A stretch of DNA of 64,000 nucleotides from Humulus lupulus (lineage: Eukaryota; Streptophyta; Magnoliopsida; Rosales; Cannabaceae). The translations under genes were made by a program, and so were the position numbers. This document shows positions 1-64,000 of the stretch, in pieces. The stretch covers positions 114,642,903 to 114,706,902 of the forward strand of contig NC_084802.1 of the NCBI RefSeq assembly GCF_963169125.1, written 5' to 3'. How positions within the stretch are numbered: the stretch's first letter is position 1; the number at the start of each line of letters is the position of its first letter. The notes below the pieces were generated by a model. That model made no database searches and was not told the DNA's origin. It worked only from the letters and a program-made list of their open reading frames with translations.

Positions 1-1850
1 GGGTACCTCGGGAATTTTATGGTTAAGTTGAGATTTAGCGGGTAATGGTTATTGGAGATTTAGTAACCTAGGTAACCATTAGTTACTGCTGAGAGTAACA
101 AGTTTTAGAAAGAAAATGGTAGAAATGAAATGAAAGTGTAAAGACTTAAGTGCCCTTGGAGGTTTAGCTAAGGAGGATTAGTAGGAAGGGGTAATTTGGT
201 CTTTTGGCTGGGGATTATGAAAATTCTCAGCTGGGTATATGGGGTTCGGTTTGGGCATTGGTTTTATGAGGCATTGATAGAGTTTGAAGAGAAGAGAAAA
301 GAGAGGAAAAAGCTAGGGCAAGCAAGAAGAAGAAGAAGAAGAAAAGGAGAAGTGGGAGTCTAGGATGAGATCAAGGACTTTGTGTGGGTTCTCCATTGGA
401 GGTAAGTGTTTTATACATATTTAAGTTTGGGTTTTGGTTTTGATTTGAGGAAATTAAATGCCTAAGCTAAGCTTTGTTGGGTTTTGGGATAGCTGCTGAA
501 TTTTAAGATCAATGGGTGTGAATCTTGGGTATATTGATGTTTTGAGCTTGAATCTTGAGTTATGGGTTGTTATATGGTCTATTTGATGTTTGAAATTTGT
601 TTTGGGGTTTGGGTATTGGTTTGGTGTGATTTGGAAGGTTTTAGCTCGGAGAAAACGCAGGAGAAAACCCAGAATTCTGGGTCTGCGAAGGCGTGCCGCG
701 ACACAGGTTTTTCGTGCCGCGGCGAGGGAGCCTCTGGCTGTTGGGTGCCGCGGCACAAGGATGTGGTGCCGCGGCACAAGGCTAAATTCAGGGCATCATT
801 TTTAGGCAATTTTAGGCCTTTGCTCCGGGGGTTCGGGGGATGTCTCCGGGGTGTTGTTTTAAGGTTTTAGAGGTCCCGAGAGTGCGGGATTGGTCCCGGG
901 AAGTGGTTTTGGGTTGATTAGTATTGAGGGATGTTTCTTGTGTGTTGTGACTAGGTTGTTGGTGAGGCTCATGCTTGAGGACCGTGCTCGCGGCTTTAGT
1001 GCATCAGGAGTCTCGGAATTCAGGTAAGAAAACTATAACACCCGAGGTTAGGGCATGGCCCCAGATTGTATTATGTGCAAATGTTTAAACTTAAATGAAT
1101 CATGATGTGTGTGAATGATTATTTCGAATGTACTATATGTGTGATTATGATGAAATGAGCGGCCGTGGGCCGAGTACGGCGTAGGCCGGGGCGGCCGTGG
1201 GCCGAGTACGGCGTAAGCCGGGGCGGCCGTGGGCCGAAAGTAACACCTAGCACATGGGATGCTATATTCAGGGTGGGACCCAAGGGATACATGAGTTATC
1301 CTCGCGGTGAGAACCGATACCCCAGGCTTCGGTAAGGCTCTGGGGCGGCTTGGCCGTGTTTGCTTAGTCTAATGATTGACTTGTTTATTGTGGATTATCT
1401 GTTATGATAAACTGTATACATTGCATATGTTATGTCCTGCATGAGTTTTCTTGCTGGGCTTCGGCTCACGGGTGCTCTGTGTTGCAGGTAAGGGCAATGA
1501 CTGAGTCAACCAACCATGAGTACGGAGAGCGTGAAGCGACGTGTACATGTTTGGCCTGCCCGATTGCTTTGGTTGGGGGTTTATTCGAAAATGGCTGTAA
1601 TAATCTATAATTTTATAATTTCTCAAACTGTAACCTTATTTCAAGATGTAATTAGTTTTCAAACCTTATTTTGGGATCCCAACTGTTTAATAATAGAAGT
1701 TTTGATGAAACGATGCATTTTCAAAGATTACAGCCTTAACTTTTAATTAGTCACACTTTTGTTTCAAAAACCTCGGTTAGCGAGTTCATTGCACACTGTT
1801 TTGTCTTAAAAACTCACTTAGTAACGGCTCTAAGGAAGTAGGGCGTTACA
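1..1850 (+). mobile_element. T0: LTR of a Tekay/Del-like Ty3/gypsy element (3' end present, 5' end outside or unresolved)
   Basis: The block ends in a typical LTR terminus (GGGCGTTACA at 1841-1850) and is followed abruptly by the inner part of another LTR. Its last 700 bases align by eye with the 3' parts of the LTRs ending at 2385 and 6169: all three share a segment with GGCTCAYGG, a CAG-GTAAG sequence and CCATGAGT. The last 195 bases recur in reverse complement at 63811-64000. A GC-rich stretch at 690-900 holds two copies of the palindrome GTGCCGCGGCAC (745 and 766). No coding region is supported; the short reading frames here are chance. The LTR start is not visible, so I cannot say whether this is a solo LTR or a 3' LTR. 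Confidence 0.7.
1159..1237 (+). repeat. 32-bp GC-rich tandem repeat inside the T0 LTR, about 2.5 copies
   Basis: The unit starts GCGGCCGTGGGCCGAGTACG and begins at 1159, 1191 and 1223, so the period is 32. The third copy breaks off after GGGCCG. The array is an island of high GC in AT-rich LTR sequence. Confidence 0.9.
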
Positions 1851-2385
1851 ATGATCCTATGGTAATTTATTTGTAATTGTATGCATGCATGAGTAGGTTA
1901 CTAGTGCTGGGCATGCTAGATATGTATCTGGAATCTGTATTTACTGTTCATGCACATGTTTAAGTTTTCTTGTTTAGCCTTGGCTCATGGATGCTATGTG
2001 GTGCAGGTAAGGTGAAATGAAAGCTGGACTAGCCATGAGTTGGAGAGCTTCAGTGGCAGCATGTACATATGCAGCTAGTCGACCACCACGACCATAGTTA
2101 TCTTGGAGGAACTGGGGTTGCATCCCTTATTTTGCCGCTTAGGCCGACTGGTTGTACCTTTAGACTTGTTTATACCCTTTTAAACATCAGTTTGTATCAT
2201 TTTAGGATCAAATGTATGTACTAAACTCTTAAATGAAAATTCAATGTTTCTTTTGACCAATTTTTGTTAACCCTACTTGCTGACATTAACCTTAGTTATG
2301 CGTTTATAACCAAGGGACTTGATTAGCAAGTCTAGGACTATTTAAAGTACACAGTGTAACAGTCTTGGATTAGGAGGACGTTACA
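1851..2385 (+). mobile_element. A: 3' part of the 5' LTR of a Tekay/Del-like element, interrupted by T0
   Basis: The sequence aligns by eye with the last 530 bases of the B LTR (5640-6169), including GGCTCATGGATGCTATGTGG, the GGTGCAGGTAA sequence and CCATGAGTTGGAGAGC. It ends in GACGTTACA and is followed by a three-base spacer and a tRNA-iMet primer site. The 5' part of this LTR must lie before T0, outside the window. Confidence 0.75.
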
Positions 2386-2388
2386 ACT

Positions 2389-2401
2389 TGGTATCAGAGC
2401 C
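2389..2401 (+). other. A: primer binding site (tRNA-iMet type)
   Basis: TGGTATCAGAGCC matches the 3' end of plant initiator tRNA-Met, the usual primer for chromoviruses and many Copia elements. It lies three bases after the LTR end. Confidence 0.9.
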
Positions 2402-2489
2402 GCCAAAGTTTAAGGGTTCTTAAAGACAGGCTGGGCATGTACACTTGCCACTAAAGAATAGGGACTGGCCCTTGACTATTGCATGAATG

Positions 2490-2835
2490 ATAAAGATATG
2501 GTTATTAGCATTGTTATTGCTTATGAATGTAAAGGAAATGTTTATTAGCCTTGTTATATGGACATGTAGGTCAAGAGACACTTATTAGCATTGTTATTTG
2601 CATATAGGCTAGGAAATTCTTATTAGCACTGTTAATACTGGCAGGGATTAAAGAACATGCTTATTAGCATTCCTATACATGTATAAATGCTTAAATATGC
2701 TTATTTGCATCGTTAATTGCTTATGAATGCGAGAAATGCTTATTAGCATTGTTATTTGCTGATGAATATCAAGAAGAGCTTATTAGCACCATGATTGAAT
2801 GTATTATGTATTGACATGCTTATTAGCATTGCATC
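2490..2835 (+). repeat. A: degenerate about 40-bp tandem repeat in the untranslated leader
   Basis: The motif CTTATTAGCATTGTTAT recurs with changes near 2495, 2540, 2580, 2620, 2660, 2700, 2739, 2779 and 2818, giving about nine copies spaced near 40 bases apart. One isolated copy is seen in the B leader (about 6389). The array lies between the primer site and gag. Confidence 0.8.
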
Positions 2836-3039
2836 TGTTTGTTTGTTTTGTCTTGGACCGTCAGGCCGCAAGAGGTATAGTTATTACTTACCTAACGACC
2901 AATTTGATCACTGTAGAGTGGGATAGTTATCAGTATGCTTCCTTGAAGGTCAGAGAGGTTGGCTGGCTAAGAAATACAAGACAGGGAAGAGAATGACCAG
3001 GGCCAGGCCCTATCGCCAGCTCTAGAGAACTGGCAACAT

Positions 3040-3821
3040 GTGCTTGCTAATATGCAAGCCACGTTACAGAGGCCTCAAGATAAGATTCACCTCTTGAGAC
3101 AACAACAGGTTCTAGCAGGGAACCTACAACCCCTAGTACCGGCAATGATACACCCAGTGGTACTAGCGGTAGTACAGCCCCTGATAGGGGGACATAGATG
3201 GGAACCCTTGTATGAGAGGTTTAGGAAACAACACCCTCTGGGTTTTGAGGGTAGCTCAGACCCACTAAATGCTGAGCAATGGATGACTATGATAACCACC
3301 ATCCTGGATTTCATGAGGGTAGTAGTAATGAGTGAGTGGCCTGCACCACTTACATATTTTGGGAGGATGCCCCAATATGGTGGGAGGTGTTATCCTAGAC
3401 AAGGTTAGTAAATACAATGGAATGGGAGGAATTCAGAAATTTGTTCAATGAGAAATACTACAACGACGCAGTTAAAGCTACAAAGGCTAAAGAGTTCAGT
3501 ATGTTACTTCAGGGCAACATGTCAGTGACCGATTATGCCTTAAAATTTTATAGATTGGCAAAGTTTTCCACGGATCTGGTGCCCACTAATTGGACCAGAA
3601 GGGGGAGGTTTCTCCAGGGGCTACAACCTATTATAGCCCGGGATGTTCATATCACTACTGTGCCAGGAGTGACTACCTATGCACAGGCAGTGGAGAAGGC
3701 GCTTACAACTGAGAGCATAGAGAACAAGATTTGGTGCGAGAATGCAGCTGGAATGGATTCTAGGAGGCCGGGACCTCCATTTGTAGGCTCTGGTAGGGGC
3801 GGAGGCCCTAGTGACAAAAAG
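3040..3821 (+). pseudogene. gag: A: gag remnant, chromovirus (Tekay/Del) type, cut by B
   Basis: This is the capsid-type Gag of a Ty3/gypsy chromovirus, which would package element RNA in cytoplasmic particles. The first part includes WEPLYERFRKQHP and GSSDPLNAEQWM. The second part, in another frame from 3417, includes FRNLFNEKYYNDAVKA, LVPTNWTRRGRFLQGL and YAQAVEKALTTE, which are hallmarks of this gag family, and then the linker FVGSGRGGGPSD. The frame is broken near 3340-3370, and a TAG follows the WWEV segment. The frame runs directly into the B LTR at 3822, so everything downstream (zinc knuckle and pol) is missing from the window. The tail of the second reading frame after 3821 is LTR sequence, not protein. 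Confidence 0.85.
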
Positions 3822-6169
3822 TGTAATGACCCAAAATTGCTAATAAGGCTTAGGGCCTTGATTAGTGTGCCAGGAGGACAAAATTGGCATATGTATGTTT
3901 AATTGGTTAAATTCATGATTACGTGGCATGCATGATTTTTATGATTATATGAATATGAGACATGCTTGTTTCTGAGTATTAGATATGCATGTGGCCCTTT
4001 ATAGCTTATAAGGGCATATTTGTAATTTTGGCCCGTTGAGGGCATAAATGTGATTAAATGTGATAAATGATTGAGACCACACTATTATGTGGGTATATTT
4101 ACAGTATATGGCTCGAGATGGTCCTAATGAACAGATTAGCAGTCATAGTGGGGTTTAATACCCAACTCGGAGGAGCCTAGGGGTATTTTTGGGAATTTAG
4201 AGGATATTTTGGGGATTTATAGATATTGAATAAGTATTTGGTAATTAATTGGACTTGACTGGGTTAATAGATTAATAGTAGGAACACTTGAGGAATTAGC
4301 GGGAACTGAGAGTAGAATGACAATTTTACCCCTTAGTACCCTTAGAAGATTAATAGGCTTAAAGGGGCAAAAAAATCTTTTGTTTAAGCAAGGGATATAC
4401 TCAGTAAAACTCTTAGGAATAGCCATAAAGTGGTAGAAGACTCTCAGCTCTCTGTCAACTCTCTCACTCACGATCTTACACCCTCCCTCTCTTTATAATT
4501 TGAAGCTAAGGAAGAAAAAGAATAGAAGAACCTAGGCCTTAAGCTGGGAATTTTGGAAGGAAATTGAAGAGGAAAGGCTTGAGCTGTTGAAGAAAAAGGC
4601 TGGGAGTGAAACTCAAGGGTAGAAGGCTGGAAGCATGTTAGGATTCAGTCAATAATTGAGGTAAGGTTTTGTCTTTGTTATGTTAGGGAATTTGAATCAT
4701 TTAGGTAGAATTGAGCTGGGTATTGGGTGATGAATTTCTACTGAGTTATGGTATTAATTTTAGTATAATTGTTAAGATTTTGATGTTTAAAATATGTGAT
4801 TAAATGTCTTAAATTCGTAGGTAAGCTTGATTTTTGGTTGGGAGGTCTGTTAGGATTGAATTTTGAGAAAATTGGCTGAGAAGAGGGTTGAGGAAACCCA
4901 GAAATTCTAGATGCGAGGGGGCACACCGTGACCCAACTCGGGGGAACCGCGACCCGCATGCCCAGAATGCTCTGGGTGGGCTCTATTTTGAAGGCGCGCT
5001 GTGACCCTAGGGGGCAAGTCGTGGCTCACCTCCCCCTAATGCTTGAAGATTGAGTCTCTGACTTGGGGGTGCACCTCGACCCTTAGGGCCAGGTGGCGGC
5101 CCACCTAAGGGATTTTTCCTTAGGATGGTTTCTAGGATTGGTAAGGCTCGGGGGTTCGAACCTAGGCGCTCGAGACGATTTCTACTACCCAGTTTAGTAG
5201 AAATCAAGGTCTCGAAGGCTAGTTTTTGTCTCCTAAGTATTTATTTGGATTAGCAATTGATAATTAACATTGGCCACTGTGACTAGGTTTATCGCCAAGG
5301 ATCAAGACTAAGGATTGTGCTCGGGACCGTTCTGTACCCTCCGCTTGGAATTCAAGGTAAGAAAACTGCACCATTGTGTGGCTGTGTTGGGACTGAGATT
5401 CCCTGTATCTGTATATATGTGTTGTGTAATTATGATATTGTTATACGAAACATGAAATGAACGACCTAAGAGAGCTGGGGCTGATGACTTACGCACAGGA
5501 CGCGGCTCGGCCACTATGAGCCGTGGTCAGTTGAATAAACAATGGACTCGGCCTAAGCGAGCCAGAGTCAGATGAGTAAATAGAGGGCTCAGCCTAAGGG
5601 CGCCGACCCTGAGCATTTGCTTGTTGATTAAGAAATATCCTTGAAAGATCATGCTTACTATTATTTGTTTGATGCTTAGGATTTGTTGGGCTTTTGAATG
5701 GCTACCTTATAATCGATTGGATGCTATTACTGATTGTGTATTTGATGTTATGGTTTTCTTACTAGGCCTTGGCTCATGGGTGCTACGTGGTGCAGGTAAA
5801 GACAAGGGAAAGCTGGACCAACCATGAGTTGGAGAGCTTTGGGGCGAGGTGTACATAGTTAGCTGCTCGTCTGCCACTGCCGAGGGAAAGTGCAGGGATA
5901 GAGCCTAAAATTTGTATTTTGTCATTAGAATGGCCCCTAGTTGTACATAACCATTGAGAGTTATAAATTTGTCTCTTAAACCCTATTTTTGGGATCCTAT
6001 GTACCAAACATCTATTTTAATGAAAATTAACCGTTAATGATCAAAATCTTCTAACCCTAACCTGGTAGTTGACTTTAGGAACACATTAATGTTGAAACGA
6101 TTTGATTAGCAAGTCTTGCACTATTTTAAAATACACAGTTTAACGATCTTGGTTATCCAGGGTGTTACA
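3822..6169 (+). mobile_element. B: 5' LTR (2,348 bp), Tekay/Del-like, inserted in gag of A
   Basis: It begins TGTAATGACCC right after the A gag linker and ends GGGTGTTACA, followed by a spacer and a tRNA-iMet primer site. The five bases before it (AAAAG, 3817-3821) are the likely target duplication, but the matching copy is not in the window. The start region reappears inverted at 21544-21884 (element D). A GC-rich segment at about 4915-5110 is rich in near-repeats of GCGACCC/GTGACCC. The LTR contains no supported coding region. Confidence 0.88.
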
Positions 6170-6172
6170 ATT

Positions 6173-6184
6173 TGGTATCAAAGC
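6173..6184 (+). other. B: primer binding site (tRNA-iMet type, one mismatch)
   Basis: TGGTATCAAAGC differs from the consensus TGGTATCAGAGC by one base. It follows the LTR end after three bases. Confidence 0.85.
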
Positions 6185-6668
6185 GGTCTAGGTTTAGGGG
6201 TTCCTGAAGACTGGCTGGACATGTACACTCGCCACTAAAGACAAGCTTGACTCAGGGTTTGGTAATTGTATATATGTGATTATATGCCTAAATGTTTGAA
6301 TGGAATATAAATGCTTTACAACATGAATAATAGGGAGCATGAGATACTGATAAGGCATGGACCTTGACTACTGTGTAACTACTATGAGGCGTGCTTATTA
6401 GCATTGCTACTGTATGTAAATGAATATTTAAATGATTGTTTGAATCTTGATTTCTTGTGGCTATTTGAGTTTCAATGGTGGACTATGGAAAGACTGTTAA
6501 CCTATCATCATTGTCTGACTGCCGAGTAGTTGATTGTTGATAAACTTGGATAGCTATGCGTCCAAGTCGATCTATACGACTAGCCAGCACAGGGTCTGAG
6601 GCTAGAGGTGATGATCGGGGCCAAAACCCTCCGCCAGTCTTGAAAACTGGCAGTAGATACTTACTGAT
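6185..6668 (+). other. B: untranslated leader, no gene seen
   Basis: The leader lies between the primer site and the gag start. It has one copy of the TTATTAGCATTG motif that forms an array in A, and no supported reading frame. Confidence 0.6.
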
Positions 6669-6882
6669 ATGCAAGCCCAGTTGCAGAGTCAAGAATAGCA
6701 GATCCACCTCTTGAGACAACAGGCTCCATCAAGGAGTGATGCACCTATTTTGCCACCTGCTGTACAACCACATGAGGTTGGGAACAGGTGGGAGCCACTG
6801 TATGAGTGGTTTAGGAGATAACATCCTCCAACCTTTGAGGGAGGACCAGATCAACTGAAGGCCGAACAGTGGATGAGTATGA
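6669..6882 (+). pseudogene. gag: B: N-terminal gag fragment
   Basis: The frame from ATG 6669 reads MQAQLQSQE, then a stop, then QIHLLRQQ, then after a gap NRWEPLYEWFRR, a second stop, and FEGGPDQLKAEQWMSM. It is clearly the same Gag N-terminus as in A (WEPLYERFRK, LNAEQWMTM), with two nonsense codons. It ends abruptly at 6882, where a long Copia-like LTR begins in the middle of the conserved AEQWM block. No pol of B is present in the window. Confidence 0.8.
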
Positions 6883-8727
6883 TGTTTGAGTTTTATGCCC
6901 TAATTAAAACCCAATTTCTTTGTAATCTCATTTATTATCAATAAAAGAATAGAAATCATTGTTTGACTTGGTCAATCACTTTGCTCACATGTTTTATTTT
7001 CATGATTATTTGTTTAATATAAACTTCTATTAAATCCCGAGCATATAGCTAATCGTATTTATAGTGACGTAATCACAGTGGAATATAAATATGATTATAT
7101 GTTCAAAATAAGTTAGTCCTAAGATTAGTCAGTGCACATGATTTACACTCACTTGCCAATCTACGATATGATCTACTTACACATTGTAGTGTTATGTTCT
7201 TTCCAGAACATTAACAAAGTAGATATGATCAGATGTATTTGTTTCATCGGACGGGACTGATATTGATAGTTGATAGGATAAGTAAACATACAGTTATTAT
7301 CTATTCTAGTCATATCATATAGTTGACCATAGGTCAATTCAATCTCAATTCTGAGTGGTTAGTATTCTAACTGATTGTATTATTTGAGTTCTTTCACTTG
7401 TTCGTTATCGGCTTACCCTAGGGACTAGCCCATACTTACATCTTGGGAACTCGGTAGTATAACTGAGTGGAAGTGTTAATCATAGATATGAACATCTATA
7501 GCTTCTGATGAAGAAGTGAAATGATGGTTTCCTTTTAGTTTGGTTCAAGGTGCTAAATGATAGAGATCTCATTTAAGTAATTAATATTAGTTTACTGAAA
7601 TATCATTTACAAGGAACTAAGTGTTTTAAGGATAAAATACAATGAGGGGTAAAACAATATTTTAGTCCCATCTCATTGTAGACCCTATATAAAGGATTGA
7701 GTGAAAATTATGGTTGTAACAATGGATAATTAATAACGTATCATTATTTGTTATAGAGCGTTCTACGAATTCAAGAGTGCAATTCCGAGTCTTTAGTGGA
7801 GTCACGAGGAAATAATAAGTTAGTAAATTTATTTGTTAGATTTATGATAACTTATTTGAGCTTGATTTCGGCCCAAGGTCCCCACTGTACCTTGAATAAA
7901 ATCATCTAGATAGTCTCAATTAATTGATTTAATTATCAATTAGAATTATCGAAGTTGACCATGTCAATTTTGGATAGTTTCACAGAGTTATACAATTTAG
8001 AGAAGAAAAGAGAAATTAGGACAGATTTATTAATAAGATAAATTGGTATCTCAATTAATAAATGAGTTTAAATCAAGGTTCAAATTATAAATAAACAATT
8101 TGATAAATGATTTAAATAATTATTTAATTAATTAAATCAATAGAAAATAATCCAGGCCTTGATTTTAAGTTCAACGGGCTTGCAATCAAATGGGAAATTT
8201 CACAGGCCTAAAGCCCATGATAATTTCGACCTAGGGCTGTTAACTGGCCATTATTTTATTGATTTTTTCATTAAATAAATGACCTAATTGAGTCTATAAA
8301 AGGAATGCTAAGAGAGTTGAAAATAGAAGTCAAAACATAAGTTCAGATTTCTGGAACACAAGTTTCTGATAGGTTTTAGATTCTCTCTAAACATAAGTCC
8401 TTTTCTAAGCCTTATTGTTCTTTTCTCTTCTCCTTCTTCTCTCTGTATCTATCTCATGTGTTGAGAATTGCCCACTCTAGTCTAGGTGATTCTAAGGATA
8501 CTTTGGAAGGCTGTGAAGAAAATTGAAGATCAGTTTATTTCTTGGTAATACTATACGACAGAAAGGATACAGGGGTTAAAGAAACTGAAGGAATGACTCA
8601 TTCTTTCTGCTACGTATACTGTAAGTATTCTTATCATTATTTCTCTTTGAATTCAATTTTAGAAACATGTTCTAGGTTGTCTCATATTAACTTGTTTAAT
8701 ATTAGATCTACATAACTACCCATTACA
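6883..8727 (+). mobile_element. Long LTR of probable Copia type (about 1.85 kb)
   Basis: The block starts TGTTTGAGTTTTATGCCC at a sharp break in the B gag and ends near CCCATTACA (8727). It is AT-rich, has no coding potential, and has two TATA-like boxes (TATATAAAGG at 7685 and TATAAAAGG at 8293), with pyrimidine-rich sequence after the second, as expected near the RNA start of an LTR. No primer site or internal region follows, so it is either a solo LTR or was cut during a rearrangement. The five bases before it (TATGA) are not repeated cleanly after it. The family is not certain. Confidence 0.55.
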
Positions 8728-8797
8728 TGATAAACCCCGAATACTCGCTAAGTTATCGAAATAGCCATAGGGTCACCCCGAGCCAGGTATTCAAGCC
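8728..8797 (-). mobile_element. D: minus-strand Tekay-like LTR fragment, left piece
   Basis: Joined to 21544 onward, this piece reads in reverse complement as a continuation of an LTR homologous to the first 400 bases of the B LTR. The element C insertion separates the two pieces. The left edge is an unexplained junction with the Copia-like LTR. Confidence 0.6.
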
Positions 8798-9554
8798 TGT
8801 ACGCCTTGATTTTCCCACGGGCTGATTAGCAAGCTGAGCTGCGGCCTAATCATGATTATCTCGTGGACCACCCCAAGACCAGAGCTTCCGTCATAAGGTC
8901 GTACATCCTTAGCTCAGGGCAACCAAAGGGTTCGCCAAGATTGCCTAAGACTTGAGCCTGGATTCTGAAGGCCGAAGGTCGAGTTAAGTATCCAGCTCGT
9001 GGTACGAGCAGAATATGGAGGCTATGACCCTTTGTGAAGTCAACACACGCAAGGTAACGTGCATATATCAGACATCACGTGTCTGATATGCCCCTGACTT
9101 CTTGGACACGCAGCAGGAACGTGCGTATTCAGACACCCACGACTGGGTTGGGCCGTGCGGCCCATTATCTCTTTACCTATTGATTTGACCACACTTATGT
9201 GTCAGGTTTAGGAATTAATCATGAATGTCACAGAGTTGATACGATAGGTAAGAAGGTCACGGGATGACCTTCTTACCAAATCCCAGGTGCCTTCTCCTAT
9301 AAATATGTAGACCCTGGGAGTTGATAAGGGTTGGATGATCTCTTGTAAGAAATATCCTGTAATCGTATACCCAGAATAGAGCAATAATATTGACTAGTGG
9401 AGTAGAAGGATTTTAACCTTTGAACCACTTAAAAACCGTGTCTTGAGTCACCATTTCATTTTAAAAGAACACATATCTGTCTCGGTTCATTATTAGCACT
9501 AATCCCTTTCTCTTCTTTTCTTAAATTACCTGTTGGCGAAGAACCGCGTCAACA
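8798..9554 (+). repeat. C: 5' LTR (757 bp)
   Basis: It begins TGTACGCCTTGATTTTCCC and ends GAACCGCGTCAACA. A TATA box (CTATAAATATG) is at 9297-9307. The 3' copy is at 20779-21543. Confidence 0.93.
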
Positions 9555-9557
9555 GTT

Positions 9558-9573
9558 TGGTGCTTTCATTGAG
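9558..9573 (+). other. C: primer binding site
   Basis: TGGTGCTTTCATTGAG follows the LTR end by three bases, the position of a reverse-transcription primer site. Nearly the same sequence follows the F LTR at 43794. It is not the initiator tRNA-Met site; I cannot name the tRNA with confidence. Confidence 0.75.
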
Positions 9574-9612
9574 ATCAAGTTTGGTTAGTGCTGTCACAAA
9601 CATCCAACCATA

Positions 9613-12120
9613 GTGAATACTCGATCCAGGCACGGTAACGAGACAGAGCAACATGATGGGCAGGAGGTTCATCATACTGCCACTCCTGGTGAACAAGTTC
9701 CTGAGACCCAGCAGCGGCCAGGAAAGCAGCCGGTGGGCCAAGATGACACCGGAAGTTCGGCCCCCCGGCCACTTAATCCAAACCCGTGTTATTACGCGGC
9801 GGTGGAGATGGAGAACACTCAATTGAGGAGCCATCTAGCAATAGCTAACCAGCAGATCAAGGATGTGCTGGCCCGACTACCCCCTCTCACAACTGACGTT
9901 AACATCGGAGAGAGGCAAGGCGAGGCTCCTAAGTCTCACCAGGGTAACCGGTCCAGGCATAGCCGGTCGGATAGACTTCCGACAGCCAATTCCACTCCTT
10001 CATCATATCACCGAGAGGCAAGCTTCGAAGAAATGCCTGAAGCTAGGCAACAACAATACAGCCGTTCGGTCAGAACGTCAACTCCTAGCTCCCAGCCAAC
10101 CTTGAGAGCGCCCAGGGGAGCTCGAGGAAATTCCCGAAGGAGATCCGGGGAGGGCTCGCAGCATCGGCCCGTCCCCAACAACCGACCTGTGCCTTGTCCA
10201 GATCGTCAGACACGAGACCAGCAGGTTGGCAGGGCCGAAAGGCCGCCACCAAACTTGATTCGTCCTGACGGAACTAGGATCGCCTCTTCAGTCAGGTATC
10301 CTCCTTCTCCAATCAGGTATCCGTCTCCTCCTCGGCCTGTCCGAGATATCCCAGCCTATGGGAGTAGTAGGAGAAACCCGCCATTAGCTGGACCTTCCCG
10401 GCGTAGCAGGGCGCCAAGGGAAAGCCCAGATCATCCCCACCAAGGGCGGACTCCAAGCCTATCTAGCAGGAGCCACTGGACCGGCAATCGCCGGAGTGAT
10501 CTCTCTGGGGGAGACCTGCGTCAGCGTTTGAGTTCGGCACAAAGTCATCAAACCACCCAGGGAGGCGACCTGCGAGATTGCCTTAACTCCCATAGGGGGG
10601 AACCAGCAGGAGGAGATGGCCACGCTCGCTCAGGGGGGACCCTGTCTGAAGTACGTAACGGAGGGAATGCCCCAAATAACCTATCCCAAGATAGGAGGGG
10701 CAATAACCCACCAAATATGTACAATGGATCCGGAGCTGTTGAACAGCCCCGGAATAACCAAGGACATCAGGACCAAACCCTTGAGCGCCTGACTCAGATG
10801 GAGGAGTTGATGAGGAAGCTCCTGTCAGAAAAAGAAAAAGATGAATATGATTCAGGGGACGAGATGGAACTCTTCGCCCCCAGTATAGCAGCAACGGCGT
10901 ACCCATCTGGTTTCCGTATGCCTCACTTGTCAAAGTTCAATGGGGACGGAGACCCATCAGACCATCTAGGGATGTTCAACACCCTCATGATGGCCCACAA
11001 CATTGGCTCCGAGCTGAGATGTTTAATCTTCCCTTCCACACTGACTGGACCTGCCAGGCAGTGGTTTAAGCAAAGTAAAAGACAGTCAATCAACTCCTGG
11101 AAGACTTTCTCGGCGGACTTCAAAAGGGCATTCCGAGCCTCCCAGGCCACCCGTGTTCAGGTTGACTCCCTAGCTAACGTGAGGCAGCAGCCCGGTGAGA
11201 CTCTGAAGGCCTACCTGAGCAGATTTGCGAACATCACTGCTCGAGTCAGAGATGCGGATGATAGCTCCAAGCTCATGGCCATGAGAACTGGAATCCTCGT
11301 TGGAGGAGACCTCTGGAAGGATATACAAAGGAAGGGAGTCAGCTCGGTTAACGAATTCCTTAACAGGGCTCAAGAATGGATTAACTTGGAGGAGGCCGAA
11401 GCCTCAGCTGCGGGAACCAGCCAGGTCCCTGAACAGCTCGCTGGAGTGGGGACGGAGGTCGTGACAGCGACCCAAAATGTCACACAGAACAACCAGCCCA
11501 GTGGAGACAAAAGAAAGGGAAATGGCGAAAACAGTCAGCACGGCCAAAAAAAAAATAAGTCCGTAGACAAATTCAAGACCGTCTTCGCGACTTATACAGA
11601 GCTCACCCAGTCTAGGGAGAATATCTTCCTAGCTAACTCTACTCGAGTCCCCTGGAAGAGGCCGGAGCCATTAAAGCACCACAAGGGGAAGAGAGACACC
11701 TCCAAGTTTTGCCGTTTTCATAACGATGTTGGCCACAATACCAACGATTGTAGGCATTTAAAAGACGAGATCGAGACTCTCATCAGAGCCGGTCCCTTGG
11801 CTCAATACGCACGGAACATGGTTCGAGTAAGTCGACCTACTCCAGAAGTCCCGGCCAGTCAGCCCAGGCCTCGGGTAGATCAGGACGTCCCTCCTCCCGT
11901 GGTTGAAGGAGAGATATCCACCATCTCTGGAGGTCCGCATATGGCCGGCACGAGCAGAGGCGCCCAGAAGAGGTATGTGAACGAACTAAAGGCTCATAAC
12001 AGAGTAGAGTTCGTCTCGGAGCAACGCCAGTCAAAACAGCAGTGGTTGGAGAGGCAACCGATCATTTTCACGGAGGAAGATGTGAGCCATGTCCAGTTCC
12101 CTCACAATGACCCTTTGGTT
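9613..12120 (+). pseudogene. gag: C: Gag region
   Basis: Gag forms the particle that holds element RNA. The first 400 residues are a low-complexity arginine, serine and proline-rich stretch. The capsid-like part follows: [15 protein letters not shown], then [25 protein letters not shown] and [14 protein letters not shown], all typical of Tat Gags. Near 11710-11752 lies a zinc-knuckle-like motif, [14 protein letters not shown], in which the spacing fits C-x2-H-x4-H-x4-C rather than the usual CCHC. A run of nine A residues at about 11546 codes for lysines in a basic stretch. The region has no stop before the protease. Confidence 0.9.
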
Positions 12121-12954
12121 GTGGCAGTTCAGCTCGCCAATAGGAGGGTGAGGAGGGTACTGATAGAAAATGGGAGCTTGGTGAACCTCCTGTTCTGATC
12201 CACGTTGGAAAAGATGGGTTTGACCGTCGCCGATCTAAATGCGACCTCCATAATGTTGTATGGTTTTTCGGGAGAGGGATCAGTAGCAATAGGGACGATC
12301 GAGCTGGTGATCACCCTAGGAGAAAGATCTCGGACAGTCTCCAAACTTCTCGAGTTCGTGGTCATTGACTGCTCTGCGGCCTACAACACCATTTTGGGAC
12401 GACCTATGCTCATAGCTTTTGAGGCCGTCACTTCCATTCGCCACCTCGCGATGAAATTCCCTACTTCCACAGGAATCTGCACTGTCCATGGCGATCAGCT
12501 CACTGCCAGGGAATGCTACAACATTTCCATGAAGGGAAAGTCTAAACCCGGGCAGCTGGCAATGGCCATTCAAGATGGTGAAGAGGAATCTCAGGAACCC
12601 TTAGCTGATTCTGAGATTGAAAAACCTCAAAGTGCCGAAGGGGAAAATGTCATCTTAAGTGAGGACATTGACCCCCGAATAGGCGAAGACAGATCCAAGC
12701 TCCAGGCAATTAAGGAACTCGAGGAAGTGAACATCGATCCGCAGAATCCATCACGGATGGTCAAGCTCGGGAAAAACCTCTGTAGCAAGAGGAAGACGGA
12801 GCTGACTAAATTTCTGCGAGATAACTTGGACGTGTTTGCATGGTCCCATGAGGACATGGTGGGAATCAGCCCGAGTGTCATCATGCATACACTTCATCTG
12901 GATAAAAGCATGCCCGCCAAGTCCCAGAAGCAAAGACTCCTAGGAACAGCTTGA
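12121..12954 (+). pseudogene. C: aspartic protease and linker, catalytic Asp changed to Glu
   Basis: The retroviral-type aspartic protease would cut the polyprotein. The active-site motif reads LIENGSLV, where the related elements E and H have LVDNGSSV and LVDNGNSV. The codon at 12166-12168 is GAA, so the catalytic aspartate is a glutamate. A TGA at 12196 follows, and the frame resumes with STLEKMGL, GFSGEGSVAIG and FVVIDCSAAYNTILGRP (flap and second half of the fold). After that come a variable acidic linker and the conserved FAWSHEDMVGI segment that precedes RT. A second TGA is at 12952. Confidence 0.88.
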
Positions 12955-12963
12955 GCTGAAGCC

Positions 12964-14178
12964 TTGAAGGAAGAGGTGGCCCGGCTCAAGAAATGCGGCT
13001 TTATCCGCGAGGCCAAGTTTCCAATATGGGTCGCCAACCCCGTGCTAGTTCCAAAGCCTAATGGGAAAGGGCGGACCTGCATAGACTTCTCCGACCTGAA
13101 TAAGGCCTGCCCCAAGGATTGCTTTCCATTGCCAAGGATTGATCAGTTGGTGGACGCCACGGCGGGGCACGAGCTCATGTCATTTATGGACGCGTACTCA
13201 GGCTACAATCAGATCACGATGAATCCGGCAGACCAGGAACACACCAGCTTCATGACCCCGACTAACGTCTATTATTACAAGGTCATGCCGTTCGGGCTGA
13301 AGAACGCCGGAGCTACCTACCAAAGGTTAGTAAATAGAATGTTCGCAGAATAGATCAGAAAAAACATGGAAGTGTACGTTGATGACATGCTAGTCAAGTC
13401 AAAGATTGCCGATAACCATGCTTCCGACCTGGAAGAATGTTTTAAGATACTGCGGGAATATGGCATGAGGCTCAATCCACAGAAATGCACTTTTGGAGTC
13501 GCGTCAGGGAAATTCCTGGGGTTCATAGTCAATACCCGAGGAATCGAAGCAAACCCCGACAAGATCCGATCACTGCTCGAGCTTCCCTCGCCCAGGTCAC
13601 GAAAAGATGTCCAAGGCATGACAGGAAGAGTGGCAGCCCTCAATCGGTTTATTTCCAAGTCCACCGATAAGTGTTTTCCATTCTACAACCTGCTCCGAGG
13701 AAACAAGAAGTACGAATGGACAGAAGAGTGCGAAAGCGCATTCCTCGACCTGAAGGCACATTTGGCCGAGCCACCCGTATTATCCAAACCCAAAGCGGGA
13801 GAGCCTCTTTTTCTTTACCTGGCTGTCACTGAGGATGCATCTAGTGCCGTGCTGGTACGTGAAGAAGACCGAGTTCAGAGACCAGCCTACTACATCGGCA
13901 AGAGACTTCTCGGAGCTGAATCCCGGTACCCGTTGATGGAGAAATTGGCATTCTGCCTTATCACGACCTCGCAAATTCTCAGGCCGTACTTCCAGTCCCA
14001 CTCGATACACGTCATGACCAATCAGCCTTTAAGGCAGGTTTTGCAAAAACCTGAAGCATCGGGACGTTTGTTAAAGTGGGCCATCGAACTCAGTCAGTTC
14101 AAGATTCTGTACACTCCGCGAACTGCTATAAAAAGTCAGGCCCTGGCCGATTTTATGGCAGAATGCACGGGATTCTAG
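12964..14178 (+). pseudogene. C: reverse transcriptase and RNase H
   Basis: RT copies element RNA to DNA, and RNase H removes the RNA strand. Visible motifs in order: NPVLVPKPNGKGRTCIDFSD, CFPLPRIDQLVDAT, SFMDAYSGYNQI, FGLKNAGATYQRL, YVDDMLVKSK (catalytic DD) and FLGFIVNTRGIEANPDKI, then the connection and the first RNase H (LYLAVTEDASSAVLVRE, YYIGKRLLGAESRYP). TAG stops are at 13351, just before the YVDD motif, and at 14176 at the end of the RNase H. Otherwise it is well preserved. Confidence 0.93.
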
Positions 14179-14199
14179 GAGGATCCCGCAGAAGACTCA

Positions 14200-14640
14200 C
14201 CGCAGGTCACCTCGTCCCAGGCGTCATGGAGGATCTTTGTGGATGGTTCATCCAATGAGAACGGCTCCGGAGCTGGAATCATTTTGATATCCCCCGAGGG
14301 ACACAGATTCCACTCGGCACTGAGATTCGGGTTCAAGTCCTCCAACAACGAGGCCAAATACGAAGCTTTGCTGGCCAAGCTGAGGGTAGCCCAGGAGTTG
14401 AAGGCGGGCTCCGTCCAGTGCTTCAGTGACTCCCAGCTCGTGGTAAACCAGGTTCTGGGAGAATATCAAGCACGGGGACCCAAGATGGCCGCTTATCTGG
14501 AAAAGGTGAAAGCTGAGCTGTCTGCGTTTGAGCGAGGCTCGATCGAACAGATACCTCGGGAGCAGAACGCTAACGCAGATGCTCTTGCCAAGCTCGCCAC
14601 CTCTGGGGAGACGGAGACCTTGGGGTTACTACCAGTAGAA
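14200..14640 (+). pseudogene. C: second, archaeal-type RNase H domain (aRNH)
   Basis: The segment opens with IFVDGSSNENGSGAG (first catalytic Asp), followed by SSNNEAKYEALLAKL (catalytic Glu), CFSDSQLVVNQV (catalytic Asp) and QNANADALAKLA (final Asp). This complete D-E-D-D set is the additional RNase H found in Tat-clade retrotransposons, separate from the RNase H fused to RT. It has no stop within it. Confidence 0.92.
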
Positions 14641-14699
14641 TTCTTGGAGAAACCAAGTATAGAAGAAGTAAGGACGGAGGTCGAGATGATCGACGCCAG

Positions 14700-15942
14700 G
14701 TCGACCTGGATGACCCCCATCCTTGAGTATCTCGTCGAGGGAAAGCTGCCTGAAGGTCATAATGATGCACGACGAGTACTCTATCAAGCTCTGAGGTATA
14801 CGATAGTAGATGGGGTGTTATATCGGCGTGGACACTCCCTGCCCCTCCTACGATGTGTTCTTCCATATGAAGCAAAGGCCATCCTGCAGGAGGTGCACAA
14901 GGATTTTTGCGGAGACCACACTGGGGGGAAGAGCTTGGCCTTAAAGGTCCTGAGGCAGGGGTATTACTGGCCAACTCTGTCCAAAGACTCGATCTCATAC
15001 GTGAAGAAGTGCGACAAGTGCCAGAGATTCGCCGCAGTTGCCCGAGCTCCTCCAGTCGAGCTGAAGATGATCTCGTCCCCATGGCCGTTTGCCGTTTGGG
15101 GGATAGACTTGGTTGGCGCCCTCCCCACTGGAAAAGATGGGGTCTGTTACGCCGTAGTAGCCATCGATTACTTTACGAAGTGGGCTGAGGCAGAACCTTT
15201 GGCAACGATAACGTCCAAAAAAGTGCTTGACTTCGTGGTTAAAAGCATTGTCTGTCGATTCGACCTACCCAAGAAGATTGTCTCCGACAATGGTACTCAG
15301 TTCGACAGCGACCTGTTCACCGAATTTTGTGAAAGGTATGGGATTGTGAAAAGTTTTTCCTCCGTGGCCTATCCTTAGGCGAATGGCCAGGTCGAAACTG
15401 TCAACAAGAATCTAAAGGCGAGCCTCAAGAAGAGATTAGATGATGCGAAAGGGGTCTGGCCAGAACAGCTCCCCCAGGTCCTATGGGCGTACTGGACCTC
15501 GCATCGGACTCCTACGGGTCATACTCCTTTTTCCCTAACCTTTGGGAATGAGGTAGTCCTCCCCGTGGAGGTTAAGGTGCTTTCGCATAGGGTCCAATCT
15601 TACGACCATGACCGCAACCACGAGCTCCTGTGCAATTCCCTTGACCTAGTTGATGAAAGGCGAGAGGATTCGCAACTCCAGCTCGCCCATTATCAGCAGA
15701 AAATCACTCGCTACTTCAACACCAAAGTCAAAAAGTGCGCCTTTAGCGTTGGCGACTTGGTCCTAAGGAGAGTTTTCCTGGCCGAGAAAGATCCCAAAGA
15801 TGGAGTCTTGGGACCAAACTGGGAAGGACCGTACCAGGTCATCGAAATCATTAAGGAGGGAACTTATAAGTTAGCTCGGTTTGATGGAGGGGCGGTCCTG
15901 CAGACTTGGAACGCCATCCACTTAAAGAAATATTATCAATGA
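14700..15942 (+). pseudogene. C: integrase
   Basis: Integrase inserts the DNA copy into chromosomes. The zinc-binding end reads HKDFCGDHTGGKS, then GYYWPTL and KKCDKCQRF (HHCC type). The core has WGIDLVGALPTG, VSDNGTQFDSD and, after the TAG at 15376, ANGQVETVNKNLKA, so all three D-D-E residues are coded. The C-terminus has [12 protein letters not shown] and WNAIHLKKYYQ, then TGA at 15940. No chromodomain is seen, as expected for Tat. Confidence 0.92.
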
Positions 15943-16050
15943 TTCACTTGTAAGGCCTGGAAGGCCATTCTTTATGTATTAATGAAGATAAGCTTTTGTA
16001 CATGTTTGCAAGTGTAATCTAAAGTAACCACGAAAGACCCTTTCCCAGTT

Positions 16051-16064
16051 ACTTGGGGGGCATA
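16051..16064 (+). promoter_or_regulatory. C: internal polypurine-tract-like motif after pol
   Basis: ACTTGGGGGGCATA lies about 110 bases after the pol stop and resembles the true 3' tract (GCTTGGGGGGCAGA) next to the 3' LTR. The same kind of motif is found at the same place in G, H and E. Confidence 0.7.
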
Positions 16065-16096
16065 TGGTACCTGGATATAACCAAGTCTCCTTAATG

Positions 16097-17015
16097 ACTT
16101 AGAAGTTGATTCATATCGAATGACCGTTGTTTTTCTTAAAAAACGCGATATATTGATAAGGATTAAACGCTAACTAAGTCCTATCCTGGATATAACTGGG
16201 ACATAAAACTTAGAAGTTGATTTAAATCTATTGATCGTTGTTCTTCCTAAAGAGCTCGAGATATGGATAAAAGTTAACGCGAACTAAGTTTTCAAAATAA
16301 GTTCCTGGTCATAACCGGGTCACAAAACTTAGAAGTTGATTTAAATCTATTGATCGTTGTTCTTCCTAAAGAGCTTGAGATATGGATAAAAGTTAACGCG
16401 AACTAAGTTTTCAAAATAAGTTCCTGGTCATAACCGGGTCACAAAACTTAGAAGTTGATTTAAATCTATTGATCGTTGTTCTTCCTAAAGAGCTCGAGAT
16501 ATGGATAAAAGTTAACGCGAACTAAGTTTTCAAAATAAGTTCCTGGTCATAACCGGGTCACACAACTTAGAAGTTGATTTAAATCTATTGATCGTTGTTC
16601 TTCCTAAAGAGATCGAGATATGGATAAAAGTTAACGCGAACTAAGTTTTCAAAATAAGTTCCTGGTCATAACCGGGTCACAAAACTTAGAAGTTGATTTA
16701 AATCTATTGATCGTTGTTCTTCCTAAAGAGCTCGAGATATGGATAAAAGTTAACGTGAACTAAGTTTTCAAAATAAGTTCCTGGTCATAACCGGGTCATA
16801 AAACTTAGAAGTTGATTTAAATCTATTGATCGTTGTTCTTCCTAAAGAGCTCGAGATATGGATAAAAGTTAACGCGAACTAAGTTTTCAAAATAAGTTCC
16901 TGGTCATAACTGGGTCATAAAACTTAGAAGTTGATTTAAATCTATTGATCGTTGTTCTTCCTAAAGAGCTCGAGATATGGATAAAATTAACGTGAACTAA
17001 GTTTTTCAAAAAATT
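16097..17015 (+). repeat. C: 119-bp tandem array, about 7.7 copies
   Basis: The marker ACTTAGAAGTTGATTTAAAT begins at 16208, 16327, 16446, 16565, 16684, 16803 and 16922, an exact period of 119. A diverged copy at 16097 (spacing 111) starts the array. Copies differ by a few bases. It lies between pol and the antisense gene. A single degenerate relative is seen in H near 36350-36480. Confidence 0.95.
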
Positions 17016-18127
17016 GTAACCAAAATGCGTAAGGGCAAGAAAGAGGATCAATTAAAAATGTTAAATCAAATTTTCTTGAGGTGGAAGCACCTCATGCAAA
17101 GGTTACACAAAAAATATTAAAAAATAGTGAAGGGCACAAGAGAGGAAACACCCTAAGCTCCGCCAGGTGGCCCCTTGGAGGTCGCTGTCTCGCCTTGCTC
17201 AGCTGCGCCAGAGCCTTCCCCGCCCTCGGAGGGCGGTTCCTTATCAAGGCGAACTTGGAACTTCACCAGCAAGCGCTCCCAGAGGCTCGCTGACAGGAAG
17301 GAGAAGTCAACATTTGGATTGTAGGCCCAACAATGGTAGAACAGGTCTTCCAGGGACTTTTCCGAAGTTGTCTGCTCGGCCTTTAGGGTGGCCTGAGCCT
17401 CAGCCTTCGCGGTATCTAGGTCTGTCCGCGAGGTGGCGAGGGAGGTCTCGAGCTCTTGGACCTTCGAGCGGGTTTTTTCTAACTCGACCTACGAGGCCGC
17501 CAAGGCATCCTTAGCCGCCTGCAGGGTAGTCTCGTGCTCGCTCCTCATGTCCTCGAGCTGAGTTTTGGTCCTGGCGATGCTCCGATGAAGGGCAATGGCG
17601 CTATGCGAAGGTGTAAAGACAATTGCCTTTGAAAAAAGAGAGAAAAAACAGGGCAAAGTGCAGTAATAAAAAGCCATGAAAGGGTAAAGTCAGCTTACCG
17701 TTAGGGTCATGCCCAGTGAAGACTCCAGCACGCCCACCGGGCTCATTGTCTCGATGGCCCGAAGCTCCTTCTCATTGAACTTGTAGATGTGGCTGACGGC
17801 GTAGTTCGCCGACTCATACACCGTTCCCCGGAAGGCCTCTGGGATCTTCTCCAGATCTTGGGGATTGACTGGGATGCGTACCTCGGAGGGTACAATCGCC
17901 GAGGTCCCAAGCTCCGCTCCTGCGTCCCGGGCGGTGGCCGGAGCTCGCGGAGGAGGTGGAGGCATGTTGCTTCCCCCTGTAGCAGGAGGGACCGCTCCCA
18001 TGACCTGAGCAGCTGGGGCTTGCTCCTTCTCCTTTGCAGGAGACTTGGTGAGGGTCCCGGCGGCGTGCTTAGATGTCCGAAGCCTCTTCATTTTTGGCCC
18101 AGCGGCCCCTGCTGGGGGGTTCCCCCC

Positions 18128-18155
18128 GAAGAACGCACCTCGAAGAACGCACCTC
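18128..18155 (-). repeat. 14-bp tandem duplication inside exon 4 of the C antisense gene
   Basis: GAAGAACGCACCTC (plus strand) occurs twice in a row, at 18128-18141 and 18142-18155. Fourteen is not a multiple of three, so the duplication shifts the frame within exon 4: the frame entering from exon 3 is not the one that is open after the duplication. Confidence 0.92.
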
Positions 18156-19109
18156 GCAGGCTCTCCTCGGGCTGAGACATCTCTTCTGTCAAAGAAAAGA
18201 CATAAGTAGTACAAGTTAACAATCACACAAACAAAAACAAGGGGGGAAAAGGAAAAATTCAAGTATGTGTATACTAAAGGGGATCCTACCCCCCGGACTA
18301 GAAGAAGAATCTAAGTTGATTACTTCCCGAGCTGGCGCAAGTTCTGGGTCTGAGGCTGACTCAGGGCTAAATTCCTCTACATATAGCCTAAGCCCCGGAG
18401 CTATGGCGCCCCTCTGGAGTGATGGCCATGACCGAAGGTTGGTCCCATACTCCTCGAATAGGATCAACCTAAAGGCTAGGGTGTTATCTACTACTATGGT
18501 ACCCCTAGGCCGGCTATCTTGGTAGTCCAGCACGAGCTGGTCGACACAGTGGAGCAGGGTTGTGTTCAGGTCCGGATCACTTCGATGACGGTGGACGAGC
18601 TGCCTAGGATTGAACCTAGCCAGCCGGGGGTCTTCTGTGGCCCTATCTAGACTCCTAAACATGTAAGGGTTACCTTGGCCAGAAGGACCCGCGGCTGCTC
18701 CGGATTGGATCCTCTCCTCGCCCGTCCTCTGGGCGGCCTCCAAAGCCCGCTTCCTGTTCCTCACAAGGGGAACTTTGTCGTCCTCGTCCTCCTCATCTTC
18801 GTCTCCCGAGACCTCCTCCACGATGATGGGTCTGGTGTCGCGAGCTGGGGGGAGCCCCCGGGGCCTCCTGAGGTTCAAAGTCTGATTTGGGAAAATCAGC
18901 TTGCAGGCTACCATCGTCTCGTCTGTTACGAGCACGCAATAATCTTTCTCACTGGGGGGCAAGCCCGCCAGTGTCTCGTATTGGGCCCCGAGGGTCACAG
19001 ATTTCTCTATCCTCGTAAAGATGACTGCAGAATTAGTCTAAGTCAGAAAGGGATACGGGAGGAGCTGAAATGACACTTAACTTATGAGCTAAGGATGAAA
19101 AAGACTTAC

Positions 19110-19790
19110 GAGGATGATTGAAGTAGTGGAGCTCGCAGTTCCTGAACCCCGTCGACATGAAGAATTGATCCTTGAAGTCGTTGAGGTGGCTGGACAGCTC
19201 GATGACCGCAGCCGTATTGGGAAATCGGGTTAAGTAGTAAAACCCGTCGCCTCGCCCCCGCTGATCCGGGCTGGCCTTGAGGCAGAAGAAGTACAAAATG
19301 TCTGCTGGAGTGGGGACCTCCCACTCGTGCTTCAAAAATAAATATCTCAACCCCACCAACAACCGATAAGAGTTGGGGGGGAGTTGGAATGGGGCCAACT
19401 TCACATAATTTAGGAAGTCAGCGAAGTACTGGTCCAGCGGGAGGAATGCCCCCGCCTTGAAATGCTCGCCACTCCAGGCCGCGAATGCCTCGTTGAGCGG
19501 CACGCAGCTCCGCTCGCCTTCTGCGGGAGGCCGGGCAATCACTGACGTCCTCCCCAGCGTGATGTTATGGGAGAGGAATATCTTATTGATCTTCATCTGG
19601 TCGGTGATCTTTGAGACGATCTTCTCAGCCTCGAAGAACGCATCAGGAGCCACCTCGAGCTCCTGCTCCACTGCCGGACCAAAGTTGGGGATCGGGGAGT
19701 CCGGCATCACCGCCTTTCCTTTGTCTTTCTGGGAGGCCGAGCTGCTGACGGTCTGCTTGGAAGCATTCCTCTTTGGTGCCATCTGGTCGC
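19110..19790 (-). other. C antisense gene: first coding exon with the conserved N-terminal domain
   Basis: The exon starts after the acceptor ATCGTTAG (minus strand) and has ATG at 19782 (MAPKRNASKQ). It runs open for 224 codons to the donor C|GTAAGT at 19109. Conserved pieces include the lysine and serine-rich start, AFFEAEKIVSKI, FLPLDQYFADFLNY, EWEVPTPADILYFF and GDGFYYLTRFPNT. H has nearly the same protein (PTPADIMYFF, GDGFYYLMRFPNT). No stop interrupts it. Confidence 0.85.
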
Positions 19791-20505
19791 CTAACGATCA
19801 AAAAGAAAATATTTCAGAAAAGGCGACCCAAGCATGAGGAAAAATCAAATGTTATTTGCACGAGCTGAGGTAAGCCCAGCCCGCGAAGAGTGGGACCACG
19901 CGGTTCAATGAACACGCGCCTGTGCTCCCAACAGATCCCCGATTACTCAGAATTCGTGTGTCAGGAGGGTCAGGATAGAATTTTCCTTGGGGGGAAAGTT
20001 TCAGTAGGCAAAAATTGCAAAACCACCTGTGAAGCGTGTCCCCTAAGCTACCTGGTTTTGCGCCCAAAATTCCAAAACTCCTACCCAGAAATTCTCCCCA
20101 GAAAATGCATCCTATAAACCATACTCCTAAATGATTTCCTACAGCAAAATACCCTAACCTAAAAGGCTTTCACCCTTCATACCCATAAAAACCAGTAAAC
20201 CCTTGCATGTGGCTACAGTAAATATTTACCTAAGCTACAGTGAAAAATATTTTCAAAACACGCATGGTCAGGAGACTTACAGTGTTTGTTTGGGAGGTAA
20301 ATGAAGGTGTCGCCTAAATTGGAGCTTCGTAGGAGTTGCTGTCTCCAAAGATTCGAAGGAATCCTCACGCCTGAGCTTCTTGAACACTGAGAATGGCGGT
20401 CGCGGAGAAGAGGGTTTCTTTTTCTTCTGAGATGAAGAGAGAAGAAGGAAAGAAGTTCTGAGAAATTTCAAATGAAAGGGTGGCCCATGCGTAGGGTGGC
20501 CACCC

Positions 20506-20515
20506 CTTTTATATA
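20506..20515 (-). promoter_or_regulatory. C: TATA box for the antisense gene
   Basis: On the minus strand TATATAAAAG lies about 25-35 bases before the inferred first exon and about 260 bases inside the 3' LTR border. The exon after it is a pyrimidine and A-rich leader that ends at a good donor (ACT|GTAAGTCTCC at 20280). Confidence 0.65.
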
Positions 20516-20714
20516 TGTGAAGGGTCACGTGTAGAGGGCCGTTGGATGGCCCTGATGAGGGATCTGAGGCCCTCCACTCGAAATACGAAACGACGGCTGG
20601 GCATAGGCTAGGCCATTAAATGCGGTTCTCGTAAGACGTACCGTCACAAACCACGATGTTCCACTTATTAGGCGCCTCCGTAAGAGGTGGAATGTGAAGA
20701 GTTCATGGGGAAAG

Positions 20715-20778
20715 CTAAAAGCCCCTACTGTGGTCTTATACGACGTGGTATACCACGAGCAGGGGCTTGGGGGGCAGA
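20715..20778 (+). promoter_or_regulatory. C: hairpin and 3' polypurine tract next to the 3' LTR
   Basis: GCTTGGGGGGCAGA (20765-20778) touches the 3' LTR start and is the plus-strand primer tract. Just upstream, AAGCCCCT (from 20716) pairs with AGGGGCTT (20761-20768), so the tract begins within one arm of a hairpin. The loop holds a perfect palindrome, GTGGTATACCAC. CTAAAAGCCCCTACTGTG also precedes the 3' tract in H. Confidence 0.75.
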
Positions 20779-21543
20779 TGTACGCCTTGATTTTCCCACG
20801 GGCTAATTAGCAAGCTGAGCTGCGGCCTAATCATGATTATCTCGTGGACCTCCCCAAGACTGGAGCTTCTGTCATAAGGTCGTACATCCTTAGCTCGGGG
20901 CAACCAAAGGGTTCGCCAAGATTGCCTAAGACTTGAGCCTGGACTCTGAAGGCTGAAGGCCGAAGGTCGAGTTAAGTATCCAACTCGTGGTACGAGTAGA
21001 ATATGGAGGCTATGACCCTTTGTGAAGTCAACACACGCAAGGTAAACGTGCATATATCAGACATCACGTGTCTGATATGCCCCTGACTTCTCGGACACGC
21101 AGCAGGAACGTGCGTATTCAGACACCCACGAATGGGTTGGGCCGTGCGGCCCATTATCTCCTTGCCTATTGATTTGACCACACTTATGTGTCAGGTTTAG
21201 GAATTAATCATGAATGTCACAGAGTTGATACGATAGGTAAGAAGGTCACGGGATGACCTTCTTACCAACTCCCAGGTGCCTTCTCCTATAAATATGTAGA
21301 CCCTGGGAGTTGATAAGGGTTAGATGATCTCTTGTAAGAAATATCCTGTAATCGTATACCCAGAATAGAGCAATAATATTGAGTAGTGGAGTAGAAGGAT
21401 TTTAACCTTTGAACCACTTAAAAACTGTGTCTTGAGTCACCATTTCATTTAAAAAGATCACATATCTGTCTCGGTTCATTATTAGCACTAATCCCTTTCT
21501 CTTCTTTTCTTAAATTACCTGTTGGCGAAGAACCGCGTCAACA
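20779..21543 (+). repeat. C: 3' LTR (765 bp)
   Basis: It begins TGTACGCCTTGATTTTCCC and ends GCGTCAACA. It matches the 5' copy at most positions, with an additional 8 bases in the CTGAAGG segment near 20950. It has a TATA box near 21287. Confidence 0.93.
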
Positions 21544-21884
21544 GAGCCCGTTGTGACTTTTTTGGTAACCTACTCACTAGGATCTCCTCAAGCCTATTAT
21601 TGCAAATACATCCACATAATAATGCGGCCTTAATCACATAACACATTTAATCACATTTATACCCTTAATGGGTCAAAATTACAATTATGCCCTTATTAAC
21701 AAGAACGGACCCACATGCATGTTCAATACACATAAACATGCACATATATTCATATTGCCATATAAATCATGTATTCCACGTAGTCACAAATTTATTCAAT
21801 TAAATCCTTATATATAAATCCAATTATGCCCTTCCGGCACACTAATCAAGGCACTAAGCCTTATTAGCAAATTTGAGACTGTAC
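21544..21884 (-). mobile_element. D: minus-strand Tekay-like LTR fragment, right piece
   Basis: The reverse complement begins TGTACAGTCTC and continues TTGCTAATAAGGCTTAG, TGCCTTGATTAGTGTGCC and AAGGGCATAATTGTAATTTT, matching the first 300 bases of the B LTR. It therefore covers the start of an LTR on the minus strand. It sits within integrase sequence of G. Confidence 0.8.
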
Positions 21885-22413
21885 ATCCACCTTGAAGAAA
21901 AGGCTTGAACAGGCGAAAGGCGCTTGGCCCGAGGAGCTGCCTAGGGCATTGTGGAGTTACCGCAACACTGCCAGGACCTCTACTGGCCACTCGCCATTCT
22001 CTATGGCCTATGGGTATGAGGCCATGCTCCTGGTTGAGGCAGCAATCTCCACGCACCGACAGGATAGGTATGACACGATGACAAACCATGCCTTACTCCG
22101 AGAATCCGTGAACCTTGTGGGGGAGCTCCATGAAGCTTCTCAGCTTCGAGTAGCATCCTTCTAGTAGATTGTAGTAAGATATTTAAAATATATAGTGAAG
22201 GATAGAAGGCTTGGGGTCGGAGATCTAGTGTTGTGAAGAGTCTTCTTAGCCACCTAATACCTCGGTGCAGGAGTGCTGGGACCTAACTGGGAGGGCCCAT
22301 ACCAAGTTGAGAGCGTTGTATATCCGGGGACATACAAATTAGCATGATTGAATGGGGAATTAATACCACATGCCTGGAATGCCGAGCATCTTCGCTGGTA
22401 TTACTAGTGATAT
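21885..22413 (+). pseudogene. G: 3' end of integrase, 5'-truncated Tat element
   Basis: The frame from 21892 reads LKKRLEQAKGAWPEELPRAL, YRNTARTSTGHSPFSMAYGY and SQLRVASF, the region after the catalytic Glu of a Tat integrase. It then decays, but [16 protein letters not shown] sequence and a final HLRWYY can still be followed to about 22410, where a TAG precedes the original stop. Everything upstream in G (gag, protease, RT and most of integrase) is absent from the window. Confidence 0.85.
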
Positions 22414-22613
22414 GAGCAGTGAATTTAATAATTTTTGTAATCTCCATGAGCCTCTGAGCACAGTTTAATGGAAACCGTGTAGAAAAAACACATTAGCAAT
22501 AATTTTTTTTTTTAGATTCTGCTTATGATTGTTAGTTTCCTTAATTCTGTATGTACTATTCGTATATCGCCTGCTCGCTGGCCTGGACAAGTGAACACAA
22601 ACTAGTCTCCGAT

Positions 22614-22626
22614 CACTTGGGGGGCA
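22614..22626 (+). promoter_or_regulatory. G: internal polypurine-tract-like motif after pol
   Basis: CACTTGGGGGGCA lies about 200 bases after the pol end, matching the motif at the same place in C, H and E. Confidence 0.65.
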
Positions 22627-22699
22627 TGGAGACAGGGTAGCCTCGCAAAGTATCACGCCTCGTGGAGGGGTGACCTAGGAAACTAAGCTTGTCAAAAGC

Positions 22700-24230
22700 G
22701 GAGTAAGCCTAGTGTCAATACCCCAAGAGTGGAAATACCTAGGAAGCTAAGTCTTGAGTCAGGAACCTAAGAAACTAGGCTTGTTCAAAGCGGAGTAGTC
22801 TTATTGTCTAGAGATTGAGGACTAAGAATCCTAGTAGCACGAGAATGAACTTAGGTCACCTCACGTGGAAATTGTGCTCGAGGATCACTAACCAAGTCCA
22901 TTGATCTCGAGACGGGAACAGAAGACCAAGTTCCCTGTACTTGGTTTTGAGGCATGGACGTGGGTTACCTCTTGTGGACGTTGTGCCTGAGGAGCACTGA
23001 CCAAGTCCCCAGTAAGCCTTAAGAAAAAATAGCATCGGGAAGTCAATGACCTGGGAAGCTAAGCTAGTTAACAAGTGAAGCATCCCTAGTGTCATGAAAC
23101 CCCATAGCTAACTAGCTGATGAAATACTAGTGCCAAAGAGATCCAAGTAACACGAGATTGGATTTAGCATATTCTCCCAAGGAAAGCGCATACCCAAGGA
23201 GTAATAACAAAGTTCTAATCTTCGAGATGTGAATGAAAACCCGAGTCGTCCGTACTCGGGCACGAGCCTAAGTCACCTAAGACTTGAGCTGAAGACTCTG
23301 CGAGACCTTGCACTAGTTTCCCCAAAATAGCGTGAGAATGGACTTAGGGTTACCTTCTGTGGATTCTGTACCCGAGAAGTAATAACCAAGTCCCTCGATC
23401 TTGAGATACGAATTGGGGCCCGAGTCACTTGCACTCGAAGTCAGGTGTCGACCCTAGGAGTAAAAAACCCAAGTTACGCGAGAATGGAGGTCACCTCCCA
23501 TGGACATAGTACCCAAGGAGCACTGACCCAGTCCTATGATCTCAAGATGCGAATGGAAGCCCGAGTCATTGGAACTCAGAGCTAGACCTCGAGTGCTAGA
23601 ACTTGAGTGTCGTGAGAAACCTAGTCCAAGGGCGGGGAACTTAATTACCTAAACCTAGGATAATGAGTTCACAACTTCCACGTGATTAGGTTCTGAGATG
23701 TATAAATAAGGGGCAAATCAAAAGGCCCAAACTGACGCACAACTGACCACGTCCCCGGGGAGCAGGTAGCATAGTCCAAATGACCTCCTAGGGGCCCGAG
23801 TCATTGGGACTCGAGAACATAGGAAGACATTAAAGTTACTTTCAAGGACATCGAACCTGGAAGGCAACACTAAATGTCCCAAGCATCAAAAGCTAAGGAA
23901 AAACCCTACGGTGCAAACAGACCTCCTCCAAGCCTGAGTCGTTAAAACTCGAAGGCGTAGGATGGTCAAGTGCCTTCACTTGACATCGCATTAAAGTTAC
24001 TCTAAGGACCACGAGCCTAAGAGGAAACACTAAATGCAAAAGCATCTAGATAGTGACAGGAAGATCCTCATGCTCTCAGTACCGCAGGCTGGCCCTGTCT
24101 TGAGTCGTTGGAACTCGGGGACGCAAGGCCGCGTCAAGTATATCACTTTACTTCGCATTAAAGTTACTCTTGAGGTCCACGAGCCTACAAAGCAACACTA
24201 AATGCCAAAAAAATTTCTAAGTACTAAGAG
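22700..24230 (+). repeat. G: two families of degenerate tandem repeats between pol and the antisense gene
   Basis: From about 22838 to 23600, blocks of roughly 150-180 bases repeat the order CGAGAATGGACTTAGG, CCAAGTCC, TCTCGAGA-like and GAGTC(A/G)TT..ACTCG. From about 23820 to 24230, three copies share ATTAAAGTTACTCT and AACACTAAATGC. Short inverted pairs such as CGAGTC/GACTCG recur. No reading frame is supported here. Confidence 0.75.
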
Positions 24231-24499
24231 AATTCGATAAAGGCTCGAGTCTTCGAGACTCGAGCACAAGACCTAAGTTGGAGACTTGGGATTCTCGTGA
24301 GTTATGTTATGCGGAGTTGAATTAACAAAGTCCATGTTGCCTATTTACTAAGCTTCAATTTGATAATAATAGTATAGTCATGGAAATAAAGTAGTGCAAG
24401 CTGCATATGTTTAAGCATTAAATGTTTAGACCCCAATAAACTATGGCATGTAGGCCTAAATGAGAGAGTCATGCCACGTGGCCTTACGGGACCTCCTCC

Positions 24500-27400
24500 A
24501 CCAGATCAATGATTGGGTTCACTTCTTGAGCTTGTCCACCTGATGCTGTGATGACCTGTTCATCTCCATGGCTTGGATTGCCTTTCTCTCACCAAGATCG
24601 GCTCTGTCGCTGGCTTCATTGAGTTGCTCCTGAAGCTGGGAGATCTCCTAGACTCCTCGAGCGAACTCTGCCATTGCCTTCTTAGCCTCCTCCTTGGCCT
24701 TTTGAAACTTTTCCGAGGTCTTGAGAGCAGCCTCCTCAAGCTCCTGAGAGTGTTTCTGCTCGACTTCCAAGGTGGCTTGAAGGCGAGTGAACTCTTTTGG
24801 AAGGACTTGGTTCTTTTCCTTGAGATCAATTATCTTGTCACGGGCCCTTCGGAGTTCATATGACTTCTCCATCATAATATCGCCTAAGTGTTGACTAGCT
24901 AAGGCGGAGTGCATAAAAAGAAAAATTAGTTCAAGAAGTGTGGTGGGTAAGTAAATTAAGATCTCGAGAAGAGGTGACTTACCCGGATAGGGGCATATTG
25001 ACATGAAGCAACGAGAGAGGCCTCGTTGCTGTCACCCAGCTGGGCATAGTTGCGGGCGGTCAGCTCACACATGGTGGAGCTCACCCCCTAGAGGAGCTCG
25101 ACTGCAAGAGGGGTGACAACCTCCCCTTGCTTGGCAGATAAAAGATTTTCTAGCTTAGCTGACCTATCAGAGACACGATAGGTCACTCTCTTGGAGGCTT
25201 CATCTGGCGTAGGGTCTCCACAATGTCATGAAGGAGTCTGTTACCCTTTGCCATCCTCACATCAAAATGCTGGAGCATCACCAGTATTGCTCCAGTAGGT
25301 ACCCCTCATACCTCTTGGGTTATACCTGGAGTTGAGGACTAGAAGCCAACTCTTGTTTGTCTGAGTTATGGACCACTTCACCAGCCTCTTAGGGCTAGTC
25401 AGTCGTGGGAGCATCCGCTGGAGGAGAGGAAACCCTCTGCCTCTTGGATGGTGTTGGGGAGTCGGGATCCTCCCAAGAACGCAATGATTGTCCAGCAGTC
25501 GAGTAGCTTGGGGGTGCTCCCAGCCTTAGGGCTGATCGAGAAATATCAACTAGCCCCATGTGATTTGCAAGAACAAAGAAATTGTTAGCACGAATTCCAA
25601 AACAAAGACATAAAAGTTCCATAGGCTTCTCAGAAGCCTAACATAAGTTATGTCTTGGTGTAAGCATCGGAGGTGTCTAAATTTATCTCCCATCTAACAA
25701 CTCAAGTTAGAGCCATATTGGAAAAACCAGTTGGAGTTGAAAGATGTCACACGGTCTATGGGTATAAACCCTCGAGGAGGTAACTGTCTCCTTGGGAAAT
25801 GAAGGTAGACGTCTATCAATTCTAAGTAATCTTGAAACTCTTTTAGTCCAATGCGGTGCACAATCTGGATACAATTGAGAAGGGCGGGAGAAGCTCAGAC
25901 ATGTTCGTGACTTACCCTATCCCCTACGGGTGTGGCATGGTTTAGAGTAAAGGGAGATTTACCTGGGGCAAGATGAGAAACCTCCATCCTCGCTTTGAGC
26001 TCCCAGTCTTCTTGGGCTTCTCGATCTGCCTCTGATATTCCCCAGCCGCTCCTCCTGCAGCTGATGGTTCAACATTTCCACGGCGCGCCCATCAATACAA
26101 TTGATGTGTCGGGATGCCAGCTCCCAGGACTTCTTGGATTGGCAGTACTTGGTCTGATCAAGATTGTTGATATTCTGCCCCACGCTAAGAAGTTCTGACC
26201 CGATGAGGTTTACCTCCATCACTAAAAAGCTGAGCTCCAGGTCTTGCTCAGGGAGGGATTTCATCTCTTGGAGGTGGTCCTCAAAGATTTGGACATATGG
26301 AGTCCGACGGAAAGGACCTATTGAACAGAATGAGTAAGTAAATAATATGAATCAAAGAAACAAAGAAAAAAGAGAATGGTCGGGAAGATACTCACCAACC
26401 CTGGAGAAGTCGAGGATCGGGGTCGGGTTATTACGGGTCGGAAACCTGTTCGTGAAGAAGAAGGCATCCTTGTAATCTTTAGAATGGTTCTCATTTTGGT
26501 GGGGAGTATTGTAGTCGAGGGATGAGGCAACGTACTTTATTAGAGCGTATTACCCATCCCGATTGGTCTTCTTCCTCAGGATGGTAAGGAAGCTGTAGAA
26601 GTACAAGATCTCTGCCAGGGAAGGTGTGGGCTACTTTTGCTTCCAATACAAAACATACATCCCCGTGAGCACCTGATAAGCATTGGGGGAGAGTTGAAAG
26701 GGAGCTATCCCTACGAACTTTAGGAAGTCCACAAAATATTGATGTAGGGGCAGAGTGGCCCCAGCCATCAGGTGGGCTTGGCTCGAGGAGCCAAGACCAT
26801 TCATGCTGTGATGCGCCCTCTCGGATTCTCGACAAAGGCGTACCAAACATCTTTCATAATCGCCTAATGTATCATGATGGCCTCCAAGGCCTCAGGGTGT
26901 CAGAGTAGGGTGCGGTATTCCTTCGCTTCAAACCCATCAGCCTCGTTAGGCTGAGTGCAGTGTGGAACGGGGGCTCCGTTGTCTTCTTCCACGGTCAACA
27001 CCCTTTGAACAAGTAGCACTGGCCTCTCTGCTGCTAGGTCATCAGCACGGCCAACCAGTTCCCCAACTGGTTGTCGGGCATCTGCCCTCACGCCATCCTG
27101 TTGTTCGTAGTGTACTCAGGCCATGCCAAAGACTTCCTAATCAAAGTTGTAAAAACCTTGTTCGTGTAGTATTCGTAGTTCCTCAGACAACTGCAACAAA
27201 AACCAAGCAGATAGTATTTTGACCATAGAAAAGTGGGCCAAAACACCAGAAACCCTAAGACTTCTGCTCGGGGAGAATAAAGAAGAAGGTCTAAAGACTT
27301 GGGGTGTCCTCGGGGCCAAGGAATCAGCACCAGAAAACACCACCAGATATTATGAACATTGCCAGAATCTGGGAATTTTTCAGATTCTGGTCGAATGCCT

Positions 27401-27600
27401 AGAAACACAAAAAGTGCATAAGGTGTGCACTAGGCCATTATGGCCACTTGTAACGTCAAAATATGCCTAAAAATACCTATTGAAGGTTGAAATAGCCCCT
27501 CCAGTGCCACAAAAAGCATGCTCCTAAGCGTGCACCTAAACTCTCAAATGAAACTCGATGCAAACATAAAGATAAGAATGTACCAGTATGAGGATTCACC
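24500..27600 (-). pseudogene. G: antisense gene, decayed (transposon-like domain and coiled coil)
   Basis: At about 26846-26400 the minus strand codes LPLHQYFVDFLKFVGIAPFQ, LSPNAYQVLTGMYVLYWKQK and, after stops, KDYKDAFFFTNRF, the same domain as exon 2 of the C antisense gene. It ends at a donor-like GTTG|GTGAGT near 26395. A long coiled coil at about 24895-24560 (DLKEKNQVLPKEFTRLQATL, QKHSQELEEAALKTSEKFQK) matches the last exon of C, but the final tryptophan motif is missing. Several stops and shifts show it is dead. Intermediate exons are too worn to place. Function unknown. Confidence 0.7.
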
Positions 27601-27831
27601 AATAAATACTTACTTGAGATAAAGTGTCGATAGGTGTTGAAACGAGTATGAACTTTGAATAATCGTTTGCCGTTCACCCAAAAGTAAGAGGAATTTGACA
27701 ACCCATCCAGAATTGCAGAGAAAACCCAGGAATGTTTGAAGGCCTGGGAAGCTTAAGAAAGAAGAGAGGGTTTTTGAGTCTGGAAATTATGAATTTCAAA
27801 TGGTTAAGGTGAATACTGAGAGGCGGTTCTC

Positions 27832-27845
27832 GAGTTTTTATACTC
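27832..27845 (-). promoter_or_regulatory. G: TATA box upstream of the antisense gene
   Basis: On the minus strand GTATAAAAAC lies about 370 bases inside the 3' LTR border and upstream of the decayed antisense gene, as in C and H. Confidence 0.5.
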
Positions 27846-28196
27846 ACAGAACTTGGGGTGGAAGCAACTCCACCCCGACCGTCGGATTACCTACGACATA
27901 GGTACTCGAGAACGATCCAATGCTCAGGATTCAAAAGGCATTGATCATGATCATTAGCATTTAAAAAAGACGCATTGGGTACGAGGCGAAGGGATGCCTA
28001 GAGTACGGAATGGACGTTTAGGGTCGTGGAGTTGACCCTTCATTAATTGCATGGATTGATGGGCCTAAGAATTGGGAGTGAACACATGGCGTGACTTTCC
28101 AGAGTGACGTCTAAGGAAGCCCAAACGTCTCCCCCCCGAAGACCTTTTCGAATTACTCCTCAGTCTAAGTCTCCACTGTCCAAGGACGAGTGAAGA

Positions 28197-28209
28197 CATG
28201 GGGGGAAAA
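28197..28209 (+). other. G: 3' polypurine tract
   Basis: CATGGGGGGAAAA directly precedes the TG that starts the 3' LTR. Confidence 0.8.
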
Positions 28210-29044
28210 TGTTGTCCGTGTTTTCACCACCCCACATGTGGCAATAATGAGTAAGTCGAGACAAGTCTTGAAGTTCTCGGAGTGTGAACTCTTCTAGGAA
28301 GCCCTGTCCGGCGAAGTCATGGATGTTTCCAAGTGAGGCCATGCTCTAAGGTCTGCCCTCGAGACAAGGATGTCTCTAGGTGAGGCCACGTCTCGAAAGG
28401 CTCTCTTCCCTCGCCCATATATAAGGTCTAGGATTCTGGTTCATGGACTTGGAGTAGATGCCAGGTGTCATTCACTATGGGTATGGGCAAACAGAAGATC
28501 ATTTGAGAACTTTGGTGAGCCTCGATTTGTGGTGTCGAGTTTGTTCCCTCGACAATCGACATTTCCCACAATGTCACCTGACATGGGCAAACGTGCGTCG
28601 CAACCTGACAGTCATAGATATGTTCCCCCATAAAGTTGGTACACGACTTTTTGCAATGGGCCCCGTGGAATCCACTTGGGTCGTAGTCTCTATTTAGTGC
28701 AACCCTTTTTGTATTAATTAAGCATTTACACCCCAGAATGGGAGAATTTGTATTAATGATAGATGATTAATATTAATGACCCCAACCTCTATAAATAGGG
28801 CTGGGGTATCTTCTTGTAAAGGGTTCGAATTTTTAGAGAGAGAAACTCTGTAACTCAGTGCAATATATACGCTGCCTGAGAACCTCCATTGAAGCTTGCT
28901 CAAACAAGCATCAAGCTCACTAAATAACACAGATTTGTGGAATACGACTCTTTTATAGTCTGAACCACGTAAAACCCTTGTGTTCTTTTATTTTATTTTC
29001 TTTAAACTCTCAGATTAGGTTGATAGCGAAAAAGGCAGTTAACA
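28210..29044 (+). repeat. G: 3' LTR (835 bp)
   Basis: It begins TGTTGTCCGTG after the polypurine tract and ends GGCAGTTAACA. A TATA box (CTATAAATAG) is at 28789-28798, followed by a leader like those in the other Tat LTRs. The matching 5' LTR is not in the window, so no target duplication can be checked. Confidence 0.82.
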
Positions 29045-29735
29045 ATGTTATTTAAATTTCTTATGTAGTTACACAATCATACTATTTGTACACACACAAC
29101 ACATATATATGATGTGTTTATAATATTTATTGTTATTTAATATGAATATACATATTTATATAAGTTAGATTAAGTAATAAAAAAATAACATGTTTTCTTT
29201 TTAAATATAAATAATATGTATTATATATTATTATAATAATGATATTTTATAATATTTGAATTTATATTGATATAATTATTAAATATGTAGTCTTGTATTA
29301 TATATTATTTTAATAATAATATTTTATAACATTTGAATTTATATTAATATAACTATTAAATATCTAATCTTATATTAAATATTATTATAATGATGATATT
29401 TTATAATATTTGAATTCATATTAATATAATTCATAAGTATTTATTTTTAATTGGTATGAAAGTTATATTCCGTTAAATATTTGTAATATTTCGTTAAAGT
29501 TAACAAAACAAACTGTTAAAATAAAAAATACCGTTAAATACACACTTTTATATTTAATATATATATATAATGATGTCACAAATAGGAAATATGTGTGTAT
29601 AAATGAGAACTTATAAAAAAATATCCTATAAATACATTAAAAAAAGAAAGAAGAAGAGCTAATAATTTTATTTTTTTCGAAAAAAAAAAGATGAAAAATA
29701 CCTACGAGTAAGAAAAGAGTCTACACCATTTTCTT
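29045..29735. other. AT-rich DNA without genes; three copies of a 77-bp repeat
   Basis: The block lies between G and H and continues at 41954 beyond H, so it is the DNA into which H inserted. At about 29218-29440 a unit of about 77 bases, marked by GATATTTTATAATATTTGAA, is present three times. No coding region, RNA gene or LTR end is seen. Confidence 0.7.
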
Positions 29736-29960
29736 TGTTGTAGCCCAAAATAAATGTGAACCGAATCACTCAGCTCAGGGTACAGCTGGCAGATAAGTGC
29801 AGGGAGAAAGCATATAGGTAAAACATCTAGCTAACTCTAGTGTGAGCAGTTCAAGTCAAACTTGACAGCACGACAACCAGATAATCTCCAGGTCGCCTCT
29901 TGCGCCAACAACCTAATTCGAGATGCATGATGGTTAGATCGCCTTCTAGATAATCTAAAC
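29736..29960 (+). repeat. H: remnant of the 5' LTR (first 225 bp)
   Basis: It matches 41180-41400 of the 3' LTR closely, then stops at about 29960 and joins sequence that corresponds to the gag start of C (GGAGGTGCATCATAC, compare 9661-9680). Some 540 bases of LTR, the primer site and the gag start have been deleted. Confidence 0.88.
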
Positions 29961-32440
29961 CAGGTGATCAGGAGGTGCATCATACAGCCGTTCCCGCTGG
30001 GAAAGGCCCAGACACTCAGCACCATCCTGGAAAGAAACATGTGGGCCAAGACGATACTGGGAGCTTAGCATCACGCCCACCAAATCTCAATCCGGGGTAT
30101 CTGACAACCATCGTGATGGAAAATGCCCAGTTAAGGATCCATCTCGTTTAGGCTAACAAGAAGATTGAGGAGATCTTGGCTCGATTACCCCGTCCTGCAA
30201 TTGATGTTAATATCAGAAGGAGGCAAAGTGGGTCTCATAGGTCCCATAGGAATAACTGACCCAATCTCAGTCGCTTTGTCAAAACTTCAACTCCGAGCTC
30301 CATACCTTCAGAGTGGAATCAGCGGAATACTCAACCTGCTAATCCTCATAGGAACCATCATCCCTATGTCAGTTGATCTGTCCGAACTACGACCCCAAGC
30401 TCCGTCTCTTTTGAGCAAATTCCATGGAATGTCCAGATCAACGCAACAGGGCGAGTTGGGACCAGTTCAAGGAGGCACAACACCCCAGGAAATCCATTTG
30501 TGCCATGATCAGAGCTTCCAGCATAGAGAAATGAACCAGTTCTACTTCCAGCATGGGAGATCGGGGTAGAACAGAGACGGGCTAACCTAGTGCACCCTGA
30601 CGGACCAAGGATAGCTTCACCGATAAGACACATGCCATCACCGATTCGACATTTGACGCCACCTCGCCCGCAGAGGAACGCTCTTGATCCAAAGGATAGC
30701 AAGAGAAATCCTCCTCCCTCAGATGACGTCCATGTCCCATGACCTCGCGCTAATAATCCAGGTCCTTGATCTCAACCACGGGCTGTAAGTTTCTCTAAAG
30801 GAAGTTATTGGACGGAGAGCCAGCGTGGAGGTAGGTCTGAGAGTGACCTGAGGAATCATTTGAGCTCCGCACAAAGTCTTTGTTCCAACCCACATCCCGA
30901 CCTACGTGATCATCTGAATTCACAATGGAGGTATCCAGTTCTCCATTATGATTTGAGTTATACTCAGCAGAGGGGAGATCCGTCTATCGTACATGACATT
31001 GAGAATGTCCCAGCTAACCACACTTAAGCTTGGAAGGAAAACAACCCATCTAATGCGTACAATAGGATGGGGGCTGGTGATCAACTCACAAATAACCTGG
31101 AGGCCAAGGATCCAACCCTCGAGCGATTGGCCTTGATGGATGAACATATGAAAATACTCCTATCTGGAAAAGGAATCGATGATTGTGATTCCAATGAGGA
31201 GCTTGAGCCTTATGCTCCAAACGTTGTGGCAGCTCCATATCCTGTTAGCTTCAGGAGGCCGACCATGCCCGCTTACGACATAAAAAATGACCTGTCCAAC
31301 AACCTCGGCACATTGAATATGTTAAAGATGGCCCACAATGTCGGGTTCGACATAAGATGTATCTTGTTTCCCACAACTTTGACAGGACCTGCCAGATTGT
31401 GGTTCAACAAGTACAAAAAACATTCAATCACCTCGTGGAAGAAATTGTCTTATGAATTTAAGAGACAATTTTGAGCTTCGAAGGAAACTCGCGTTGAGGC
31501 TGATTCGCTGGCTAACATCAATCAACAACCTGGTGAGTCCCCGAAAGCATATCTGAAGCGGTTCACCAATGTAGCAGCACGAGCTAGGGGTGTAGATGAT
31601 AGTTCAAAGCTAATGGAAATGAGGACAGGGATCATGGAAGGAGGTGATTTATGGCAAGAACTCCAACGAAAAGGAGTAAAGAGTGTAGATGAATTCCTCG
31701 TTCGAGCTTAGTAATGGATAAATCTCGAGGAGGCACGATCTGCTGTCATAGAAACCAGCCAAACCCCTGTTCAGCTTGCTGTAGCGGTGGCGAATGTTGA
31801 AGCTATGGCTCAACCTGCTACCCAGAATAACCAGGCAGGGAACAATAAGCAGAATGGGATTGGTGAGGGCGACTAGAACGAAACTAAAAAGAACAAGCCC
31901 GGAGAAAAGTTCAAGCCCATCTACACCACCTGTATCGACCTAACTGATACGCGATAGCATATTTTCTTGGCAAACTCTAATCGCCTTCCATGGAAGAAGC
32001 CGGACCCATTGAGGCATTAGAGGGCAAAGAGAGACCCGGCTAAGTTCTATTGATATCACAACGACATCTGCCATAATACTGATGATTGCCGACAACTACA
32101 GAACGAGATTGAAACTCTTATCCGAGTTGGACCATTACCCTAGTATGCCAGAAACCGAGTAGTTCCCAGTCAACCAACCGGGAAAAATACTCATCCAGTT
32201 CTGGAAAATCCGATTGGCCAACCATGACCTCAAACAGACCAGGGGAACCAACTCGTCCCCCTTCCAATAGCAGGAGGGGATATAACCACTATCGCCTGAG
32301 GACCCCAGTTGGCGGACAAGAGTAATGGGGCCCCAAAAAGGTACATATAGGAACTAAAAGCCCCTAATGGTACTGAATTTATCCCGGAGAAAAGGTTATC
32401 AAAATAACAGTAGTTGGAGAAACAACCAATCATTTTCATG
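29961..32440 (+). pseudogene. gag: H: gag remnant
   Basis: Several frames together show a Tat Gag. Recognisable parts are LERLALMDEHMKILLSGKG, LTGPARLWFNKYKKHSITSW and LSYEFKRQF (ending in a TGA at about 31474). The frame then continues past the stop with ANINQQPGESPKAYLKRF. A worn zinc-knuckle segment near 32045-32095 reads YHNDICHNTDDC. The upstream arginine and proline-rich part is broken by shifts and stops. The true start is lost with the 5' deletion. Confidence 0.85.
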
Positions 32441-32449
32441 AATGAGGAC

Positions 32450-34390
32450 ACTAGCCATGCTCAGTTCCTGTATAATGATCTAATGGGGGTAACTATTTAG
32501 CTTGCCAATCAAAGGGTACAGAGGATATTGGTTGATAACGGGAACTCAGTAAATGTTCTATTCGGGTCCACCCTAGAAAAGATGGGATTGTCCATAACTG
32601 ATCTTAAGGCGACCTCAATGACCCTATACGAGTTCTTAGGAGAAGGAACGACATCCATAGGGACCTCAGTGACCCTATACGCTAGGGGATGATATGCTAA
32701 CTGTTTCTAAAATGCTTGAGTTCATCATAATCGATTGCCCATTCGCATACAACACGATTTTGAGACGACCCGCACTTATGACTTTTGAGGCTATCACCTC
32801 GATCCGACACTTAGCGATGAAGTTCCTCTCAACCTCAGGTATATGTACTGTGAGAGGAGACCAGCTCATTGCTGGAGAATGCTATAGCATTTCCAAGAAG
32901 GGAAAGTAACAACCCAGGCAACAAGCAATGGTTGTTATTGAGGGAGGAGAGGAGCCCGGGTAATGAAAAGTGCCCATATGGCGGAAGAATCTCAAGAAGA
33001 AAGTAATGAGGTTGCCCAGGAAGATGACATTGACCCAAGATTAGGCGAAGACAAGTTTGAGCTCCAAGCATTGGAAGAGCTTGAGGAAATCAACATCGAC
33101 CCAAAAGAACCTTCAAGGGAAGTAAAAGTTGGAAAAAATCTTGGAACCGAATGGAAGAAGGAGCTGGTCAAGTTTTTGAGAAATAACTAGCATGAAGATA
33201 TGGTGGGAATCAATCTGAATGTAATAATGCATACTCTAAATTTGGATAGGAATGTGCCTGCACAGGCACAAAAACAAAGGCTTTTGGGGAAAGAATGATA
33301 AGATGCTTTAAAAGAAGAAGTAGCTCGCCTACTTAACTGTGGATTCATCTGGGAAGGAAAATATCTGACATTGGTTACTAACCCAGTTTTGGTCCCAAAA
33401 CCCAATGGGAATTGGAGAACTTGCATTGACTTCTCGGACCTCAATAAGGCATGTCCTAAGGATATTTTTCCACTACCTCGAATTGATCAGTTGGTAGACG
33501 CAACAATCGGTCACGAGCTCATGTCTTTCATGGACGCATATTCTGGATATAACTAGATCGCGATGAACCCTGCAGACCAAGAGCACATTAGCTTCATGCC
33601 TGAGCATAACTTATACTACTACAAGGGTATGCCATTTGGGTTAAAGAATGCTGGTGCAATATACCAAAGGTTGGTCAACAAAATGATTGTTAACCAGATC
33701 GGGGAAAACATGGAATTGTATGTCGATGATATACTTGTTAAATCAAAGACTGCCAGTAACCATGTATCTAACCTGGAAGAATTTTACGTAATAAGGAAAT
33801 ATGACATGAAGCTAAACCCCCAGAAGTGTACCTTTGGGGTTTCATCAGGAAAATTTCTGGGCTTCATAGTCAACACAAGGGGGATAGAGGTCAAGCGAGA
33901 GAAGATCAGGTCGTTAGTAGAAATTCCCTCGCCCAGGCCGCGTAAAGAAGTACAGACCCTAACTGGGAAAGTAGCGGCCCTAAACCACTTCGTTTGAAAG
34001 TCAACTGGCAAGTGTCTCCCATTTTACAACTTGCTCAGAGGAAACAAAAAGTTTGAGAGGACCGAAGAATGCGAGTATGCATTTCAAGATCTGAAAACTC
34101 ACCTGGCTGAGCCCCCCATATTATCAAAACTGACAGCTGGAGAATGTTTGCTCTTATATCTAGCTGTGACAGAAAATACGGTCAGCACAGTATTAGTTCG
34201 AGTGGAAAATCGAGCGCAGAAACCGGTGTACTACGTGAGTAAATGACTTTTGGGAGCTGAGTCCCGATATACTTTAATAGAAAAAATTACGTTTTGTTTG
34301 ATCTTGGCCTCGAGAAAACTCAGGCCATACTTCCAGTCCCTCACCATCCACGTCTTCATCGACCTTTAAGGCAGGTCTTGCAAAAGCCTG
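32450..34390 (+). pseudogene. H: protease, RT and RNase H
   Basis: The protease site reads LVDNGNSVNVLF (32527-32562), with the catalytic Asp kept. A small local repeat, ACCTCARTGACCCTATACG, near 32614 and 32663 disrupts its second half. RT keeps NPVLVPKPNGNWRTCIDFSD, PLPRIDQLVDAT, MDAYSGYN followed by TAG, FGLKNAGAIYQRLVNK and YVDDILVKSK. RNase H is visible as LLLYLAVTENTVSTVLVR and YYVSK. Frame changes and stops (for example near 33190, 33997 and 34246) make it inactive. Confidence 0.88.
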
Positions 34391-34399
34391 AAACATTGG

Positions 34400-34930
34400 G
34401 ACATTTGCTTAAGTGCGCCATCGAACTCAACCAGTTTGAGATATTGTATATGCAACACACAAAAATCAAGAGTCAAGCGCTTGCTGACTTTGTGGCTGAA
34501 AGTACAAGTTTTCAAGATGAGCCAGTGAGAGAACCGATGCAAGAGTTGTGGAAACTCTTTGTTGATGGATCATCTAATGATAATGGGTCTGGAGAAGGGA
34601 TAATTCTAATCTCACCTAAGGGACATCGATTACATATTGCTCTAAGGTTCAGATTCAAAGCATCCAGCAATGAAGCAGAGTATGAAGCTAAATTAGAAGA
34701 AATACAGGTGGCAAAAGAACTGAAAGCGAAGGTGATCCAATGCTTTAGTAATTCCCAGCTCGTGGTTATTCAGATATTGGGGGAGTATCAAGTTCGAGGT
34801 ATTAAAATGGTGGCTTACCTAGCTAAGGTTAAAGAAGAGTTGTCTGAGTTTGAGTTCTACTCCATTCAGCATGTACCCCACAAGCAGAACTCCAATGCTG
34901 ATGCTTTAGCCCGACTTGCCATCACCAAAG
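34400..34930 (+). pseudogene. H: second (archaeal-type) RNase H
   Basis: The segment keeps LFVDGSSNDNGSGEG, SSNEAEYEAKLEEIQV, CFSNSQLVVIQI and QNSNADALARLA. The third acidic position of the usual CFSDSQ motif is asparagine here (SNSQ), so one catalytic residue is lost. Confidence 0.88.
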
Positions 34931-35089
34931 AGGCGGATACACTAAACATAGTCCTTGTGGATTTCTTTGAACAACCAAGCATAATGAAAGAACCGGTTGA
35001 GGTCGGAGTGATTGACACAAAACCGACCTGGATAACCCCTATAGTGGAATACCTTACAACCGGTAAACTACCAGATGACTGAAAGGATG

Positions 35090-36110
35090 AAAGAAAATTG
35101 TTATATCAAGTCCCATGGTATGTTATGGTTGAGGGAGTTCTAAACTGACGGGGGCATTCACTGCCCTTTTTGCGGTGTGTTGTGCCCGAAGAAGAACAAA
35201 CCATCCTACAAGAGATACATGAAGGCTTCGGTGGAGACCACATAGAGGGCAAAAATTATCCCTAAAGATATTGAGAATAGACTATTTTTGGCCTACACTA
35301 AAAAAGGATTCGGCCTCGTACATATAGAAATGCGAAAAATGTCAAAGCTTCGCCACAATTTCTCAGGCACAGCCTATTGAGTTAACCATGATCTCACCCC
35401 CCTGGCTGTTTGAAGAATGGGGGATCGACCTAATTAGTTCATTACCAATAGAGAAAGGAGGAGTTCGCTATGCACTTGTCGCCATCGACTACTTTATGAA
35501 GTGGGTCGAGGCAATCCTCTGGTTGCAATAACCTCAAAGAGAGTCCTGGATTTTGTTGTGAAGAACATCTTGTGTCATTTCGGGCTCCTGAAGGAGATCG
35601 TGTCTGATAACAGAATTCAGTTTGATAGTGATCTTTTCACAAAATTTTGTGAGAAGTAAGGTATAATCAAGAGTTTCTCTTCAGTGGAATATTCGCAACC
35701 TTTGAAAGTGAGGCTATGCTCCTAATTGAAGCGCAAGTGAAAACACATAGACAAAAATCCTTTAATCAAAATCAAAACCACAAATTGCTTGACGCATCCC
35801 TGGATCTAATTGAAGAAAAGTAGGAAGAATCACAATTACAGGTCGCCCGTTATCAGCAGAGAAATACTCGTTACTTTAACTCGAAGGTAAAAGGGCGTAG
35901 ACTTGAGCTGGGTGACTTGGTGCTTCGAAGAGTGTTTTTGGTGAGTAAGGATCCTAAAGATGGTGTATTGGGACCAAACTGGAATGACCATACTAGATCG
36001 TGGAGATTTTACGTGAAGGAATATTCAAGCTACCTCAGTTATGTGGAGAGTTGGTACCACGGACCTGAAATGCTCTTCATCTTAAAAAATATTATCAGTA
36101 ATAAGACAAT
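35090..36110 (+). pseudogene. H: integrase with a deletion across the catalytic Glu
   Basis: A worn zinc-binding end and core are present (WGIDLISSLP, ALVAIDYFMKWVEA, VSDNRIQFDSD). At about 35697 the sequence jumps from SFSSVEYS-like coding to a segment equal to C position 15540 on (EAMLLIEAQVKTHRQK). About 155 bases present in C, which encode the NGQVE motif, are missing. The C-terminus keeps LVLRRVFLVSKDPKDGVLGP. It cannot be an active enzyme. Confidence 0.85.
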
Positions 36111-36274
36111 TTTGTTAGTTTTTTTTAATGCTTTCAGTGTTTTTCTGTTTAAGGCTTGTTTATAAAAGCCATTCTATTTAAATGACACGGGATGGATAAG
36201 TTTTTATCTTATTCTCGTAATGTATCACATACTCATTTTGTAAAAGCGACCTAGAATATCCATAAATTATTATC

Positions 36275-36287
36275 GCTTGGGGGGCAT
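36275..36287 (+). promoter_or_regulatory. H: internal polypurine-tract-like motif after pol
   Basis: GCTTGGGGGGCATG lies about 170 bases after the pol end, as in C, G and E. Confidence 0.65.
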
Positions 36288-36450
36288 GTAACCCTCGATG
36301 AGTTTAAAAAATACTTAGTGTGATTTTAGTATGATGGGATAAAATTTTAAACTTAGAATTTGGAAAATTGATTATTCATTGACTTTTTATAGCTAGCTTG
36401 AATTTTCAAAGAAATATCAAATACGAACTAATTTAGAAAAATTCAACTAC

Positions 36451-36600
36451 AAACTCCTAGATATAACCAGGTCTGAGGCTTGATTCCTAAATGGTATAAT
36501 GCTATTAAGTAGACAAACTCTTGGACATAGCCAGGTCTGAGACCTGATTCCTAGCAGGTATAACACTATTAGGCAGACAAATTCCTGGGTAGAACTAAGA
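36451..36600 (+). repeat. H: 64-bp tandem repeat, about 2.3 copies
   Basis: Units begin at 36451, 36515 and 36579 (AAACTCCTAG, AAACTCTTGG, AAATTCCTGG) and share ATA(A/G)CCAGGTCTGAG. The period is 64. It occupies the position of the 119-bp array of C. Confidence 0.85.
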
Positions 36601-38339
36601 TATCAATTAGAATTGTTTAGTGAAGCCATCGGAAACTTATCTCGATCTAAATATAACCCCTATGATTGCGAGTGTGGAAGAATATGAAATTCATAAGTAT
36701 GGCAAGATAATGGATTAAGTTTAACAAAAATAGATCATAAAGTAACGAAAATGCATTAAACAAGTATATGAATATCATGAGGAAAAATAATCTCGAACTA
36801 AGCCCCAAGGCGATTGTCTGAATTTGTTAAAGCATAGTTACAACAGAAATTAAAAAAGCCATAAAACATCACTGAGCTCCGGTAACTTGCCCTTGTGATG
36901 ACACCTCCTCGTCGCCCCCTTCAGCAGCCTCAGAAGAATCCATGGTCTTGGAAGACTCTTGCAAGTGAGCTCTGGAACATGGCAAGATAACGTCCCTAAG
37001 ATCCGCATCCAGAAAGAAGAAATCCCTTTCTTGGTTGTATGCCCAACACCGATACAACATCTCATCTAGGGCATTCGTTGCTTATGCAGCATCCAGCTTC
37101 GCATGTTCAACATCCTGCTTCACCTTCTCAGCATCTTCCTTGGCTTTGGCCTCGACCTCGGACAACTTGTTTTTTTGGACATCGACCTCCTCAAGCTTTT
37201 TGTTGAGGTTGTCGATCTCGGCCTGCAGCTAATTTTGTTGCTGGATCACCTCAACAATCTTGTTCTTGGCTATTCTCTTGTTCTCCTGGGATGTAGCCAG
37301 AGCGACCTTGAGCTCCTCCCTTTGAGCTCGGAATTGGGCGATGCCACAAAATTGAGCTAACAGACTACAAAAGAAAGACGCAGGACATGATTAGCTCACA
37401 AAAGTAAAAAAAAAGAAACTAAATACTATAGGAGAGAAAAAGATAACTCACAGTCATGTTCATTCGCAAGGCAGACTCCAAGACATCCCTGGGGGAACTC
37501 TCCTTTATGGCCCTCAAGTCCTTGACGTTCGCTTGGTTGTTGTGACCCACCATGTGGTTCGCCATGTTATGGAGGGACCCTCGAAGTGCCTATGGTATCC
37601 TTGCAATCTCGAGGGGATGGACTGGGAGTTGAATAGATGGGGCTTTGCCTTGGACAATTTGGGGAACTAGAACAGGTTCATCGCGAGGAGGAGCGTCAGG
37701 AACGGTAACTGTAGTTTACCAGAGCTGGTGGTTGCGTCTGCTGCTTATGTTTCTGAGTGGAGTTGGCACCTTTATATTTTGTAGGAGAGTCGGTGTCAGC
37801 TCTGGAATTGGGGGCACTCTTCTTTGATATTCTTGCCTTCTTGACTATGGGTCCAGTTCTAGCTCCACCAGACTTAAAGGTGCCCTTCAGGTCCATACAT
37901 TCACCATCAAAAGGATGAGCAAAAGACTTAGAACCAAAAATTGGTTAGTAAGGGTAATGCAAGGAAAATAATAGAGCAAGAACCCTACCCTTTGAGTTAG
38001 AGGAGGAAACTACTATGATCGGCTTTTGGTTATGAATCGAACTGGGTAAAACCTCTAACTCTTGGACTATCAGTGGAGGGGGGGGGGGGACTCTAATACT
38101 ATTACATTTTGGGTCCTACGGGGTTCAGGCTCTTCATTCAGACTAGACTCATGTGTGGGCTACCTAATACCCAGGGAAAAAACACCCTCACAGAGGGAAG
38201 GCCACGACAAAAGATTTGTACCGTACTCCTAAAAAATGGTGGACCTGAAGTGAAGGGTGTTATCTACCACTATGTTACACCAGGGATAGCTATGGTCGTA
38301 TGGTACAACCAAGTGATCCACACATTGGAGGAGGGTCAT

Positions 38340-39162
38340 TGTGACAGTCAGAATTCCATGATCTGCAAGGCGAAAGGCCGGGTAAAAGCTGTGTAATCAC
38401 ACATCGCCAGGGGAAGGTCAAGTGTAATGATTCTAAGACTATGTAGGTATGGGACTACAAAGTTGAAGATGGCTTAAATGGATTGATGGACACTACCTAT
38501 GCCAACAAGATGCATCTTTTTTTCGATAGCCCATCACTTGAGAACTCCAAAGTTAAGCGTGCTTGACTTGGAGTAGTCTCATGACACGTGACCTCTTGGG
38601 AAGTTTTCTCAGGAAGCTAGCGAGTGAGGAAAAAGCACACTGGAAAGACTCGTGTTGGTTTGCAGGGCCAGTAGTCAATTCAGGAAGCAGCCATAGTGAT
38701 GTGGGGCGTTACAAATGGTATCAGAGCCTTGACCTAGCTTGAAGTGTGGCGGACGAGGACGTCGGACCCCTAAAGGGGGGAGGGTGATTGTGATAGTCAT
38801 AATCCCGTGATCTGCAAGGGGAAAGATCGGGTAAAAGCTGTGCAATCCCACATCGCTTGGGGAAGGTCAAGTGTAATGATTCTAAGACTGTGTAGGTATG
38901 GGACTACAAAGTTGAAGATGGATTAAATGGATTGATGGGTACTACCTATGCCAATAAGATGCATCTTCTTTTCGGTAGCCCATCACTTGAGAACTCCAAA
39001 GTTAAGCATGCTTGATCTGGAGTAGTCTCATGATGGGTGACCTCCTGGGAAGTTTTCCCAGGAAGCATGCAAGTGAGGACATAGCACACTGGAAAGACTC
39101 GTGTTGGTTTCCAGGGCCAGTCATCAATCTAGGAATCAATGATAGTGATGTGGTGTGTTATA
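38340..39162 (+). mobile_element. CAS: Cassandra-type TRIM retrotransposon with 5S-like LTRs
   Basis: Two LTRs of 374 bases each (38340-38713 and 38789-39162) flank only 75 bases, which hold a tRNA-iMet primer site (TGGTATCAGAGCC, 38716-38728) and a purine tract (AAAGGGGGGAGGG). Each LTR contains a stretch resembling plant 5S rRNA: GTTAAGCATGCTTG, AGTAGTCTCATGATGGGTGA and CCTCCTGGGAAG. The flanks are GTCAT (38335-38339) and GTCAC (39163-39167), a target duplication with one change. It codes for nothing; such elements depend on proteins of other retrotransposons. Confidence 0.92.
38941..39057 (+). promoter_or_regulatory. 5S rRNA-like segment in the 3' LTR of CAS
   Basis: The segment aligns with plant 5S rRNA. 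The box C region is kept (ATGGGTGACCTCCTGGGAAG), and GAACTCCAAAGTTAAGCATG matches the box A/intermediate region with a few changes. The copy in the 5' LTR (38492-38609) is more changed (ATGACACGTGACCTCTTGGG). These are promoter-like remnants, not a 5S gene. Confidence 0.88.
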
Positions 39163-40938
39163 GTCACGTTCAGGTCCATATCAACTAGATGTCGACTCAC
39201 TAGCTGTTGTGGATTGAATCGAACTAGCCTAAAATTGGCAGCAGCTCAGTTTAATTCTCTATATAGATTAGCTTGGCCAGAAGTGCCGATTATTGCGCAC
39301 GATTTAGCTTGGTCTGGGTCAGGAAGTTGCCCATCGTCAGGGACCTTTCTTTTGCACACCAGCTGCGTGACTTCTTCTTCCTCTTCGGTGTCTTCAACGG
39401 CAGGGGGGACTTCTTGAGGAGGCGGGAGCTTAGGGGAGGACCTCGAGCTCTAATGGCCACTATCTGATTATTTCAGATCAGTTTGTAGGCCACCATGGTA
39501 GCATCATTAACTACGAGATAGTGTCTCATATTGACCTCCAAGGGTCTCTGATCGCCCCGTTCTCCTGTATATAGTTGCATAAAGTAACAACTCAATCATA
39601 ATATGTTTAAACTCGATCAAGAAGGAATTCAAGTACAAAATTCGAAGAGCAAAGAAACTTACGAGGATGGTTGAAATACCGATGGGTGCAGTTCTTGAAC
39701 TCGTTTAACATGAAGCACTGATCCTTGTAGTCATTTGGGTGGCTGGGGAGGTCGATAACGAAGGTCGTATTGGGGAATCTCATGAGGTAGTAGAAACCAT
39801 CACCTAGCCCCTTCTGTTCGGGGTTAGCTTTGCAGTAGAAGAAGTACATGATGTCGGCAGGGGTGGGGATCTCCAACTCGTGTTTCAAAAATAAATATTT
39901 CAGCCCCACGAAAAGCCAATATAAATTGGGGGGAAGCTAGAATAGAGCCAGTTCGATGTAGTTCAAAAAATCCACGAAGTACTGGTCCAAACGGAGAAAG
40001 GCACATGCCTACAGATGCTCGACACTCCAGGCCCAGAAGTCACCCTGAAGTGGGGTGCAACTTCACTCTCTTTCCAATGGAGGTCGGGAAACAAGGCCCT
40101 CGGATCGTAATTTGATCCCGTGGCTCAACAAAATTTTATTCACCTTGCGGGTCTTTATTCGGGATTCGATGCGCTCAGCCTCAAAAAAGGCGTTGGGGTC
40201 AACTACCAGGCCAAAGTGGGGAATAGTGGTCTACGATGCAATCTTCTTGCTCTTACTCTTTCTTTGGGAAGAAGAGCTTGTGACTAACTTCTTCTGATGG
40301 GCCATGATCTAGCTCGTCTGATGACAAATCGGCCTGTTAGATGTGACCTAAGACAAAACCTTGCTACAACAATAAAGGTACGATGCCCCGAGGGTTTGAA
40401 TTTGATTTATTCAACGTGTGTCCACGCACGTTCAGTAACAACACATAGTAAACTCAAGAAATCCCCTGATACTTCGGGATTGGCTTGATACCTTTTTGAA
40501 GGCAGTTTAATGCAAAACAACTTGGGGAATCGTAACCCTTAAGCTATCAAGAAGTGAACCTAAAATCCCTCAAATTTTCTACGCATACACATGCAACCCT
40601 CTTTCAAAACCCAGAAAATTACCCACTTTTTGTGTACATTATTTCTAATCAAACCTAGTACTGTTTTTTGGCCTATCAAAATTCTCTACTAAACATGAAC
40701 ATGGCCAAAGTAAGAAACTATACTGGAAAATTTCGTAATATTTATTGAAAAATAAGAGGGAGAAATTTAAACTGAGTATAGTAGTACTTATAGATTAGAT
40801 GTTCGATCGAGGGAAGTAATGATAGCTCCAAAGATAGTAGCCTAAAAGCTTCTGGAGAATGAGAGAATGCCGAAGGTTTCCGAAAATGCTCTAAGAAGGA
40901 AAGGGAATTTTTTTTAATGCAAAGGTGGTGAGGTTTAG

Positions 40939-41004
40939 GTCTATTTCTCCTATTTATATGTAATCTTTAGGGTCTATTTCTCCTATTTATATGTAATCTT
41001 TAGG
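40939..41004 (-). promoter_or_regulatory. H: TATA box of the antisense gene inside a 33-bp tandem duplication
   Basis: The unit GTCTATTTCTCCTATTTATA begins at 40939 and again at 40972, period 33. On the minus strand each copy gives ACATATAAATAGGAG, a TATA box, so the core promoter is present twice, about 180-220 bases inside the 3' LTR border. Confidence 0.7.
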
Positions 41005-41165
41005 AGCCAATCTGGGCCACTCGATTGGGTCACTCGATCTGGGAGATGACAGATAGGAAAGTTGTAACAGTACTCGAAACCCGATTGGGTGGGCACGATT
41101 TCACATAACAGAAGCCTAAAAGCCCCTACTGTGTGTGTAAGAGGTGACGTCATGCATGAGCAAAA

Positions 41166-41179
41166 GCTTGGGGGGCAAA
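41166..41179 (+). other. H: 3' polypurine tract
   Basis: GCTTGGGGGGCAAA directly precedes the 3' LTR. Upstream, CTAAAAGCCCCTACTGTG (about 41109) matches the sequence before the tract of C. Confidence 0.85.
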
Positions 41180-41948
41180 TGTTATACCCAAAATTAAATG
41201 CAAACTGAATCACTCAGCACAAGGTACAATTGACAGATGAGCGCAGGGAGAAAGCATATAGGTAAAACATCTAGCTAACTCTGGTGTGAGCAGTTCGAGT
41301 CAAACTTGACCATATGATAACCAGATAATCTCCAAATCGCCTCTTGCGCCAACAACCTAGTTCAAGATGCTTGATGGCTAGATCACCTTCTAGATACTCT
41401 GAACTTGGCTTGTGTCAAGTTCAATTAGCTCTTCGACATCCAGCTTGAGGGAAGTGTTCAGCTTACGGAAGCCCGATCATGACGCACAGTGAAGGATCCC
41501 AAAGGACTTGAAGATTCCTTATACGCTCATTAATGACCAGATTTTAATACACATTTATTACCCGAGATACCAGATATAAATTCCATAGGCAATCATATCG
41601 CTATGTAACTGAGAGATTATTCTGATTTATTATTTACCATATTTATGTACACGGTTACCCAAAACTGTCTAGGGAAACCCTATATAAATATCAATGGAAT
41701 GGAGAGAAAAAAAGATTGCTTCTTGATATACAGAAACTCTGCTGAAATTGTAAGAAACAATTTCAACCAGAGCCTAAAGGAGATTAATAAGATTGTCTCG
41801 TGGACCAGGTGAATTTTAACCACTGAACCACGTAAAAGTGTGAGTGTTTGTAATATTTCTCATTTGTCTAATCACGGTTTAGTAAGAAAGCCTAATATCT
41901 CTATTGTTGGATTTCTTAATCCACTGTTGGTGTAAAACCGCGTCAACA
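41180..41948 (+). repeat. H: 3' LTR (769 bp)
   Basis: It begins TGTTATACCC and ends ACCGCGTCAACA, with a TATA box at about 41678 (CTATATAAATATC). It is followed by the target duplication TTCTT. Confidence 0.92.
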
Positions 41949-42312
41949 TTCTTCAAGCCCAAACTGTTTTTTTCGTTTCTAATATGAGCCAGATAACCAG
42001 ACTAATGTATATATATTCATTTAATATATATATATATATTCATTTCTTTAATATATTTGTTTTGGAGTATAATGAAAATTAATAAATATTATATATATAG
42101 ATATTAATTGAGTCCTTTGTCTCATTTCTATCTATAAAAGAACAGATCAAAAATCGTGGACCCAGATGGATTGTAAATCCACTTGACTTTCCCTTCCTTC
42201 CCCTATTTTACTTAGCGAAACAAACGATTTATTCTCTCCCTCTAATCTTTTCCCTCCTTACCTCTCCTTCCTTCCGTCTTTCCCCTCTGCCAAACAAAGC
42301 GTTAAACTTTAC

Positions 42313-42495
42313 GAGCATTATTATTAGGCACTAGTAGTGTCCAACACCACTATGAGGTGGCACCTTATGAATGGTTAATGGTTTTCCATTATAGTTATTA
42401 AATTAAAATATGTAGGACTTGATATTGAATTGCACCGATAACGATATGACACCCTTAGGTAGTGTTGGACATTACTAAAACTCTTAGCAATTCTC
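42313..42495. mobile_element. MITE-like inverted-repeat element (about 183 bp)
   Basis: The two ends are imperfect inverted repeats of about 45 bases: GAGCATTATTATTAGGCACT at the left pairs with the reverse complement of the right end, and both arms share AGTAATGTCCAACAC-like sequence followed by CACTA. It is too short to code. The target duplication and superfamily are not clear. Confidence 0.6.
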
Positions 42496-42549
42496 TAAAA
42501 ATATATGTAACTTATAAGTTATGTAAAGTACGTAAATCAATTGAATAAA

Positions 42550-42695
42550 GATATGTGCACCAAAATATTACACCAATTGATGTTGCACTGTTTTTTAAAA
42601 CATTGGGTCCTATTTGAAATAAATGTGATCAGTTAAAAAAAAACTATCACGTCAATTGGTGTAATGTTTTGGTGCATAATTTTGATGCATATATC
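42550..42695. mobile_element. MITE-like palindromic element (about 146 bp)
   Basis: GTGCACCAAAATATTACACC at the left is matched in reverse complement by GGTGTAATGTTTTGGTGCAT at the right. The right arm has an additional repeat of the GATGCATATATC end. The spacer is AT-rich. Its superfamily is unknown. Confidence 0.6.
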
Positions 42696-43159
42696 ATTAC
42701 TCAAATCAAAATATACATACAAAGTGATGATTGTCTCACACAATAGATGAGAATATTGGCACCTTTTTTTTTCAATAATCTTTTATTAAATATTTAATTA
42801 TTATCAAATATATTATTTTACTTAATTAACATAAATATCTTAGAAATAAAAATAAATTATTTAGAATATCTAAAATATATACTAAATAATTTATCATTTT
42901 TTAATTAAGAAATACTATTTTAATACTGTATGTTTTAGAAGTATAAAAATTTATTATTACCCCACCTGAAAATTTAAAATATTCTACACATTTATATATT
43001 AGTTAAAAAAATCCAGCCTCTTATACTATAATTCTATCTTTGTCAGTAACTAACGTAAACTAACAATTTCATAGTTGAAGACTTGTAAATGATATTTTAA
43101 AAAGTAGAGTTTTCTCTACTCATATAAAAATAAAAAATGTATATTGTTTTCCTTAAAAA

Positions 43160-43790
43160 CTGGCATGATGATGCGACATGAATTTTGGACACATAGCAAC
43201 CAAGTAGCAACGTAATCTTTGAAGAGGCTAGTCGACCCTCAACCAAAAGACGGAGATTTTTAGGAAGTTTCATCATACAACTAGTCAGGACTTACTCAAG
43301 ACTTCACTCAAAAGAGATGGTCGATGGGACACTCGACCAGAACTGGTCGTATGCTGTTGGAAAGACACTCAAAGTTAGTTAGTCCAGACATATATTTATT
43401 AGATATTTACTATTTCAAATGTAACATGCATAATTTACGTATTATTACTTGCCAGACAAGTCATGTAAATCCCACGACTCATATAGAAATTCCTAAGCCT
43501 ATAAACAGAGGGCTTAGTGAATCATTAATTTCTTAGCTCTAAGCCGTAAATTGTCATTTTGCATACTTTTATACATCGAATTTAGTATTCTCTCAAGCTT
43601 ACGAGACTTAGTTGGCATAGGCTCATCTCATCGTGAGTTTAGGACAATTACTACAATAATAAAAGTATAAGTGGACATAGGTTGCTACCAATACTTGGGG
43701 TCGAACCACTATAGATTTTGCTGTTTTTTTTTATCAATTTTTCATATCATTTATTTGACTCAGTGTCATTGGCCAAATCTTTGGTCAACA
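43160..43790 (+). repeat. F: 5' LTR (start approximate)
   Basis: The end is clear: TTGGTCAACA followed by a primer-site region like that of C. A TATA box (CCTATAAACAG) is at about 43498. The start cannot be fixed because the 3' LTR of F is not in the window; TGATGATGCGAC at about 43167 is one candidate. Confidence 0.6.
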
Positions 43791-43812
43791 TTTAGGTGCT
43801 TTCATTGAGAGT
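43791..43812 (+). other. F: primer-site region
   Basis: TTTAGGTGCTTTCATTGAGA matches the sequence after the C LTR (GTTTGGTGCTTTCATTGAGA) except near its start. This links F and C to the same primer type. Confidence 0.65.
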
Positions 43813-43852
43813 TGAAATCAAGAACACCGAAAATCCTTGCTGACTATCAACC

Positions 43853-44268
43853 ATGCCTCCTAAGAAGAGTCAAGGTCAACAAACGGGCCAGACAACCAAG
43901 TTCCTACAGGACCCTCCTCCACCTCCTCCCCCAGGAGTTACCAAAGAAGAATTCCAGGTTAAGTTGGAAGAAAAAAGCGAGGAGATGGATGATCAGACCC
44001 TGCAATCAGCGTTGGGAAAGATGCATGATGAGTTAGGTACCTTGAAAGCCAATCAGGAGAATATGGCTGAAACTATGATCTTGCAACATGTAGAGATTCC
44101 GAAAAACAAAGGAATGTGACCATTGCCCTAGAAGTTACAATACACCTTGCTCAAGGACATCGACCTGCACAGGACCCCCAACATCCTGAGCAGCCTTAAA
44201 TTCCTCCGCCACCTTAAAACTCGCAATGTCAAGAACAACCTCGAGTAGCATGAGGTGAGGACCAGCCA
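43853..44268 (+). pseudogene. gag: F: N-terminal gag, cut by solo LTR I
   Basis: ATG at 43853 sits 42 bases after the primer region in the usual context CAACCATG. The frame reads MPPKKSQGQQTGQ, a proline run and a charged helix (EEFQVKLEEKSEEMDDQ), and ends at a TGA at about 44117. It is low-complexity Gag N-terminus, as in other Tat elements. Sequence continues after LTR I at 46446. Confidence 0.65.
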
Positions 44269-46445
44269 TGTTGGAAAACCAATCAGAGCACACAGCGAAA
44301 AACTTTGCGTGGTGGGCCCGTTGTTGGTTTCTTTTTATAAAACAACACAACAACAACATACAAATTTTTTCAATATTCATATAAACAATTTATATGACCA
44401 AGAAAACAATCTAGAAACATTATCATACAATACTATTAATCATGCAACATATATATATATAAATATACAATATATTTATATATACAACATATAAACACAA
44501 TATATCAAGAACATGAATTTTTACCTCTTGAAGCCTATCAAGCGTCCTTGAGTCTTTTCGTATTTTTATCGATCTTCCTATCCAAAGCTTTGAGTACTCA
44601 AACCACGATCTTCTAGAGTGTTCTCCACACCTCAAGATGTGTGTGGGCACATAGAGAACATGGGTTTGTATTTTAGGAATCACAAGTATTTCTCAACATA
44701 TGAGAACTTGGATTATGGTTTGAGATTGACTAGAATAAAGAAGAAGAAATAGAAAGAGTTTTTGTATGACGAAAGCTCTGAGAACTATTATGATTTTTCT
44801 CTGTATTGTTGTGTGATATTGTGTGTCTCTTGTGTGTTTTTTCTTCTTCTATATTATATATATAGAGATTTATGTTACCTTATTATTCCTAATAATAATA
44901 GTAATATAAAATATTATAATAATGATGATATGATTATATTTTAGGTAAAACTCTAACTTACCACTTTTGAAAAACCATTTTCAAATTATTAAATAATTAA
45001 ATAAATAAAATAAAAACTACACAGATACAATATTTGTATAGTGGTACACACATGGCACAGTCCTTGGACTGTGTCAGGCGTGTACTGCTATTCCCTTTTC
45101 AGGAATTTTTGTATTTTTCTTTTATTGAATTATTTACCTAAATCAATCTCCCACAAAATAAGGTGTTAATCTTTTAAGGAAAAGATGACAACCATATTTC
45201 AAAATTTAAATTCTAAAATCAAAATTCAAAATTCAAATTGATGATCATCATTATCATCATCTTTTAAAATTCAATAGATCAAAAACTATTTTTGACTCAC
45301 CAATTTTATTTTCTCCCACTCAAATAAAATAATTAATTAAAAAAATTAATTAATTAATTTATATATATATGAAATTCGAAATTTTAGATATTTAAATTAA
45401 TAAATATATTTTCAAAATTAATAATTAATTCTAAATTAATTATTCAAACTCAATTATCATATAATTGCATACTTGACCCGAAGAACAAAATTCTTCTCCA
45501 ATTCTCAAGTTACAGTTATACCCTTGTATCAACTCTTCCCTTCATATGGCGTTGATAGAGCCACCCAGGGGACCTATAGACCTATAATATCAAGCTCCAA
45601 TAAATATTACATTATTAATCAAAACACTTTGATTAAATACTCATATTTATTAATCTCATGATTACTCCACTAAAAATATGAGATTGAACTCTTGATAATT
45701 ATAGACATATAATTACTGAGTACTTTATTAAGAATAAAATGTCCATTGATATAATCATTACATACAACATTAATCCTCTATTATTGGTTCATAATTAAAA
45801 GGGAATAAAATTACCGTTTTACCCTTTTAGCTATATCTTGTTCCTAGAGTACCATTGACTTTACTAGTGAAGGTTGTGTCACAACAAGTTTGCGTCCCTA
45901 AAACAATTGTTCTTAGCCTTATCATTCTGACAAACCTTATCGCATGAATCAAAGGATCAAGTGACATATATAGGAGTTCATAGTATCCTCAAGATTAAGA
46001 TCATTGTGTATGTGATCATCGTTTGATGTGTTTGATTAATACTATGAAATAGTGTTTAAAAAAGTATTAACAAATCACATCTGGTCCAATTCTACATACT
46101 CTCAGCATGCAAAGTACCTCTGCTAAAGTGTCCTACTACACTAGTAACCCGAATCTAGGTCACATGAATTCATAATACTAAAGGACTGTACTTGCAGTAA
46201 TTAATCTAAGGATTCCATAACTTTATTTTACGGTGAACTATTTAAGTTTTATTATCTTAATCTTGATCCTCCCATACCAATATGAGATTAAGACCACATA
46301 GATAAACTTTGGAATTTTCTGATATTCACTTAATATTATCATAAAATATCAGACATAGTCTATATATATAATAATTCAATTCAATTATTTATTTCATTTA
46401 AAACATTTGTCAACTACAATTGCTTTAAGGACACTATTCCCAACA
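44269..46445 (-). mobile_element. I: solo LTR, Copia type, 2,177 bp, with perfect target duplication
   Basis: On the minus strand it begins TGTTGGGAATAGTGTCC and ends GGTTTTCCAACA, so both ends form the inverted repeat TGTTGG/CCAACA. AGCCA stands on both sides (44264-44268 and 46446-46450 with the same sequence). No primer site or second LTR is present, so it is a solo LTR left after recombination between two LTRs. It has a TATA box on the minus strand near 44850. It is AT-rich and noncoding; the small frames inside it are chance. Confidence 0.9.
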
Positions 46446-47490
46446 AGCCACAGAAATTTGGTTGACACCATGAGCAGCATCAACCACAAAGGTCTGGTCA
46501 TATGGCGAGTAGCCTCCAAGGAAAAATGAAGACTAGGAGCATCTCCGAAGCCCAAGACGCCTGGTCACTGATGAGCAAGTTCCGCCCGAAAGAGAACCAG
46601 AATATTTCCCACTAGGGAACCGAAGGCAGCCTGATATAGGCTATGCGGTCATAGGACCCCCAAGGCATAGAAATACCTTGGGACCTAGCGACCAACGCAG
46701 GCCATGAAGGCCACCTCCTGTTTATTGAGATGGTCTTGGTTGTAGAGTAGGTGACAACAGTTATAGCTGGTCACAAACGAGCCAGTCTCGATTCAGAGAT
46801 GGGCATGACCACAATGTAGGAGATTCGAAATATTACCTAGGTCAAAGAAGAGAAGCTGGTCGTCAGGATGAACCAAGACAGCACATGCCCCCACCCATGA
46901 ACAATCGACCAGATAGTCAAAACTTTTGGGGCAACCTAGAAGTGTAAGTGTGTTTGATCGACTAGGAAGAGAAGACCAGAGGTGTAGAGATGAAGATATG
47001 TAGAATGTACTGAATGATCGATAAGCATATCCCTGCAACCGCCCCTACTTTTTCAACTCCAACAACAGTACATGCCCAGATAGGCGCATTTAACCAAACA
47101 ATTTAGCGGCTAGCATGCAACAAAACTTTTGACTTAGAGTATGATTAGAGGAAAGGCACTCCATTTATTAGCAAGATTTCTCATGCAGAAGTCCCGATCA
47201 TGTTCAAAATGCTTGTCTTGTCTAGCTACACAGGAAAAGAAGATCCTGTGTCTCACGTCAACAAGTTTGAGATTCTGATGGACATACAAAAAGTATCTGA
47301 TGATGCTCGGTGTAGGATATTCCCTGCGAACTAGTTTGATGTCGCACAACATTGGTACTTTAAATTCCAGCTTTCCACTATCACCTCATGGGAAATTTTT
47401 GTCAAGGAATTCTACAGGCTATTCTATGTTGCTTGTGTACACCTAATAGAGTCAAATCAGCTAGTCGATATAAGAAAAGGAGATGGTGAG
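46446..47490 (+). pseudogene. gag: F: middle part of gag, cut by E
   Basis: The variable part up to about 47150 has no clear frame. From about 47200 one frame reads LVLSSYTGKEDPVSHVNKFE, DDARCRIFPAN, a TAG, then WYFKFQLSTITSWEIFVKEF and QLVDIRKGDGE, the capsid region of a Tat Gag. The frame breaks at 47490 where E is inserted and continues without loss at 59766 with PLKEYIQRFMRAAAQEKF, matching LKAYLSRF in C and LKSYIHQF in E. Confidence 0.85.
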
Positions 47491-48541
47491 TGTTGACGGT
47501 GAGAATTCGTCAACTAAGTTGAGTTGGAAAAAATTATCAAGTAAGGATCGTCAATAGAAAAGCTGTAGCAATCTAAGTAATAACTCAAGAACAATGACAG
47601 AATAACAATGGAGAAATCAATCTTTCATTCACTCTCAAGCCTTTGCTACAGTAAATCTTCCAACCCCCCTTCAGGTGGGGTTAGAGTTCATTTTATAGTA
47701 GGCTCTAATGGCCCTGGGTACATGGTGGTCCAGAAGACCAAGTGGTACATAAGTACTCTGTAAGGAGAGTGGTTCCAGAGGTGGTGGTCGTGCATCTAGT
47801 ACAGGGGCAGGCGTCAGGAAGGTGTCTCCACTACTCGTCCGTACTCATGTCAGAAGAGTGGTGGCAGGCGTAGTGGTGTCGACTCTGACCCTTGGCCGTA
47901 GACGTACGGGCCATTACTCCTGTCCCTGCATTCCCACTCCTCCATTGGTACGGGTGTCCGTATTTGGACGTACAAAGTCTTGAGGGCCGTACCCAGCATG
48001 GGAACGTACAAGTATGTTCCATTCAACTCATACCTAGGCCCCTAAGCGTTGGGGTCCATCTGGTGGCGTGGCTCCTATGCGGCTCGCGAGCCCCCTTCGC
48101 GAGGCCTCCCTCACATGGGCACCTGATGGTGTGGCTCCCAAGGGTACACCCTCTGTACGACATGGAGCGCTAGGGGCGCGAGGCCGAATGCATGCCCTGA
48201 CGCGAGGCCATACGAGGCCGTGCCTGCTTCGGACGCAAGGCGAGGCCACACAGGGCCGTGCTTGCTTCGGACGCGAGGCCACGCGAGGCCGTGGCTGCGC
48301 GCGCGAGACGAGGGGCCTCGCTGATGCTGGGCGCACGCGAGACGAGGGGGCCTCGCTGGTGCTGGGCGCGCGCGACGAGGGGCCTCGCCTGGTGCTGGGC
48401 GCGTGCGAGGCCATCTAGGCTGCTGTGCGAGTGGCAACAGTGGCTCGGGGTCATTCCAACCCAGCCATATTTTTGGGGCATTTATGGGGCCTAAGCATAC
48501 ATGTTGAGTCTTTTAAGGGCGGGGAATATTGAGCGTTCACA
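47491..48541 (-). repeat. E: 3' LTR (left, 1,051 bp)
   Basis: Plus-strand ends are TGTTGACGGTGAG and GAGCGTTCACA. The minus-strand TATA box is near 47690 (ACTATAAAATG). A GC-rich array (three copies of a 34-35 bp unit) is at 48302-48408. The long frames through this part are artefacts of the GC-rich repeats. Confidence 0.93.
48302..48408 (-). repeat. GC-rich 34-35 bp repeats in the left LTR of E, three copies
   Basis: The unit contains GAGACGAGGGGCCTCGC and TGGTGCTGGGCGCG. Upstream, looser repeats of GCGAGGCC and GACGCGAGGCCACGCGAGGC run from about 48180. The right LTR has one copy more. Confidence 0.88.
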
Positions 48542-48552
48542 CTTGCCCCCCA
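48542..48552 (-). other. E: 3' polypurine tract
   Basis: On the minus strand CTGGGGGGCAAG ends exactly at the LTR border. Confidence 0.85.
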
Positions 48553-48599
48553 GTCTAGGAGAGTACCTTTAGGTGCTCTTGTAGACTATTCACCTTGAT

Positions 48600-48611
48600 T
48601 CTTATAAATAG
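48600..48611 (+). promoter_or_regulatory. E: TATA box of the antisense gene
   Basis: CTTATAAATAGG lies about 60 bases from the 3' LTR border on the plus strand. About 75 bases on is a donor-like CAAGAG|GTAAGG (48688), and before the gene start is an acceptor-like TTTTGTAG (about 49128), which would give a 5' UTR intron as in C. The splice sites are inferred only. Confidence 0.5.
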
Positions 48612-49180
48612 GCCTTCATGCATGGCCTAATATTTACTCCTTACTTCCTTAGCTTAGTGGTTTGGAGAGCCCTTCCTTTTTCAAGAGGTAAGGGGTTCAT
48701 CCCTTACAACCTCATTTTTTCCATAGCTTATTTTATTTTATTTTTTCAATTCATTTTCCTCACTTTTTGTTTATTTATTATTATTTTTTTTTACATATGA
48801 GCTAATTTTTTGGAGTATCTATTTGGTGGCTAACACATCTTTCTGGTCCATTCTTCCAGACGCGTATTTTTGACCCTTTGGTGCTTTTCGCCCCTCGACC
48901 TCCTTTCGACCCCAACTTCGCTCTCTTAACCGCTTGAGGTATATTTTCTCTCCCTCTCCCTTTGTTTTCTTTTATCGGGTCCAAACTAGTATTACTCGGG
49001 AAGGGGTACCTTAGCCTGAGCTTGTAGTGAGTTTGACCATATACATGCCCCTCTTTTTTATACCTTGTAGTGGGCCATTTAGGACGCTTGCATCTAGAGA
49101 TATTAAGCCTATTCCTCTGTGTTTTGTAGCCATCCCCTCATTTATATGCGAACCCCTTTTCGCTTTCGGGACGAGGTCTC

Positions 49181-51651
49181 ATGGCCAGTGACGGCCCGTC
49201 CGACATACCTCCGGGGGATGAATTTATTGACCTGTCCTCAGACTCAGAGTCCCCTGAGGGAAATCCTCACCAAGACTATGATTCCTTAAGGCAGGCCCGC
49301 ATCCGCCACCTGTAGTACATTGCTGAACTTAGGCGCAAAATTTGGGTAGTGGAGAGTGAAATTGACTCGGTGTCGAGAGGAGACGGAGGACCTTCACCCC
49401 CAGACCTTAGTGACCATATAGCGAGCCTTAGGATGACCCTTTTTGAATTGCAGTGGGAGTTAGAGTTTATGGAGGGGAACCTTCCACCCGAACCTCCCAA
49501 CCCATCCTCGCCTGATGACGGTCATGGGGCTGCTACTGCTTCTCCTCAGCCCCTAGTCTCAGTTTTTCCTCGCTTAGCGCTTCCGCCATCGCTCCCTCGA
49601 TGGAAAACTCTTGCTAGGAAGAAAAAATGGAGGGTAAAGTGTTCTGTCTCTTCCTCACATTTTTCTTTTGATTTTGCAGAAATGCCGAAGGCACGCTAAC
49701 AGGTATCTATTCAGGAAGAGGACGACGCCCCTTTACTGGCGTCCGGGCTGGTGTCGCATGTGTTCGCGAACACATTGAAGGAAATCGTGAAGGGCTATCG
49801 TGTTCCCTTGGAATACGCCTTATATGCTCCTCAGGAGGCATGCCGGGCCGACCGCCCTAGGAAGGGTCTCGTGGCTTTGAGCGAACACATTTTGAAGGCG
49901 GGTGGCACCATTCCCTTGCACCCGTTTTTCCTAGCGGTTCTCAACTATTTTGACCTGGCCCCTCTTCAGCTGTCACCCAACAGTTGGTTGACCCTTAGTT
50001 GCCTTTTTGTTTGGTTCAAGGAACGGGCTGAACGCGCCCCAACGGCGGAAGAGGCGCATTTCTTGTACAACCTCATGGGATCCCCCAAGTCTAAGGGCTT
50101 CTACTACTTGCAGAAGGCCAATAACGAGCTCCCCTTGATAGAGGGCTCAGTGTCCAATACAGGGTCTTGGAAGCAAGACTTTTTCTTCATAGAGGGCCCT
50201 CTCTCTGTTCGTGAACACTTTCGTGCCACCTCCAGTAAGTACCCTGGTCCTTCTTTTCTTCTTATTAGAACTTACTGTTTTGTACTCATGCTTGTACTAA
50301 CACTGGCGCGGATCATGCAGAGCAATTTGCTGTTCCTTCGGTCATTGGGTCGGAGGCGAAGGCCGTGACTGACCTCATTAATGCTGACTCCGCCATGAAG
50401 AAGGCGGCATTCTTATTTACTATGGCAAATCTCAAGCGCCACCAGTTGTCCCCGGTCTCTGACCCCAAGCTCCTGTGGTCAATTATTGGGTCTAAGAAGA
50501 CAATGGCTACGCCGGCTGAGCCGTTCCTAAACGATGGTGAGGCCGAGGAGGAGCCGGAGGAAGCCCCCCTTGAATGTGGGGGATCTCACCAGCGTCCCCT
50601 GTCCCCCGGGGGATGCCCCCCTTACGGCTCCTACGACCAGGACATGGCCTTCCAACCTCAGGACCAGCATGTCGCACCAGGATGTTATGCTTCCCCTGGC
50701 CCTGATGGCTGCGACGCCTTCCCTCAGGTTCCTCTTGACATTGGATCACCGGGGGCTGATTACGTCGACCTTGCGGAGCCCCCCTCTAATCTACCAGGGT
50801 CTCAGTTTTTCACCTTCACTGCGCCCCCTCCCGCTTCGGCGAGCGGGTCATCTGTCCTCCTCCAACCAGGTGCCCCCATTACGGAGGGGGAGCCTTGGGT
50901 GACTCGGATGGCAACATCTTACGGACAGCGATACACTCAAATCACCTTGAGCCTCCCTGTGTCCGACTGGAATGGTCTTGGGAACGTGACTCAGTTGGAC
51001 CTTGGGGACACCCTAAGGCGCGCCACAGCCTGGGTGAGTCCCTGCACCTTGCGTCGGTCATTGTTATGTATGGATGTACATACGTTTTTATTTTTGTTAC
51101 TTATTGTTGATGCCATTCACTTTCTTGTGCAGGCCTACACCGTGTCTCTACGGTATGCTGACTCGTCCAGCAACCTCTTCGTGTCTACTGCTGAGAGGGA
51201 CTGCCTTGCAGCCCGGGTCCAGGAGCTCGAGAAAGAGTTTAACGAAACTAAGGCTAAGTTGTCAAAGGTCCAGACCAAATTTTCCGACTTGATACTAAAG
51301 AGGAAGGAAGTAAAGGCCAAGACCAAGGGGCTAAAGGACAAGGCTAAACGCTTGGGGCGTGAACTCCAGGAGGCCAAGGCCATTGCGGCCGCGTCGCAGC
51401 AGAGAGTTACCCAGCTGGAGGCCGAAGTCGAGGCCCTCAGGGCCGAACTACAGTCGGCCCAGGAGAGGAATGCTTCTTTGGAGGTGGAGAGGGCTTCCTT
51501 GGAGGCAGAGAGGGCTACCATCGAGCGCAGGTCCATAGACCACGCCCTTTACAATGTGTGGAGGCAGGATCCTAATTTTGACTTCTCCTCTTTTGGTGAA
51601 CATGCCGTTGCTCGAGCGGCCCTGTGGAGCGCCCACATTAGGAGGCCCTGA
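49181..51651 (+). pseudogene. E: antisense gene with two in-phase introns and a coiled coil
   Basis: The ATG at 49181 (MASDGPSDIP) starts one frame that runs to 50234, with TAG at 49313 and TAA at 49697. Donor A|GTAAGT (50235) and acceptor CATGCAG (50320) join in phase to KQFAVPSVIG. A second intron, 51034-51132 (GTGAGT to GTGCAG), is 99 bases and keeps the frame either way. The domain LHPFFLAVLNYFDLAPLQ and SPNSWLTLSCLFVWFKERA matches C exon 2. A proline-rich middle and a long coiled coil follow, then LYNVWRQDPNFDFSSFGEH and TGA at 51649. Function unknown. It is the best preserved of the four in its second half. Confidence 0.82.
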
Positions 51652-52543
51652 AGTAGTTACTTCATAGCATTTGTCGGCTAGCCCTCCATGGGTGTATGCT
51701 TTCTTCCTTTTTTATTTTTTTTGTTATTTGTACTTCAGGCCTTTGTAATATGACTGTCACTACTATTTTCCTTTGGTAACTCTTGTACTATCTCCAAGAC
51801 CTTCTTTTTCAATGTATATATATGTGTGTTGCTATTTATCTCTTATTCAACTACATTTGAGGCCCTTTTAAGCCTGTATGATGGGGTTTGGTTGGTTCCC
51901 CTCTTTTATTTACCAGGCTAGAGGTCCTTTGGAGCCCATGTGAAAGGGTTCACTGGGACCTCTTTTGGTGCCTCTTGGTTGATTTTATAAGGATATTTTG
52001 ACCCCTTGGGTCCTCGTTATCCTTTTATATATTCTTGTGCGCGCTTATTATTTCTTTGCGAGAAGCGTCCTTCTCGTCATTATTCATAGTACTATTTTTG
52101 CAAGGGTCTCTTTTGGGACCCTTTTTGGCTAGGCGGCTTGGTGGCCACTCTAGACTTATTATTGTCGTTACCATACATTTTTTGTAAGTCCCTATGGCCT
52201 CCCTTGGTGTTCACAAGGGTAGCTAATCCTTGTGATCCCAAGGGATGCCTTGTAAGGACTTCGTTTAAGGCCCTGGTATAGGAGGTCCCTCCGGGATCCC
52301 CCATCAAAGGGTCTTTTTTTTTTTTTGGGTCACTTCCTCCTGATGGAGGGCCCTTTTTAGGATCCTCTTGGTAAAGGGTCCTTTTTTAGGGGCCTCCTTT
52401 TTAGGAGGGCTAGGGGTCCTCTTAGTAGAGGGTCCCTTTTAGGAGCTTCCTTTTTAGGAGGGCAAGGGGTCCATTTTAGGATCCTTCGTTAGAGGGCCCT
52501 TTTTAGGTTCCCCTTGCTAGCAGCATGCTGTTGCCTCCTATCC
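51652..52543. repeat. E: noncoding spacer with degenerate repeats between antisense gene and pol
   Basis: From about 52290 to 52520 short blocks such as GAGGGCCCTTTTTAGGATCC and CCTCCTTTTTAGGAGGGC recur with changes, many of them inverted repeats. A run of T lies at about 52313-52326. No gene is seen. Confidence 0.65.
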
Positions 52544-52556
52544 TGCCCCCCAAGTG
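52544..52556 (-). promoter_or_regulatory. E: internal polypurine-tract-like motif after pol
   Basis: The minus strand reads CACTTGGGGGGCA just beyond the end of pol, as in C, G and H. It is about 4 kb from the true 3' tract at 48542. Confidence 0.7.
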
Positions 52557-52759
52557 TCTGGTGAAATTTATTTCGGCAGGCACTTTGGCTGATGCCCACG
52601 TAGCGAAGGAAAATAACACATGAAGTTGCAAACAGTTTCACCCATAACATGCAGTTTCATTCATCACATTCATAACAAACAGTTTCATGCAAACAGCTGC
52701 AATGATACATATGAGATTTTCATAGAAAATAAAATAGAAAGACTCACACCTACTCAGGA

Positions 52760-55700
52760 GGTTATCTAAGTAACCTCTTTGATTCCTCTCTATCATACTA
52801 AGACAACGTGCAACACTTGTCCTTTTATCATCGGACGTGGGCGCCTTACTGGTAGTGTTCGGGGGTATGCACTGAGTAACCTGGTAGGGCCCCTCCCAGT
52901 TCTCCCCCAGCACTCCTGCTCCTGGGTCTCGTGTGTTAGGGAGTACCTTCCTCAGCACCAAGTCGCCAACTCTAAAAGTTCTCTCTCACACCCTCGAATT
53001 GTAGTGCCTTACAGCGCGCTGTTGGTATACTGCAACCCTTATTTGTGCTTTTTCTCTCTTCTCTTCAAGCATGTCCAAGCTTTCGGCCAGAGCTATGCGG
53101 TTGGCCTCGTCTCCATACGCCTGTACCCTGTGGGACTCAACCCGCATCTCAACCGGGAGTATGGCCTCGCATCTGTAGGCCAAGGAGAATGGGGACTCCC
53201 CAGTAGTCGTGCGTGGGGTGGTTTTGTAAGCCCACAGCACATTTGGTAGCTCATCTACCCAAGCTCCCTTCATCTTTTCTAGCTTTGTCTTCAAGTTCTT
53301 CTTAAGGACCCTGTTTATGGCCTCCACCTGGTCATTGGCCTGTGGGTGCACGACCGCGGAGAAACTCCTCCTTATGCCCCTTTCCCTACAATATTCCTCG
53401 AAAGCTCCTCCCTCGAACTAGGTACCATTGTCAGAAATAATTTTGTAGGGTACTCCATATCTACAAACAATGAATTTGTTGACGAAAGAGGTGATGTGTT
53501 TGGCGGTTATCTTCACGAGGGGTTCTGCTTCTACCCACTTAGTGAAGTAGTCTACTGCCACCACTGCGTATTTCGCTCCACCCCTGCCTGTAGGAAGAGT
53601 GCCGATCAAATCTATCCCCCAGATAACGAAGGGCCAGGGGCTGGTCATGCTGGTCAGTTCACTTGGGGGTTTCCGAGGGTAGTTGGCGTGCCTCTGGCAT
53701 TTGTCGCATTTCGTGGCAAAGTCATGCACATCTCTCTCCATGGAGGGCCAGTAGTATCCTTGTCTCATGGCCTTCCTAGCTGTGGAGGGTCCGCTCTCGT
53801 GGATGCCACACTCTCCCTCGTGTATCTCATGCAACACTTTCAACGCCTCCTCCTCTTCTACACACCGCATGAGTGGCATTGAGAATCCTCTTTTGTAAAG
53901 GATCCCATCTACCAGGGTGAATCTAGCGGCCCTGTACACCAACCTCCGGGACTCGTTTTTGTCTGCAGGCAAGGTTCCTTCTTCCAGGTACCTTTTGATC
54001 GGCTCAGTCCACGACTCCCTTGGGACACTAATCATATGCACGTCCGTGCCTTCGATGCTGGGTTTGGGTAAGTACTCCACGGGTATCAACTCCAAGATAT
54101 CACCATCCTTGGTAGACGCCATCTTTGCGAGTGCATCAGCATGGGTATTCTTTTCTCTGGGGATTTGCTCTATGTTATATGCCACCAACTGTCCCAGGTA
54201 GCCCTTCACCCTCTCCAAGTAGGCTGCCATCTTGGGTCCCCTCGCCTGGTATTCCCCCTTTACTTGGTACACTACCAATTGAGAGTCACTGAAGATACGA
54301 AGGTGCGTCACTCTCAGCTCCTGGGCTAAACGAAGGCCAGCCAGGAGCGCCTCGTACTCTGCCTCGTTATTGGAGGCCTCAAACCCGAACCGGATCGCGC
54401 AATACATTCTGTGTCCCTCGGGCCCGGTCATCATGATGCCCACTCCGGATCCTCCTTCATTAGACGCCCCATCAACATGCAAACTCCATTCCTCTAAACC
54501 CCCTCGCTCTTCCTCTATAACAGGCTGCTCCCTTTCTTCATTCCTTCCTCCATTCGGCTGATGGGTGAGCTCTACTATAAAGTCCACCAGCACCTGTCCA
54601 TTGATGGAAGCTCTTGGGGTATACACAATGTCAAATTGACTCAACTCGATCGACCATTTCATCAGCCTCCCTGAGGTCTCAGGTTTATGTAACACCTGCC
54701 TCAAAGGACTATCCATCAGGACTTCAATTATGTGTGCATGGAAGTAAGGCCTCAACTTCCTCGAAGCCACAACTAACGCATAGGCCAATTTTTTGATCTC
54801 CGGATATCGGTTCTCCGCATCCACCAAACGCTTGCTGATATAATACACGGGTTGTTGCTGCTTCTTCTCTCCTTTAACCAAGGTTGCGCTGATGGCATGC
54901 TCAGACACTGCCAAGTACAGGTACAACTTCTTGCCCTTCTTAGGTTTTGCCAACAGGGGTGGCTTCCCCAAGTGCTCCTTCAGCTTGACAAATGCTTCCT
55001 CACATTTTTCATCCCAAGCGAACTTTTTGCTCCCTTTGAGGATGTCAAAGAAGGGGAGGCACTTATCGGTGGACCTTGAGATAAATCTATTAAGGGCCAC
55101 CACCTTTCCCGTTAGGCACTGCACTTCCTTCTTGTTCTTTGGCGGGCTCATCTCTATTAGTGCCTTTATCTTATCAGGATTGGCCTCGATGCCTCTGGAA
55201 TTGACCATGAAGCCCAAGAATTTTTCTGAGGATACACCGAAGGTGCACTTGACGGGATTCAACTTCATCTGGTATTTCCTAAGTGTGTCGAACATCTCAC
55301 CAAGGTCCTTGTTGAGCTCTGCTGCTTCCTTGGTATTCACTAACATATCATCCACATACACCTCCATATTCCTCCCTATCTGGTTAGCGAACATTTTATT
55401 CACCAACCTCTGATAAGTGGCACCCGCGTTCTTCAGCCCGAAGGGCATCACCTTGTAACAGTAGAGCCCTTTGTCTATAATGAATGACGTGTGCTCTTCA
55501 TCTGCTGGGTTCATTGGGATCTAGTTGTATCCTGAGTAGGCGTCCATGAAACTCAGTAATTCATGTCCTGCCGTTGCATCTACTAGCTGATCTATCCTTG
55601 GAAGTGGGAAGCTGTCCTTAGGACAAGCTTTATTCAGGTTCGTGAAATCAACGCAGGTTCTCCATTTCCCATTTGGCTTCGGCACGAGTACTGGGTTCGA

Positions 55701-56825
55701 CACCCACACAGGGTAGAAAGACTCACGGATGAACCCGTTGGCCTTCAGCTTGTCAACCTCCTCTTTTAATGCTGTGTATCTTTCTGAGTCTAGTGCCCGC
55801 CTCTTCTACCTGACGGGCCTCGCCTCTGGGGAGATATTCAGATGGTGGCACATCACGCCGGGGTCTATACCCACCATATCCTCATGACTCCATGCGAATA
55901 CGTCTAGATTATCCTTAAAACTTTTTATCAACTCATTCTTCACGTCACTTTGTAGGCTTCTCCCTATCTTCAATTTTCTTAACGGTTCTTTAGTCACCAT
56001 AACTTCCTCTACTTCCTCCACTGGTTCTGCTCTTGACTCATCCACGACCCGAGGGTCCAGCTCCTGCGGACCCCCCGCGGGCATATGTAGCGCCTCATGT
56101 ATCACCATGGCCATTGGTTCCCGCGGTTTCACAGGCGCACGGAGTGAGGTGTTGTAGCACTCCCTTGCCTCTCTCTGTTCTCCCTTCATACAAGCGACCC
56201 CTCCTGGAATCGAGAACTTGACAACCAAGTGATATATTGAAGTTATGGCTTTCAATTCTCTTAGGGATGGTCTCCCCAATACCGCATTGAAAGCTGATGC
56301 ACAATCTACTACGACAAAGTTAGCCATGACTGTAGTCTGCCGGGGTTGCTCCCCCATGGTGAGTGTCAATTCGATCATTCCTAGGGGTTGTACTGAATCC
56401 CCCGTGAATCCGTATAGGGATGATTGGCAGGGCTTCAGATGACGAATGCCCAATCCCATCTTTTCCAAAGCAGGGCGATATAGGATGTCCACCGAGCTCC
56501 CGTTGTCCACTAGGACTCGATGGATGCGCATATTTTCCAACTGAACTGTCAACACTAGCGGGTCATTGTGGGGGAAGTGTACCCCCCGCGCATCCTCCTC
56601 AGTGAATGTTATCAAGTCATTTTCCCGCTTGAAACTTTTCGGGGGTCGCTGCTCCAAACTCATGACGCAGGGGGGCGGACTTCGCCGAGCCTCTCTTCCG
56701 AGAGTCCCCTCCAAATCCTGGACCTCCGAAAATGGTTTGGACCTCCCCATGTATTTCTGGTGCTCGCCCTTGTGCCTGGGGTGCCGCAAGCTCGTCCTCT
56801 GGCTTTGGCCTTTCTCTCCTGACAT
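52760..56825 (-). pseudogene. pol: E: protease, RT, RNase H, aRNH and integrase
   Basis: One minus-strand frame carries all parts. Protease: LVDNGSSVDILY (about 56507), with intact catalytic residues. RT: SNPVLVPKPNGKWRTCVDF, PLPRIDQLVDATAGHEL, FGLKNAGATYQRL and YVDDM (about 55350). RNase H: LYLAVSEHAISATLVKGE. aRNH: LHVDGASNEGGSGVG, NNEAEYEALLAGL, IFSDSQLVVYQV, HADALAKMA. Integrase: CDKCQRHANYP, WGIDLIGTLPTG, ISDNGT and, after a TAG, NDQVEAINRVL. Stops: TAG 55806, TAG 55521, TAG 53418, TGA 52986. The last part before 52760 departs from the usual ending. Confidence 0.93.
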
Positions 56826-58608
56826 AACAGCCTAGATGGCCCCTGCGGATGAGCTCCTCAATTTCCTCCTTCAGGTGGATGCACTCCGTTGTGGTGTGCC
56901 CGATATCCTTGTGGTACTGGCAGTATCTACTGGGATCCCTTTTGGACCGGTCCTTTCTCATTGGTGGGGGCTTTTTGAAGGGAACTCGATCTTCGTTGGT
57001 GAGGTAAATATGCTCCCTGGTATCCGTGAGGTTCGTATAGTAAGTATAAGCCACTTGCCTATGATCATTTCCTCATTTGTTTTTCCTCTGCTGGTCATCT
57101 CTTGACCCATCGTACGCCCTTTTCTTCTTTGTTACGTTCGACTCGTCGTTAGTTGGGGGCTTCGCATGGGGCTCCTCCTTTCCTGCCTTTAAGTTGGCGT
57201 GGCCATCTTCCACACGGATGTATTTCTGCGCTCTCTCGTAGAAGTCATCTAAATCGGTGACCTCCCTCTTCAACATGTTGTCCCACAACTTGCTTCTTGG
57301 GAGCACTCCGGCTATAATGGCCATTTTTAACTCTCGGCGAGTTAGGCTCCCCACTTTCGCGGCCTCCATATTGAACTGGTGAATGTAGCTCTTCAGGCTC
57401 TCATTCTCCCCTTGCTTCACGTTGGCCAGGCTGGTGCCCGACATTGTGTAGTCCCGCACGGCATGGTGCTGTTGGAGGAATTTGTCAGAGAACTGCTGCC
57501 AGGACCTGATTGACCCCGGCCTTAACCTTTTGAACCATTTGTAGGCAGGTCCCTTCAAAGTGACAGCGAAGCAGTGGCATCTGGCACCGCTTCCAATCCC
57601 TCTTAGTTTCATCAGATCGTTAAACGCATCCAGGTGATACTTTGGATCCGTATTCCCTTCGTAGGGGGTCATATTTGGTTCCTTAAAGTTGGTAGGGAGC
57701 TGGATGGCCTGAATCTCCCTCACAAAGGGCGACTCATGGTCAAACTCTTCCTCAAAGACCTGGCCGCCTGATGCAGTGACGATCTTGCTTCGTAGGCTCC
57801 TCATCTCCATGTCCAGGTCCTGCCTCCTCTTGCTTAGAGTGTCCCTCAAAGTGGATGGGCTAAGATCCACCTTTCCCTTGCCCTCTCGAGGCGCCACCGG
57901 GGGCGTGGTCCCTTTGCCCGCCCTCTTTTTATTGAGCTCCTCCCGTAAATCTGAGGGTGCTGTTTTAGAGGTGACCTCGTCCTCATTGCGAGGGGTAGCG
58001 TTGGTCCTCGGCGCTGGTTTCTGGTCCTGCTTAGGCGGTTCAGGGTGCTTGCGTTGCTTCGCTCGGGGGGTGTTACTGGTTGAGTGTCAGGTTCTCCCAT
58101 CATCTACCGGTACAGTGGTCTCCACCCCATCCTGGCCCTTCTCCTTCCTCTTAGGCATGGTCACTCTCGATTTACCCTGCAACAGGCCATTCAGGACCTC
58201 TTGCATGTTCTCCAAGGTGGTCTCCAACCTTTGGTTCTTACGGTGGAGCTCACGTATTTCCTCTTCATAGAATCGAGATTTCGAACTCGAGCTCACGGAA
58301 TGGACCCGGGGATGCTTATCATGCCTACGGGTAGAGGGGCCCGGGTCCTGCCGGCCGGAGTTCGGTACCTGCGGTGGTTTTGGGGGAGGGAACTCATTAG
58401 CATTTCCTGGTGGTGCTCTTGGAGGACTTTCTCCAGGTGGATCGGCCGGTGACGAGGCCACTCTATCACCTCCGTGATCCTCAGGGTCCTTCGGGGGCTC
58501 CACGTTTCTTGGTGGAGGAGCGTCCTTCATGGAGGCCTTCAACTGGACTCCGTTCAGGTGAACCTCTACCTCCCGTGGCTCCCTGAGTCGCTTAGAACGT
58601 CTTGGCAT
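56617..58608 (-). pseudogene. gag: E: gag
   Basis: The likely start is ATG at 58608 (MPRRSKRLREPREVEV). A proline-rich region follows. TGA at 58087 interrupts it, then SPFVREIQAIQLPTNFKEP, LKGPAYKWFKRLRPGSIRSW and GENESLKSYIHQF give the capsid part. Another TGA is at 57073. The zinc-knuckle-like motif is CQYHKDIGHTTTEC (about 56890-56930), again C-x2-H-x4-H-x4-C. The frame ends at 56617, while the protease frame opens at 56825 one base off. The shift falls near a run of six C on the minus strand at about 56682, most simply a one-base insertion. Confidence 0.9.
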
Positions 58609-58655
58609 TTCTTCTTGCCGGAAATAATGGTGGAACAGTAGCTTGAAACTAACGT

Positions 58656-58672
58656 TCCCACAGATGGCGCCA
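58656..58672 (-). other. E: primer binding site
   Basis: On the minus strand TGGCGCCATCTGTGGGA follows the LTR end by three bases. It begins TGGCGCC like many Athila and Tat primer sites and differs from the site of C and F. Confidence 0.85.
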
Positions 58673-58675
58673 AAC

Positions 58676-59760
58676 TGTTGACGGTGAGAACTCGTCAACT
58701 AAGTTGAGTTGGAAAAAATTATCAAGTAAGGATCGTCAATAGAAAAGCTGTAGCAATCTAAGTAATAACTCAAGAACAATGACAGAATAACAATGGAGAA
58801 ATCAATCTTTCATTCACTCTCAAGCCTTTGCTACAGTAAATCTTCCAACCCCCCTTCAGGTGGGGTTAGAGTTCATTTTATAGTAGGCTCTAATGGCCCT
58901 GGGTACATGGTGGTCCAGGAGACCAAGTGGTACATAAGTACTCTATAAGGAGAGTGGTTCCAGAGGTGGTGGTCGTGCATCTAGTACAGGGGTAGGCGTC
59001 AGGAAGGTGTCTCCACTACTCGTCCGTACTCATGTCAGAAGAGTGGTGGCAGGCGTAGTGGTGTCGACTCTGACCCTTGGCCGTAGACGTACGGGCCATT
59101 ACTCCTATCCTTGCATTCCCACTCCTCCATTGGTACGGGTGTCCGTATTTGGATGTACAAAGTCTTGAGGGCCGTACCCAGCATGGGAACGTATAAGTAC
59201 GTTCCATTCAACTCATACCCGGGCCCCTAAGCGTTGGGGTCCATCTGGTGGTGTGGCTCCTATGCGGCTTGCGAGCCCCCTTCATGAGGCCTCCCTCGCA
59301 TGGGCACCTAATGGTGTGGCTCCCAAGGGTATACCCTCCGCACGGCATGGAGCGCTAAGGACGCGAGGCCAAATGCATGCCCTGACACGAGGCCATACGA
59401 GGCCGTGCCTGCTTCGGACGCGAGGCGAGGCCACGCGGGGCCGTGCTTGCTTCAGACGCGAGGCTACGCGAGGCCGTGGCTGTGCGCGTGAGACGAGGGG
59501 CCTCACTGATGCTGGGCGCGTGCAAGACGAGGGGGCCTCGCTGGTGCTGGGCGCGCGCGACGAGGGGCCTCGCCTGGTGCTGGCGTGCACGAGACGAGGG
59601 GGCCTCGCTGATGCTGGGCGCGTGTGAGGCCATCTGGGTTGCCGTGCGAGTGGCAACAGTGGCTCGGGGTCATTCCAACCCAGCCATAGTTTTGGGGCGT
59701 TTATGGGGCCTAAGCATACATGTTGAGTCTTTTAAGGGCGGGGAATATTGAGCGTCCACA
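58676..59760 (-). repeat. E: 5' LTR (right, 1,085 bp)
   Basis: Its plus-strand ends are TGTTGACGGTGAG and GAGCGTCCACA. It differs from the left LTR by scattered, mostly C/T and G/A, changes and by one additional copy of the GC-rich unit (four copies at about 59487-59625), which accounts for the 34-base length difference. Confidence 0.93.
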
Positions 59761-60600
59761 GTGAGCCTTTGAAGGAATACATCCAAAGATTTATGAGAGC
59801 AGCTGCTCAAGAAAAATTTGTTGGGGATAAAGGGAAGATGATGGAAATAATAGCCGGAGTGAAGAGGTGATCTCCTGTTTGGAGTAGTCTATGAAAGAAT
59901 GGCATCCGAACTACCCAAGAATTCCTAGATTGGGTAGACAAGTACATTAAGATGGAAGACGCCATAGCCAATGAAGGAAAGGCAAAAGAAGTAGCAAGAG
60001 ATAAGAAAGGAAATAAGACCAAAGCAGGTAGTACCTCGAACAAGCCTAACAATGGTGGAAAAAATGATGACAAGAATGGAGGAAAGGGAGCGAGCAATGA
60101 CTCTGCTAACAATGACATCAAACGCTCTAAATCGACCAAGTATGAGCCAAGATTCACCAATTACACAGCATTGGTCGAGAGTTGAGTAAAAGTGTATCAG
60201 GCTAGTCATACAACTATGCCATACATGCGACTAGCTCTTATCCGAAAGGATATGTCAAAAAGAGATACAAAAAAGTTTTTTCACTTCCACATTGATTATG
60301 GCCATGATACAAATGAGTGTAACCAGTTGAATGATGAGATTGAGTTCTTAATACGATAAGGACACCCGAGCCGATACGTTAGAGAGAAAATTGATCCCCA
60401 ACAAATGAGTATTGGGGGCAATGAACAGATGCAGGGATGTCAACATTCACCACTATTACAACTAGCCCCACCATCAGGCACCTTGCTCACGATTTGCAGA
60501 GGACCACACTAGGCCAATGACTGTGAGAAAGCATGAGAAATATATGTTAGGACGCTATGTCACGAGCACAAAACTAAAATTCTAACAGTTGACGAGCGTA
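59761..60600 (+). pseudogene. gag: F: C-terminal gag
   Basis: The gag frame resumes with PLKEYIQRFMRAAAQEKF, then GKMMEIIAG, two stops, and FLDWVDKYIKMEDA, typical of Tat Gag. A lysine, asparagine and glycine-rich linker follows. A zinc-knuckle remnant reads FHFHIDYGHDTNEC (about 60277-60320), where the first Cys has been lost. A stop follows at about 60357. Confidence 0.82.
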
Positions 60601-60639
60601 CTTCCAAAAAAACTCGGGAAGAAGGAGACATAATAATCT

Positions 60640-61205
60640 TTTATGAGAAAGACTCACAACATGTCAGGTTCCCGCATTCAGATTCACTGGTCGTAGACGT
60701 CCCAGTAGCCAACATGATGGTAAAACAAGTACTGATCGATACTGGGAGCTCAGTTAATATTATGTATAAATCATCCTTGGAAATATTGAAATTGTCAGTT
60801 CAAGACCTGGAACCATGCAACCAGAAAATTTATGGTTTCACAGGAGAGGGGCTTACACCATTAGGGCTGATCAGACTCCCTGTCACTGCAGCAACAACAC
60901 TTGTGAACATGACAATACTTGCAACATTCATTGTAGTTGATTGTCCCTCTACTTACAATGTAGTGATTGGAAGATCCATACTGGTAGAGCTCCAAGTGGT
61001 CATATCCATATGGCATCTCACCATGAAGTTCCCGACTGATTCTAGAGTAGGAAGTGTGTTTGGAAACCAAAGGGAAGCTCGGGAGTGTTATAACTCCTTA
61101 ATTACCAAAACGAAAAAGGTGGTGAGAGGACCAATTTTATTTTTGCGAGCAACCCTGATGGAGAAAAGGAAAAATCGCAAGGATTCAACGATAACAATGA
61201 GCTAG
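60640..61205 (+). pseudogene. F: protease
   Basis: The active-site motif is LIDTGSSVNIMY (60732-60767), the complete DTGS form. IYGFTGEGLTPLGLIRLPVT and FIVVDCPSTYNVVIGRSIL follow, then SVFGNQREARECYN. It is the best conserved protease in the window. The frame ends at a stop at about 61203. Confidence 0.88.
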
Positions 61206-61399
61206 ATTCCCAATCATGTGATCAAGTCACTAAATAGGGTGTTGCCCAAACAAGGAAGAGGAGATAGATCCTTATTTTGGAGATTCTATTGAAGAAGTTT
61301 GACCAATAGAGGATCTCGAGAAGATCTAGATAGAGAAAGGAAACCTGACTAGGATTGTCAAGGTCAGTAAACATTTAGAAAAGAACAAATGAGAAAAAC

Positions 61400-62252
61400 T
61401 GGTTAAGTTTCAGAGGAAAAACAGGGACATGGTTGGAGTTAGCCCAACTTTAATGAGCCATGTTCTGAATATAGATAAGAACTTCCCACTAGTACAACAA
61501 AAAGAAGGCTGCTTGATAAGGATAGGTCTAGAGCTTTAAAAGAACAAGTTGAAAGGTTGAAGGATAATTGATTTATTCAGGTAGCATTTTATCCATCGTG
61601 CGTCTCCAATCCAGTACTTGTCCCCAACTCAAATGGTAAATGGAGGACATGTGTGTATTATACAGACCTTAATAAAGCCTTCCCAAAGGATTGCTTTCCT
61701 CTTCCTAGGAACGACCAGCTGGTCAATGCATCATCAGGCCATAAAACACTATCCTTCATGGATGCGTATTCTGGGTACAACCAGATTAGTATGCATCCCC
61801 CAAATGAGGAACACACCAACTTTCAGACGAACATTGGACTATACTGCTATGAAGTGATGCCATTTGGCTTAAAAAATGTTGGTGATACTTATCAGCGGTT
61901 GGTAAACCATATGTTTAAAGGCAAAAATCGGAAACAACATGGAGTTATACATCGATGATATGCTTGTAAAGCCAAAGAAAGATGGGGGCATGTCAAAGAT
62001 CTTGAGGAGTGCTTCAACATCCTTGAGAAATATTAGATGAAGCTAAATCTTCTTAAGTGTTCCTTTGGAGTTGGTTCTAGTAAATTTCTTGGATTTATAG
62101 TTAATGCACGAGGAATAGAGGAAAACCCTGAAAAGTTCCAAGCTCTGATCGAGATAAAGTCACCAACCAGAACCAAGGACTTTCAAAGAATTGTTGCTCT
62201 CAGCAAGTTTATATCAAAATCAACAGACAAATGTGTTGAGGATATGAATATA
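61400..62252 (+). pseudogene. F: reverse transcriptase, truncated
   Basis: After a worn linker, RT reads KWRTCVYYTDLNKAFPKDCF, SFMDAYSGYNQISMHP and MPFGLKNVGDTYQRLVNHMF. A shift at about 61925 moves to the frame with LYIDDMLVKPK (catalytic DD). KLNLLKCSFGVGSSKFLGFI and FISKSTDKC follow. At about 62253 similarity stops, and RNase H and integrase are not found in the window. Confidence 0.88.
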
Positions 62253-63810
62253 CACAAACTTTGAATTTACAATTCAAATGAATAAGCCCAAGATAATCTA
62301 CCCTTCAATGGAGGAATAATACAAATAAGATCAAGTAGTAGAATGGACGTTTGAGTTGTAGAACCTTAGTTATATAAAATCATAAGTGTACGATTTCATG
62401 TGATTCAGTGGATGTAATAGAGGTTTTACAGAAATTGAGATTTGGTGTCAAAAAATCCCTATTCCTAGCCTCCTCTTTGAGATTGCATTAAAGCTACTAC
62501 AATGGAATGAGATAGGGATTTACCAGCCTTAAATCTTCAAGCAAGTCAAGTTTTTCTTTATGAAGATCTTGGAGAAAACTAGCAATCTTGAGAGCTAGAG
62601 AGAGAGGGTTTTTAGAGAGAGAGAGAGAGAGAGGCGAGTGACCAATTCACCAAAATCACAAATTACCCCTTTAAATAGTGTAGGAACCCTCGTTAGACTC
62701 AAACAATGATATCATAACATTTTAATTTGAATTTTAAAGCTAAAACCTGTCACTGTACGATCTTGTACGAACCGCCCAAGCGACGTGTCGCTTGCACCCA
62801 GGTGATGTGTCGCCACTATGCAGGCGATGTATTGCTTGTATGGTGATTTCAGTACCCGACGACACGTCGCCTACCAGAGGCGATGCAATGCAGGTCCCTC
62901 CGACTTGGCACCCTAAAATTTCTCAAAACATCCCCAAATGCCACTAAAATTTTTGGGCACTCTTATACACTCCAAAGCAACATTTTAGACCCAAAAATAT
63001 GATTTATAGATGCCTATACCAAAAATCAACTCACACATGTTGACTTTAGTGAAACCATTATGGTTTTTGCTCCTCTTCATGCCTAATCAATTTTACTATG
63101 TATTTAACCAATTACGACAATCCCCTACTTGGTTAAAAACATCATATTCCTCTACCTTGAATGACATTAGTGGATAAAATAAAGTACCTTTTGGGTTTGA
63201 ACTTTATCTTAGTGAAAATACTACAAAGCTTCTATCGAAATGCTAAGGTATTCTTAAAAGATTGAACTCAACATTCCTAGTGATAAAAACAAGTAATGTC
63301 TCACATATCTCTACCTAATTACTCATGTATTTCCCACTTTGCGCACTCAACACTTTTCATGGCCTTGTGCTTATCAGTTCATGAACAATCCAGAGAGAAA
63401 AATCCTACTCTCTTGGGAGGTGGAACCACCTCTAGGTTCACATAGGTGAAATTCATACATCATCTTTGTTTCATTTAGAGATGCTTGTTGCTTTTCTACT
63501 TAATTTCATTAAATGCCTATGGGTTAACCCTCATGTTCGGTAGCAACAAACATTAACTTATTCTAGATAGGACTTTTAAGTCGCTCATTTTGTAAACTAT
63601 TCCCTTATCAACAACTTGTTCTTACCCATTGAACTTTACACTTGATGTATACAAGCTTTGAGTTGGGTTGCCATCATTGGGGAATCTATTGGTCAAGGAG
63701 TTTTAGTCACATCCATCTATTTGTTGAAGTCACCGAATCTCTAAGTTCTCACATGATTTGACATAAGAAATGGATATGGCACTCTTATCAATCAATTCTC
63801 TCACGTAGTT
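62253..63810 (-). mobile_element. Unidentified LTR-like block, probably minus strand
   Basis: The block begins where the F RT stops and ends where the T0-type LTR begins. It is AT-rich and noncoding, with a GC-rich island (62765-62890) built from variants of GCGACGTGTCGC. On the minus strand a CT-rich run (GA repeat at about 62596-62636 on the plus strand) stands near a TATA-like box, suggesting an LTR promoter. Plus-strand TGTTGAGGATATG at about 62249 could be the reverse complement of an LTR end. The other end is probably outside the window. No family is recognised. Confidence 0.4.
62596..62636 (+). repeat. GA microsatellite
   Basis: Two runs of GAGAGA are separated by GGGTTTTTA. They lie within the unidentified LTR-like block. 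Confidence 0.85.
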
Positions 63811-64000
63811 GTAACGCCCTACTTCCTTAGAGCCGTTACTTAGTGAGTTTTAAGACAAATCAGTGTGCAAAGATCCCGCTAACCGAGGTTTTGAAACGAA
63901 AGTGTGACTAATTAAAAGTTAAGGCTGTAATATTAGAAAAATGCGTTGTTTCAATAAAACTCATAATATTAAACATTGGGATCCCAAAATAAGGTTTGAA
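63811..64000 (-). mobile_element. LTR of the T0 type, opposite orientation, 3' terminal part
   Basis: The plus strand begins TGTAACGCCCTACTTCCTTA. Its reverse complement matches 1656-1850 almost base for base, apart from scattered substitutions and short gaps. The rest of the LTR lies beyond the window. Confidence 0.9.

Follow-up and report, generated by a model that had tools for sequence, protein, structure and literature searches.

The window, the whole stretch of 64,000 nucleotides of the Humulus lupulus genome that was analysed, contains a decayed retrotransposon, element C, with an additional gene-like structure on its antisense strand. The element itself and its sense-strand and repeat features were as follows:

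8798-21544, element C, a decayed Ty3/gypsy element of the Tat/Retand type
8798..9555, plus strand, 5' LTR with TG...CA ends and a sense TATA at 9298
9589..12198, plus strand, gag ORF (PF03732, E=1.8e-16)
13354..15942, plus strand, pol remnants split across three ORFs (Pfam scan and ORF list)
16184..17011, no strand assigned, seven-copy tandem repeat with a 119-bp unit, separating pol from the 3' end of the antisense gene
20779..21544, plus strand, 3' LTR with a sense TATA at 21287

The LTRs of C were 96.6% identical over 766 aligned positions (8798-9555 vs 20779-21544). A hallmark of Tat elements is a second, archaeal-type RNase H between the RNase H and the integrase. The Pfam scan of the C pol identified RT, RNase H, a second RNase H (RVT_3), integrase and a weak SH3-like match, with RT_RNaseH in 13354-14178 followed by RVT_3, H2C2 and rve in 14179-15378; C has its second RNase H between the other two domains. 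The region between pol and the 3' LTR, its length also being a mark of Tat/Retand elements, spans 4.8 kb in C (15942 to 20779) and houses the antisense gene. The range given for Retand elements in the available text of a published survey is 2,933-6,566 bp (PMC11963269).

On the strand of C opposite to gag-pol, a TATA box precedes a leader exon and four coding exons, which are separated by T-rich GT-AG introns. The conservation of these parts was determined in family C, a sample of 40 copies from the same genome (C and 39 fetched copies), in which sequence with less than 75% identity to C over 81 bases was masked. Seven of the 40 copies had more than 10% masked and were left out of the read-through, splice-site, omega and base-composition analyses, leaving 33. 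The parts of the predicted gene, including one lesion, were:

about 20506..20515, minus strand, antisense TATA box, TATATAAAAG, by direct sequence reading
20281..20490, minus strand, untranslated leader exon 1, its start inferred from the TATA box, donor GTAAGT at 20280
19791..20280, minus strand, intron 1, 490 nt, divergence low across the family, GT-AG in 31/33 copies
19110..19790, minus strand, exon 2, with an ATG at 19782 and a TRP28-type N-domain
19025..19109, minus strand, intron 2, 85 nt, T 39%, GT-AG in 33/33 copies
18290..19024, minus strand, exon 3, with an acidic stretch and a conserved FEEYGTNL..WPSL block
18186..18289, minus strand, intron 3, 104 nt, T 48%, GT-AG in 30/33 copies
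17699..18185, minus strand, exon 4, with a basic patch, a proline-rich stretch and a block similar in protein record P0016
18127..18156, minus strand, 14-bp tandem duplication in exon 4, which shifts the frame
17627..17698, minus strand, intron 4, 72 nt, T 49%, GT-AG in 31/33 copies
17153..17626, minus strand, exon 5, with a coiled-coil-like stretch (judged by eye) and a C-terminal W..NP..DF.F

The TATA box and the four intron boundaries proposed in the initial annotation were all present in C, and each coding exon was open save for the lesions named here. The introns were 34-49% T and 35-44% GC, and the coding exons 16-22% T and 56-62% GC. Individually, the splice dinucleotides of family C showed no clear excess of conservation over the intron background. 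The TATA box was retained as TATAT-AAAAGG in 35 of the 40 aligned copies. It is internal to the element, some 265 bp away from the 3' LTR, and the antisense TATA (20515) and the sense TATA of that LTR (21287) are divergent, with the upstream part of the LTR between them.

The initial annotation had predicted a complete protein of about 790 residues, which C does not encode. The canonical joined reading stops near residue 500 because the 14-bp duplication shifts the exon 4 frame, and exon 5 has a second, in-frame stop at 17491-17489. None of the five sister copies readable at this position has the duplication (11 aligned sister copies were inspected). Read-through to the end of the gene was found in none of the 33 near-complete sister copies, and exons 2 and 3 were both open in only six of the 33.

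Searches of the window with the C exons by tblastn, in which matches were equated with elements by position, identified related genes in three other elements:

36875..40230, minus strand, decayed homologue of the antisense gene in H, with all four coding exons in the same order
24520..27842, minus strand, strongly decayed, partly recognisable gene remnant in G, its lower bound set by eye
48603..51651, plus strand, homologous gene in E, whose pol-like stretch is on the minus strand, with a TATA at 48603 and a coiled coil to 51651

The earlier claim of relatives in three elements stood in full for H, where identity to C was 61% in exon 2, 57% and 34% in exon 3, 46% in exon 4 and 34% in exon 5, and in part for the other two. 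E matched in exon 2 (49829-50221, 34%) and exon 5 (51283-51627, 30%), both on the plus strand, and G in exon 2 only (26879-26442, minus strand, 36%). C, H and E share the position of intron 2 (50235-50320 in E); E also has intron 4, at about 51034-51132, and showed no sign of intron 3. The distance from TATA to leader donor was alike only in C (235 nt) and G (229 nt, from a TATA at 27842 to a donor at 27613); it was about 85 in E, and H had no clear leader donor. The W..NP..DF.F ending that had been ascribed to C, H and E was found as such in C and as the variants W..NQ..DF.F in H and W..DP..DF in E, and none was seen by eye in the heavily decayed G.

Analyses of the variation among copies indicated that the exons had been constrained as coding sequence. 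In family C (40 copies) third codon positions varied most in each of the four coding exons, and the predicted frame alone among the six was free of common stop codons throughout these exons. The N:S counts were 130:137 for variants shared by at least three copies and 340:177 for singletons (Fisher p=5.3e-6), and with transversions only they were 5:10 and 128:27 (p=1.1e-4); ten of the shared variants were stops. Family E (21 copies) gave 56:54 for shared variants and 232:108 for singletons (p=0.0013). Its transversion-only test had no effect (93:14 vs 9:1, p=1), and exons 3/4 (p=0.19) and exon 5 (p=0.17) taken singly were not significant. Among the controls, one of three non-coding pseudo-frames reached p=0.014 and one sense frame p=6e-4, though the sense frames carry common stops. 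Between C and H, with stop codons skipped, dN/dS was 0.145 in exon 2, whose dS of 1.78 approaches saturation; for a portion of exon 3 it was 0.265. Across 33 copies, a codon model gave an omega of 0.51 for all exons and 0.35 for exon 2. Together, these data support the view that purifying selection maintained the protein of the antisense gene while the element spread. The earlier claim of a spliced unit under selection was borne out as past selection on the protein, but not as a unit that is still complete in C.

The exons were also compared with protein families and database records. Exon 2 of C matched PF04195 (TRP28/Transposase_28) with 21.9 bits, below the curated cut-off of 26.2, and that of E with 44.3 bits, above it. 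Of the 18 sequences in the exon 2 alignment, 10 matched PF04195 at E up to 0.1, and 3 of 13 relatives had this annotation in the database. In P0001, P0003, P0006 and P0012 the likeness held up to the RK at the GTAAG donor, after which the proteins diverged or ended; P0002 diverged from C ahead of the exon 2 donor. Two records named as Humulus lupulus proteins, P0016 and P0017, have exon 3 joined to exon 4 at the predicted site, and P0016 also joins exon 4 to exon 5. Both records, which may be computational models, begin within exon 3, and P0017 is out of frame in exon 4. Among the genome matches of P0016 listed, most break near residues 222 and 370, which correspond to introns 3 and 4, and three continue across intron 4 but contain stops there. 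A search that scored only the 8000 candidates with the most words in common found 29 proteins, all from short contigs, and none of them was an additional joined plant protein. A scan of viral contigs confirmed no relatives, a PDB search by sequence gave no matches, and the AlphaFold model of exon 2 was poor (mean pLDDT 37).

A published hallmark of Retand elements is a TRP28 ORF that lies in antisense orientation between pol and the 3' LTR (PMC11963269, PMC7264820, from the parts available). C resembles the elements described there in the antisense position of its gene, TRP28, tandem repeats near pol and a long region from pol to the 3' LTR (PMC11963269). The survey text available describes contiguous ORFs, whereas the reading for C places TRP28 and the coiled coil in different exons of a single gene. 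Such an exon-intron gene uniting the two was not found in the literature searched. The maize Grande element has an antisense accessory gene, gene23, likened to that of C by description; it is reported to have its own promoter and a nuclear protein (Gomez-Orte 2013, via the portion available of PMC7264820), and C has a TATA box.

Based on these findings, we interpret the region as probably the decayed remnant of an antisense accessory gene of a Tat/Retand Ty3/gypsy element, a separate gene with introns. The sequence shows four coding exons that make up one protein, and a real protein gene is very likely. Splicing as drawn is a likely feature of it and, from the frames, the intron composition and the database protein records, the most likely reading. 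RNA polymerase II would start at the antisense promoter, probably with help from the stretch of 3' LTR lying between the antisense TATA and the LTR's own TATA, and the spliced transcript would head toward pol and end near the tandem-repeat array. In genomic RNA, made from the other strand, the introns would read CT...AC; because this cannot be spliced, the introns would survive, and the antisense orientation would thereby allow a retroelement to keep an intron-containing gene.

The predicted protein would have a TRP28 N-domain, acidic and basic stretches, a proline-rich linker, a coiled coil and a W..NP..DF end. TRP28 is predicted to bind DNA (PMC11963269, in the text available). We tentatively propose a nuclear, oligomeric, nucleic-acid-bound regulator made from integrated copies and working like HTLV-1 HBZ, which would regulate expression of the element itself or its steps in the nucleus. 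As described in the sections available of PMC10186651, HTLV-1 hbz and HTLV-2 aph-2 are spliced antisense genes, expressed from the side of the 3' LTR, whose nuclear products influence how the element is expressed, and the anatomy of the C gene would fit a spliced antisense gene of the 3' LTR region. HBZ is a bZIP protein, whereas the C gene has its promoter and leader in the internal region and four coding exons, and no homology is claimed.

A serious contender, to which we give somewhat less than an even chance, is that the gene is real and spliced and that its protein helps the integration complex to enter the nucleus or to reach its target, or acts against silencing by the host. The part available of one review treats nuclear translocation and retroviral accessory proteins, and GENE23 is nuclear (PMC7264820). 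Sequence alone does not separate such roles from a feedback regulator, and a promoter adjoining the 3' LTR of an integrated copy would be more in keeping with a protein that regulates integrated copies than with a component of the particle.

It is unlikely that the antisense ORFs are separate unspliced genes, one for TRP28 and one for the coiled coil, with GT-AG joins that are not used. The antisense ORFs obtained with ORF Finder in the 2025 survey are listed with TRP28, Smc, mitotic checkpoint and other domains, and the word 'intron' gave no matches in the survey text (PMC11963269). Against this stand four open and constrained exon frames with T-rich GT-AG gaps between them, the loss of likeness at the donor in protein relatives, and the exons joined at the predicted sites in the two hop records.

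We consider it very improbable that the antisense transcript acts as RNA, through double-stranded RNA or interference with genomic RNA, with the protein incidental. Silencing-triggering antisense RNA is discussed as an option for such elements (PMC7264820, in part), but the codon-position bias, the shared-versus-singleton N:S counts and the dN/dS of 0.145-0.265 favour a protein. An RNA role alongside the protein is compatible with the data.

Chance, in the form of fortuitous open stretches and GT-AG pairs in reverse-strand filler sequence, is scarcely credible, even though C is disrupted and the dinucleotides GT and AG occur often. Exon homology to H, E and G at 30-61% identity, the matching order of the four coding exons in H, the selection tests in two families, and the TRP28 antisense ORFs in 97% of recent Retand clusters (Vicient 2025, PMC11963269, in the portion available) speak strongly against it.

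Antisense TRP28 ORFs of Retand elements are known, and what we did not find in print is one exon-intron gene joining TRP28 and the coiled coil. If the multi-exon gene seen in C is extended to other elements, an intron-bearing antisense gene could be part of the general Tat/Retand plan. The TRP28, Smc, mitotic-checkpoint and similar ORFs of the survey would be its exons, its orientation would permit introns to persist through the RNA cycle, and its product would be a nuclear regulator made by integrated copies, an independent plant counterpart of HBZ; we offer this as a speculative possibility.

Some plant genomes contain Retand elements in large numbers. If their antisense gene is multi-exon, ORF-based surveys would split it into pieces and the real product would have escaped study, and annotation pipelines may count some copies as host genes. 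This reading, if true, would explain the antisense location, as introns survive retrotransposition only there, and would draw a concrete, testable parallel to deltaretroviruses and their spliced antisense genes.

Element C, whose LTRs have TG...CA termini and a purine tract ahead of the 3' copy, carries gag, RT, RNase H, a second RNase H (RVT_3) and integrase in that order on its sense strand, which we take to be a hallmark of the Tat branch. Its gag-pol is shared out over several ORFs, so the element itself looks defective. The antisense gene occupies the opposite strand, between pol and the 3' LTR.

Features of element C and its antisense gene
8798-21544, element C, LTR pair 96.6% identical
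16184-17011, 119-bp repeat in 7 copies, after pol, separating the 3' ends of the convergent pol and antisense gene
20515, minus, antisense TATA box
ending at 20281, minus, leader exon (exon 1)
to 19791, minus, intron 1
19782, minus, start codon ATG
19790-19110, minus, exon 2
19024-18290, minus, exon 3
18185-17699, minus, exon 4
17626-17153, minus, exon 5

The introns contain 34-49% T, as against 16-22% in the coding exons, a contrast that plant splicing favours. The repeat array could act as a two-way terminator or a spacer. Divergence within the family is among its lowest in intron 1 (19791-20280, minus), which interrupts the leader; it is 0.047, or 0.025 once CG/CHG sites are set aside, similar to exon 3, and rises to 0.11 in introns 3 and 4. 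A regulatory signal, on one strand or the other, may lie in intron 1.

The initial annotation had proposed a complete unit, kept by selection, with a product of about 790 residues. C does not encode that product at present, because a 14-bp tandem duplication shifts the frame in exon 4, ending the joined reading about 500 residues in, and exon 5 has an additional in-frame stop. The exon 2 domain (Transposase_28, PF04195) scored 21.9 bits in C, under the cut-off of 26.2, and 44.3 bits in element E.

A search of the window's assembly (2.48 Gb) with a 401-base piece of exon 3 gave a family C sample of 40 scored matches from 4453 first-look candidates, namely C and 39 fetched copies. In every coding exon of these copies, the antisense frame was most variable at its third codon positions. 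Among sites whose minor variants together occurred in at least three copies, third positions accounted for 69 of 139 (exon 2, p=5e-5), 44 of 102 (exon 3, p=0.025), 36 of 83 (exon 4, p=0.036) and 30 of 72 (exon 5, p=0.086). In addition, N:S ratios, with stops scored as N, were compared between singletons, assumed to be mostly post-insertion, and variants shared by at least three copies, assumed to stem mostly from the element's spreading phase; repeated mutation at CG/CHG sites blurs this test. The ratios were 340:177 for singletons and 130:137 for shared variants (p=5.3e-6), with 128:27 versus 5:10 for transversions (p=1.1e-4) and 212:150 versus 125:127 for transitions (p=0.03). Controls were imperfectly flat, yet no control frame matched the p of the coding frame (shifted antisense, 0.57 and 0.19; sense, 0.57, 6e-4 and 0.26; three non-coding pseudo-frames, 0.46, 0.18 and 0.014). 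Only in the predicted coding frame were common stops absent from all four exons. Family E (21 copies) gave 232:108 for singletons and 56:54 for shared variants (p=0.0013), but transversions showed no such shift (93:14 and 9:1, respectively).

Codon-model omega across 33 near-complete copies was 0.51 overall and 0.35, 0.57, 0.58 and 0.63 in exons 2 to 5, values that biased mutation may lower, with only 9% of the tree length internal. Between C and H, dN/dS with stops skipped was 0.145 in exon 2 (189 codons) and 0.265 in exon 3 (61 codons). Together with the shared-variant tests, the C-H values support past selection on the protein; the complete unit did not hold up, as none of the 33 copies reads through to the end. 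Exons 2 and 3 are both open in six, and the ATG is present in all. GT-AG is retained at introns 1 to 4 in 31, 33, 30 and 31 copies, and at all four introns in 27. Taken one by one, the splice dinucleotides show no clear excess of conservation over the intron background, so we regard their retention inside one family as weak evidence and comparison between families as better.

Relatives had been proposed in three other elements, and tblastn found the gene most fully in H (40230-36875), with all four coding exons ordered as in C; the likeness was partial in E (exons 2 and 5, plus strand) and confined to exon 2 in G. Since C pol matches the minus strand in E and the plus strand in H, the gene is, judged from these matches, antisense to pol in both. 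On inspection by eye, C, H and E share the position of intron 2, and each has an intron ahead of the coiled coil; E gave no sign of intron 3. An open stretch of E upstream of exon 2 (49182-49631, plus), with N:S of 7:9 for shared variants versus 58:24 for singletons (p=0.046), may represent a further coding exon at the N-terminal end. In H, a 385-bp direct duplication (38327-39160, 89% identical, spacing 449) lies within the exon 3 region.

A protein search with exon 2 returned 13 relatives. In four that reach the exon 2 end (P0001, P0003, P0006 and P0012), similarity runs up to the arginine-lysine encoded by the GTAAG donor, after which the proteins diverge or end; P0002 diverges before this donor. 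In P0014 and P0015 the likeness ends at the donor of exon 3. Two NCBI records listed under Humulus lupulus, P0016 and P0017, are continuous across the intron 3 junction, P0016 likewise across intron 4, and P0017 departs from the frame in exon 4. These records may be computed gene models, and we therefore treat them as support for splicing, not proof.

According to the portions of the literature consulted, all recent Retand clusters have antisense coding regions, with TRP28 in 97%, as found with ORF Finder (PMC11963269), and the antisense gene23 of maize Grande is transcribed from its own promoter and encodes a nuclear protein, GENE23; the latter paper calls for examination of antisense and spliced transcripts (PMC7264820). 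The word "intron" is absent from the text of the 2025 Retand survey (PMC11963269). On this basis we count the antisense gene as such among known kinds, and rate as probably new its anatomy, in which exons separated by introns form one gene. The coiled-coil part of the exon 3-5 stretch in E drew sub-threshold matches to mitotic-checkpoint and tropomyosin-like coils, which suggests that the survey's Smc, MAD and TolA labels correspond to the coiled-coil exon.

The antisense and 3' LTR TATA boxes of C are divergent and flank the upstream part of the 3' LTR. The arrangement resembles that of hbz, the HTLV-1 antisense gene, which the consulted part of PMC10186651 describes as expressed from the 3' LTR as a spliced antisense RNA encoding a nuclear protein. 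Because genomic RNA would read the introns backwards, they would escape removal and be retained through the RNA cycle. The protein runs from TRP28 through acidic, basic and proline-rich stretches to the coiled coil. This layout and the nuclear location of GENE23 favour a role as a nuclear regulator, although we consider that role somewhat doubtful.

Against the genome, P0016 had at least 253 matches, with 81 scored of 47,753 first-look candidates. Among the matches listed, most begin or end near residues 222 and 370, and three, with internal stops, extend between about 240 and 532. P0016-type copies are thus very numerous and spread over many contigs. At least two Humulus lupulus protein records named "uncharacterized" are such copies, and host gene counts may therefore be inflated by records of this kind.
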